From: Clytia hemisphaerica
Lineage: Eukaryota > Cnidaria > Hydrozoa > Leptothecata > Clytiidae
Direction: 5' to 3'
Assembly (NCBI GenBank): GCA_902728285.1
Contig: CACVBU010000198.1
Coordinates: forward strand, 62,001-126,000
DNA length: 64,000 nt
Part shown: piece by piece, positions 1-64,000 of the stretch
Layout: every line of letters begins with the position of its first letter
How positions within the stretch are numbered: the stretch's first letter is position 1
Program-made: the position numbers and the translations under genes
The notes under the pieces: generated by a model
Databases searched by the model: none
What the model saw: the letters and a program-made list of their open reading frames with translations, nothing else
Told to the model about the DNA's origin: nothing

Positions 1-235
1 TTCTGGTATATTTTCATTATAAATATTGGAAGAATTTTACACGAATCCGCCTTGTTCCTTTCTTTTATTGTTCTTTTGCTTTTGAGTAAAATTCGATTTC
101 TCGATTTTCACGTTTAATGATGATGTTCAAAGTGATGTCATCTCTAGAACAGATCTCTGTATTATTTTCATCTCTTTCTCCTTTCAGTGACTAAATGAAC
201 AAAGAAAAACCAAATAAAAAACAAGAACATAGAAA
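1..235. other. Upstream region / 5' UTR of SLC2A8-like gene
   Basis: AT-rich sequence upstream of the first ATG. A pyrimidine-rich tract ending in TTTCAG at about 181-187 could be a splice acceptor for a 5' UTR exon. No TATA box or other promoter element can be named with confidence. Confidence 0.35.
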
Positions 236-2087
236 ATGTCGCACGACGAAGATGGACTCCCTTTATTGATACACGTGCGAGAAAACAATGACAAACTCTT
301 TACCGCCTTCCTGGCGTCAGTCATCGCGTCTCTGGCTTCATTGAACTTTGGTTACGCTCTTGGCTACTCTTCACCAACGCAAAAACAAATGTCTCCAGAT
401 CCGCTGGATAAAGATCAATTCTCATGGTTCAGCGTAAATCTTTTTCGACTTAAATCAATGATAGTATTTTATCATGGCATTCACTTTTCGAATCATTATT
501 TCTGTTTAAAGCTGCAAAGGAAGGAATCATAGCATTGACATTATTCTTTCTCCTTTCAGTCAATTGTTGCACTGGGAGCCATAGTGGGAAGTTGGATTGG
601 CGCTTATATGGTGGATAAGTTAGGAAGGAAGATGTCCATCATGTTGAGCGCCTTCTTCTACGTGCCAGGCTGGTGTTTGATAGCGTATGGTAACAGTGTG
701 GGTATGTTGTATGTGGGTCGCATCATCAGTGGTATGGCTGTCGGTATATCTGCTCTTTCTGTCCCCGTAAGTAAGAACTTATCTGAACTTTTCTTAATTT
801 TCAAATATCATCTCACAAACTGAAAGATCTCATACATTCCCAGTACTAATTAAATTGCCTGATTTTACACTTTAATCTTCAATCTTTACACTTTAATTTT
901 CGGGCAGATGTACATTTCGGAGATTGCATCATCACGATACAGGGGTGGATTGAGTTGCATCAACCAGTTGTTCATCACATTTGGTGACGTGGTGGTGTAC
1001 TCCATCGGTGCCATCCACGCAGTAAAGTGGCAATGGTTGGCTATCATCCCCGTCATCATTGCAACCATAGCTATTCTACTCATGTCCTTCATGCCAGAAA
1101 CACCTGTCTGGCTGCTTGCCAATCATAAGAAAGGTGAAGCACTTCGAACGCTGGTCTGGTTGAGAGGTTCTTCTTACGATTGTGCATCTGAATTGAACGA
1201 TCTTCAACTCAACCTTGGTAAGAAATTCCTTCTTCATCCTTACCAATGTCTTTTCGTCAATCAATAAGAATAATATTGAAAGCATAGCCATGTGACATTT
1301 TCGCCTTCCAAGACGTTGAAAATAAGTCCAAAACTCATCTATTCATTCTCTTCTCGTTGTAGAAACACAAGAAAAAATATCGTTGAGAGCATTTTTTAGT
1401 CCAGTTTTGTATCGACCCTTGATCATTGGATGTATGATGATGGTTTTCCAGCAGATGGTTGGTATCAATGCCATTCTCTTCTTCTGTGATAAAGTCTTCA
1501 CTCAAGCCGGTATCTCCTGGGATGAATATGCATCCATTGCTGCTATCTGTGTCCTTTTCGCCTTCACCGTCGTCTCCTGCTTGACAGTGGATCGTCTTGG
1601 AAGACGTATACTTCTGTTGATTGGTAGTGTCGTTATGTTCGTTTGTATGTTTTTGTTGGGTGTGTATTATGACTTGGCCGATATCTCTGGCAATTCCCCT
1701 GGCAATTCCCTCAGAATCTTTGGTCATAAATCTCACACCATCCCTGTATCGCACATTTCGTGGTTGGCCTTACTGTCTGTTTTCCTGTATCTTGCATTGT
1801 TTGCCATCGGTTGGGGCCCGTTACCATGGGTACTGATGGGTGAATTGTTTCCACCACGTGCTCGTAGTCAAGCAAGCAGTATGGTAACCATGGTGAACCT
1901 CATTTTCACTTTTATCGTTGGAAAAACTTTTGCTTCTTTCACTGATGTATTTAAACCACAAGGCACCTTTTGGTTTTATTCAGGATTCTGTATTTTAAGC
2001 TTCCTGTACACCATGTTTTTCGTACCAGAAACGAAAGGCAAAACTTTGATGGAAATCGAACGTATATTTGCCACATCAACACAATAG
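236..2087 (+). CDS. SLC2A8: SLC2A8/GLUT8-like facilitative sugar transporter (MFS), 4 exons
   Basis: Coding exons are 236-433, 560-766, 908-1217 and 1363-2087. All introns are GT-AG, phases are consistent, and they give 479 codons, against 477 in human GLUT8. The protein is a 12-helix facilitative hexose transporter. Diagnostic motifs are DKLGRK after TM2, MYISEIA and PETP in the first half, FQQMVGINA in TM7 (the sugar-contacting Gln pair), DRLGRR in the TM8-9 loop, GWGPLPW in TM10, and PETKGKTL near the C-terminus. The N-terminus has DGLPLL, an acidic dileucine signal of the [DE]XXXL[LI] type. In GLUT8 this signal sends the protein to late endosomes and lysosomes rather than the plasma membrane, so an endomembrane location is inferred here. 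Related insect trehalose transporters are the main alternative, but the dileucine signal and length favour class III GLUT8. The gene is followed by a repeat-rich spacer and then the ALDH8A1-like gene on the same strand. Confidence 0.9.
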
Positions 2088-4605
2088 CGAGTTAACGGTT
2101 AAGATGTATGTAAAATGTGGTAGGCTATTGCAAAGTTCCACACTAGCCTATTACATTTTCTTTCTTGATTAAACCAGTAAACTTGACATCGATAGTAGAT
2201 TGATAGATTTGTATTTTTTAGTACTCAATACATTCATTTTTTTATAACGCGAGTAAATCAAATTTTCACTTTTCCACATACGGTGATTTTTCTGTCTTAA
2301 TGCAATCGTTAAAATAGCTATTTTGAAGTTGTCGCACTAATGGTGCGATCATGAAGGTAATAAGAATAGATGGAGAGTCGATGCCTTTCGTTCTATTCTG
2401 ACTTATCAGCGGAAGCAAAAAGCTGTTTGGTTGCTTTGAGATACACTTTTTTATAAGAACATCCGAAATTTTTGAAGCCTTCGGATGTCTTTATTTTCGC
2501 CTTTTTTTGTCCATTTTTTAAGAAATCGGGTGTTATTAGGCTTGGGGACACAAGAAGTTTTTCATCGCGTTGGTGCAATACAACGTGCTCCATCCCACCA
2601 ACACAAGAAAAAAAGTGCGTGTCTCATGGTTTCTTTTTTGGACCTACCTCCGGGTACCCCGGTGGAGGTTCTATAAATTAACCCATGTCCGTCCGTTCGT
2701 TCGTCCGTCCGTCCGTTTGTTACCAGCTTTTCTCAGGATTGGCTCATTAGTTATTTCTGATTTTTTGCACAATGATGCAAAATGGCAATGCCCAGAACGT
2801 GACGGAGCCCGATTTTTGAGAAAAAATTTATTTGGGCAAATTTGGGCCAAAAACTACCTAAAAATAGGGTTTTTTGGACTTTGTGCAAAATCCTGTCATT
2901 ACTTTTTTCAGATTTTTTGTACAAAGATGGAGGGCAAGATTCTCTAAAGAATGGCTGAAGTGGTTTTTCCCGGAAAATTCTTATTCGCCTTAAAAAACGG
3001 ATTTTCAGTATTTTGGGGAAATTCCCTTTAACCAAATAAGAAAATATAGCTTTTCTCAATGTTGACTCATTATTTTTTTCTGATTTTTTGCACAATGATG
3101 CAAAATGGCAATGCCTAAAATGTGTCGGAGCCCGATTTTCGAAAAATAATATATTTAGGCAAATTTGGGCCAAAAACTGCCTAAAAATAGGGTTTTTTGG
3201 ACTTTGTGCAAAATCCTGTCATTACTTTTTTCTACAAAGATGGAGGGCAAGATTTTATAAAGAATGGCTGAAGTGGTTTTTCCTGGAAAATTCTTATTCG
3301 CCTTAAAAGACGGATTTTCGTATTTTTGGGAAATTCCCTTTAACCAAATAAGAAAATATAGCTTTTCTCAATGTTGACTCATAATTTTTTTCTGATTTTT
3401 TGCACAATGATGCAAAATGGCAATGCCCAAAATGTGACGGAGCCAGATTTTTAAGGAAAATTTTTTTGGGCAAATTTGGGCCAAAAACAGCTTAAAAGGT
3501 TTTTTGGGCCTGAATGGTTAAAGTGATTTTCGTATTTGGGGAAACTCCTTTTTACCATTTTACATTATTCAACACACAAGCTTTATTTTTCCATTCTGAA
3601 TTTTTGTACAATTATTGTCACTTTTTTCTTATTTTCATCTGATGTTAATCATTAGGTAGGTCCATTCAGCATGTTGCTTGTTTTGTTTCAAGGGACTAAA
3701 GTGAGAGAAGCACAAAATGCTATTAAAAGAAAAATGGGGCGGAGACACGAGAAAGCGTTTCAGTTTGGTGGGATGGAGCATGTTGCATTACACCAACGCG
3801 AAGAAAACTTCTCGTGTCCCCAAGCCTTTAGCTTCCACAAAGCCTTCAAATAACCTTAAACTTGTTCGTAATATTTTGGCCATCAAAGCCTCATGTTGTT
3901 ATATAGTTTGTTCTTATAAAAAAACGTGTAAGATAATTAATTTTGCGTGTACTCTTGGGACGGTTTAAGATGATAGAATCTGATGAAAAGCCATGTATCG
4001 ATCATTTCGTCAGAGTATGAAAACCGTTGGCCAGTTAGACGTGAAGATTTTAAGATAAGAAAATTTCAATGATAATGTGATGCGACTCTCAATGTTCACA
4101 AAATGCCAGCCCAAAAGTATATCCTTATGCAATTACTTTATTATTTTAGCCTTACAAAATGGATAACAAAGAACGTGGATATTGATATTTTGAGGAGGGC
4201 GTAGAGTGTTCTAATTGTGTCAAGATATTTTTTATTCTAATGAACTATATAGATTAGATAAATAAGTTACTGTTTTTGTAAATTATTCGATATCTTTGAA
4301 TTTTTCATTTGTTACACGTTTTGTTATGAGAGAATTTCGAAAAATTATATTTTGATAGATTAGTATAAAATGGATTACGAATTATGATAATTATTATTTT
4401 CAGAGAATTAAATTATTGGATATGTCGCTTGTAAAGTCAATTGTTATCACCAGTTGTTTTTAGTGGTCTGTAGGTTTTAAAAGCTTTTATGCTTTGTGAC
4501 GAAGCTCAGACAGGGGACGCTCTTGTGAGGGTGAACTTTATCTCGAAGCTTCGTCAACAAATGCAACACTGTCGCTAACCGTAATATGTGTTTCGTTTCA
4601 GCAAA
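2088..4605. other. Spacer between SLC2A8-like and ALDH8A1-like genes, repeat-filled
   Basis: No coding exon is seen. It holds an inverted pair of about 65 bp (about 2538-2600 and 3757-3820, sharing the GGTGGGATGGAGCA core). Between these arms sits a repeated element (2639-3664, separate entry), so one element appears nested in an older foldback. The acceptor TTTCAG at 4596-4601 just before the ATG of the next gene suggests that its 5' UTR begins in an upstream exon somewhere in this spacer. Confidence 0.5.
2639..3664. mobile_element. Non-autonomous element, GGACCTACCT family, copy 1
   Basis: Bounded by inverted TGGACCTACCT at 2639 and AGGTAGGTCCA ending at 3664. Near the left end is a TCCG/TTCG microsatellite-like stretch. 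The inside is about three imperfect tandem units of roughly 315 bp that share the phrase GATGCAAAATGGCAATGCC (at about 2774, 3097 and 3409). No coding capacity. A second copy lies in an ALDH intron at 6989-8091. The two copies also share about 18 bp of right flank (TTCAGCATGTTGCTTGTT), so the true right end may lie slightly further out. Confidence 0.6.
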
Positions 4606-7600
4606 ATGATAAAAGTAGAAAATTTCATTGGTGGAAAGTTCACACCATGTTCAAAACACATCGATAGTTTCAATCCGTCAAATGGGCAAGTACACGCCTG
4701 CATCCCTGACAGCTCGTCTGATGACGTTGAACAGGCTGTAGAAGCAGCTCAAAAAGCTCTGCCTGGGTATGTTTCCATAGCTAACTCAAACATATTCAAA
4801 CAACAACAAGTTTACAAAAGCTCTTTCTTGATGGTGTTATATATCAAATTTGAATATGATTAAATATTATACATTAAATATTTTCATGGCTGTTGGTTTC
4901 TTTTTAGATGGAGTGGTTTATCGACACGTGAACGATCTAAAGTCATGATGAAAATTGCGGACCTAGTGGAACAACGCCTGGATGAATTTGCAGTAGCGGA
5001 GTCCACTGACCAAGGGAAGCCAGTGTGGTTGGCAAAAGCTGTCGATATTCCTCGAACAATTCTCAATTTCCGATTCTTCGCCACCGCCATTCTTCATCAA
5101 ATGAATGAGTATGTAAAGCATTGTTATTTTTTGTAACTTTTATTTGTCGAACTTTTTGACACCGCGTGATTGCAAGTTAGGATAACCTACTACAATATTC
5201 TATAGTTTGAGGTATTAAAAAAAAACTTGACAAAATAAAAGTCTGACCCAAGCCTTAACAATTTTTACGATTTTGACTGTTCACAGTATTTCTTGATGAT
5301 TTTTGCAGGTCGACTGAACAATCAGAGTTTGGGGCGGTGAATTACACAGTGCGTTGTGCTGCAGGTATAGCAGGTCTCATCACACCATGGAACCTTCCCT
5401 TATATCTTTTATCCTTCAAGGTGGCGCCTGCGATTGGTGCTGGATGTTGTGTGGTGGTGAAACCAAGTGAAATGACCTCAGTGACTGCTTGGATGCTCTG
5501 TCAGGTCTTCCAAGAAGCTGGTAAAGAACGCTTTGCTCTTTTTTAATAATAACCATTTCCTTGAAAAACTAAGTTCGAGTATATCTACTTGATCTTTACT
5601 TCCTTGACACTCGATTATTTATCCACCAGACTAAACATTAGCATTAATTGATCGTCTCAATCGTAATAATTCACGAAGAAATTGAAAGAAAATGTCCGAA
5701 GATTTCCCTAACCACTGCACGATGACATACTTTTTATATGTCAACAGGTTTACCAGAAGGTGTAGTGAACATGGTGTTTGGAACTGGAAAGAACGCAGGA
5801 GCCGCAATCGTTCAACATCCGAAGATTAACCTACTCTCCTTCACTGGCTCCACTGCTGTCGGCAAATACATTCAAGAGAAAAGTGCTCAACACATGAAAA
5901 AGCTCTCATTAGAGGTAAAATACATGGCCTCTTAAATGTATACTTAGTTGTGAAAAGACTACTATGGAGATATTCTGAGCCGCAGGTCCTCTTTAATCGT
6001 AAACCTGTGAAGTTTTGTATAGTTTTGGATATCAAATAATTTGAACGATAAATACTCAAGTTAAAATTCTTTTTTATCAGCTTGGTGGGAAGAACGCGGG
6101 AGTCATTTTCGCCGACGCCAACTTGGATAAATGTATCCCAACTTCAGTAAGGTAAATTGACTGTAAATTGAAACATTGTCTTCGCTAGAAGAAGGTTCAT
6201 GATTACAAGCATTCGGGGTTGTTCATTCCCTCGTTGCATTTCAAAATCCTTCCTGTGCAAGCAGGCTTTGCAAGGCCTGAAAGTGGCTTTGGAAAGAACC
6301 ATCCCGCCCAAAAAAATACATACGGCTCTTTAATCTTAAAATCTAAATCTAAAAATTTTATTTACAAGCAACAGGAGGGACATCATTTTCGTGCTCTTTC
6401 CAAGTTGTTTCAACCCTCCTGCTCTGGAAACATAAATTGTTCTTCGAAAAAGAACCCTTGGAAAAAATTCTTTTCATGTCTTGAAGTGAGGGTGGACGAA
6501 CTAAAATCAGTTGTTCAACCCCTGGAAATTCAAGAATTACTTTTTACCCCCTGGAAAATGAAAAACACTTCTTTAGACCCCCTGGAAGTTCTTCTCGGAC
6601 TACCCCCTGGAAATGTTCGTCCACTCCCTGTCTGGTCATATAATGGAATGGCCCATTATGTACGTTTGATCTAGGTGCCTTTCTTAATCTTGGGTGTTTT
6701 TTTCTTTTATTTCTATTTTGCTCAGTCTTGCTACCCGTTGGCACCTCCATTCACAGTATGTTCAGTTTTCTTCTAAAGTCACTCCCTCCTTCATTTAGGT
6801 CGGCTTTCGCGAACCAAGGAGAGATTTGTTTGTGCACAAGTCGCTTGTTTGTTCATCAAGATATTTTTGACGAGTTCTGCAAACGTTACGTTGAAACTGT
6901 CCGGTGAGTAGATTGGTTCAAAGCAATTTGTTCGTTGTAATAATCTATTCCTGTGGGATTGAAGGAAAGTTTCTCAATGAATGCTTTTTGGACCTACCTA
7001 AGGTAGTCCTTTAAATTAACCCTTGTCCGTTCGTTCGTCCGTTCGTCCGTTCGTTCGTCTGTTGCCAGCTTTTCTCGGGATCGGCTCATTAGTTTTTTCT
7101 AATTTTTTGCACAATGATGCAAAATGGCAATGCCCAAAATGTGACGGAGCCCGATTTTCGAAAAAAAGAATTTTCCGGCCGAAAATGGCGGAAATATGCC
7201 GGAAAAACTGGTTTTTCGGCATTTTCTCGAGATTTCATCATTAGTTTTTTCTGATTTTTCGCTCAAACATGCGTATTAACAATGCCCAAAACATGGCCTA
7301 GTCCGATTTTTGAGAAAAAATTTTTTCGGCCGGAAATATGCCGGAAATCGCAGTTTTCCATTGGATTTTTCCATATAATTGGTTGTTTTTTCATTCAAAA
7401 AGATTATTAATAACAATGCCCACCATCAAGCATGTTTCAATTTTCAATAAAATAGATTTTTGAAGCCGGAACTTTCTAAAAATCGCCGGAACAGCCGATT
7501 TTCGCCGGAAAAACGGTATTTCTTGAATTTCTTGAGCTGTACTTCATATTTTTTCATGAAATTTTGCACACTGATGCAAAACGTCAATACCTAAATTGTG

Positions 7601-10600
7601 ACGGAGCCCGATTTTCGAAAAACATTTTTTTCCGGCCGAAAATGCCGGAAATATGCCGGAAAAACCAGTTTTTTGACTTTTTCTCGAATTTTCATTTTCA
7701 GTTTTTTCTGATTTTTTGCAGAAAGATGCGTATTCGCAATGCTCAAAAAATGGCCGAGTTCGATTTTTGAGAAAAAAAATTTCCGGTTGCCGGAAATCGC
7801 CGTTTTTGCAGATTTTCATTGGATTTTTTCCTTGTATTTCTATGTTCTTCACACAAAAATATTATTGATAACAATGCTCACCATCAAGCATGATTCAATT
7901 GTCAATAAAACTGATTTTTGCGACCAGAACTTCCTATTTATTTTTTCCCTACAACCCTTCTCTCTCCCCCCATCAACAATCAATGATGAATTTATTGTGT
8001 TGTGTATTTTGCTAAATGCTATATTTTCTGACAGATTTTTTTCATTTTTCTTTTCGCATTGCTAACTAACTTTCATCATCAGGTAGGTCCATTCAGCATG
8101 TTGCTTGTTATCCATAGATCTACACTGAAAGTTGGACCGCCCAAAGACAATTCTTCCAAAATTGGTGCTCTGGTCAGCAAGGAACACATGGAAAAGGTCA
8201 ATTGTTTTTCATTTTGACAATGTTCTTCTATAAAGAATACTAATACTAAACACTATAACTAGGTAACCTAGGAGACTCATTTTCATTCAGTTTCATTCAA
8301 TTCATCAGTTGAGCTGATATTTTGAATATTTCAGGTGAAATCATACATCAAGCTAGCTGTCAAAGAAGGGGGCACCATATTGTGCGGTGAAACGGTCGAC
8401 CCACCTCTCCAATTGCCAGAGGAAAATTCTCAGGTTTAGTTAGTGTTTCTTTTCCTTTTTATTGCTTCAAGTTATAAGTTCTTTCTTCAACTAACCGAAG
8501 TCTTGGCGAATGGAAATGTCTACGGCACTGAGTAAGTTTTGTAATTATGACGGTATCGGGCTCACTGGTATGTTTCAAAATGTATGTTAAGTTTTCAAGT
8601 CGATTTGCTAAGTCAAGTCTAAATATTATGATGTAATAAAACCCAATCACCAAATAGTGCTCGAGTGTTAATACGATATCAATTTACTTAAAACTCTTTC
8701 TCAGGGATATTACTGCCAACCAACCGTTATTGTCGGGTTGAAAGATGACGCTCGCTGCATGCAAGAAGAAATATTCGGTAAGCCATCAAACTTCAACACA
8801 ACCAACTCAACTTTATTTGTTCTTTGTGCTTAACAATTTTGCAGGAAACCTTCTTTCTTACCGTTGCAGGTCCAGTGGTTTGCATCGCACCTTTCACAGG
8901 GGAAGATGATGTGATCAAACGTGCCAACGATGTTCCTTATGGTCTCTCTGCTACACTCTGGACTCAAGACGTCTCAAGACTCCATCGACTCGCCCGTCAA
9001 TTTGAAGTACTTTTGTTTATCTTTCGTCGTGAAGTGCGATAAATCCCCATAGTTTTGAAGTGAATACAGTCGCTCTCACGTTGTCCCAATGTTATCCCAA
9101 TTCACTGTCTCTGTCCAGTCAGTAGACAAGAATTCACTTCCAGCTCTACCAAATAGCAATTAAGTCCTCGGGTTCCACATGGACCCGTAGCTCAATACTA
9201 GAGCAAATGCTCGCGAATGGCATGGTTGTGAGTTCGAGTCTCGTCGGATTCGTTGGTTTTCCAACGGTTCTGGTGGCTGGTCAGAAGACAACACGAGAGC
9301 GACTGTATTCACTTCATTGTAATGCATAAGGACAAAATTCACCATAGTTCTGAAATGATTTAATAATTGTAGTTTCAGTCAAATCGATAGTTAGTCCCAA
9401 CCACATTAAGCTCTAAAGTCTGTCCAGATATAATTGGCAGTGGAAACAAGAATGCCTGTAACTTTTGATAGTCAAATATAATTTTGGAAATTTTTTTTGC
9501 TTCTTTTAGAGAATCAAAAGCGCTATATTTGAACGGATTTTTGGTTGAAAAAATTCGCGATTTTTATCGGTTAAATTTGCGATTGCAAAAATTGAGCTTT
9601 TTTTCTATCTATCCTATAACGTTCATTTTTACACCAGTGGTAGTTCAACCTTTGGTTAAGAAGTTTGTTAAATTTCAAGGTAAACAGAAAAGTCCTTCGG
9701 AAGATATGGGACCCGAAATACCCCTTGGTAGCACTTTTCTGTGAAATATCAAATCTCCAACTTATTACTAAAAACGGGGGTTATGTTATCTTTTTTGAAC
9801 AGTCCAATTAAAAGTTGGAAAATGTTAAGTGTTGGTGCATTGGTATTATTGGTATCATTGATTATTTCGAAATAAAGTGAAATCACGGTATAATTGTTTT
9901 TATTGAAAAGATAAGCATGAATTTATATTGCCTTTGTTATTTTCTAATTCCCAAAACACTAAACACAGTTTGGCTATGAGGTCATTAAAGAGATCGTAAA
10001 ATGTGTTATGATCGAAAAACTGTTTTATAAATCATATCACTACCCCCGTTTTTAGTAATAAGTTGGAGATTTGATATTTCACAGAAAAGTGCTACCAAGG
10101 GGTATTTCGGGTCCCATATCTTCTGAGAGACTTTTTTGTTTGCCTTGAAATTTAACAAACTTCTTAACCTAAGGTTGAACTACCACTGGTGTAAAAATAA
10201 AAGTTATAGCATAAGTAGAAAAAAAGCTCAATTTTTACAATCGCAAATTTAACCGATAAAAATCGCGAATTTTTCAACCAAAAATACATTCAAATAAAGC
10301 ACTTTTGATTCTCTGAAACAAGCAAAAAAAAATTTCCATGATTATATTTGACTATCAAAAGTTACAGGCATTCTTGTTTCCACTGCCAATTATATTTGGA
10401 CAGACTTTAGGTATCCTTTTATGAATGCGTTCTTCTTTCTCTTTCTTGTAGGCAGGGACGATTTGGTGCAATTGCTGGTTGGTACGCGATCTTCGAATGC
10501 CATTCGGTGGCATGAAAATGTCGGGCGTCGGGAGAGAATGCCAAAAAGAATCTATCGAGTTCTACTCAGAAGTCAAAACCATCTGTGTGCAATACGCCTC

Positions 10601-10604
10601 TTAA
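4606..10604 (+). CDS. ALDH8A1: ALDH8A1-like 2-aminomuconic semialdehyde dehydrogenase, 11 coding exons
   Basis: Coding exons: 4606-4766, 4908-5108, 5309-5520, 5748-5914, 6081-6151, 6799-6903, 8118-8196, 8335-8433, 8705-8777, 8870-9006, 10452-10604. All have GT-AG borders and consistent phases and give 485 aa (human ALDH8A1 has 487). The NAD-dependent aldehyde dehydrogenase fold is clear: ITPWNLPLYLL and KPSEMTSVTAW in the cofactor domain, FTGST at the nucleotide loop, the general-base Glu in SLELGGKN (split by the 5914/6081 intron), the catalytic Cys in NQGEICLC (exon 6), EEIFGPVV, and PFGGMKMSGVGRE near the end. ALDH8A1 oxidises 2-aminomuconate semialdehyde in the kynurenine branch of tryptophan breakdown and was earlier described as a retinal dehydrogenase. 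A cytosolic location is expected. The last intron (9007-10451) carries two transposons and the 6904-8117 intron a third. A possible poly(A) signal, AATAAA, is at about 10890, only about 100 bp before the ITFG2 start. Confidence 0.93.
6152..6798 (+). other. ALDH8A1 intron with CCCTGGAA repeats
   Basis: The intron contains a degenerate run of CCCCTGGAA-type motifs between about 6408 and 6620. An open frame of 151 codons crosses it (6219-6674) but resembles no family and is bounded by real ALDH exons, so I treat it as intronic. Confidence 0.5.
6989..8091. mobile_element. Non-autonomous element, GGACCTACCT family, copy 2 (in ALDH8A1 intron)
   Basis: Same termini as the copy at 2639-3664 (TGGACCTACCT at 6989, AGGTAGGTCCA ending at 8091). 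It has a TTCG/TCCG-rich left end and repeated GATGCAAAA phrases at about 7115 and 7572. Internal units differ by added GCCGGAAA-rich tracts. It ends only about 27 bp before the acceptor of the exon at 8118, so it supplies much of that intron's 3' region. Confidence 0.6.
9067..9305. mobile_element. TA-flanked MITE carrying a tRNA-like segment
   Basis: Inverted termini CAGTCGCTCTC(A)CGTTGTC and GACAACACGAGAGCGACTG are flanked by TA on both sides (9065-9066 and 9306-9307), as expected for a Tc1/mariner-type MITE of 239 bp. Its interior (about 9180-9258) looks like the 5' half and T arm of a tRNA: GTAGCTCAATACTAGAGC resembles a D arm, and GAGTTCGAGTCTC a T arm. It lies in the last ALDH8A1 intron. 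Confidence 0.65.
9416..10407. mobile_element. Foldback (snap-back) element, 365-bp arms, TA target duplication
   Basis: The arms 9416-9780 and 10043-10407 are near-perfect reverse complements of equal length, around a 262-bp centre. The ends read AAGTCTGTCC...GGACAGACTT and are flanked by TA (9414-9415 and 10408-10409). No transposase is encoded; the open frames seen in it are just the arm sequence. It sits in the last ALDH8A1 intron in the transcribed region, so the pre-mRNA would contain a long RNA hairpin. Confidence 0.8.
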
Positions 10605-10993
10605 AGTATCCACCTGCCACTGAAATTTCTTATTTGAAACAAAAGAACAGATTTTTAAATTTTTTAGATAGATTTGTTATAATTCAAATATTTTTTATAA
10701 AGCTTTTTTAGTTGTTTTCCTTATTTTTTTAAGCTCCAAGCGCTTTTCTTTTTATGCAATTTATTTATGTAGATTGATATGATGAAAAATGTGTGATTGT
10801 TGATTTATTTGGTCCTGCAATGAATTGTGTATAAGTGTTGTTGTTATAGTCAAAAAAAAAAGAAACGCGTCCTGTGTTATGGTTGGAATAATAAATCTTC
10901 TGTTTGATACCAAATGTAAGAAAGGACATGTAATCTACGTTTGTTTTTGCAGGTTAAATAATAAATGTGAGCAGAAAGATAATTGTGAGAGGA
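10605..10993 (+). other. Short spacer between ALDH8A1-like and ITFG2-like genes
   Basis: 389 bp with no coding exon. It contains a poly-A run near 10852 and AATAAA at about 10890. TTTTTGCAG at about 10945-10953 may be the acceptor of the ITFG2 5' UTR. The two genes are head-to-tail and very close. Confidence 0.5.
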
Positions 10994-13236
10994 ATGCGTT
11001 CCATTTCGTTGGTCAACAAGTTGGAAGTGGATTACAAAGGCAGTTTGTTCAAAAGCGCTATTTGTCTGGTGGATATTGACGAGGATGGTTTGAACGAACT
11101 GTGTGTTGGCTTCACTAATGGTGAACTTCATGCTTACAAAGGTATTCATCCACTTTCATCGCAACTAGAAGATCTCACTCACAGTTGATCTTCTGGTCAT
11201 TCTTGTGAGAATTGATAAATAATGATGTAAAGTATAACATATTTCACTTTTATTTGCTAGGCTTGGACACGACAAAGCCATGGAAGTTGAGCAAAGGGTT
11301 AGGATCATTGGTTGTGTTGTGCGGAGGACATGTTCGAAGCAAAGATGAAACGTTACTTTGTGCATTAGATTCTGAAGGGAGGTGTAATCTGTTTGACGTC
11401 AAAGAAGAACACGTGACATCTGACCATGATGGATCGTGCGTTGTGAGTTTACTTCTTCTCATGTTCTAAAACGTCATCGGCCAAATTTCATTACTCATAT
11501 TCAGCCACAATATAGTCATTTTTTGTAATCACTTAGAACTTTTATTGAGCTGTCGCACTTTTTCTAAAGGGTAGTCCACCATCTGGCGCTCCAACCTGTT
11601 CGCCAACAGAAGAAATGCGTTTGGTGCACAAAGAACACCTTCCGCCCAACGCCAAGGTGGCCATCCTGGAAGATGTGGACAATGATGGAGTGGCGGAGCT
11701 GATCATCGGCTATACTGATCGTTATGTTCGCATCTATAAGTGGACCGTTCAAGGAGGTTTGTTCGTTAGTCATCCAGCTGGTTATTAGCTTGATGCTTTA
11801 TCATTTCACGTTACTCCTCATGTCAAGTTGCTAGTTACAGGGAAATCACCCTAATTAGCTAACACTTCACGGATTTTCTTCCGCACAATCAATCGTTCGT
11901 GTAGGCGAGGGGATTTTTTTTAAGTTCTTTATAAATTCTGTGTTACTTTGTACGATTAGGCGTCCCACTGCCTATTATTGTCTCTTTTTTACTTTTTCTG
12001 TAGATCCCTTGGATGACGTCGAGAAAAAGCTGACCAAACAAAACACTGAAGAAACGGACAAAAAATCCACTCTGTCTTTTTCACTCTCGTTATCGAAAGA
12101 AGCCAAACACCTTTCGCCTGCACCACGACAAAAGAGTGCTGAGACTGCAGAAGAAGGTACCATTAACAACAATAACAGCACGCCTTATCACCCAGTTGGT
12201 TCGTTTGTACTCCTCAAGCAATTCTCTTTGATCGGACAGATCGGCTCATTGGCTGTGTGCACCACTGTGGAAGGATTGAACCAATTGATCGTGTCACAAC
12301 CAAACGGTGGATATTGCATCTTGGGCCAGTACGATGAAGATGGCTTCACCGAAAACATCGTGCGTTTGTATTTACTTTCTGTCTGTATAACCCTCCTATT
12401 GAGTCTATTGAGTTTAAAATTGAGAGAGGAGAAAGTGAACAGTCAAAGCTTCTCAGTTTGCAAGCTTGTACTTGATACATACCATGCATATAACAAGCTA
12501 ATTTTACCCGTCAGATTCAAAGCGTTCAACTGATTTGTTTTGTTTTTGTTTCTAGAGCACGCCAACTAGCGTGGAAGCGCCGTCGCCAAGCAACCAAGAC
12601 TCTTACCCGATCTTCTACCCGATCACAGCATACGGTAATCGTTCTTTCCAACAACAACACATCAACACAGAAATCATCGGAGGTATTCGGCGACAGAAGG
12701 GAGCTACAGGCGTTATAGGGCTTGCAACGCATGATGGTTATTTCATTATTCTTGATAATACATATTTCTCTGGTCAAAACCCAGTTAAAAATTCCTCTAA
12801 AAACAATTGGTTCGCTATGTCCAAAGTTGACGTCACAAATGACGGTGATGACGAAATCGTTTTGTGTGACCTGAACGGTATGACGTACATCATCGATAAA
12901 GAACGAAATATTGTAAGTTATAATTTCAATGAGAACGTCGCTGCTTTTTGTGCTGGTTACTATGGAAATAAAGGACGCTCTACGCCATGTCTGTGTTACG
13001 TCACTTTGAGTGGAAAGATTCATTTATATTACGATGTTTGGATCGACGCCATCAAAGTGCGTTGTGTGCATGCTGCTCTCATTGAGAAGATCAAGAGGAA
13101 ACCGGAGCTGCATTATCTGTTGGAACTTTTGCGTGGTGAGAGCGGTGAAGTGGACCATGAAAAACTGCAGTCACTTGTTAAGCAATCTGCTTCTCTCAAT
13201 CGCTTCTCATCCTCGCTTTTTACCAAGAATAGATAA
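10994..13236 (+). CDS. ITFG2: ITFG2-like KICSTOR complex subunit, 5 exons
   Basis: Coding exons: 10994-11141, 11261-11442, 11570-11756, 12004-12359, 12556-13236. Phases match throughout and give 517 aa. It begins MRSISLVNKLE, close to the start of vertebrate ITFG2, and keeps the FG-GAP/beta-propeller calcium-loop-like repeats: DIDEDGLNEL (blade 1), DVDNDGVAEL followed by IGYTDRYVR (exon 3), and DVTNDGDDEIV then MTYIIDKE (exon 5). The C-terminal FCAGYYG and PCLCYVT stretch is also conserved. ITFG2 joins KPTN, SZT2 and KICS2 in KICSTOR, which holds GATOR1 at the lysosome and so restrains mTORC1 when amino acids or glucose are low. The protein is about 70 aa longer than human ITFG2 (447 aa). The extra length is mostly a Ser/Thr/Lys/Glu-rich, low-complexity loop encoded at 12004-12180. 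The upstream GTG at 10967 is in frame, but the ATG at 10994 matches the family start. Confidence 0.9.
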
Positions 13237-16221
13237 ACTGTAGCATCATGCGTCCTAGTATTGTTTATACCAATATTGTTGTACCAGCTACCTTTCAAAC
13301 AGAATGATTGGTTTCAATCCCGCGCAACCTTTGTGCTTGTCAAAGTAAACAGACTCATACTTAACACGTTCGCTGCCCACTACAAGTAAAGTCGTTGTAG
13401 AGGGGTCAAAATACCGGTAGTACTTCAAAAGGCCATAACTTTTGAAACAAAAACATTTGACTACTTTTTTTCAATTTGAAGGAATTTGAAGTATTTTTTG
13501 AGGCTACAACGTACAAGAAACCTTTTGAGTCAAACTATGAACGAAATTAGGGGAGGTCAATTTTATACGAAAACAAGATAACGATGTAAGTGCATTTTTA
13601 GATTGTTTTTGGAAAAGCCCAAAATAAAGGGTAAAGTTTCATTCTTGTAGAACCAAGAAATCGTGTTCTGATTATTTTGTCACTCTGTGTGTCTTCTCAT
13701 GACTTAGTCTACATTAGAATAAGGACAACTACTATAGGTTAAAGAACTAGAATTCTCATTTCGATATCGACTTATGAAACCACTTTTAAGTCAATGATAA
13801 GATAAAGGGCAGGCTAGAACTTTCGACAGTATTATTACTAGTCAAGCCAAAAGTGGACTAATATATAAGTCTGCAACTCAGGAATCTGTATATTTTATTT
13901 TATTTTTTTATGTTTTTTTATCGGCGATCTTAAAAATACCTGCAATCTGATTGGTTAAAAAGAGTACATAATATCTTGTATTTTATATTTTTTGGGTCAC
14001 CGACAAACCAGTTATCAGACATTTGCGCTCGTACAATATGGAAATAGTTCACTTGTTCCGGATTTTCTGGATTTTCTCCTCGCCTAAAATCCTCGGAATT
14101 TTGAAAATATTTTTCATATTGTACACGCAACTTTCCGATAACTATTACATATTTAGTAGTTCTTTTGAATATACGGATTGCAAAATTATATCAATGCAGT
14201 CAAAACCACAGATCTGTAAAGCCCGAAGGGCTAGATTTGCGGCTTTTATCGAAAAGTGAAGCCAAGTTTTGGTAGGATTTCCTACCAGAGTCACGTGACT
14301 AAAATATGCAATTTCACCGGTTTGAGAGATCTGAAATAGCGTTTGCCGCCTACTTTTTTTGATATCGCGCTCCGAAAACAATCAAAATGCTAGATCCTAT
14401 CCATCGGCACGAAATTTAAAAAGTCAAATTTTTGCTTCACTTTTTTTTGCTGGAGAAAGCATAAAGTTGCCTATCTAGCCCTTCGGGCTTTACAGATATC
14501 TGTGGTCAAAACATGTGATTACTCGAAAAAAAACAACTGATTTTATTTCCATGTTACTTGCTTTACAACTTACAGCTGATAACTTTATCAGTGTCAATAA
14601 ATTGGAACCAATCAGAAATGAATGTCATGTAACAAGCACATAAAAATTTCGAGTAAAAGCGTGATTTGTCTTCAGACTTTTATTTTGCAACCTGTGTATT
14701 AAAGTACAGAAATATAGTTTTAGCTCCAAGTCCCAAAATTATTTATCTGGAATTTGCAAATCCTCATCTTAGATTCTTCAATGTATTTTCTCTACGATCG
14801 TTATTGCTGACGGGCGAAATATATTATATAATACTGAACAAAAGCGTGGTGTGCGACAGAATGAATTGCCGCACCAGCTTTGACCCTTTCCCCTTCTCGA
14901 ACAAGTCAGGATCACTGTGTGGGTTTTAAACAATAAACCGGAAGTGTTGGAGATTATCAAAACGTATTTATAATTTCTGTAAGTTTAGCTGCGGTAGGTA
15001 GGTACTCCCTGTATTGCGAAGAATCGTCCATTTTGACTTCAAAATCTTTCTTAATCTTTCGGAATCCTTAAATTGGTTCCGTAATGGAAATCGTCAAAAA
15101 TTCGGTAATTTGGACATTTTGGCTTAATTGCTCAAAAACAAAAGAAAAATCGGTATTGAAACTGAAACATCTTTACCCTGAACTTTGAAAATCAGAACCC
15201 TGGCCCGTGCGCCCCCAACATTTGGACTTGTCTTGTTTGACAATATCAAGAATATTGCTCATATAGCGCACACGTTTAATCGGATTAACTTTCGCGAGAT
15301 TAAATTTCGCGATTTCACGAATTTTCGCCATTTTCGCGAAATCAAAACTCGTGTCCAAAGTTCCCACTTTTGGCAAAAAATGGCTATTTTTCAGCTTTTT
15401 TCAGGCTGATTCTCGAGATTAAATCCAGCGAAATTTTTCAAAGCCCTGACTCGCGAAATTAGATCCAGAAAATTTCGCCATTTTTTTTCTCGCGAAATCT
15501 AATCTGATTAAAGTATGATTTTGTGACTAGGAATGCAAATCAGATGAAATGTTTACTAAATCTGTTCTAAATACATGCCCCGGCTGAAAGAAAATGGCCA
15601 TGTGTTCTTCTTCCGAAGCTTATAAGTTCAAAGTTCAATTAGAAAAAGCTTTTTAACTTTTCAACTTTTGTTATAAAGCTGGCTTTTAGCACTTTGTTAT
15701 ATGCTACATTCTCACACATTCATCACATATAATGCAATCGATATGTATATGTATAAATAAAATAAGACGCAGCTATTGATTGATATTCCGAAATCCGATG
15801 ACAGAAACATTCAGCTAATAATTTGAAACATATCCCGGACTGTTATAGGTAAGACCATTCCTTTCATGGACTTCTTCATTCCTCACTATTCCTCGGCGTT
15901 CTTCGAACGTTCCTCGAGAATGGCGATTTTGAAATTTTATTCTACTTTAGCATTCCTTGAGGATTCCATCCATTTATGACGTTGTTTTTTAAAAAGCGTT
16001 CTCAGGAATGGAGATATTTCTACTTTATTTTGTCGTTCCTGAGGAATGGACATTTATGACGTTGTTTTTAGACGTTCCTCTTCGTTGTACCTGTTCTACA
16101 AAACGATAAACGTGAGATACACAGTGGTGGTGGTACAGAGTAGGACATTCGAACACCAACAAATTAGTACCGTGAGTATCACAGCGCGAATAAATTCGAG
16201 CTGTGAAGACAAAGTTTTTTT
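13237..16221. other. Gene-free stretch downstream of ITFG2-like gene
   Basis: No exon is recognisable. AATAAA at about 13622 could be a polyadenylation signal. The stretch holds a 300-bp inverted-repeat element (14206-14505), a tract rich in TTTCGCGA (about 15280-15500), and a tract of diverged GGAATG/TTCCTC repeats around 15850-16080. Confidence 0.5.
14206..14505. mobile_element. MITE, AGCCCGAAGGGCTAG family, copy 1
   Basis: Termini CCACAGATCTGTAAAGCCCG and its imperfect reverse complement (TTTACAGATATCTGTGG) enclose about 300 bp. Just inside is a second palindrome around GGTAGGATTTCCTACC. A related copy lies at about 38070-38346. No coding capacity. Confidence 0.6.
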
Positions 16222-16371
16222 TTAAAGGGAACGACGCATGGTATATTTATGAAATGCTGATCTAGCATTGGCACAAACACCCATACGGAGGAGTATTTAG
16301 GAGTGCTGGATCATAACAAAAACCAAAAGTGACTTTATTCCAAAAAATATATTCAAAAAAGTGAATATAAT

Positions 16372-18658
16372 TGCGGAACGACCGTTTTGAGGGCGCGAAG
16401 CGCCCGAATAGGGAGTGTAGCATCCTTTCTCTAGATCTGGGCGTGTGGCGTAAAAAATTTGTATATGCACGAAATTTTCAAAAAAAATCGTCCGGTGACA
16501 TATCGACTTTGCTTCGTGTTGGATGGGATCAATTTTCTGTAGCACTATTAAAAGTATCTGTTTTGTAAAAATATTTATTGCAATAGAATATGATTGATAT
16601 CAAAAGTATTATAAAGTAAGACTTTTGATTAAAATTGCAACTTTTGTACAATTAATAGTAAGAGTGTCAAAGCTTTATCTTCTTTGCTTTTTTCCCGCTT
16701 CTTCCAGATGTCTGGGCCTAGTCTTTTTTTCTGCGTTTCATTTTCAAAACAACAAAGATGGCCCTGAAAACCAACGAATCTCTTCGGTTTTTGAGGTGCA
16801 TGCATTAACTTTTGGACTGATTATGGCCCATTGAAAGGTAAATCTTCATTTTTTTTTTCACCTTTATAGTTTCAACTACCTTTGGAATGTTACATTAGTA
16901 CTTTTTTGTATTAAATTGGAATTCATTTCACAAAACAAAATGTTTTTTTCTCGGCCATGTGTTTTTCATGGATATCATATGGCCATGTTTTCTTTCCACA
17001 GGCTTATTTTTATTCATATGGGTCGTGTGTTTATTTCATTTTACTCTAACTATAATTATTTTCATCTCTTCTGTCTTCAGGGTTCAGGTGAAGGAGCTTG
17101 ATTGATGTGATGGGTGACTTTTAACTACCCGATCGGCCGACTGGCTGAATCAGCAGTGTTTCAGAGTTTTGGTGGGTGAACGTGCACAACAAAGAAGCAG
17201 CATAAAACCAAAATATACATAGCATTATGACAGTATGAACAGATATTGTGATTGATGGAGAATAATAAAATATGGTCCTGCTGAATATAAATTGTGCCAG
17301 TTCCATGTTATTCCGTGCAATGTTTACGAGACAAAAGAGAAGACTGTACTGGAAAGCAGAATCAAAATGATAATTAATAGTTTCTTTTTTCGTCATTGAA
17401 GATTTCTTCAATATTTCGATAAAATGGAATCATTTTGATTTGGCTTGATTGATTGTTGATTCCATTATCGCTTGCTGACTCTCAAAAGATTTTTGTTTAA
17501 CATTGGAGCTTGATCATCATCAATTAGAATAATACCGATTTATATTTGTACGATAAAGTGATAACAAAAGCATGATTGATGACTTTAGCCGAAAAGACAA
17601 CTTAAATGATAAAAGTACCTATATGTTACTTTTGATGCTAGCTCGAATATATTTTCAAACAAGATATCTTTCACAAAAAAGCTTTTTTTACTGGCGAATC
17701 AACTTATATTTTCATAAACTCTTTGACGTGAGATTGTAGATAAAGCTTGTTATTATTACCGCCTAATAAATAGTAATGGCATTACTTTAACTTATATGAA
17801 TTATAGAAGTTTTTGAATTTTATTCTGCAAGGCAAGGTTCTTGAAAAAATTAGTTTGGACTAGTTTGGATTGATTTTATAAATAAAACATTGGGAACATC
17901 TTTTTGCCGAACACACAATACAGTATATATCGCAAAAATAGACTCATGAAAAGACAAAATTTCATCACGCAAAAAATCTCATAGTCTTGATAAGTTACTG
18001 GAAATTATTGCTAGGCTGCTGATTCCTTTTCGGAAAATTGATACTACATTTGGAGTGAATGATATCATAAGGAGGTAGCACATTTTGAGAGATTGTATAC
18101 TAGGTTCTAATGGCTGAAAAGCTCAAGATCAAACTACGCACTATTTTCTTTTAAATTTTAAAGGGAAATGTATATTATAATTTTTGAATTGTTTATAAAT
18201 TTGTCTTTTTAAAAGTTTTATAGAGAGCTAAGTAATTGTTTCAAAAACTCACAAAAAGATGGGATAAAACAGGATAAAAGTCTTTCAATTTATTCAGATA
18301 AAATACCAGCCTAAAGCCTAATGTAATATCTTTGTTGTTGGTCATTCAGCCATTGCACAAGAAACATGTGTGTTCTTTTTTGTCACTTGCACTATTTTTT
18401 ATAAGAACCAGTAAATTTTTTAAAGGTTTGGCTGTCCTTTTTTGCACTTTGAGCCTGAAATTGTTTTTGAATTGCTCAAAACCCGGCGTATTTAATTTTT
18501 GAGCCTCGTATTGTTCTTATAAAATTCTTATAAAAAAGAAAGAGTTGAGTTGGAAAACATTATCAATAAAAGTTTGACTTATAAAAATAATTTGTTAGTG
18601 TCGAAATTTCTTCGCTTTGCGAAAACGGAACGGTCGTTCTGCAACCCCTTTTATGTTG
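16372..18658 (+). mobile_element. 2.3-kb GCGGAACGACC transposon, copy 1
   Basis: Starts GCGGAACGACCGTTTT at 16372 and ends ...CAACCCCTTTTATGTTG at 18658. The inverted partner of the left end, CGGTCGTTC(T/C)GC, lies 16 nt inside the right end, so the termini are asymmetric. Comparison with the empty site at 60585-61074 fixes the insertion. ATT flanks both ends. Close to the left end is a strong hairpin, GGGCGC-GAA-GCGCCC (about 16382-16396). Small open frames are not conserved between copies, so it is probably non-autonomous. Confidence 0.75.
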
Positions 18659-18758
18659 ATTTACTATAATGTTCAACAACAACACAAAAAGACTTACATA
18701 AAACTGAAAGAAAAAAAGAATGTCTTTTTCTTTTGAATGAAATCGAGTGTTTCTATTT

Positions 18759-21068
18759 GCGGAACGACCGTTTTGAGGGCGCGAAGCGCCCGAATAGGGA
18801 GTGTAGCATCCTTTCTCTAGATCTGGGCGTGTGGCGTAAAAAAATTGTATATGTTATATGTACGAAAATTTCAAAAAAAATCGTAGGGTGACATATCGAC
18901 TTTGCTTCGTGTTGGATGGGATCAATTTTCTGTAGCACTATTAAAAGTATCTGTTTTGTAAAAATATTTATTGCAATAGAATATGATTGATATCAAAAGT
19001 ATTATAAAGTAAGACTTTTGATTAAAATTGCAACTTTTGTACAATTAATAGTAAGAGTGTCAAAGCTTTATCTTCTTTGCTTTTTTCCCGCTTCTTCCAG
19101 ATGTCTGGGCCCAGTCTTTTTTTCTGCGTTTCATTTTCAAAACAACAAAGATGGCCCTGAAAACCAACGAATTTTTTCGGTTTTTGAGGTGCATGCATTA
19201 ACTTTTGGACTGATTATGGCCCATTGAAAGGTAAATCTTCATTCTTTTTCACCTTTATAGTTTCAACTACCTTTGGAATGTTACATTAGTACTTTTTCTT
19301 TGTGTTGACTTTTTTGTTTATAAATTGGATTTCATCTCACAAAACAAAATGTATTTTTCTCGGCCATGTGTTTCATGGATATCACATGGCCATGTTTTCT
19401 TTCCACAGGCTTATTTTTATTCATATGGGGTGTGTGCTTATTTCATTTTACTCTAACTATAATTATTTTCATCTCTTCTGTCTTCAGGGTTCAGGTGAAG
19501 GGGAGCTTGCCTTGATTGATGTGATGGGTGACTTTTACCGATCGGCCGACTGGCTGAATCAGCAGTGTTTCAGAGTTTCGGTGGGTGAACGTACACAACA
19601 AAGAAGCAGCATAAAACCAAAATATACATAGCATTATGACTGTATGAACAGATTGTGATTGATGGAGAATAATAAAATGGTCCTGCTGAATATAAATTGT
19701 GCCAGTTCCATGTTATTCCGTGCAATGTTTACGAGACAAAAGAGAAGACTGTACTGGAAAACAGAATCAAAATGATAATTACTAGTTGCTATTTTCATCA
19801 TTGAAGATTTCTTCAATATTTATTCGATAATAATGGAATCATTTTGATTTGGCTTGATTGATTGTTGATTCCAATCGCTTTCTTGCTGACTCTCGAGAGA
19901 TTTTTGTTTAACATTGGAGCTTGATCATCATCAATCAGAATAATGCCGATTTATATTTGTACGATAAAGTGATAACAAAAGCATGATTGATGACTTTAGC
20001 CCAAAAGACAACTTAAATGATAAAAGTACCTATGGTATATGTTACTTTTGATGCTAGCTCGAATATATTTTCAAACAAGATATCTTTCACAAAAAAGTGT
20101 TTTTTACTGGCAAATCAACTTATATTTTCATAAACTCTTTGACGTGAAATTGTAGATAACGCTTGTTATTATATTACCGCCTAATAAATAGTAATGGCAT
20201 TACTTTATGTACTTATATGAATTATAGAAGTTTTTGAATTTTATTCTGCAAGGCAAGGTTCTAGAAAAAATTAGTTTGGACTGGTTTGGATTGATTTTAT
20301 AAATGAAACATTGGGAACATCTTTTTGCCGAACACACAATATCGCAAAAATAGACTCACAAAAAGACCAAATTTCATCACGCAAAAAATCTCACTATTCT
20401 TGATAAGTTACTGGAAATTATTGCTAGGATGCTGGTTCCTTTTCGGAAAATTGATACTACATTTGAAGTGAATGATATCATAAAGAGGTAGCACATTTAG
20501 AGAGATTGTATACTAGGTTCTAATGGTTGAAAAGCTCAAGATCATCTTTCAAACTACGCACTATTCTCTTTTAAATTTTAAAGGGAAATGTATAATATAA
20601 TTTTTGAATTGTTGATAAATTTGTCTTTGTAAAAGTTTTATAGAGAGCTAAGTAATTGTTTCAAAAACTCACTAAAAGATGGGATAAAAGTCTTTCAATT
20701 TATTCTGATAAACTACCAGCCTAAAGCCTAATGTAATATCTTTGTTGTTGGTCATTCAGCCATTGCACAAGAAACATGTGTGTTCTTTTTTGTCACTTGC
20801 ACTATTTTTTATAAGAACCAGTAAATTTTTTTAAAGGTTTGGCTGTCCTTTTTTGCACTTTGAGCCTGAAATTGTTTTTGAATTGCTCAAAACCCGGCCT
20901 ATTTAATTTTTGAGCCTCTTATTGTTCTTATAAAATTCTTATAAAAAAAAAAGAGTTGAGTGGGAAAACATTATCAATAAAAGTTTGACTTATAAAAATA
21001 ATTTGTTAGTGTCGAAATTTCTTCGCTTTGCGAAAACGGAAGGTCGTTCCGCAACCCCTTTTATGTTG
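18759..21068 (+). mobile_element. 2.3-kb GCGGAACGACC transposon, copy 2
   Basis: Same element as 16372-18658 in the same orientation, very similar along its whole length with a few short indels. It entered the same host element about 100 bp further on. ATTT flanks both sides (18755-18758 and 21069-21072). Together the two copies look like a tandem duplication, but the 100 bp between them is host-element sequence, which shows two separate insertions. Confidence 0.75.
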
Positions 21069-21320
21069 ATTTTAAATGAAGACATTCTATTGTGAATTTA
21101 TTCGAAAACTTCTTTGCAATCTTTTTGTTCACATTTTGTCTTCATTCACTTTCGTTTACTGTTGAAAACATAACAAAGTTTTAGCTATACTCTCAAACCA
21201 CGTATAACTGTCGGTTAAGCCAATCAGCTTTCGGGCTGACATCAGCATGTATTTCAGAGTATACCATGGAATTACCAGCAACTCCGACCCCTACTATAAG
21301 TATAGCGCTATTCCCTTTAA

Positions 21321-21560
21321 TACAAGATCTTGTAGAAAAACGCTCGCAAAGTAGATATATTTCACATTTTGGATTTGTTTGGCTTAGAGGAGGTTGCGGA
21401 TCATGTCTGATTTGCTTTTTCAGAAAAATTGTGAGAAATGAAAGGCGGAACGATTATGTCAGTAGGGAACTTTGCGATAGCTTGCTAACTCAACTAAATT
21501 TTCCTTGCAACTGTACCTAACTGACGTACGGGTCAGATCAGTGAGGGTAATTTTTCAGTC
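21321..21560. other. Short unique stretch left of the 18-kb element
   Basis: 240 bp between the TTAA element and the CCTTTT duplication of the giant element. Nothing recognisable. Confidence 0.4.
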
Positions 21561-21566
21561 CCTTTT

Positions 21567-21910
21567 TATGGAGTTAGATAGCTTACAAAATTCAAACACT
21601 TATTTCGATGGTCACTTTTACTTTTCGATGGTCAGTTTTATTTGTCGATGGTCAAATTCTATAAGTCAATGGTCGATAAATAGGATCGGTCGAAGGGGAA
21701 GTCAATGATCGAAAAAGAAGTCATTGATCGAAAAAAGAATCATTGATCGAAAAAAAGCAATGCGGTCAATAGTAAAGACAATGGCTGAACAAATTTTATT
21801 AAGGTTAGAAAAAATGATCTGTGGCATCTATCGACCGATCGACATGACCGCACGACATGCCCGCACGGGCATACCGCACGGTCAGGTCGTTCGCGCCTGT
21901 CTTTGACCCG
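21567..21910 (+). repeat. Left terminal inverted repeat of the 18-kb element, with subterminal repeat arrays
   Basis: After the unique tip come repeated 8-9 bp words TCGATGGTC (three copies plus variants, about 21606-21675), then TCAATGATCGAAAAA-type words (about 21701-21760), then GC-rich CCCGCACGACATG-type words (about 21840-21900). The right copy has the same order mirrored. Such arrays at transposon ends usually bind the transposase; that role is inferred. Confidence 0.75.
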
Positions 21911-22028
21911 CGGTCTGAGTTTCGGTAGTTGGAGTTTCTGGTCTGCAAAATTTGTTGAATTAAATTAAATTAAGAAATATTTTGTGTTTTTTAGAAAAAG
22001 TTCTCTCCCTCCAACAAAATGCTCAAGG

Positions 22029-23463
22029 ATGGATCGTTCTCCTAGAGAGCAGTTTTTTGATTTCATTATTGAAAGTACTAATCGAATACATAACTCTATT
22101 GAGGAAGAAGTCAACAATCTCGACTATTTTGCAAACCAACTCGTGGAACTTATTGTATGTGTTGATCAAGGAAGCACCATATACGAAATAAACCCCATAA
22201 TAGGTGAATGTTTAACGTCAGCATGGACAATGCTTCATAACACTATCTCACAACAAAATGCTGATTGCAGTACACCTGATGTAGAGCACACAGGCCGTGT
22301 TGGACGGCCAAAGATAATGATTTCGAGGGAACAATTACTATTTTTACTGACGTACGATTTCACATATGCTGACATTGCAAGGATATTTTGTGTCAATGCA
22401 CAAACGATCCGGCGTAGGATGAGAGAATTCAATATTGACGAAGATTTCAAGAGATATACAGACATTTCAGATGAAAACTTAGATTCAATTGTGCGTGAAA
22501 TCACCTTAAGCTTTCCTAGCACCGGGATAAGGAATATGAAAGGGTTTCTCGCATCCATGGACATACGGGTCACGTGGGAGAGAGTGAGATCTTCAATGTG
22601 GCGAACTGATCCTGAAGGTATTTTAAACAGATCTATTCATCGCCGTTTGATACATCGACGTGTTTATAGTGTGCCAGGAGCGTTAGCTCTCTGGCACATA
22701 GATGGGAACCACAAGTTAATCAGATGGGGACTAGTCATCCACGGAGGAATTGATGGATATTCTCGTAAAATCATGTATTTACATTGTAGTGAAAACAACT
22801 TAGCTGCTACAGTAAATTTGCTATTTCAGGAGGCAGTAGCAACTTTCGGGCTACCATCACGTGTGCGTGCGGATCAGGGTGTGGAAAATGTTGACGTTGC
22901 AAGATATATGCTAGCACATCCATTAAGAGGTCCTGACAGAAGAAGTTTCATTGCTGGTAAATCATGTCACAACCAGAGAATAGAACGTCTCTGGCGTGAC
23001 GTATTCAGCGCTTGCCTGTCAACCTATTACGCCGTTTTTTCATTACCTTGAAACATTTGATTTATTGGATATTTCAGACGATTTACATCTTCAAGTTTTA
23101 CACTTGGTCTTTATACCCCGAATCAATGAACACCTTCATGTGTTTCGAAATGGATGGGACAACCATTCGTTATCTAGCTCTAGAAATAAGTCGCCGAATC
23201 AGTTATGGATATTAGGGCAGCTAAATTATGAAGTAGAACAAGAAAACATAGACGTTGGACCAGATTTCGGGATAGATTATGAAAACTTTCTACCTTTAGA
23301 AGAAAATTCAGTCGAAGTTCACCCTAATCCGCTCAATCATGTCCTTAATGTGGACCAAACCGATGAATTGGTGAGAAACTTCGATGTATTAGGACGTTCC
23401 GAAAATTTTGGTGTGGATATTTATTGTAACGCGTTAGAGTATGCAAGGACATTAGTAGAGTAA
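22029..23463 (+). pseudogene. DDE integrase-core transposase, one frameshift
   Basis: The frame opens at ATG 22029 (340 codons to a stop at 23051) and continues in another frame from about 23041 to 23463. The break falls in a run of six T at 23035-23040; a one-base length change explains it. The N-terminal part ends in a helix-turn-helix ([19 protein letters not shown]). The integrase core has Asp225 (WHIDGNH), Asp282 (RADQGVEN) and Glu319 ([10 protein letters not shown]), a D-x56-D-x36-E arrangement, so the catalytic triad is complete upstream of the break. The C-terminal frame holds the family's usual LHLQVLHLVFIPRIN and FRNGW segments and an acidic tail. An acceptor-like TTTTTTAG at about 21987-21994 leaves room for a 5' UTR exon. 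The frameshift could be decay or an assembly error in a homopolymer. Confidence 0.78.
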
Positions 23464-24885
23464 TATTTTTAATGCACCCAGTTGTAACTAGACGCTTTCA
23501 TTACCACAAAAAAGCTTTAAAAGGGATAAACAGATGGCTTCAGACTTTATTCCCTATGAACCTCTAAATTTTTATGCTGAACTATTCTCCTAGCTTAGCC
23601 AGAGTTAAACTTTGAACTTTTCGACTTTTGCTTTCAAAAAACAAAAAAACAACAACAGCAAAAGAATTTTGACGCAAGGTCCACAAGAAATGTCTAAATT
23701 TCAGAAGAGCATATTGTTTGTTTGTTTGTTTGTTAGTCCAGTCAATTTCTTATAAAATTTGTGAGCTGGAAGAGCGTGGCGAGCCTTAGGGTTGGCTATC
23801 AAATGTTCTTGAGCTGTTCCTAAAATCTGGAATTACTTGTCTACTCTCTGTTCTCTAATAGACGTCCCCCCGCTAATTAATTTTCGCACTTCCAGGTCTT
23901 ATAAAATTTGTGAACTAGAACTGTCTAGGGTCATGGCCCAGAAGGCTCACAAGACACTGCGCACTTCCGAGTTTTTTTGTGACGACACTACGCACTTCAA
24001 AAAATATTTTAGAGACGCAAAAGTCCCCCTCAAAAGATAGCCTTTCTGGTCAGCAAAATAGATACCGAGTTGTAATAAATGAGTTAATGATAATAGCAAA
24101 GAGGCTCGGAAATCCAAAGTTATTTTTCTCGAGTTAAAAAAACCGAGTTACGAAAAAACCGAGTTATGACGTCATTTTTCGGAAATGTTGACGTCATTTT
24201 GTACCTTCTATATGACGTCATTCTCAATCTTGTAGGTCGTTTTTTCCCGTGACTTTAAAATCTCGAGTTATCTCTGATGGTATCTTAACTCATTTAAATT
24301 TTCGAATCATTTCTCGTTTTTTAACTCGGTTTCGTTTCTTTTAAATTTTCGAGTTATTTTCCTTCCTGTAGATTCTCAGATTCTCGAGTTATTTTGGCGT
24401 TCACAGCAGAATTTTCTCATTCTACCTTAGGGTAAGGTGTTTCACGTGTATTAAATTTCGCGATTCACTAAATTGGGTATTTGCAATAAAGCAAGAAAAT
24501 GACTAATTTTGCGTGAAACACAACGTACAATGGTATAAATCTATTTTACAGTCAAGAAATATCACTTAAAACCTTCAAAAATTCGATTGCCTTTTTATTT
24601 TATTTTAGGAATTTTGAAATTTTCGGCACATTTTGAAAATTTTTCCCATATATTTAATCTTGCGATTTTGTACGTTGTTGGAAGAAAAATTTGGCGGATG
24701 GCTCAAAAAGTTTTTTCAGAGGGAATTTAATTTGGCGGGTCAACAACAAAATTAATTTTGGCGGACTATGTGTTTCAAGGTTCAAATTCGGGGTGAAAAT
24801 GTTGAAAACACACCATTTGGGGCCTAAACAATGAAAAACTGCAAAAAAATATGAGAAAACTTTTCTTCCAATGAGGTATTCTTAA

Positions 24886-25298
24886 TAAGGGCTCTGACCA
24901 TAAAGAAAATATTAGTTTTGAAATTTTCTTGAAATACGTTTGTTTCTTGTTCCTGGCCATATCCAACAAAAGGGTTCATCATTAGACTGCATTTTGATCA
25001 ATTACCCGATGAGTTATTAGGATTTTAACGATAAGAAACTCACCATGAACCACTAAGTAACGTTGATTAAACGTTTATTACCCCTTATTCAAGTTTCAAA
25101 GGGAACTTCTTCGCTGTTACTTAGCTCCTCAAAGCTGAAGATATATTTCGTTGTGGTTCTTAAATTTTAAGACGGAAGAATATTTGACCTAACAGAAAAT
25201 GTGTAACATGTTATAGTTTTATTGGCTTCATCAAGCAGAAATTCACATATTGTATATACATTGTAAATGTGAAAAAATCACTATGGTCAGGGCCCTTA
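24886..25298. mobile_element. 413-bp TTAA-flanked MITE
   Basis: Inverted ends TAAGGGCTCTGACCATA and TATGGTCAGGGCCCTTA, with TTAA directly outside (24882-24885 and 25299-25302). Typical of piggyBac/Kolobok-type non-autonomous elements. No coding capacity. Confidence 0.7.
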
Positions 25299-25907
25299 TT
25301 AAAACAGTATTGAATTTCAAGAAATCTATCCTGAAAACTCGCGAATTAAGTACCCGCGAAAATTTGAAACACTAGAAAATATATACCAATAAGGCAAATA
25401 TTTTGCGAGAACAACACTTTCACGAAAGTTTCTTCCCCCAGAAAAGTACCTCTAAGTTACAAATTAGCACACAGGACTATTTTTATAGGTCGATGAAAAT
25501 TGGCTCAAAGATTCCCAATTATAAACTCAACTATATATCTTCTTATCTGGTATTTTAGGGCATTTCCGAGAGGAAAAAAAAGTGTCGTAAATTTTTCAAA
25601 ATTAAATATCAACTATCAAAATAATATAAATATGTTTGTTAAAATATCTCACAAGTAAAAGTTTAATCTAAATAAAAAATTTCGTTTTTCATAATTTGAC
25701 CATTCAAAAAACATGTAAGCTCACAGTTATAGACCCCCCTCTCACAAGTAAAAGTTTAATCTAAATAAAAAATTTCGTAAAAATATGTAAGCTCACTGTT
25801 TCAGACCCCTCTCATTCATCCTTGTAAAGCCTATAGCATAAAAATAATTTTTTCTACATGAAGACACCTCTTTTTTCCTAGAGCAGGCATCTCTTTTAAA
25901 TGGTCTA

Positions 25908-26017
25908 TACCTTATCGGGGAAAAAAATGTCGGACGAAAGTGACGAAAATTTTCCCCGACCGATTTGAGCCCTGCTTGGTGACAATATTTTTGACATTTT
26001 TTTTCCCCGATAAGGTA
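25908..26017. mobile_element. Short palindromic MITE
   Basis: TACCTTATCGGGGAAAAAAA and its reverse complement bound 110 bp just downstream of the HECT ligase stop codon, so it may lie in the 3' UTR of that gene. Confidence 0.55.
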
Positions 26018-26216
26018 TTCAAAATAAAAATAAAACCAATAACAAAAACGACAGGCGAATACATGCTTCGACATTTTCCCTGATACTTCTCTTTAAAAAG
26101 AAGATTAAAAAACCGAGGATAAAATCCGTTCGTTGGTTAAACAAAAGAAAAGCAACAAAATCAAAAAGGGTGACAGCCTCTTGTCCATCTGTCTTCATCA
26201 ATAACCAACATAACCA

Positions 26217-29200
26217 TTACCATCTCCCATAGCCACTCGCCTGTACATCAAGGACAGTGTCCATTCGTTTTTTGAAATCTTTCAAATCTTCGTAATCCAA
26301 GGGCAATGTGAGAGAGTTAAAGCATGTGTCAGGATCTGGATAATACTTTTTTCTTCCTTCAGTAAAAAATTTCACGTTAATTTTTGCTGGCAAAATAATA
26401 TATCCCGTAACGAATAACAGGAACTTCTTAACCAGGTCGTCATTATCTGAGGAAAAAGTAAATGAAAAAAATGATCATGTCCTTTCCTGGTAGCAGTACT
26501 TATTGGAAACTTACTAGGATTGAAAACAAACTTCGGGCAGATTTCAGAAATTACTTCTTTAAAACAAAAGGTATCGATTTAAAATGCCGTATTTCCCCTC
26601 ATAAGCACCGCACCGCAGCACTTATATAATTTTCATGAGTTCGAATTTCTGAAGTTTTTACCTTTTCTACGAACTCGATAGAGGCGGTTCTCGCTATGAA
26701 ATCTGGGTGTTCTATCGGGGGTAGTAACGTATGAGGAAAAATTAACGGATCTGTTGTGATGTAGAGTAAGTAAGTACAGTATATGGCCCCTCCCTAAAAC
26801 GGAGGCCAAAATTTAATCGAAAAAAATCGAAAAATTAACAAGCGGGGGTGGGGGGCGTTTATTTGGCACCTAAGAGTAGATATCGAAATGAAAATTTCAC
26901 CATATTTTTGAATTGTGATTTCGAATATGACAAGCATAAATTAATTTTTACTAATATACTAATGGTTGTTAGAATGGAGGTTTGTTGCACCTTGAATGGA
27001 GGTTTTGTTGAAAGGAGCTTATTGACTAAAGAGAAGTAAAAAACAGATACTATTGACATTTTCTCATTGGCTGAAAAATGTAATAGCTGATTGCAATGAA
27101 AGTTGTCAATTTTTTTCTGTATGATGTTCTGAAATTTAATAAAACCGATTCTTTACACAGTGACGTCATTATCAATATTATATCTAAAGAATTTATTTCT
27201 CCAAAATATTTATGGAATTCAGCTATGGAGTATGATGTCAAAACTTTATGACGAAAGCTCAAGTCAATTCGAAGTAATACGAGTTTGAAGTTATTCATCT
27301 TTTATTTTCTACACTGAATTAGGTATTTTTGCCGTTTCTGCTGATTCAGCAAAAATCTATTGATTTTCTGATGATTTTCCACGTCAAACTAGCCATTTTA
27401 GTGGTATTTTTGAGATTTCGACTTCTAGATTATTTGGTGGTTTTCCAAAAATTAATTAGCGGGGGGGGGCGTTGGAATAAGAATGCCTTGGGTGCAAAAT
27501 TTTCGAAAAATTAATTAGCGGGGGGGGGGGGTACGTTTATTAGCCACCCGAGAGTACAGGTCAGAAACCTAGTTCAATTGACGACCTCCGTTCTAGGGGC
27601 CACCTCCATTCTAGGAGCCATCATATACTATAATTAGCCCATTTCATTGAATTATTTTCACAACATGATTTTTTTCTACGTCACTGCAGTAATCAAATTT
27701 TTATTGTACTGTAAAGCACTCTTTTTGCGAATTGAGATAAGGCGGCATTTATTGGAGGAAATACGGCAAGGCCAAATGTAATTTTGGGCCTCTGTGTGAA
27801 TGTTAGTAAACGTGAAAAGTTCTAACTTTAAGGTGAGTGAATTATACGTACTAAGGTCTTCCTCCAAAAATTTCTTCAAATAGTTAAATGCAGTAATTTG
27901 TTTCTCCGTCAAGTTAGGGGGTGTAGACAAACAATTTATGATTTGTTCCTTAGAAAAACAAAAATCTTTGAGTTTCGGAAAAAGCTTTGACTGGAGAGAT
28001 CTGTTTTTGTAGACGAAATTAACAAGTTGAAAGTCTTCGTTCATTCCTCTCCTGAAATCGTCTAGTTCTTCGCGTCTTTTGGTTATCACCTCATAGAACA
28101 AAATTTCCTGGTACGCTTGATCCTTGGTTTTTGTACCCAACATTTTATTGACAAAACCAGCAGCATTTAGCAGTGATGAAATACCATCTTCCCCATTAAG
28201 ATCAGCAAAGTCTTCTTCCGTGCAAGCTTTCTTTATCTGAAAAAAATTGAAGTGATTAAATTAAATTCTTGCTACATTATTGGTAAGACTGAACTTTAGG
28301 ATTCAGGATTTCAACTTAAGGATCCTAAAGTTTTGGGTTAAAAGCATCAAAATTAAGAGATACCAATAATGATTATTCTTCAAAATAAGAGGTCTTCGCA
28401 CCGCCATGACAGTTGCAATGCTTGGACAAAACTCGTGTATTGATAGGACATACTAATTTCGAAAACAAATGCACAAAAATAAATCAGTAACCTCCCTATC
28501 AAATAAAAAACTCTCAATGCCTATTGCCTCTAAACAGCTCTAAATGCTCATCTCGATAAATCTTTTCTGAGCCTGTTTACATGCATCTCGGTTCGGGAGC
28601 GTACTGAGTTCATTTTAGCAATCTCATACGCGAAACTGCGTTTCGGGTTTCCCTCTGAGGCTGTACTGATCACGGTCATTTGCACCGAACCGAGATTGGA
28701 TTCCGAAAAGCCAAACTCAAACGGCTCCGTAGCCCGTAGGTCACTTAAGGCTTTTTGATAGACTGGATGACGCGATTAATTGGCCCAGTGTATATTGACA
28801 GCTTTTTGCTCTAGCTTGTTCGGCTTGTTGGCAAAATCCATCAATCGATCCAGGCCTTTCACAGGAAAAAATAAAATCTTGAAGTTCCTGCACCGCAATT
28901 GAGAAAATCGCTTGGTATGGAAATTGGAATCGATAGCGGTGCACTTTAAATTTTCTTTGCGTTAGAAATGCCAATTGCTCCTAGTCTACATTACTGAACT
29001 CAGCGTCATCAAAATCATCAAAAAGCAAAGTTCAGCCAAAAGAAGACTCTAGTCTAACCGCTCCGAGATCGATCCATATAAACGGCCTCTTAGTTCCAAA
29101 ATTTAGAAATCCCGAACCCTTAAAAGCTAGGGGATGCAGCTATGTATTAAAAAAGTAATATTGAATTGTACAGTCCAAGGAGAACCCAAAAATAAAAAAA

Positions 29201-32200
29201 GGAAAACTATCACTGGAACTTACACTTTCCAAAATAGATTGGGTTTCCGAGTCAGCCACATCTTTCGCTTCTACAAGTGCAATTGCTGCTGTTTTGGATC
29301 CAGACAAGATGTATTCTTGAATGCAAGGCGAAATACTCCATATTCCAATTTCCCCATGGAAGAAAGCCATTGCCACAAATTTCCCAGCATAATAAAAGAA
29401 ATCTGAAGCCAACAGATCAGTGTCATGTACTGGAACTTTACGGTCTTCACGGCCTTCAAACAACACAATGTTTTTTTCTCCGCTGAGAAAAGATTTAATC
29501 GTATGAAAAAAGTACTCCTTTCTCGGGCCGGTAGCGTCGATGCCATCTTCATTTTGAAATTTAACTTCTGGTGGAATAGAAATGTTTTTGATATCTCCAC
29601 GCTTGAACAAAGTCATTGTCGATAAAAGAATTGTATCACGGTTTATTTTAACGAGAACATGCCCTTTTTTCAAGTTCCTCCTTTTGAATGATTCCCACTT
29701 CAACTTTTGGTCTTTTATTTTCTTACCAACACCACTATCTGGTAGGCTGTCATGGTCACTGTTGCTGCTATCACTTTCAACGAGATCATTATTACCAGAA
29801 CCTAAACGTGTAAAAAGTTAAGATGTTAGAACAACAAGTTAAAACCTTCGTGCCACTGCTTATTTTTTATTGTCAGCAACATTGAATATAAAACGGTTTC
29901 AGCCAGTCCTTATAGTGCGTTCACTTGGATGTCTTTTTTACAAAACACTTTATTTTCGTTGTTTTTTATGATGAAAAGAAAAGGTTTGTACTTAGAAGTT
30001 GTTAACGATTATCCAAGTTAGAGTGAACGTACTATAACAACGGTCTTTAACCCTATTTACCCAAGGGGAGAGGGTAGAATCTATCTATCCAATCAAATTC
30101 AAATGTTCAGAGATGATAGATATTGACAATTTAATTCTAGAAATTTTAGAAAAAAAATTTATAAATGATGATGTCATTAGTTTTCGGAAATTTTACTCAT
30201 TTTCAGCATAGATTTTTATTTAACAGTAAATCTTGCTCAGAAATAAAAACCGGCAATTGTGTTAAAAAGCAATCTTTTACCTTTCAGAATCTGAAAACAG
30301 ATCCTAAATATCTTTTTCCGTTCGACCGTGAGGTTGTTTTTTGTAAACCATACTTTTTACCCTATTTTGCGACAGGTGGAAATTTTGTGATGACGTCATC
30401 ATACTTTGGATGATGTAATTAATTTTTTTCTTCTATGAATTTCCATTCATGATAGAGAAAATCTGTACCAATTTTTATGATCATAGCACTTCTGAATCAA
30501 AAAATATTGAGCGTGGTAGATTCTACCCTCCCCTTGGGGCTACAGAAGCAAAAAAAGCTTGGGGCTAATAGGGTTAAAGAATTGCATCTTTTTTATTTGA
30601 ATTTGCGCACTTTAAAAACCATTTTAAATTTTAAACGAACTTACTTGATGTAATTTAGTTATATAATAGATTCCTGAGATTGGAACCCACCTAGAAGAGT
30701 TAACCTCTTTTAGAGGGCAGAGAGTTTTTTACTTAAATTGATAGGAACAAAAATTTTAATTAATTACAAGACTTTCATTATTCTGAGACGGGTTTTCAAA
30801 ATATCTCAACATATCTCTGAGGATTTTAGTAACCCACGCTCCATCATCCCCGTCCCAGGAGCTAGAGGTGAAGCTACGTAAATATACACAAAATTTAGTA
30901 TTTTAACATCGAACTCATCCGTTCATCTTTCCCGATTACGATGATGAAAATTTTGGGAATATCATTATTTTAGGTTTTCTTGACCACATATAAAATTTTA
31001 AGTTTTGTTATTTTGGGCCCATCTGAAATATAAAAAATATATTATTACCTCCAGGAATATCTGTTTCCTCGAGAAGGTTTTTGTTACCGTGTTCCTGTAG
31101 AGAAGAAAAACACAAAATTATAAACTGACTTCCAGAGTCAGTACCAAAATCTCAACTAGAACACCATGAGGGATTTTCTTAAAATCCGAAATGTACAGAA
31201 GTTGAGCTAGGAATCTGGAAATGTCTGTATGTCTGTCTGTATTTGTCCCAAATACTTTAGGAGAGCCTGGTGCACACTGGGCCCAAATGGAAAAACTTTG
31301 GAAAAAGGAGAAGGAGAGGAACAAGACACTTCTTACACTTTTTGTATTGTAAAGGCTTTCAAAAAGCTGTAGGGTCACATTACATGAGTTAGACATATTG
31401 TAGACTTCAATTTTTAAAATTTAAACTTCTAAACCGCTAAGCGTCACACCAAAATTCCAGCATTTCTAGAATGGTTAGTGTCTGTAGTTTTCATATGGTT
31501 TGATATGTGACAATTAGCAGAGAGATATTTTGACATTTGTGGCTAATTTAAACAAATTCGTGATGAGAAGTTTGATGGAAAATTTGAGTTTTTTCTTGTT
31601 TTTAAACATTTATACATACTTTTGAGTAATTTCTCTTAAGAATATAATGTCTCTAAGGTTAACACACAAAAAACTGGTTTTAACCCTGAATTTAGATCAG
31701 AATGTTCAAAAATATCCATTTTTAACACTCAACTTTGGAGCCCCATAACTTGACTTCCAGATCAGATAGAGACCTGAAAATTTGGCATCTGATCAGAAAT
31801 TCATTCAAGATTACATTGATCATAATAAATAATAAAGCCAAATTTTAACTTTCGTGTGGAGACTTAAAGATGGTCAGATTTGGCTGAAATTTGGCACACT
31901 TCACAGGAAAAAATCGTCAAATCACACTCGTGTGAAAACTGATCTCCCACAGTGTGATTCGGTTCGTTTTTCACACGGGTGGGAAAAGGTAATTAACACC
32001 CAATGTGTTTGTCTCATGTCGAATTAATTATCAAACTAAACGCTCAATCTGCAATGACAATCTGACTTAATTCTTCTTAAATTTGAGGTGTTTTAGTCTG
32101 ATACTCAATTCAATATGGTGGAAACATTAAGGGTGTCATTTACCTTTTCACACCCGTGTGAAAAACGAACCGAATCCCACTGTGGGAAATCAGTTTTCAC

Positions 32201-35200
32201 ACAAGTGTGATTTAACGATTTTTTCCTGTGCTTATTCCTTGGGTGAATACTTGGTGGTAATTTCTTCATTTTATTTCTAAACATTTGATTTCTGGGCCTG
32301 GGGACGAGTTTTCACCAAAGTGTTGCAAAAAACTTTGGGGTCAGCCTGGAGACATAAAAATGGTCTGATTTGGCTGAAAATTTCATTAAGATTAGCTTAT
32401 AAATTTTACAATTGGGTCTACAAATTATCTACCGGGTGATCCACGAAAAAGTACCAGGGTTTCGGTGCAAAGTACGCTTGATATGATATTATTTTGTTGA
32501 AAAATTTTTCATCCCAAAGAGGATACTCAAACTTATATTTTGAGCCACCACCTCTTTACTTTTGACAAGGAGTTTTCGAGATATGGAGGTTTGAAGTTAA
32601 AAATCACTTTAAAAAATCATCAAAAAACGTCAAAAACTGGGTATCTAAATAAGCATTTTGTAACTCTTTCTTTGAAATTTTTTTTTCTAAAATTGCTGAA
32701 TTTTTTTCTAAAATTGTTCTTTGGTTTTTCACCCTATAAACCTTTTTTGAAAATTGTTTATAAAAAAGAAGCAATAAAATTACTAATTCGGCAACAAAAG
32801 TCATTGTCATAAAATGTTTATTTTCTTTGTTAAAAATGGTCAAATTTGAAGCCCTGTTTTTATTACGTTTTTTGATAACTTTTTAAGTGACTTTCAAACC
32901 TCTATATCTGGAGGACTACTTGTCAGAAATAAAAAAATTGACAGCTCAAAATTTAAGTTAATGTATCTATTTACGATGAAAAAGTAATTTTTGATAATAT
33001 TAATATCATATCAAGGGTACTTTTCACTGAAACCCTGGTTGTTTTTTTTCGTGGGTCACCCGGTAGATAATATATTGAAGTTGAGACCAGCGCGTCGTAA
33101 CGCACTATCGACTGTTATATATCAAACGACGAAAATTTCCGGCCTATTCTGCCCTTGGCCGTAACTTTTGTAAAATTCTTAATCTTGATTAGCTTTTTCA
33201 AATATACACACTTTTTAAAATAGGAACCAGTTTATTTTGGCTTAAGCTCAATTGTGCTTGATTTTTCAAAATTTTCTGGCTCAAAATATTCTTATGATGT
33301 TCTCAAAATCTGAAATTTTTTGCCCACTAATTTGTAACCCTGGTCAGTCCCATATCTGATATCAATACTCAAATTACATCCGTCTATTAAAGACCTGAGA
33401 GTATGGACGCAGACCCCTCCCCTGCTTAAATAGCGAACGTTTCACATTGCACCCACAAATCTGGGAATAAATTTTTCCTGGGGGGAGCTGACCCAGGACA
33501 CTATGGGGCCCAATCAAATCGATTTAATGATTACATTACAACCCTTTTAAAAAATGACTCACCAAATTGTTCATTTCCTTTAATATTTTCTCAACAGCTT
33601 CATTGATATGTATGGACCCAGAAAATACTGTGTTTAAATATTCCTTATCATGTTGGGGGAATAAAATTTGTAATTTTTGGATTGTGTCAGCAACGGATTC
33701 TTCTTTGTTTTCTTCAAATTCTAAAACCAAGGTCAAAAAGTATATCACATCACAGCCTTTTTTGAGAGAATGATTTATCTAGACAACAAATACAAAAAGT
33801 TCTGCTAACATGTTCCCTGTAAAACCCATCTATTTATAGTGTTGGTAAAGAGATCTTTTTGTTTCACTACTATACTGTAGTAAGTCTGGTCTTGTGAGAA
33901 TTAGGACCTATTACCCATGTTTTTAAACTCTACCATAAAAAGAATTAAGGCAAGAGCAACAGATATAGAAGGCAAGTGAAAGAAAATAATACTTTTAATT
34001 GGTAAATAATATATAGAATAAAATTGTACCAGTTGTTTTGCAGTTGCTTTTATGGTTTTGAAAAGAAATAAGTGGAACTTCTTTTTGACAGGTGTGGCAT
34101 TTGACTAATTGCACATCATGGTTTTGAAAATTATTGACATCTAGTGGGGTTTTGTCAAGATCAGAATTCAATGGAATTACATAGACAAGCGATGTTTTTG
34201 CCTCCTCCTTAATCTGCAAAACAGTGTAGCCGGATGATAATGCTAAAAGCGGTGTAAGCGGCCGCTCACCCACTCCCCCAACAACTGCTTTTGATAACAT
34301 AAATGCTCCATCTTGAGATTTCAGGCTGAAAAGAAAAAGATTTTCTCACGCTAGACTTGTTGGTTTAACAAGGAACAGTGAGAAAGTAATCACACAAATA
34401 GAGTCTAGTGCATTTTGAAGTTCATTTCAAATTAGCTGTCAGTAAAATTTGAAATGCTCATAACTTTTGATATACTTTGAACTAGATAGCAATTCTATGC
34501 TTGTTGAAAAGATAATTGTGATAGATTCGAAAAAAGTTTTAAAAATGAAGATGAACAATGAAAAAGGAAAAAAATCAACTCCTGGTAGAATTGTGCTATA
34601 ATGACAATTTTACAGGGATGATTCTAGAATCTTAGAGCATCATTACTGTGAAAAAACCTTTCAAAAATATTTGTTCGGTCAAAAGATATTGCATGAAGTC
34701 CTTAGCTAGTTGACTGTAAAAAAGGCTGTTTTTTGGTGTTTTTTTAGATTCAATCAGTGATGAACTAATTTGAAATAGACTTTAGCATCTTTGATTTATC
34801 TTATTTAAAAATTGAACAACACTAACTTTGGATAATGCTCTTCAAGGATATATCTCACATGCTCATGATCACCATTCTTGTCAGTGAAAACGACCCTTTT
34901 CTTGCCTAATCCTGCTAAGTTTAATTCTGTCAGGTCTTCTGCATTTGGAGTAGTTGGTGAATTAGTGCTTGCCAAACAGACAAAGTTGTGCGACCAAGGT
35001 GATGCCGGCTTTGCCTTTTTGGGAACAAATCTCTCATAAGGTTTTGATCTTTTTGGCAAAAACTTTTTTTGCATTTCTTTTCCTGATTTTGGTTTTGACA
35101 GACCAGGAAATTGTCGTCTGAATTCCATCATCGATGGTAAATCCAGCTGTCGGACAAAAGGGCTTTGGCCTGGGTTACTTCTGTTTGTGGTACTTTGAGA

Positions 35201-38200
35201 AGAAGAAGTTACTGCTTGTTGGACAAAAGGGCTTTGGCTTGGGTTACTTCTGTTTGTGGTACTTTGAGAAGAAGAAGTTACTGCTTGTTGGACAAAAGGG
35301 CTTTGGCTTGGGTTATTTCTGTTTGTGGTACTTTGAGAAGAAGAAGTTACTGCTTGTTGGACAAAAGGGCTTTGGCTTGGGTTACTTCTGTTTGTGGTAC
35401 TTTGAGAAGAAGTTCCTGAAAACAGTAATATGGTTACATATTAGAAAGTAAGAAAAATGAGGTGTGAACCCAAACAAATCAGGTACCCCCTAAATTTGTA
35501 AATTAGGGACATTTTTTATTTTAAGGTACCCCAAATTTTTGGGGGGTCCACTATTGATTGGGTAAAAAAAAATGTTCCAGTTATGAAAAGTTTCAAATTA
35601 CAGAAATCTGAATTGTGCGTGGAAAGTGTTTTATTACGATTTTCTAGGAAAACTTGAAAGTGACTGAAATTTTGGTATTTGAATTAGATATCAGTTTTTA
35701 TCCCAGTTTTCGAAATTTATACCTAAATTTTTTTTTGATGAAACTTTGGCTAACATTCAAACAGGGGCTTCCCAAGAAAAAAAGTTCAATGCACCTTTGA
35801 TAACCTTTTATTTTTGAGAAAGGGTGAGTGAAACACACAAATCAAAATAGGAGATTTTCTGTCGAAGCATAACAAAATATTAGTCTAATCGAAGAAATAC
35901 ACTCCAATTTTCAGAAAGAAAGCACTAGACCTAGTTAAATTAAGAGTAGAATCTAATTTACATCTTTTGTATAGGCATATGAAGGCTCAGATTTTAAGCA
36001 TAATTAGCAAGCCTGAAATATAGTTGCTAATGGAGTCTAAACTGGGAATATCTCAAACTTAACCACCCTTGTATAACTTTTTTTCATATAATTTATAGAT
36101 TTGATGTACTTATTACATCATGTTGTGTTTAAAAAAGAGTTTCAAAGTTTATACTTTTCGGCAAAATCTCAGACTGAGACTCAGCCCTGCACTACTGTTT
36201 CCCAAACCTTAGCTCACCTTAGATTAAATTATATATGATGTTAGAAAATTAATGACTCGTAAGCATAGCAAGCATATTCGTTAAGGTCTTAAGCATATCT
36301 GAGCCTGATCAAGGGACAGACACTTGCTTATAAAAAAAACATATATTCATGCCAAATAAAAATAATTAAGAAACTTTCTGTGGAAATGAGTAATTGTTTT
36401 TTTTGTGTTCTCTTCATACAGGGCCACCCTGCCAATCCCAATAAGCCCCAGGCATACCTTAAAAACTTAAGAATACTTGAAAATACTGGGTGCGCCAAAA
36501 ATAAGTACACGTTTTTTTTTACTAGAACACCTAAAATTTAGCTGAGCCTGGATGTGCTTATTTTTTTACTTTTAGCAATTTTCAGCCTGAAATGTTCTTA
36601 GATGCGTTCTTAAATTTTCCGACTACTCTAAATCAACAATATCATGCAAAATAAAGAGCACTTAAAATTGGTAAAATTTTGACAATATTTGACTCTCGAT
36701 TTAGAAAATCCATTCCTAAGTTTGTTTAAAACTGCTTGAAAAGAGGGAAAAATTGTAGTTCTTGTCATTTTTTCCCAAATTGAGGCTGAGCATGTTCTTA
36801 CGATGTTCTTAATTTTTCGACAAATTTCAGCCTCAATGTTCTTATAAACTGGGTTCTAATAAAAGAAAAAACGTGTATACCATTTCTTCGAGAGATTGTG
36901 GGCTTTTTAAAGGATGAGTATTTTTATACAATTTCTTTTTTATTATACAGTATAGAGGAAAGCCTAACTTCATATAACTTGGTATATAAAACATTAGGTC
37001 GATCAAAATTTATGATAAAAAACTGAAAATTTTGACCTACCCAAAATATCAAAATCAATTAAAATCAAAGATCAAAATTTGAATGTATGATCATCACTAA
37101 TATCAGAAGTCATTTGATAAAGTGGCTTTTTTTGTGTATTTTGACAAAATATTGATCTGCTAATTTTCTACGAGTCTGAAAATACAATGGGATATAATCA
37201 AATTGATTCTCCTGAATGAGTTCAATAAAAATTTCAAATACAGAAGCGACTTCATTTCATTTTCATAAAATCAAAATTTATTGAAGACGTTTCGGTGTCA
37301 TTCGACCACCATCATCAGTTTAAAAACATTGAAATGAAAATTTCTAATCTGAAAATGTTAACAAATTGTTTAAATACAAAAAAATGTACAAACGAGGATG
37401 GGATATGAAATAATCCATAGAAGAGGTAAAACTAAACTCAGGCAGTCGAAGTGTCAATAATAGTAGTATTTTGAGATTTGAAAATTCGATGATTTTCGGG
37501 TTTCAAGCTATTTGACAAGACTTTTCATATTTGCATGGAAATCTTTAGTTCCTTAACTTAAAGCTTTAGCAATCTTAGATAAGCCATTTTAAAGCTGCAA
37601 TTGAACAAAAAAGTTAATTCCAAATGCCATTCAACTGTTGAAAAAGTGATGAATAAAACGAAAATTTTGCTCCCTGTTTTTAACAGATTTGGATATTTTG
37701 GGTAGGTCAAAAATCTTTCAGTTTTTTTTTATTTTAAAGTTTTCTATACCAAAATTCAAGTTAGGGTTTCCTCCATACAATATAAAAAAAACAAATAAAA
37801 ATATTTATTCTGAAGCCAACAATCTCTGGGAAGACATGCATACTTATTTTCAGTCAATTGAAATGATTTTAAACAGTTTCAATAATACTACATCTGTAAT
37901 ACGTAATACACAGATTTCAAACATTCTAAAGGTTGTTGTAGGTAGCAGTTGTTGATTTCCTCACTAGGCGGCAATCACAAATATCTTCATTTCGTGTCCT
38001 CGTTGGGTCGAAAAAGTGAGTAGGTTGATCGGTCGGTCGGTCGGTCGGTCGGTCGGTCTTTGCCAATGAAGTAAAAGCCCGAAGGGCTAGAAGTCAATCT
38101 CCTTGGTAGGATTTGAAGCCAACAAATCCTACCAAAGTTGCGCGGCCTTGAGCGGTTCGCCTGGTTTTTTACACAAATGACAGATTGAAACTAAAACTTA

Positions 38201-39287
38201 GCGCAAAGTTTCGAAAAAAATATCAATCTTAAACAAAGGATTGCTAGATTCAATATGTCGTCAAAAATGTGGCGCATTTTTTTAAGGCTTCACTTTTTCT
38301 TGCCTGAGAAAGGTTAGAGATTGAACTCTAGCCCTTCGGGCTTTAAACTCAATGGTCTTTGCCGCCCTAGAGAAATTCTCCATTTTTTCTCTCAATCAAT
38401 TTTTTTTTTTTCATTTTTCATTCAATATTTTGAAAATTTTGAAAAACTTTCTCCTTTCGCCAAAAACCTTTCAGTTGTACGCTGAAGATCTTTGGCGTTA
38501 GCTACACGAAATCCATACTGGCCTCTACCTCAAGGGGTCCAGTTTAAAAAAAGTATAGTTTCATCACACTTTAATGGGGGGGGGGGTTTCACTGTTGGCG
38601 GAGGAGCGGAATCTGCCCTTTTTTCGGACGGAGTGGCGGAATTTGGGGAAGATTTAGACGGAATTAAGGAAACTGTGTTCTCTGACGGAGACGGAAAATT
38701 AGACAATTTTAGTGCGGAAAAACGGAATTTAGCAAAAAAATTTGCGGAATTTCGGAATTGGTAAAAGATATTCAAAATTTGCGGAATTTTCGACAAAAAA
38801 ATTGAATTTCAAAGCAATTTTCGGTGACGGAATTTTGGTTCAATTTAAGACGGTTTGACGGAAATTGGAGAAAAAATTGGCAGAGTTGCGGAATCGGTTA
38901 CCCCCTGAAACCCCCCCCTTTAATAGGGGGGTTTTCTATTTTCAAATTTTTCCACAGGCTTCCCACCCAAAAATTTGTCCTGTTCCCGACAAAATTGTAA
39001 CAATATTGAACAGCCTTTCCAATTTTTTGAAAAATTCAATTTTTTCACTTACAGCCAGGGTCAAAGAATTCTGGAGGTGTTTCTAAGGACCATAAACAGC
39101 CATAAAAGGTATCTCTGAGCTAGCTAAATATAAAAAATTATCTTATTCCCTTTTAAAATAAGTTGGTGTTACCTTCTTTATCTTTATTTGCTTCAATTGT
39201 TGCCCTCTGTAATAGGGCCATAGATCTTTGAATATAGTAGGAGCAGGATAGCTCATCTTTTGACGTACTCCCTTTGTCTTCATCCAT
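26217..39287 (-). CDS. G2E3-like HECT-type E3 ubiquitin ligase, 8 exons
   Basis: Exons in transcript order: 39287-39173, 35415-34827, 34325-34030, 33720-33563, 31094-31049, 29801-29224, 28236-27852, 26446-26217. All introns are GT-AG and every phase matches, giving 798 aa. Order: Ser/Asn-rich four-fold 23-aa repeat (exon 2), basic linker, a CxxC...HxxxC zinc-finger-like pattern (HTCQKEVPLISF, exon 3), a CUE-like ubiquitin-binding helix bundle (IQKLQILFPQHD, exon 4), then the HECT domain. That domain has GPRKEYFFHTI, YYAGKFVAMAFFHG and, near the end, PDTCFNSLTLP with the catalytic Cys that takes ubiquitin from an E2. It ends GYGRW. Closest relatives are the multicopy 'G2/M phase-specific E3-like' genes of fish and invertebrates. 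The start at 39287 is a choice; an in-frame ATG at 39392 would add 35 residues. Exon 1 is the least certain, but its phase fits exon 2. The whole gene lies between the terminal repeats of the 18-kb element. Confidence 0.85.
26773..27632. mobile_element. Inverted-repeat element in the last HECT-ligase intron
   Basis: AGTATATGGCCCCT near 26778 pairs imperfectly with AGGAGCCATCATATACT near 27615. Inside, G-runs (GCGGGGGTGGGGGGCG and two longer relatives at about 27461 and 27519) are repeated. Non-coding. Exact ends are uncertain. Confidence 0.45.
28567..29092. mobile_element. Possible inverted-repeat element in HECT-ligase intron
   Basis: GAGCCTGTTTACATGCATCTC at the left pairs imperfectly with the reverse complement of GAGATCGATCCATATAAACGGC at the right. 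The interior has further diverged CCGAGAT and CGGTTCGG words. Non-coding; ends approximate. Confidence 0.4.
30051..30573. mobile_element. piggyBac-type MITE, 523 bp, TTAA target
   Basis: Ends CCCTATT...AATAGGG are flanked by TTAA (30047-30050 and 30574-30577). Just inside, GGGGAGAGGGTAGAATCTA and TAGATTCTACCCTCCCC extend the inverted repeat. It lies in the intron between HECT-ligase exons at 29801 and 31049. No transposase. Confidence 0.75.
31902..32230. mobile_element. MITE with 80-bp inverted ends
   Basis: CACAGGAAAAAATCGT at the left and ACGATTTTTTCCTGTG at the right begin inverted repeats of roughly 80 bp, rich in TTCACACGGGTG palindromes. It is in the HECT-ligase intron 31095-33562. A 3-bp CTT on both sides may be the target duplication. 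Confidence 0.65.
32428..33067. mobile_element. Foldback element, 640 bp, TA target
   Basis: Ends TCTACCGGGTGA and TCACCCGGTAGA lie next to TA (32426-32427 and 33068-33069). Complementarity continues inward with gaps for some 250-300 bp per arm (for example GGTTTGAA at about 32588 against TTCAAACC at about 32895). Same HECT-ligase intron as the MITE at 31902. Confidence 0.65.
35149..35424 (-). repeat. In-frame 69-bp minisatellite, 4 copies (23-aa coding repeat)
   Basis: Units start at 35149, 35218, 35287 and 35356, exactly 69 bp apart and almost identical. Read on the - strand they encode four repeats of a Ser/Thr/Asn/Gln-rich 23-aa unit containing NRSNPSQSPFVQ in exon 2 of the HECT ligase. 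A multiple of 3 keeps the frame open. The last copy is truncated at the intron border. The + strand is also open through it, but only as a shadow. Confidence 0.9.
37270..37325 (-). ncRNA. Hammerhead-ribozyme-like core (partial)
   Basis: On the - strand, CTGATGA is followed by a GGTG...CACC stem and then GAAAC, the order and spacing of the hammerhead core. Such sequences are common in Penelope-like retroelements. I find no upstream strand that would close stem III with a cleavage triplet, so this is at best a remnant. Confidence 0.25.
38035..38057. repeat. (CGGT)n microsatellite
   Basis: About six uninterrupted tetranucleotide units at the left edge of a MITE in the first HECT-ligase intron. 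Confidence 0.8.
38070..38346. mobile_element. MITE, AGCCCGAAGGGCTAG family, copy 2
   Basis: AAAAGCCCGAAGGGCTAG near 38074 and CTAGCCCTTCGGGCTTT ending at about 38344 match the terminal core of the element at 14206-14505. It also has the inner GGTAGGATTT / AAATCCTACC palindrome. Intronic in the HECT ligase. Confidence 0.6.
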
Positions 39288-39446
39288 TACTTCTTTCTTG
39301 TCCCTCCTCCACAACAAACAACTGGATTTTCTTGCCTGATTTCCCCTTCCTTCCTTCCAAAAACAAACCACAACATGTGAGCAAGATGTCAAAAACCAAG
39401 ACCCGATTTAATTACCGAATATCGCCTTCTGTATAATTTACTGACT

Positions 39447-39797
39447 TTGATAGAAAAAGTTCGCGCGCCCAATTCCGCCTGTCGCGTGTCTTACCCGCGC
39501 GGGCATGTCGAGCGGGCATATCGCGCGGGCAAGTCGTGCGGGCAGGTCGATCGATCGTTGACTACCTCGACCATTGAGTTCTTTTGCGACAGCATTGTTT
39601 TATTTCGATCAATGACTCTTTTTTTTCCTTTTTTCAATCATCGACTCCTTTCTCGATCATTGACTTCCCCTTCGACCGATCCTATTTATCGACCATTGAC
39701 TTATAAAATTGACCATCGACAAACAAAACTGACCATCGAAAAGTAAAAGCGACCATCGAAATAAGTGTTTGAATTTTGTAAGCTATCTAACTCCATA
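39447..39797 (-). repeat. Right terminal inverted repeat of the 18-kb element
   Basis: Reverse complement of the left repeat. It reads, from outside inward, the unique tip, GACCATCGA words (about 39712-39760), TCGATCATTGACT words (about 39600-39665), then GCGCGGGCAT/GTCGTGCGGGCAGG words (about 39490-39550). The GC-rich part differs in copy number from the left end. Confidence 0.75.
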
Positions 39798-42738
39798 CCT
39801 TTTGATAACATTTTCATACTTTATGATAAAGACAAAAGACCCCGAGATACCCCGGCTCTTTTAAACCACAAACGAGAAAACCTTTTTATCGTTTTATACT
39901 CCTTCTCTTCATAAAAAATATCTCCAGATTATCTTTCAAGGATGAAGAGTGAACCGTCCCTATTTTTCATTTCTAAAAATGAACAGCATAAGTTTAAAGA
40001 AACAATTTTATTATGAAGCAAGATGGAGCACACTCATTGGATTTTAAATTTAGCACGAGTTGTTGCGATAATAAACAGACTGTACCTTTAAAAGGTTGGT
40101 GAGTTCAGTCAAAACACAGATTTGATCTGCAGCGTCACGCTTCACCTTGTCTTAATAGATGAGTCAAATTGGTAGTTTTTCTTAACTTCAGAAAAGAAAA
40201 TACACTATTATGGCACACAAATTGAGTGTTTTATTCCCTAGGAATAGGGCCCATAGAAATTCTTCAAACGGAGAAAAGTTTCATTCCATTTGTGATAAAA
40301 AAAGCTGGGCGATTTTATTCATTCATGCCAGCTGTAATTCTAAAATATTAAACGACTTACCCTTTTTTGCAAGACTTCATCGTTCCTGACACACACAGCA
40401 AACAAGCCAAGAATGGATCACTATTACTGGAAGTAAATATTTAATTTCTTTATCGCAAACTGTACTGTAGTGTCAAGTGTAATAAGCTTGGAATCGAATC
40501 TAAAACATTTCCTCTCCAACTCCTCCAGGTCTAAAGCAAATTTTGAGTATTTAGATCGAGTGAAACATTTGCATCAGTGCTATGGGTGTCATTAGAAGTA
40601 TTCACCCTCCCCAAAGACCCCAAAGATTTAGACTTTCTCAAAGTCTTTGCCTTAATTTATTCTCCAATCCACAACAAAATATCCAGCTAAATATTTTTGT
40701 CTAGCACTAGCAGCACAGCAGAACTTCAGCAACTGATTGCACTCGAGAAAAAAACACAATTTTACAGTAGTAGCTATTCTTCTATTGATAGATCCCATAT
40801 TTTGGATCAGCCAGGATAGATATATAACAAAAAAACTTTTTTAATCAGTTTGATCATCACGTCCCTATCTGGCAAGGTCTCCATATAAGGCTACATTTAG
40901 CCTATTTGTTCCTTATATGCAGTCGTTCCCCCCTATCTCACTTTATTTTTTTCACTCGAAATTCTTTTGTTTTGATTCGATTTCTGTGTTATTTTTCTTT
41001 CTTTCGTGACGTAATTGTGTTCTGCGTTTTAAAAACAAAATTCGATTGACTATTTTCGAACGTTTTGCAATGCAGCGCCTTCCGATTGGAAACCCCAACC
41101 TTGTCCTCAGAGGTTAATATTTTCTCTTTGAAAACTTGACCTCTGATACTCAGGGTAACAAATTAGCCTATCATAGGGTAATTAGACTATTTTATATGAT
41201 GCTATAATTAGGCGAAAATCTACAAAAGTGGCAATTGCTGATGGAATATCAAAAGTCATCTCTAGGTTTCAGTTCATGGTTTCACTGCCTAAAGCCAAAT
41301 ATAAAGATGTTTTTTTTCATCTGCTAACTAACCGATTATAGGCTACTTTTCCGATAATCAATCTCTTCTACCCTGAGTATCAGAGGTTAAGTTTTCTCTG
41401 AAGACCAATAATAGAAATTTTATCGCGCATGTGTAAATCTAATCACTGTAGAAAGAATCAAAGATGAAGAGCAAATATACCTTAATAATGTCTAGCAGAC
41501 TGTATCAGTATGCAGTTTACTTTTTATACGATTTCCCCAGAAACCTCCAAGTGTAATCGAAGTGAGTTTCTTTTAGAGGAAATCTTTTACATGATCCCCA
41601 AATGTATAATAGTAATTACTAAAGTATTAATTATGGAAATGTCACTTTTAATTGAATCGAAATAATAGACAGACTTTATGTTATGATTCTCTATCACTGA
41701 CTTTTTTTGATGATATATTTTAGTTGTGTTTTCAACGACAGGAATAAAAATATCAACTTTGAACTTCATCATCCAAGATCTTGGATGGTCGTCATGGTTA
41801 CTTTTGTCTGCGTTGATTGCGCGATGAACAGAATCTCGATTCGTCGGCACAGCGTCAATATATGATTTCGACCTGTGCTTTTCACGGTAAATCTCTTCCT
41901 CTTAAGTTGAATATCGCAAAAAATATTGTTTTCGAAAACCCGCCGCAAAGGTTCTTATTGGACAAGCGCTGAAATTTATTGCAATGTCACGTGACCTAGT
42001 AGAGGTAGGGTTTCCTACCTAACCTCTTGGGTAATTAGTTAGTAGTGACGGTATGCTTTTTTCGTTTGGTACTATAGTCTCACATGATAGACAGCTAGAT
42101 GCTTTTAGGCCTTGCACTTGGTCTATAGGCACTGCTATATGCGGTCACAAGTTTCACAAAAGATGTTCATCAATAGAGATTTCAAATAAAAGAATGTTTA
42201 AAACACAGCTGATTGGTTTAGGTTTTAAAACTCTCTATTGTTTCATTAAAACCTCAGTGCGCATGTGGTTTATCCGGAGAATTTCAATATTCAAAACAAA
42301 AGCAGTGCTCATAGCCCAAAGAGTAGGAATTTTATGCTCGAGTCGAAACGAAAGAAGGTATGACGTAGCCTATTGGTTTATTTGGCACCCAGATTGTGAA
42401 ATTTTCATCCGACACGCTAAAGCTCTGAAGGTCGGGAAAATTTTCATCATCCGGAAGGTTTAGATTACGGAATTTTGCAAGACCCCGTCAATGGTCAAGG
42501 ATTTAGTAGAGCTTTAGCGCATGCGCATGGGCGGCCGCCAATCCGCCATCGGAATATCAGATAACCTATTGGTATTCAGGCTAGTTTTTCCCGCGAAGAT
42601 TTTGCGCGGGAAAAATTGCCAACAAAACAAACGGTCGTGGCTTCTTCGTAAAGACGAAAGACAGATCTGGACTTATTTCGTACTTTCCAGTCTCTTGTTC
42701 GTAGTTTTTCTGACTTTCTGGTTCTATGTGAGTTAATC

Positions 42739-42883
42739 GTGAGGTTAAGTAAATCGGTAAAATCACGACGACGAACAAAAATTTAACAGGCTAGTGAGTT
42801 TCAACCAATCAAATTTCGTATTTCCACTAACCTTTTACATTTTTCGTCCGTCGTCGTGATTATCTTGGTATACTTAACCTCAC
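42739..42883. mobile_element. 145-bp hairpin MITE, GTGAGGTTAAG family, copy 1
   Basis: GTGAGGTTAAGTAAATCGG and its imperfect reverse complement TACTTAACCTCAC bound a near-complete hairpin with a short loop. A second copy is at 51743-51867. Confidence 0.65.
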
Positions 42884-42937
42884 TATTTTCTATGTTTTCT
42901 ATGTTTTCTAACTTACTGAATGACTTACCGACAGATC

Positions 42938-43020
42938 GCCACCGGTGGGATTCGAACCCACTAAATGCAAAGTTCCGATGATTTGAAACCTAATGCTTTA
43001 TCCACTGCGCCACGGATGCA
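42938..43020 (-). repeat. tRNA-like sequence, probable SINE head
   Basis: On the - strand, box A TGGCGCAGTGG and box B GGTTCGAATCC match the internal RNA polymerase III promoter. The T arm GTGGG-TTCGAAT-CCCAC is perfect. The acceptor stem pairs at only about five of seven positions and the anticodon stem is poor, with a long variable arm, so it is not a functional tRNA. It runs downstream into a short tail of ACATAGAAA repeats (about 42890-42907), which points to a short SINE. Confidence 0.5.
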
Positions 43021-43513
43021 TACCGAGAGAGTGTTTCTGACGGCTATTTATATTGTACAAACTGCAGACCAGACTATATTTAGAGAAAATCACAAAAGAG
43101 TGCTTGTTTCGAGCTCCAACCCTAACCCTAACTGATAATAACCAAATTCCTAGCCAATCTGATACGTAACCACACCCAAACCACACCCATACCCAACCTT
43201 ACAAGGTCGCCTGCAGGTCCTGACACTATTCCCGCATGCCGGATCCGAAAAATGGATACATGTCTTTCGCTTTTACGAAGAAGCCTTCACCAAAACAAAC
43301 GACACCGAAACAAACACCATCAAAAGTAATTTGCTTCCTCGTCGATCTTGGTCCTGTCTGAAAAGACTGTACCATACTGCCATAAGATCCAGATGTGGCT
43401 TTTGTCAGATTTTGCAGATTGAATGAAGGTTTCAGGTTCAAGTTTATTGATACTTATTTTCTTTTATTTGAGTGTTATTAAAGGTCCTTTTATTTTGCCT
43501 TTGTAGCTCATAA

Positions 43514-44052
43514 CCAGACGGTGTCAATCGAACGAATCGAACGCCGAATCAATTGAACGCAATTGAACGCAATCGAATAACTGCAATTCGATTGTCGAAC
43601 GCAATCGAATCGCAATCGAATATTACCCAGGATTTACTGTTCGATTGCTTCGATTACGTTCGATTGTATTCGATTACGTTCGATTGATTCAATTGTGTAT
43701 TAGATTTTATTCGCTTTGGTATGGTACTTAAGCACTCGGCCGCCCACGCTAAAAAGCTCTAACAGAGTGATCCATTTTGATTTAATCGCAATCAAACTCA
43801 TCGAACATAATCGTAATCGAACATTAATCCAATGTAATTGACAATCAATCAAACCAATCGAACATAGTCAACTATTAATCGAACATTACTTGAACGCAAT
43901 CGAACACAATCGAATATTACCCAGGAATCGGCCGTTCGATTAAGATTCGATTACGTTCGACAATCGAATCGCAATTATTCGATCGCGTTCGATTACGTTC
44001 GATTGGTTCGATTGCGATTTTTGTTCGAAGTTGTTCGATTGACACCGTCTGG
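43514..44052. mobile_element. 539-bp MITE with 6-bp TCATAA target duplication
   Basis: Ends CCAGACGGTGTCAATCGAAC and GTTCGATTGACACCGTCTGG. TCATAA stands directly outside both (43508-43513 and 44053-44058). The body is dozens of degenerate ATCGAACGCAATCGAA words in both orientations. No coding capacity. Confidence 0.75.
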
Positions 44053-44710
44053 TCATAATAGTCAGATTCAGATAGGTAATTGGAGAACGCTACGCCATTG
44101 GCATTGGCTAATGATTGCGCACGGATCATGGAATGGCTAGCTACAGCCTATTGAATACCCTGAGATCGGTTAACTTGCATCAGTTGAGGCTAACATGCAT
44201 ACCCCTCAAATGAATGACCAATCAAAGCAATTTCAAAACAAATTAACTACGCAGCTCCACTCGGACTCGCAGTTCTACTTCACCATTTTTGTTTTGATTT
44301 AACTTTGTACCGTGAAAAGGGTAACTTGCATCAGTGGAGGCTACAGGCGCCGCGGCAGCGGTAGGGCCGGTCGGGCCATGGCCCGACCACTTTTTTTCAG
44401 AGTAAAGAATTTTTTTTGAAGTAAAAAATTAATTTTTCAAATGTTTTGAAAAGTCAGTTAGAAAAATAAATTGAACTACGACGTTCGCGCCTAAATCTAA
44501 TCTAATTGTTTATAGTTCTCTTTTTGTTTGTATTTCTCTTTTCTTTTTTTCCATTTTTTTGCTTTCTTGCAATATAAAAACATTATTACCTTGCGCATGA
44601 TATTCAAGCGCTTTATGAGCTTTTGAGTTTGAAAAAGCAAAAGTGATATAACGAGAAAGATGAGAGATAAGATAGATAAGAGAAGAAGAAAGTAAAGTTG
44701 GTCGAATAAA

Positions 44711-44983
44711 ATGAGTAAAAAGAGAAAGCTGACCGATTTTTTTGTAAGTTCAAAAACCTCAAAAGGTGATTCAGAGCCTCGTTTAGAGCAACAAACAAAA
44801 CCAAATTCCAGCACAAGTAACGTCGAAAGTGTGCAAGATGCACAATTTTGTCCTGTGATTGATGGAGACAAACCATTCCATCCACCTGAAACGTTTCCTT
44901 TTCCAAAGAGGACATTTGGATCGCGAAGTCGAAACTTCCAAGCCCATTGGACTAACGAATATAAATGGATACATTATGATCAA
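44711..44983 (+). CDS. N-terminal exon of hAT/ZMYM1-like transposase
   Basis: Opens MSKKRKLTDFFVSSK, a basic start typical of this family, and ends at DQK with a GTAAGT donor at 44984. The family's TTF-type zinc finger should follow in the next exon; only a decayed trace of it is visible around 45235-45320 (GWLNVAISNFSLRQSEH), in a different frame from the main body. Confidence 0.6.
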
Positions 44984-45371
44984 AAGTAAGTAATTTATGT
45001 ATAGTATATATACTATTTTTGAATGAAGTTAATGAGTTTTATTTCAAAACTAATATAGTTTCACGCCGTGGAGACGATCATCAGTTGAAAATAAAATTAA
45101 AAAAAAACTATAGTTCGTTTTGAATGTTTACGAAGAACAATGTACTGGCTTCTTTTGACAACAATTGACGTCAGTCTTTCGAATCGTGTTGTTTTAGCGT
45201 GAACTTGTTCACGTGGCGGCATTTCGAAATCAGTTCGTTTCTGGAGTTCAACAGCTTGTCAGGCTGGTTGAATGTTGCAATTTCAAACTTTTCACTGAGA
45301 CAAAGTGAACATTTTACCGAGGCACGGTTGAAGGGCGGACAACGACGGATTGTTTTCCAAGTAATCTTTGG

Positions 45372-47288
45372 GTGTCGGTTTTTACTGCTTCCGCTTACCA
45401 CGTTGTTACACCAAAGTGTGCTGATGTAGGTGAGCTACTCGACAACCAATTGAATGACAAAAGGAAAATCGAACGGAAATATCTCTTGGATGTTATCAGA
45501 TGCCTTCGTTACCTCGGGAGACAAGGTATTGCTTTACAAGGACATAACGGTAATGATAACTTTACACAGCTTCTCCTTCTTTTTGGAAGTAAAGATAACA
45601 ACATAACTGATCATATCAACGGGAAAATTGGTCACAAATACAATCATCACGATGTTCAAAACGAACTCTTGAATTTGATGGGTTCTGAAGTTTTAAGAAA
45701 AAGGTTAGATGTCGTTCGAGACCGTCGATTCTTTTCCATGATTGCAGATGAGGGCACCGATGTAAGTAATTTGGAGCAACTCTCGTTTTGTGTGAGATCG
45801 GTAGATGAGGCGTTAAATGTCAATGAGGATTTCTTAGGCTTTTATGAGATTGATAACATTAAGAGTGAAACTATTGTGAACGCTATAAGAGACATTTTGA
45901 TAAGGTGCTCCCTAACACTCTCAGATTGTAGAGGGCAGACATATGATGGAGCAAGTAATATGATGGGAAAACGTTCGGGAGTTGCCACAGTTTTTGTGAA
46001 AGAACAGCCGAAGGCCCTACAAATCAACTGTTTAGGCCATTCCCTAAGCCTTTCCGTCAAGTCATTGACAGCTGAATGCTCCATTCTTAGAGATACCATG
46101 GGAACAGCTGGAGAAATTTGCGTACTGGTCAAATATTCACCAAAGCGGGAAAAATTACTTGGTAGAATTAATGAAAACATCGAGGGAGATTCCGATGATT
46201 TAAACAAACAGGCAAGTAAACTCGATAAACTGAGTGCCACAAGATGGACAGTCAAAGCCAATTGTTTTAAAAAGATCATTGAGAATTACGACCCACTAAT
46301 GGATTTGTGGAAGCAAAGCTTAAAAGAAAAGCCAGATGCTGAAACCAAGGCTAGGATAATTGGTTGTAAAAAGCAGATGGAATCTTTCAATTTCTTCTTT
46401 GGTCCGAATTTAGGTCATAAGCTTTACAATCACACAGACAAGCTATCGCAAACCTTGCAGAAGGAGAAACTGTCTGCCATTAATGGGAAGGAAATCGCCG
46501 AAGATACCGTCAAAACGTTGATGGAAATGAGAAACGACCGCGATTTTGATCTTTTCTTCGAGTTAGTCACCAAATCAGCCAATACTATCAAATTCATATC
46601 GGCTCCAACAGCACCAAGGAAACGCAAACGGCCAAAGTATGATATACTCCAGTATTTGGAAGGCTACGAAAGAGAGTCAGAAAAATCGGAGCCATATTAT
46701 CCAGAAACACCGCAAGCTTATTACAAGCAGATATTCTTCGAGGCCCTCGATGTTCTCGCCAGTTCTATCAAAGAAAGGTTTGCCCAGCCAGCTTTCAAAA
46801 TTTTATCAGATGTTGAGCAGCTCATTTTGAAATCCATCAAAAAACAACCAGTAGATGAGGAGATCAAATTAGTAAATGAAAAATTTGCCGGCGACTTCAA
46901 CAAGGATTCTCTTCCCTCCGAATTGGAAATGTTGCCCGTCCTTTTCAAAGGAGAGGATACCATCAATTTTAACGATATTGTGCGTGTTGTCAAATCATTG
47001 TCATTGGGTAGACGCAGGATGATCGAAAATGTTGTCATCATTATCCGATTGGTATTGACAATGGGAGCAACCTCAGCTACCCCGGAAAGATCATTTTCCT
47101 CGATGCGCCGACTGAAGACATGGCTTCGATCAACCATGAAGCAGAAGAGATTCAATTCCTTGGCTATAATGAGCGAACACAAAGAAACATTAGACTCACT
47201 ATCACTGATTGATATTGCCAATGAGTTTGTTAGAGTTCAACCTGAGCGACTGAATATTTTCGGCAAATTTACAGAAAACGATTTGTAA
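45372..47288 (+). CDS. hAT-superfamily transposase body (ZMYM1-like), 5' end damaged
   Basis: One open frame of 638 codons, starting without a convincing ATG just after the TTF-zinc-finger trace. Conserved blocks: FFSMIADEGTDVSN (first catalytic Asp of the RNase H fold), DCRGQTYDGASNMMG (second Asp), LQINCLGHSLSLSVK, TRWTVKANCF, and the C-terminal hAT dimerisation block ATPERSFSSMRRLK. Animal genes of this type are often labelled 'zinc finger MYM-type 1-like'. The catalytic body is uninterrupted. The zinc-finger region upstream lies in another frame, so the element is probably recently disabled unless an unseen intron joins the frames. Confidence 0.8.
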   Translation: MSVFTASAYHVVTPKCADVGELLDNQLNDKRKIERKYLLDVIRCLRYLGRQGIALQGHNGNDNFTQLLLLFGSKDNNITDHINGKIGHKYNHHDVQNELLNLMGSEVLRKRLDVVRDRRFFSMIADEGTDVSNLEQLSFCVRSVDEALNVNEDFLGFYEIDNIKSETIVNAIRDILIRCSLTLSDCRGQTYDGASNMMGKRSGVATVFVKEQPKALQINCLGHSLSLSVKSLTAECSILRDTMGTAGEICVLVKYSPKREKLLGRINENIEGDSDDLNKQASKLDKLSATRWTVKANCFKKIIENYDPLMDLWKQSLKEKPDAETKARIIGCKKQMESFNFFFGPNLGHKLYNHTDKLSQTLQKEKLSAINGKEIAEDTVKTLMEMRNDRDFDLFFELVTKSANTIKFISAPTAPRKRKRPKYDILQYLEGYERESEKSEPYYPETPQAYYKQIFFEALDVLASSIKERFAQPAFKILSDVEQLILKSIKKQPVDEEIKLVNEKFAGDFNKDSLPSELEMLPVLFKGEDTINFNDIVRVVKSLSLGRRRMIENVVIIIRLVLTMGATSATPERSFSSMRRLKTWLRSTMKQKRFNSLAIMSEHKETLDSLSLIDIANEFVRVQPERLNIFGKFTENDL

Positions 47289-47598
47289 ACTTTCAGATAT
47301 TTCATCCATCTTGACTAATCATTGTATGAATATATTTTATATACATTATCATTTAAGGCTCTACAAAACACAGTCTAACATTAATAAATTTGCTGACTAA
47401 ATTTCTCTTTTGGAACAAATTTTATGGACTTATGAAGATATCTTCTTCAAGAAAAGGGGCTGTTTTAGCCAATCTAGAGGAGTGAAATTCGCAAAATTTT
47501 CTAGCCCGTCGGCGCCAACCATGGTGGCGCCTCCTTAGACACTATATTACGTGGCCCGACCACTTAAAATGTCGAGCCGCGGCGCCTGGGCTAACATG

Positions 47599-47933
47599 AG
47601 GACCCTGCCGACGCACCGGACTGTCCGGTGTATTTGTCCGGTGGTAAACAGTATCCTTTCGCTACACCGGACGCAATAAGTCCGGTGTCAGTCCGGTGTT
47701 GCATACAGGGAATTTTGGACGCCGGACATTTATGAAACAAAAATTACGAAGCATCGGACTAATCATGTCCGGTGTTTTGATTGTCCGGTGGCAAAAAAAT
47801 CCTTCTCCGACACCGGACATCCAACTTCCTTAAGTCCGGTGTAAGGATTGTCCGGTGGTAAAAAAAATTCTCATTTTACGCCGGACTTTCGTGTGTCCGG
47901 TGTTTGTTAAGTCCGGTGCGTCGGCAGGGTCCT
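47599..47933. mobile_element. 335-bp hAT-type MITE with 8-bp CTAACATG duplication
   Basis: Ends AGGACCCTGCCGACGCACCG and CGGTGCGTCGGCAGGGTCCT. CTAACATG is repeated directly outside (47591-47598 and 47934-47941). The interior is filled with GTCCGGTG words in both orientations. No coding capacity. Confidence 0.85.
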
Positions 47934-48637
47934 CTAACATGCATATACCCCAATTCACAGACCAACTAGAGCAGTATTACTTCTCTTCAAAGTGTTGACA
48001 TGGAAACATTATGACAAAATTACTTGACAATAGAAAAACGTACCTTTGATCAGAATCACTTTTCTTTTCCCACGACAACATGTCACAAGCTTCGAAGAGC
48101 GTGATTGTAAATGTCTTTTGCCTGCTCTCCCCGCACACTCTCCCCCGTTTTCGCCACTTTTTAAAAAAAATGTAAAAATGGGGTGGTTTCCATAAGGTTG
48201 CGTACTTACTTTTTTTTGCCGCCCCTGTCTCTGAAGGGTGGTGAATATTTTACCGAGTGGATGGGGAAACCAGGCTCACATCTATCAGCCAATCATATTT
48301 TGGACTAATGACGTAATCGCGACTTTATTCTTTTGAAAATTCTAAATAACAAAGATGTCAGATTATGAAGCGTGTAAAAGTGAGGTCATTTGGGAAACGC
48401 AATTCATGGTAATTATAATTATCTTTCCTCAATTAATTACATGTTTTCTTAAATTTGATTTTCATATTACAAGGTGAGAAAACCATGACCAGACAAGTCT
48501 GTGAATTGGGGTATATGCATGTTAGCCTCCACTGATGCAAGTTACCCTTTTTCACGGTATTTTAATGACCAGCCAGGTTAATAGTTTGAGGGCTATGCAA
48601 GTTTCCCTCCATTGATGCAAATTACCTGACTTCACGG

Positions 48638-49989
48638 TAATCACTGCATGGGTGTTTGCAACAAGCAAAAAATGGAAACATTTTTGTATAAATCAGTTTT
48701 GAATAAATTTTGAATGTTCAATGAAGGAACGTTCAATGAAGGTGATCCTAAGTTATCATAGAACACAGATAAATAAAAATATTATCGTGTACTTACATTC
48801 CAATATGAAAAACGATGCACATTGTGGAGGTACTTTTCAAGTAATTTCCAAACATTTCGCTATCATCCACAAGGTCTATTTGAAAATCTTTTTTATGAAA
48901 CGCTTGGAATCATCGTAAACAAAGCCATTCTATTTGACTTTTACCAAAACCCTGTTCATTTGTTCTGAAAATTCAAGAAAACTAATCTTCGAATGTGTTT
49001 AGGGAGTCTATTTACAGTGGTTTAGAGAAAAAAATATTTTCTTCATCCTTAATCAGCAGACTACAGATTACAGATCACACAATTTCCTATAAATTGCAAT
49101 TTTAAACACCTATGAGATTAAAGAAACCTTAATATTATTGTTTTCTTAGCAGCGAAACATGATTATTGAAAGAATAATGAACCCCCGTCCCAGAGTAGTA
49201 CTGAGAATCTTGGCGCTGAAATATTGATCCAATCAGGGCGCCTTTATTGCGAGCGAAAAAGAAAAATACAGCATTGCAGTGCAATGTGTGCAATATCAAA
49301 AGTAAATGGTAATTTCACTGGATTCTTTTGCGAAATTAAAGATGGCAGACAAGGAAATGTGTTGATTTCCCTTTTTGCAGGTTTGTTATTTCACTTTGAA
49401 ACAGCTGTGGCTCGATAGACTCTTAACTGATTGCTAGGCAGAGAAAATAAGTTTCAGTCAGCGATTCCAACCTTCCTATTATTCCTACTCTATTCCTACT
49501 ACTCCTATTATATCTCGAAAGAAGGATGTCGACATGAGCATTTTCGATTTCTTTGCCCAAAAATTTAACACTTCTACAAAGATTTTGTATTAGATGGTTT
49601 GAAATGAAAAAAGATAATAGTTAAAAGCTTTTCTATGTTGAAAAATAACTATTCAACAATGTTCAACTCAAAATTATAGTCCTTGGCTGATACTTCATAT
49701 ATTATTCAGAAAATGAAGTCAAAATCGCTACCTTTTTCCCATGTCGCCATTGCCGACATCTGGCAAATAGGTCGAACCTTCTTTTTTTTCCCATGGCAAA
49801 TAGGTCGAACTTTTTTTTTCCCGTGGCAAATAGGTCGAACCTTAAAAAATACGAACGGCAGTTAAAGGGTTAAACCAAATCCTTTTTTAAAAATAGAACT
49901 TACACAAATGTTGCTAGCAAACTGTCTACCTTAGTCTATCAGCTTATTGCCTGCCGGCTGTAATTGATGGATTGCCAGACTCAACAGAG
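48638..49989. other. Gene-free stretch
   Basis: No exon or RNA gene is seen. Near 49760-49850 there are three tandem copies of a unit containing TGGCAAATAGGTCGAAC. Confidence 0.4.
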
Positions 49990-50237
49990 GTGCCGTGGTA
50001 TAGTGGTAGTCGACCTTGGCTTCTGTGCAGGAGGCCAGGGTTCGATTCCCACTCACGGCAGTTCACTTGGCAAGTGAACGTTCCTTCGCCCGGGTCAACC
50101 CATGCCATGTGAGGGGAATTGGGTAGTCAGTTCAAGGTGCTGACGGGACGCTATCATTAGTAAGCGTCTATAGTTACGAGAATAGGCCTCTAAAGCCTCC
50201 TGTAACTCAACCAAATAGAAATAGAAAAAAAAAACAA
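49990..50237 (+). repeat. tRNA-derived SINE
   Basis: The head has box A TGGTATAGTGG and a perfect box B GGTTCGATTCC, with matching acceptor-stem ends TGCCGTG/CACGGCA. The T and anticodon stems are mispaired, so it is not a tRNA gene. A tRNA-unrelated body follows (to about 50215), then an A-rich tail at 50218-50237. This is the standard SINE layout. Confidence 0.7.
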
Positions 50238-50339
50238 ACAAGTGTGTTACCAGCAAGATGCCGATAGTTTTTCTGGTATCAAGCTGGAAGAATTTTATGT
50301 CCTTAAACATATTTGCTGCGCGAGTATTTTTGGCGAGTA

Positions 50340-50622
50340 TTTTTGGCGAGTAACTCACCAACAGAATCGCGGGTAAATAAAACAGTGTGGTTGGATGATA
50401 AAAAATCATACTAGGTCATAAATTTTAAGGTGGAGGGAATTCAGATGTTTCTCGATGGCTGCTGGATGTAATCTCAGATTTAATAATGATATCAAACATA
50501 ATTATGCATGACATCACTTTCATGATTAGGACAATTTGTTTTGATTTAAATTTGTATTTTAATGACCAGCCAGGTCATTCAATTGAGGGCTATCCACTGA
50601 TGCAAGTTACTCAACTTCACAG
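50340..50622 (-). mobile_element. Partial copy of the TA-flanked element A/B family
   Basis: The right end CAACTTCACAG at 50622 is followed by TA. The body matches the reverse complement of about 53840-54020 and keeps the family's AATGACCAGCCAGGTCATTC phrase. The other end is missing. Confidence 0.5.
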
Positions 50623-50699
50623 TACCTAAAGACAAGATAATTTATCACGTTTTTATTGGCTGAGGGAAAGTAATGCCTGTGGAGTAATTTGCTATTCAA

Positions 50700-52072
50700 T
50701 AGGGGGGGGGGCGTATGGGGTTTCTGATTTCCGAAATTCCGAGCATTTTTGACCTGATTTCCGATATTCCGCAAAAATATTTCACCAATTCCGATACCGA
50801 TTTTTTTTCTGTAGATAATTTTCACTTAAAAAAAAACTTGAATAAAAAAAGGAAGAAACTGTGGGAAAAGAATATTTTTGGCACATACAGTACAACTATT
50901 ACACCCTGCAGACACCGCACACTGCAAAGAGGTGGTACAACACAGAGACCGGAGGACACAAATTTTAGTTTAACCCCCTACCTCAAAAAAGGAAGTTTCT
51001 AAAAGATAATGCGAGCGAAGCGAGCGCGGAAAATTTTCCTTGACTTTTGCTTTAAAATCCGCCCTTTTTCCCTAAAGAAAGTGTTGAGAAGGGTAGTTTT
51101 CCCTGACTTAGAATGGAAAGAGAATATTCTTTCTTGACCAAAAACGTCAATTTTTTCGTGTTGTAGTAAAATAATTATTTCAAAAATAACCCGGCCAGCT
51201 TTACAATAGTCAAAGTGTGTTGACTTTAAAAAAAATAAAAAATAGAGATTCAAAGATTGACTGAAAACCATTAAATTCAAGGCATTCTGGAAAAAAAGCT
51301 CCCTGACTTTTCCCTGACTTTTGAGAAATTTTACGAAAATTCCCTGACTTTTCCAGGTTTTCCCTGACTTTTTTCAAAAAACAAACCATTTTCCAGGTTT
51401 TCCCTGACCGCTGGGAACCCTATTATAGAACTGGATTTTCATCGTTCCGAATGATAGGTGATGATTTGACTCTCAGTAAAATATTAGCGCCTTATTATAA
51501 AATTGTTGACCTTCTCACAAAGCCCTCGAGGCATCGTGCCATTTATCGTACCAGCTTTGGTCCGTTTTGAAAAAGCTTCAATTTTTCACTGCTTACAAAA
51601 GGTCTGCGAATGAAATAAGATTGTGTTGTGGAGCAATCTATACCTATACCCATCATATGTGCGCGCAAACGCCGCTAGGATCTAGCGCGCGCTTGTGCTT
51701 GACGTCATTGATTCAGAAAGCGTCTTTTGTGGATAGAAATTAGTGAGGTTAAGTCCCAAATTGGTAAAATCACGACCATGAAAATTAAACAGGCTAATGA
51801 GTTTCAACCAATCAAATTTCGTATTTTTTCGTCCGTCATCGTGATTATCCTGGTATGCTTAACCTCAGTATTATTTCCGAAGCACACAATCGGATACCGA
51901 GAAACCGAAACTAAAGCTCTTCAGACCATATTTCCGCAGTAAAAAAAGTCATTTTTCCGAAACCGAAGTCTTTTTGGATTCCGAAATACCGAAGTGTTTT
52001 GACGTGATTACCGAAATTCCGCACAAAAACAAGCCCATTTCTGCAATACCGAAATCTCGTACGCCCCCCACT
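50700..52072. mobile_element. Probable inverted-repeat element with TTCCGA/CCGAAAT words
   Basis: GGGGGGGCGTA at the left and TACGCCCCCC at the right bound about 1.37 kb. Both arms consist of ATTCCGA-type words. The middle contains repeated TTTTCCCTGACTT (about 51035-51415) and a nested 125-bp MITE (51743-51867). Non-coding; exact ends uncertain because of the G-run. Confidence 0.45.
51743..51867. mobile_element. Hairpin MITE, GTGAGGTTAAG family, copy 2
   Basis: Shares the GAGTTTCAACCAATCAAATT core and both ends with the copy at 42739-42883. Confidence 0.65.
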
Positions 52073-53697
52073 TCATTAGGCTGCCGCGTTCTCCAAAACA
52101 ACTATTGGTGCAGACTTTCGCCGACAATTTTTCATTAAATTTTGAGGGACATAATTTTGAGGATGACTCTATCTTGAATTAATATTTTCACGGTTTGTGC
52201 TATTTTTGTTATTTTACTGCCAAACTATGCATGTTGTTGGTTGTGAATTGCGTATTATTAGTGCTTTTTGCTTTGATGGTGGTAAACATATTAAAAGTGG
52301 TCTTTTGACATTTTTTGGAATCTAATTTTGAACTAAATCCGCAAAATCAGCAAAATTTAATCCCTGGGAAAATTAATCCCATTAAGGTAGTAAAAAAGCT
52401 GTTTAATCCACTCTTCAGTTTTGCCAGTATCATTGTTTTTGTAGCTGTTGAAGCTAAAAATGACAACTCTTGTTCTTACAAAAAGCCTCTTAATTTTTTA
52501 AATCAACATGAGCCATTTGTTTAATTTATTTAATTAATTCCATTTCCTATTGATTTTCTTTAAAAAAGCTGAAAATTGGAGCATTTCCACTCATTTACCA
52601 CTGTTCTTGCCTGTAATGTTTACTCTCTACCAAACCCATCCTTGTTTTCATATTGAATTACCTGGCTTGAGTATTGCGCAATCAATATTTGGAAAGGTGT
52701 ATTTTAACAGTTGCTATCCCAAATCGATGTTGAAAGTCTTTTTTTCAAATACAAAATTGTAAAGGGACTCAGTGAAGTTTAGAAATAATTGCCCTTTTGC
52801 ATTACCACTTATTCAATGTAGCAATCAAACCTTAAAGCAATTTCATTGGTATTGTTAATAAAAGGGAGATCGGTACTAAAATCTAGGACATCAAGATGTT
52901 CAGTGACATGGTGGTTTACCAATAAAACTTAAGAATCCTTTTAGTACCGTTGGGTACTAAAATACCAAAAACTATTCTTGCATTCAGTCAAACGTTCATG
53001 AAACAGCATTGTTTAAAAGTATCACTTTTTGCAAAAATAAATATTATCAGCACTCTTGAGAAGAATGTGTCAGAGAAGAGAAAATTGTCATGGTGCGCCA
53101 GCCGGTTAAGGCTGGGCCCACGGCAACAACATTTTTATTTAAAAGTTTTTCCACAGATATCGACCTGACTGCCGTTAGAAGACAGAAGACAGAGTTTATG
53201 GGGTAGATCAAGGAGGGAGGCACAAAATGTTGAAGTCTAATTTCAATCGATAACTCATTATACAATATCCAAACATACAATTCCATAAAACATAAATTCA
53301 ATAAAGTTCAACACGTCGAGAAGACGGGAACGCACGATCGACTCGCCTGGCCGGTGCCATTTTCGAACGAACTCTTTACTCCTCCTGGTACCTGGATCTC
53401 TTCTCTCATGTTGATACTCCCTGGCGGGAGGACTTGCTTCGTCCAAGGCTAAAAGCGAAGTGTTTTATCTCCTAATAAAATTTCTATCTAACGTACTCAA
53501 GGCGAGCTTCCATTCAATAGTTACCATAACTACTTACATGAATAATAAAATTGCGGAACTATGTCCTCATGACAAAATTCTTCCTGAAAATACCTAAATT
53601 GGGTGGTCTCTGTGTCTAAATGTCCCTAAAAATTTCAGTACATGGGTACTAAAATACCACTTCTCTAAAATTCTTGACAACCCTTTAAATATTAATG
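52073..53697. other. Gene-free stretch upstream of POLE2
   Basis: No exon is recognised. Diverged repeats of GGTACTAAAATACCA occur near 52960 and 53644. A GC-richer patch lies at 53090-53120. Confidence 0.4.
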
Positions 53698-53699
53698 TA

Positions 53700-54165
53700 C
53701 TGTGAGATCGGGTAACTTGCACCAGTGGAGGCTAACATGCATAGCCCTCAAATGAATGACCTGCCTGGTCATTAAAATAGTTAAATCAAAACAAACTTGA
53801 TTTACAAAATTTACAGATTGTAAAATGTATATCTCCTAATCATGAAAGTGATGCAATGCATAATTATGTTTAATATCATTATTATAATTTGAGATTACAT
53901 GTCAAGCAGCCATTGAGAAACATCTGTATTCCTGCCATCTTAAAATTTATGATCTCGCATGATTTTTTATCATCCAACCGCATTGTTTTAGTTACCTGCT
54001 ATTCTGTTGGCAAGTAACTCACCAAAAAACTCATGCTGCAAATATGATATTCTAAAATGGTAGAGTAGAGCTCTGAAAGGGAACATTTGCTTTGAAATTT
54101 TGCTGTCAAACATTTGATGGCTATGCAAATTTCGCTCTACTGATGCAAGTTACCCAATCTCACGG
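53700..54165. mobile_element. TA-flanked element, A/B family, intact 466-bp copy
   Basis: CTGTGAGATCGGGTAACTTG and CAAGTTACCCAATCTCACGG form the ends, with TA at 53698-53699 and 54166-54167. It serves as the uninterrupted reference for the nested copies at 44158-48637. It ends about 220 bp upstream of the POLE2 start codon. Confidence 0.75.
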
Positions 54166-54383
54166 TATGTCTGAGATTTTAGTACCAACCCCCTGGTTAA
54201 TAGTGATTGATAAATGATAGTTAGTGTTGATGTGTTAGAACTCTTCCATATTTATTTTTACCCTACCTAATATCCCTATCACATATCACATGCTCCTTTT
54301 TCATATTAGCATCAAAAGCTATAAAATCACAAAACAATCAAACAAAACAACTACCCCATACAACTAACAAACTATTAATTAGA

Positions 54384-59936
<5,553 letters not shown>

Positions 59937-60580
59937 GTAAGGTCTCCTCGAAGGATTCAGCATTCATGACAAAATTTGGAATCACTTTAGAAAAATTAGA
60001 TTTAATCCTGACCCGCGAAATTAAGCGAAAAATCAGGGAACTCCTCATCTGCGAAATTAAGTCCCCGCGAAACTTTATCCCATTAAAGTAGTTTAAGCTT
60101 GCGATGAAAGAGCTGGTCATTACTGAATCACATCTTGGAGCTTTCTTTACAATACGGTTTGCGATTTTAAAAGCATGTAGAATCTTTCCCGCTGACTCAC
60201 AGCAATTATATACAGCTTATGATATAATTATGAGAAAAAAAACTTGACATGGCGAACTTGAATTTCCACGTCGATAATTTATCGATCGTAAATTTTTTTA
60301 AAAGTCACTTTCGTTCAGCTTCTTTGGGATTTAAAATCTGTAATCAATTCAAAAGTACTTCTACTCAAAATTTTCAAAATAAAAATATTCAATTGTCACA
60401 GTTTCATTAATATAAACTAGCCGGTACCCGGCGTCGCACGCCGGTTAAGCTGTAGCTGAACGCATTAAAAGTCCTTTGGATGTTGAAGCTGGCTTAAAAA
60501 AACGATCAAATGAATAAAAAGATATCTTCAAAGTTTGACTCTAACCCTCCCCCGAAGATCTTTTTCTCGCTTCGCTCGCA
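59937..60580. other. Start of POLE2 intron, no recognised exon
   Basis: Non-coding. A tract of CGCGAAATTAAG words occurs at about 60012-60080. CCGGCGTCGCACGCCGG at about 60427-60443 is a short perfect GC palindrome of unknown meaning. Confidence 0.4.
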
Positions 60581-60584
60581 TTAA

Positions 60585-61074
60585 AGGGAACGACGCATGG
60601 TATATTTATGAAATGCTGATCTAGCATTGGCAAAAACATCCATACGGAGGAGTATTTAGGAGTGCTGGATCATAACAAAAACCAAAAGTGATTTTATTCC
60701 AAAAAATTTATTCGAAAAAGTGAATATAATTTGCTATAATGTTCAACAACAACACAAAAAGACTTACATAAAACTGAAAGAAAAAAAGAATGTCTTTTTC
60801 TTTTTGAATGAAATCGAGTGCTTCTATTTTTAAATGAAGACATTCTATTGTGAATTTATTCGAAAACTCCTTTGCAATCTTTTTGTTTACATTTTGTCTT
60901 CGTTCACTTTCGTTTACTGTTGAAAACATAACAAAGTTTTAGCTATACTCTTAAACCGCGTATAACTGTCGGTTAAGCCAATCAGCTTTCGGGCTGACAT
61001 CAGCATGTATTTCAGAGTATACCATGGAAGTACCACCAAATCCGACCCCTACTATAAGTATAGCGCTATTGCCT
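60585..61074. mobile_element. TTAA-type non-autonomous element, uninterrupted 490-bp copy
   Basis: Ends AGGGAACGACG and ATAGCGCTATTGCCT, with TTAA outside (60581-60584 and 61075-61078). Same orientation and sequence as the host element at 16226-21316, without the two insertions. A short hairpin-rich non-coding body. Confidence 0.8.
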
Positions 61075-61078
61075 TTAA

Positions 61079-62021
61079 ATACGCCGTCCAGTTTTCGACA
61101 ATTTGAGAAAATGTCATGTTAAAGAGGAGTGAAATGTAGAAATGACAATTCTTCAGGGAAAAGCAGGAAAGCCACAAAGAATAGTGCAACTTTGTTTTTA
61201 TCAGATTTTTAAAAAGATAAATAAGTCAATTCTAAATTGCTATTTTTAAACTCTTGTCATAAATTTTCGAATTTAAACATGTGAAATGACGTACACAGCT
61301 TTTAACAACATCAACGACTTCAATGTTTTTATATGAAGAAAGAGATGGACTAATTTCTTCTCTTGCTTTTCATCGCCCTTTGAATGCTGTTATTGTTCGA
61401 CAAACTTTTTTATTTTTATGTTTTGATTTACATTTGAAATTTTCTTTTCTATAAAAGAAACTTGTTTTGTTTTGAAAGGAATTCGAATGTCATTAATAAA
61501 TACGATCGTTAAATACATTCGAAAACATTTCAAACAAAAGAAAAGAGAAAAACAGGATCGGGCAAAGCTGGGCAGAAATTAAAATTACTAAATGTAGATG
61601 GGCCTTAAATTTCAAAACAAAGTCTAAACCAGGCTCTATCCGATCTGTCAATCGAGAACAAAACATTGCTTGCGAAAACGAAAGTATAACACACCGACAA
61701 AATGACACACACATTACGGCTAGTAATATATAGATTCAGTTAGCATCTATGTTAACAGCAAGATTCCATTTATTATTGCGGAATAATCCTTTGGCAAGAT
61801 CTGCGTACGCGGGAAGTAATTTTGTATATACGTTCGGAAAAATGTCCCCAAAACTGCTACCTCCAACACAAAATGTCGACTTTGCTTTGTATTGAAGAAT
61901 GGCACCTGCTTAGCCAGCGAAAAGAAATATCTACCTTGTAAATTTTATTGGATATTAAATTTTAGTAAAACTTTGCTTCTGTTTTTGTCGTTTTTTTATA
62001 GAAATATACATATTTTTAAAT
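61079..62021. other. Gene-free stretch
   Basis: No exon of POLE2 or other gene is recognised. AT-rich, without a clear repeat. Confidence 0.4.
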
Positions 62022-64000
62022 CAACATAAAACCCCTTTAAACGACCGTTCCGTTTTCGCAAAGCGAAGAAATTTCGACACTAACAAATTATTTTTATAAG
62101 TCAAACTTTTATTGATAATGTTTTCCAACTCAACTCTTTCTTTTTTATAAGAATTTTATAAGAACAATACGAGGCTCAAAAATTAAATACGCCGGGTTTT
62201 GAGCAATTCAAAAACAATTTCAGGCTCAAAGTGCAAAAAAGGACAGCCAAACCTTTAAAAAAATTTACTGGTTCTTATAAAAAATAGTGTAAGTGACAAA
62301 AAAGAACACACATGTTTCTTGTGCAATGGCTGAATGACCAACAACAAAGATATTACATTAGGCTTTAGGCTGGTAGTTTATCTGAATAAATTGAAAGACT
62401 TCTATCCCATCTTTTTGTGAGTTTTTGAAACCATTACTTAGCTCTCTGTAAAACTTTTACAAAGACAAATTTATCAACAATTCAAAAATTATATTATACA
62501 TTTCCCTTCAAAATTTAAAAGAAAATAGTGCGTAGTTTGAAAGATGATCTTGAGCTTTTCAGCCATTAGAACCTAGGTATACAATCTCTCAAAATGTGCT
62601 ACCTCTTTATGATATCATTCACTTCAAATGTAGTATCAATTTTCCGAAAAGGAATCAGCAGCCTAGCAATAATTTCCAGTAAAGTAACTTATCAAGACTA
62701 GTGAGATTTTTTGCGTGATGAAATTTTGTCTTTTTGTGAGTCTATTTTTGCGATATTGTGTGTTCGGCAAAAAGATGTTCCCAATGTTTCATTTATAAAA
62801 TCAATCCAAACCAGTCCAAACTAATTTTTTCAAGAACCTTGCCTTGCAGAATAAAATTAAAAAACTTCTATAATTCATATAAGTATATATATCTAAGTAA
62901 TGCCATTACTTTTTATTAGGCGGTAATAATAACAAGCGTTATCTACAATCTCACGTCAAAGAGTTTATGAAAATATAAGTTGATTCGCCAGTAAAAAACA
63001 CTTTTTTGTGAAAGATATCTTGTTTGAAAATATATTCGAGCTAGCATCAAAAGTAACATACAGGTACTTTTATCATTTAAGTTGTCTTTTGGGCTAAAGT
63101 CATCAATCATGCTTTTGTTATCACTTTATCGTACAAATATAAATCGGCATTATTCTAATTGATGATGATCAAGCTCCAATGTTAAACAAAAATCTCTCGA
63201 GAGTCAGCAAGCGATAATGGAGGAATCAACAATCAATCAAGCCAAATCAAAATGATTCCATTATCGAATAAATATTGAAGAAATCTTCAAAGACGAAAAT
63301 AGCAACTAGTAATTATCATTTTGATTCTGCTTTCCAGTACAGTCTTCTCTTTTGTCTCGTAAACATTGCACGGAATAACATGGAACTGGCACAATTTATA
63401 TTCAGCAGGATAGGACCATTTTATTATTCTCCATCAATCACAATGCAATCTGTTCATACAGTCATAATACTATGTATATTTTGGTTTTATGCTGCTTCTT
63501 TGTTGTGCACGTTCACCCACCAAAACTCTGAAACACTGCTGATTCAGCCAGTCGGCCGATCGGTAGTTAAAAAAGTCACCCATGCCATCACATCAATCAA
63601 GCTCCTTCACCTGAACCCTGAAGACAGAAGAGATGAAAATAATTATAGTTAGAGTAAAATGAAATAAACACACGACCCATATGAATAAAAATAAGCCTGT
63701 GGAAAGAAAACATGGCCATATGCATATGATATCCATGAAACACATGGCCGAGAAAAAAACATTTTGTTTTGTGAGATGAAATCCAATTTAATACAAAAAA
63801 GTCAACACAAAGAAAAAGTACTAATGTAACATTCCAAAGGTAGTTGAAACTATAAAGGTGAAAAAAAAATGAAGATTTACCTTTCAATGGGCCATAAATC
63901 AGTCCAAAAGTTAATGCATGCACCTCAAAAACCGAAGAGATTCGTTGGTTTTCAGGGCCATCTTTGTTGTTTTGAAAATGAAACGCAGAAAAAAAAGACT
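62022..64000 (-). mobile_element. 2.3-kb GCGGAACGACC transposon, copy 3, inverted and cut by the window end
   Basis: Begins CAACATAAAA at 62022, the reverse complement of the right end of copies 1 and 2, and follows them in reverse to the last base of the window; roughly 300 bp should remain outside. AAAT precedes it, matching the ATTT that flanks the other copies. An open frame at 63275-63652 is not preserved in the other copies. Confidence 0.8.

Follow-up and report, generated by a model that had tools for sequence, protein, structure and literature searches.

The window, a stretch of 64,000 nucleotides from Clytia hemisphaerica, holds a mirrored pair of ends that enclose a DDE integrase gene and a HECT ubiquitin-ligase gene (Table 1). 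The preliminary description had proposed an 18-kb transposon with both genes inside, which is borne out by its extent, its terminal inverted repeats (TIRs), an exact 6-bp target site duplication (TSD) and empty sites; the CCTTTT that it had placed directly outside both ends is an exact match on either side. We found that the TIRs align at 89% over 211 columns (21567-21767 and 39588-39797), i.e., over about 210 bp, and reach 97% identity in their outermost 92 bp. Further inward, shorter similar blocks alone persist, e.g., 21835-21869 and 39494-39528 with 83%; thus, the ends are inverted as first described, while the length of 330-350 bp given for them was somewhat generous. Both TIRs carry arrays of TCGATGGTC-type words, at 39, 59, 79, 100 and 136 from the tip on the left and at 39, 59, 79, 99 and 135 on the right, where two extra words of this type (221 and 237 from the tip) lie just inward of the TIR.

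The integrase gene lies by the left end on the plus strand, as initially noted, and matches Pfam rva_4 at 22029..23460, though it is split near 23.04 kb by a single-base frameshift, possibly a homopolymer sequencing error. In a second genomic copy, C139, the integrase is an open reading frame of 497 codons. Residues D (22701), D (22872) and E (22983), assigned by motif and spaced as D-36-E, presumably form the catalytic triad. Apart from rva_4, the five Pfam families matched at E up to 0.1 included rve, below cut-off, and no zinc-binding integrase N-terminal domain.

The HECT gene starts beside the right end on the minus strand, its presumed start codon (39287) being placed about 0.5 kb inward from the tip. 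The eight exons of the preliminary description hold: 7 of 7 introns are GT-AG with matching phases, and the product is 798 aa long. Both lobes of the HECT domain are present (PF00632, E 7.7e-11, positions 11-298 of 306). Among PDB sequences the domain matches Itch (E 2.6e-5) and WWP1 (E 2.9e-5), and in the C-lobe DTCFNSLTLP aligns to HTCFNRLDLP of Itch at the catalytic cysteine. The gene is a predicted ubiquitin ligase, for which enzymatic activity is suggested by sequence. G2E3 proper bears PHD fingers at its N terminus, whereas a Pfam scan of the 798-aa window protein (E up to 1) showed none, the matches being HECT and a sub-cutoff Hit1_C only. Two further exon candidates, 30902-30759 and 28980-28551, were rejected since the neighboring exons join in phase without them; the former falls largely within a stretch missing from C139.

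Table 1. Features of the element and its two genes (positions in the window)
Feature	Position	Strand	Remarks
Whole transposon	21567..39797	.	18,231 bp; target is a dispersed repeat
TSD CCTTTT, left copy	21561..21566	.	single copy in 5/5 empty sites read
TSD CCTTTT, right copy	39798..39803	.	
Left TIR	21567..21767	+	starts TATGG; first letters TATGGAGTTAG at 21567
Right TIR	39588..39797	-	CCATA end; complement of TATGGAGTTAG ends at 39797
DDE integrase/transposase, first 337 codons	22029..23039	+	Pfam rva_4, E 4.2e-54
Integrase C-terminal part, other frame	23040..23460	+	Pfam rva_4, E 7e-17; open in C139
HECT exon 8	26217..26446	-	C-lobe, DTCFNSL with catalytic cysteine, stop codon
HECT exon 7	27852..28236	-	
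HECT exon 6	29224..29801	-	HECT N-lobe
HECT exon 5	31049..31094	-	
HECT exon 4	33563..33720	-	weakly CUE-like, Pfam E 0.13, below cut-off
HECT exon 3	34030..34325	-	N-terminal module, present near other integrases too
HECT exon 2	34827..35415	-	about four 69-bp (23-aa) tandem units
HECT exon 1, presumed start codon	39173..39287	-	

The window's own genome (417 Mb) was searched for empty sites, a check proposed in the preliminary description, with the two flanks joined over one CCTTTT. This query gave 44 match rows, 35 of them crossing the junction (75-98%); these represent 35 loci at which the flanks are joined and the element is absent. The five that were read each have one CCTTTT. C139, the second copy with integrase and HECT, retains HECT exons 8 to 3 (exon 3 partial) with their introns. 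Its blocks align to the window at 97-100%, about 98% overall, and its left flank is unrelated to what lies outside TATGG in the window. The further copies that had been anticipated were thus found in part for this family: C139 offers integrase and HECT at another left flank, but its right end and TSD are missing, with an assembly gap 1 kb further. The 417-Mb genome yielded two copies of the window family with HECT, and no more; neither is fully intact, the window integrase being frameshifted and C139 lacking its right end. Independent small elements sharing these ends had been named at the outset as counter-evidence; among the end matches there is one, C295, which is 897 bp long and has window-type ends TATGG..CCATA and its own TSD, TTAAAA. 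Inward of its ends it corresponds to internal sequence of the window element, up to 22035 and 39363, and it is therefore read as an internal-deletion derivative. The existence of C295 might suggest that HECT is a host gene flanked by two small elements that have similar ends and inserted independently. This is next to impossible in view of the same 6 bp outside both ends, the 35 loci with joined flanks and no 18-kb insert, the integrase and HECT at C139, and the pieces of the element's interior held by C295.

A compact family, more distant from that of the window, shows the same tail-to-tail integrase/HECT layout. It comprises at least eight end-to-end copies, which share 98-100% identity in the compared part and have both ends paired (22-base end pattern). 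The tips are TATGG..CCATA in seven of eight copies, the left tip being altered in the eighth, and seven of eight have perfect, mutually different TSDs of 6 bp. In C624, a member of this family, the integrase matches rva_4 with E 8.9e-37 and the HECT C-lobe is found with E 2.4e-10. Here copies with integrase, HECT and differing duplications were recovered and, together with the empty sites and C139, they uphold the claim that the ligase travels with the element. The identity of about 98% for C139 and 98-100% in the compact family could also point to segmental duplication instead of transposition. We regard this as highly improbable, as the homology begins at the element tip while the flanks differ between copies; it is contradicted for the compact family by the seven different TSDs, and in C139 the right junction with its TSD is missing. 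Position 7142 of L073 was rejected as a right border of the compact family, being only the point where C624 and C75 diverge from the other six.

Genome-wide, the lists of matches are exon-wise and comprise 95 HECT and 162 integrase loci. Among these matches, an integrase is found 15 kb or less from 37 of the 95 HECT loci vs. 1.1 expected; these pairs are not independent, since families are counted several times and five are compact-family loci, and most are known by coordinates alone, without ends. HECT is placed downstream on the opposite strand (tail-to-tail) in 23 of the 37, downstream on the same strand in seven, upstream on the same strand in six and upstream on the opposite strand in one. 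HECT was detected within 15 kb of 39 of the 162 integrase loci listed. Another 58 of the 95 HECT loci have no listed integrase within this distance, 38 of those being single-hit. As for multi-hit HECT loci, 2 of 22 are near an integrase, both of them window-family copies (0 of 20 for the others). Other integrase and HECT families are present in the same genome; such transposons thus appear to carry a protein-tagging enzyme repeatedly here, and HECT is a second gene in several diverged families, not a one-off capture.

Further loci vary in what they retain. C508 and C566 have the left tip TATGG, and a right end was looked for in both and not found. C617, with no TIR within the stretch examined, has a stop within its exon-2-like part; compared with the window, its HECT N-lobe is at 25% and its integrase core at 71%. 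For C635, whose integrase ranks third by similarity (61%), the matches listed include neither HECT nor the module, and the module (80170, +) and HECT match (93366, -) of C168 cannot form one gene. Relatives were also sought among viral contigs. Of two motif scans, one gave 0 stretches and the other 3; all three were covered by a tblastn comparison, in which L001 alone had a hit, a weak one (E 0.03). The protein scan confirmed 0 of 4 pattern stretches.

Between the two window-family copies (C145 and C139), differences amount to 3/1431 in the integrase, 6/1614 in HECT and 65/8355 in non-coding sequence, i.e., coding sequence differs less than non-coding (0.30% vs. 0.78%). One-sided P for constraint is 0.007 for the integrase, 0.045 for HECT and 0.002 for both combined, so that constraint on HECT alone is borderline. 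This value, the stop in C617 and the 123 of 162 integrase loci without HECT detected within 15 kb (among the matches listed) would agree with a neutral passenger that brings the element no benefit. We consider that unlikely: the pair recurs across very different families with a preference for the tail-to-tail arrangement, the window has an uninterrupted 8-exon frame that includes the catalytic cysteine, and the N-terminal module tracks the integrase, its identity dropping alongside that of the integrase over five loci (module/integrase 97/100, 50/72, 37/56, 31/52 and 34/50). The parallel divergence, the close linkage of the two genes and an analogy with RAG1, which has its own RING ligase domain, could also mean that the ligase is a brake on the element's own transposase, controlling copy number, and is not host-directed. 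To this we likewise assign a low probability; the window family is low in copy number, which fits yet is non-specific, and at least eight copies exist in the compact family.

Given the ends, TSDs, empty sites, independent copies, gene co-location and coding conservation observed here, it is very probable that 21567-39797 is a two-gene cut-and-paste DNA transposon, IS3EU/GingerRoot-like and with HECT as cargo, a judgment that excludes the role of the ligase. The DDE integrase would recognize the inverted ends, probably by binding the mirrored TCGATGGTC arrays, and its insertions would be staggered by 6 bp. The HECT gene, convergent to that of the integrase, travels with the element and would supply an E3 ubiquitin ligase of the HECT type. 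This ligase may aid transposition, in which case a host factor for silencing or repair is the most likely target of its tagging, and control of the transposase is the less likely alternative.

The structural features of the window element fit the IS3EU/GingerRoot superfamily, a placement by structure and not by phylogeny. This superfamily is characterized by TA..TA termini, a 6-bp TSD and an integrase-like DDE transposase, and its fungal IS3EU members by TAYGG..CCRTA and TIRs over 30 bp (PMC10045372, PMC12730594). TATGG..CCATA termini are shared by the window element, C295 and seven of eight compact copies, as is the 6-bp TSD (CCTTTT in the window and TTAAAA in C295), and the window TIRs extend over about 210 bp. 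A transposase related to IS3/integrase, with no HHCC domain upstream of it, is also part of the superfamily's profile. Compared with the elements described, that of the window is 18 kb long, intron-bearing and has a HECT gene added. Cargo as such is not unprecedented in the superfamily, as TET/JBP and alpha-kinase genes are known from fungal IS3EU elements (PMC12730594). There, TET/JBP-bearing elements likewise combine superfamily features with a second enzyme gene within the TIRs, and transposase and alpha-kinase genes are oppositely oriented like the pair in the window; however, the fungal cargo is a dioxygenase plus an alpha-kinase, whereas here it is an E3 ligase in a non-fungal host (PMC12730594). 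The term "hect" has 0 occurrences in the searched text of PMC10045372 and PMC12730594 and is absent by term search from that of PMC12314368 and PMC10027918. Among the open-literature papers listed in our searches, none deals with HECT as a gene of an IS3EU/GingerRoot element.

For cut-and-paste elements a transposase alone is usually thought to suffice. A recurring mobile E3 ligase gene, if true, would imply that transposons may exploit host protein degradation, and the ligase with its target would be a testable pair for how DNA transposons evade host control. A broader reading, tentative and one we lean somewhat against, is that a HECT E3 ligase is the inherited second gene of an entire branch within IS3EU/GingerRoot, retained for removing or reprogramming a host restriction factor; the fast HECT beside a conserved integrase would then reflect an arms race, and the numerous G2E3-like HECT genes of animal annotations would largely be such transposons or taken from them. 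Genome annotation calls for caution, as multicopy HECT genes may be transposon genes.

Polinton/Maverick, Teratorn and Starship elements are, like the window element, large and gene-bearing, Polinton/Maverick having DNA polymerase B and capsid genes; by inspection, no comparable gene set was recognized among the open frames at 20-41 kb. The transposase of RAG-like (RAGL) transposons is not known to be related to the window integrase, nor is RAG2L known to be a HECT ligase. The shared trait is two convergent genes per element (PMC7204232). A mobile ligase would join the known TET/JBP and deubiquitinase cases. Helitrons/Helentrons encode VTD or OTU deubiquitinase domains, suggested to be transposition helpers and in some cases domesticated, and thereby resemble the window element in encoding ubiquitin-system enzymes; yet they are rolling-circle elements with the deubiquitinase inside the Helitron frame, whereas the ligase of the window is a separate gene (PMC9741609).

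We found that the window element, an 18,231-bp DNA transposon, represents a two-gene mobile unit inserted with a 6-bp stagger, which occurs in more than one family, some of them recent. The mirrored ends, 6-bp duplication, DDE integrase and HECT ubiquitin-ligase gene claimed in the preliminary description all proved to be real. The left tip, TATGGAGTTAG, starts at position 21567, its complement finishes at 39797, and CCTTTT immediately flanks the element on either side. The terminal inverted repeats (TIRs) show 89% identity across 211 aligned columns and 97% in their outermost 92 bp, but the length of 330–350 bp first assigned to them was generous, because similarity is patchy past ~210 bp from the tips. 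TCGATGGTC-type words form mirrored arrays, at 39, 59, 79, 100, and 136 bases from the tip at one end and 39, 59, 79, 99, and 135 at the other, which is plausible as a candidate transposase binding array.

The previously suggested search for empty sites, for which both 200-bp flanks joined by one CCTTTT were used as a query in the same genome, gave 44 match rows. Thirty-five span the junction, at 75–98% identity, and of the remaining nine, two are the flanks at the window locus itself and seven are partial matches. A single CCTTTT is present in all five junction-spanning sites inspected at base level. Since the 35 matches lack an insert, the 18-kb element sits in a dispersed repeat whose other copies are devoid of it.

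The integrase (+ strand) matches Pfam rva_4 with an E-value of 4.2e-54, and its C-terminal part does so in a different frame (E 7e-17). The gene is split near 23.04 kb by a single-base frameshift, a possible sign of decay or else a sequencing error in a homopolymer; on contig C139, the corresponding frame runs uninterrupted for 497 codons. By motif assignment, we take D225, D282, and E319 (spacing D-36-E) to be the catalytic triad. The HECT gene (− strand) comprises 8 exons encoding 798 amino acids, and its seven introns are all GT-AG with agreeing phases. The protein matches Pfam HECT (E 7.7e-11) over model positions 11–298 of 306, and its catalytic cysteine lines up with that of Itch. Exon 4 contains a weakly matching CUE-like stretch (E 0.13), while a Pfam scan of the 798-aa protein found no PHD finger.

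Searches of the whole genome (417 Mb, 951 contigs) with the left and the right end returned identical loci, six matches each: the two ends of the window element, one end (the left) on C139, both on C295, and a related one on C527. The C139 copy aligns with the window element from the tip inward, across the integrase gene and then exons 8 to 3 of HECT (the last in part), in blocks of 97–100% identity broken by insertions private to one or the other copy. One of these, at window 31902–32230, is itself a small element whose inverted-repeat arms measure 139 bp; thus, elements nest within the window transposon. The expected further copy with integrase and HECT was found in C139, with a left flank unrelated to that of the window copy, yet it lacks the right part, and the assembly has a gap 1 kb beyond. 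Likewise, another 6-bp duplication was detected, but around the short C295 element, whose halves match the two window ends, extending inward to 22035 and 39363, and which we read as an internal-deletion derivative. Between the window and C139 copies, coding sequence diverges less than non-coding: 3 of 1431 aligned bases differ in the integrase (one-sided P 0.007) and 6 of 1614 in HECT exons 3 (partial) to 8 (one-sided P 0.045), with one extra HECT codon in C139, vs. 65 of 8355 non-coding bases.

A more distant, compact integrase-HECT family pools eight copies, 98–100% identical across the part compared and all differently flanked, which start with TATGGAAGCC in seven cases and GTAGGAAGCC in C232. 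Scanning the genome with the 22 outermost bases of this end yielded 118 sites (57 in forward and 61 in reverse orientation) vs. 2 for the reversed-pattern control, and located the mirrored end of all eight copies, six of 7,087–7,114 bp and two of 8,517 and 8,577 bp. Seven carry perfect 6-bp target site duplications (TSDs), each different (TGGAGG, CTTACT, AAAAAT, CATAAC, ACTTAT, CCATCG, GCCTTG); no 6-bp duplication was found at the ends of the C232 copy. Between its ends, the C624 copy encodes a 431-aa integrase (rva_4 E 8.9e-37) and a HECT C-lobe (E 2.4e-10), and the other seven align with it across this part. The Pfam HECT matches listed include seven copies (all but C75), and the rva_4 matches listed six (all but C232 and C290). 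Among the 118 end near-matches, several of those listed form close inverted pairs ~0.1–1.6 kb apart, which suggests that these ends also serve a group of short non-autonomous elements.

A further family, on C508 and C566, begins with TATGGCGCGCC; followed from the left end, it retains 99% identity along 15 kb, with matches to both genes inside and no right end found. C617 shows the window's tail-to-tail layout (HECT downstream, opposite strand), with identity to the window element of 71% in the integrase core, 35% in its N-terminal part, 42–47% in the N-terminal HECT-gene modules, and only 25% in the HECT N-lobe; its HECT gene shows a stop. The N-terminal module coded by exon 3 was found at nine places in the genome. 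Besides the window, those on C139, C617, C899, C187, and C168 lie within ~17 kb of integrases ranking 2nd and 4th to 7th by similarity to the window integrase among the matches listed, and module identity declines with integrase identity (Spearman 0.9, n = 5). The third-ranked locus, C635, had no module match in this search, and the modules on C156, C764, and C468 had no integrase within 15 kb among the matches listed.

Genome-wide, one HECT exon gave 15 matches, Pfam HECT at least 119 (129 of 190 candidates scored), the window integrase at least 119 (119 of 466), and rva_4 at least 150 (150 of 596), clustering into at least 95 HECT and 162 integrase loci. Among the matches listed, an integrase lies no more than 15 kb from 37 of the 95 HECT loci vs. 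1.1 expected; since same-family copies are not independent, a P value for this excess is nominal. Conversely, a HECT locus lies this close to 39 of the 162 integrase loci, and none is listed there for the other 123. The window's layout recurs in 23 of the 37 listed pairs, the others being downstream on the same strand (7), upstream on the same strand (6), or upstream on the opposite strand (1); pairs other than the window-family, compact, C508/C566, and C617 cases are defined by coordinates alone. Among the matches listed, an integrase is near 35 of 73 single-hit HECT loci and 2 of 22 with two or more hits, both window-family copies; the multi-hit loci were assumed to include the host's ordinary HECT genes.

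In the searched text, IS3EU elements have TA..TA termini and TSDs usually of 6 bp, and GingerRoot 6-bp TSDs and mostly TA..TA ends (PMC10045372); fungal IS3EU elements have TAYGG..CCRTA ends and TIRs over 30 bp and carry TET/JBP plus alpha-kinase genes (PMC12730594), and deubiquitinases occur in Helitrons (PMC9741609). The window element shares the ends, TIRs, and 6-bp TSD of IS3EU/GingerRoot, an assignment by structure. The term "hect" is absent from the searched text of these three papers, and our literature search, Repbase annotations being outside its scope, found no HECT-bearing element of this type among the papers listed. The element thus appears to be of a known structural kind, with the HECT gene as its new part. 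The integrase would cut and join at the element ends, and the ligase, driven by a promoter of its own close to the right terminus, would tag a protein, most likely a host restriction or repair factor. The transposase itself would be the second choice of target, and the HECT gene may also be a passenger.

Elsewhere in the window, the 659-codon frame is presumably a hAT-type transposase, and the tRNA match is perhaps a pseudogene.

Features located in the window and on related contigs
Feature	Location	Strand	Remark
tRNA match (Rfam, 33.5 bits)	window 9181-9252	+	ARAGORN: no call
Host site, dispersed repeat	window flanks 21367-21566 and 39798-40003		35 other junction-spanning matches
Stretches absent from C139	window 31902-32230, 30788-30943, 23982-24577		present in window copy
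69-bp tandem repeat	window 35148-35412		23-aa unit, ~4 units, inside HECT exon 2
659-codon open frame	window 45309-47288	+	
Insertions private to C139 copy, ~1.3 and ~1.0 kb	C139:83093-84362 (L040) and 90664-91708 (L041)		
897-bp element	C295:203581-204477		TSD TTAAAA; both window-family ends present
456-codon open frame beside compact element	C624:510501-511868 (L073)		in repeat with 98-99% copies on C662, C735, C832, C748
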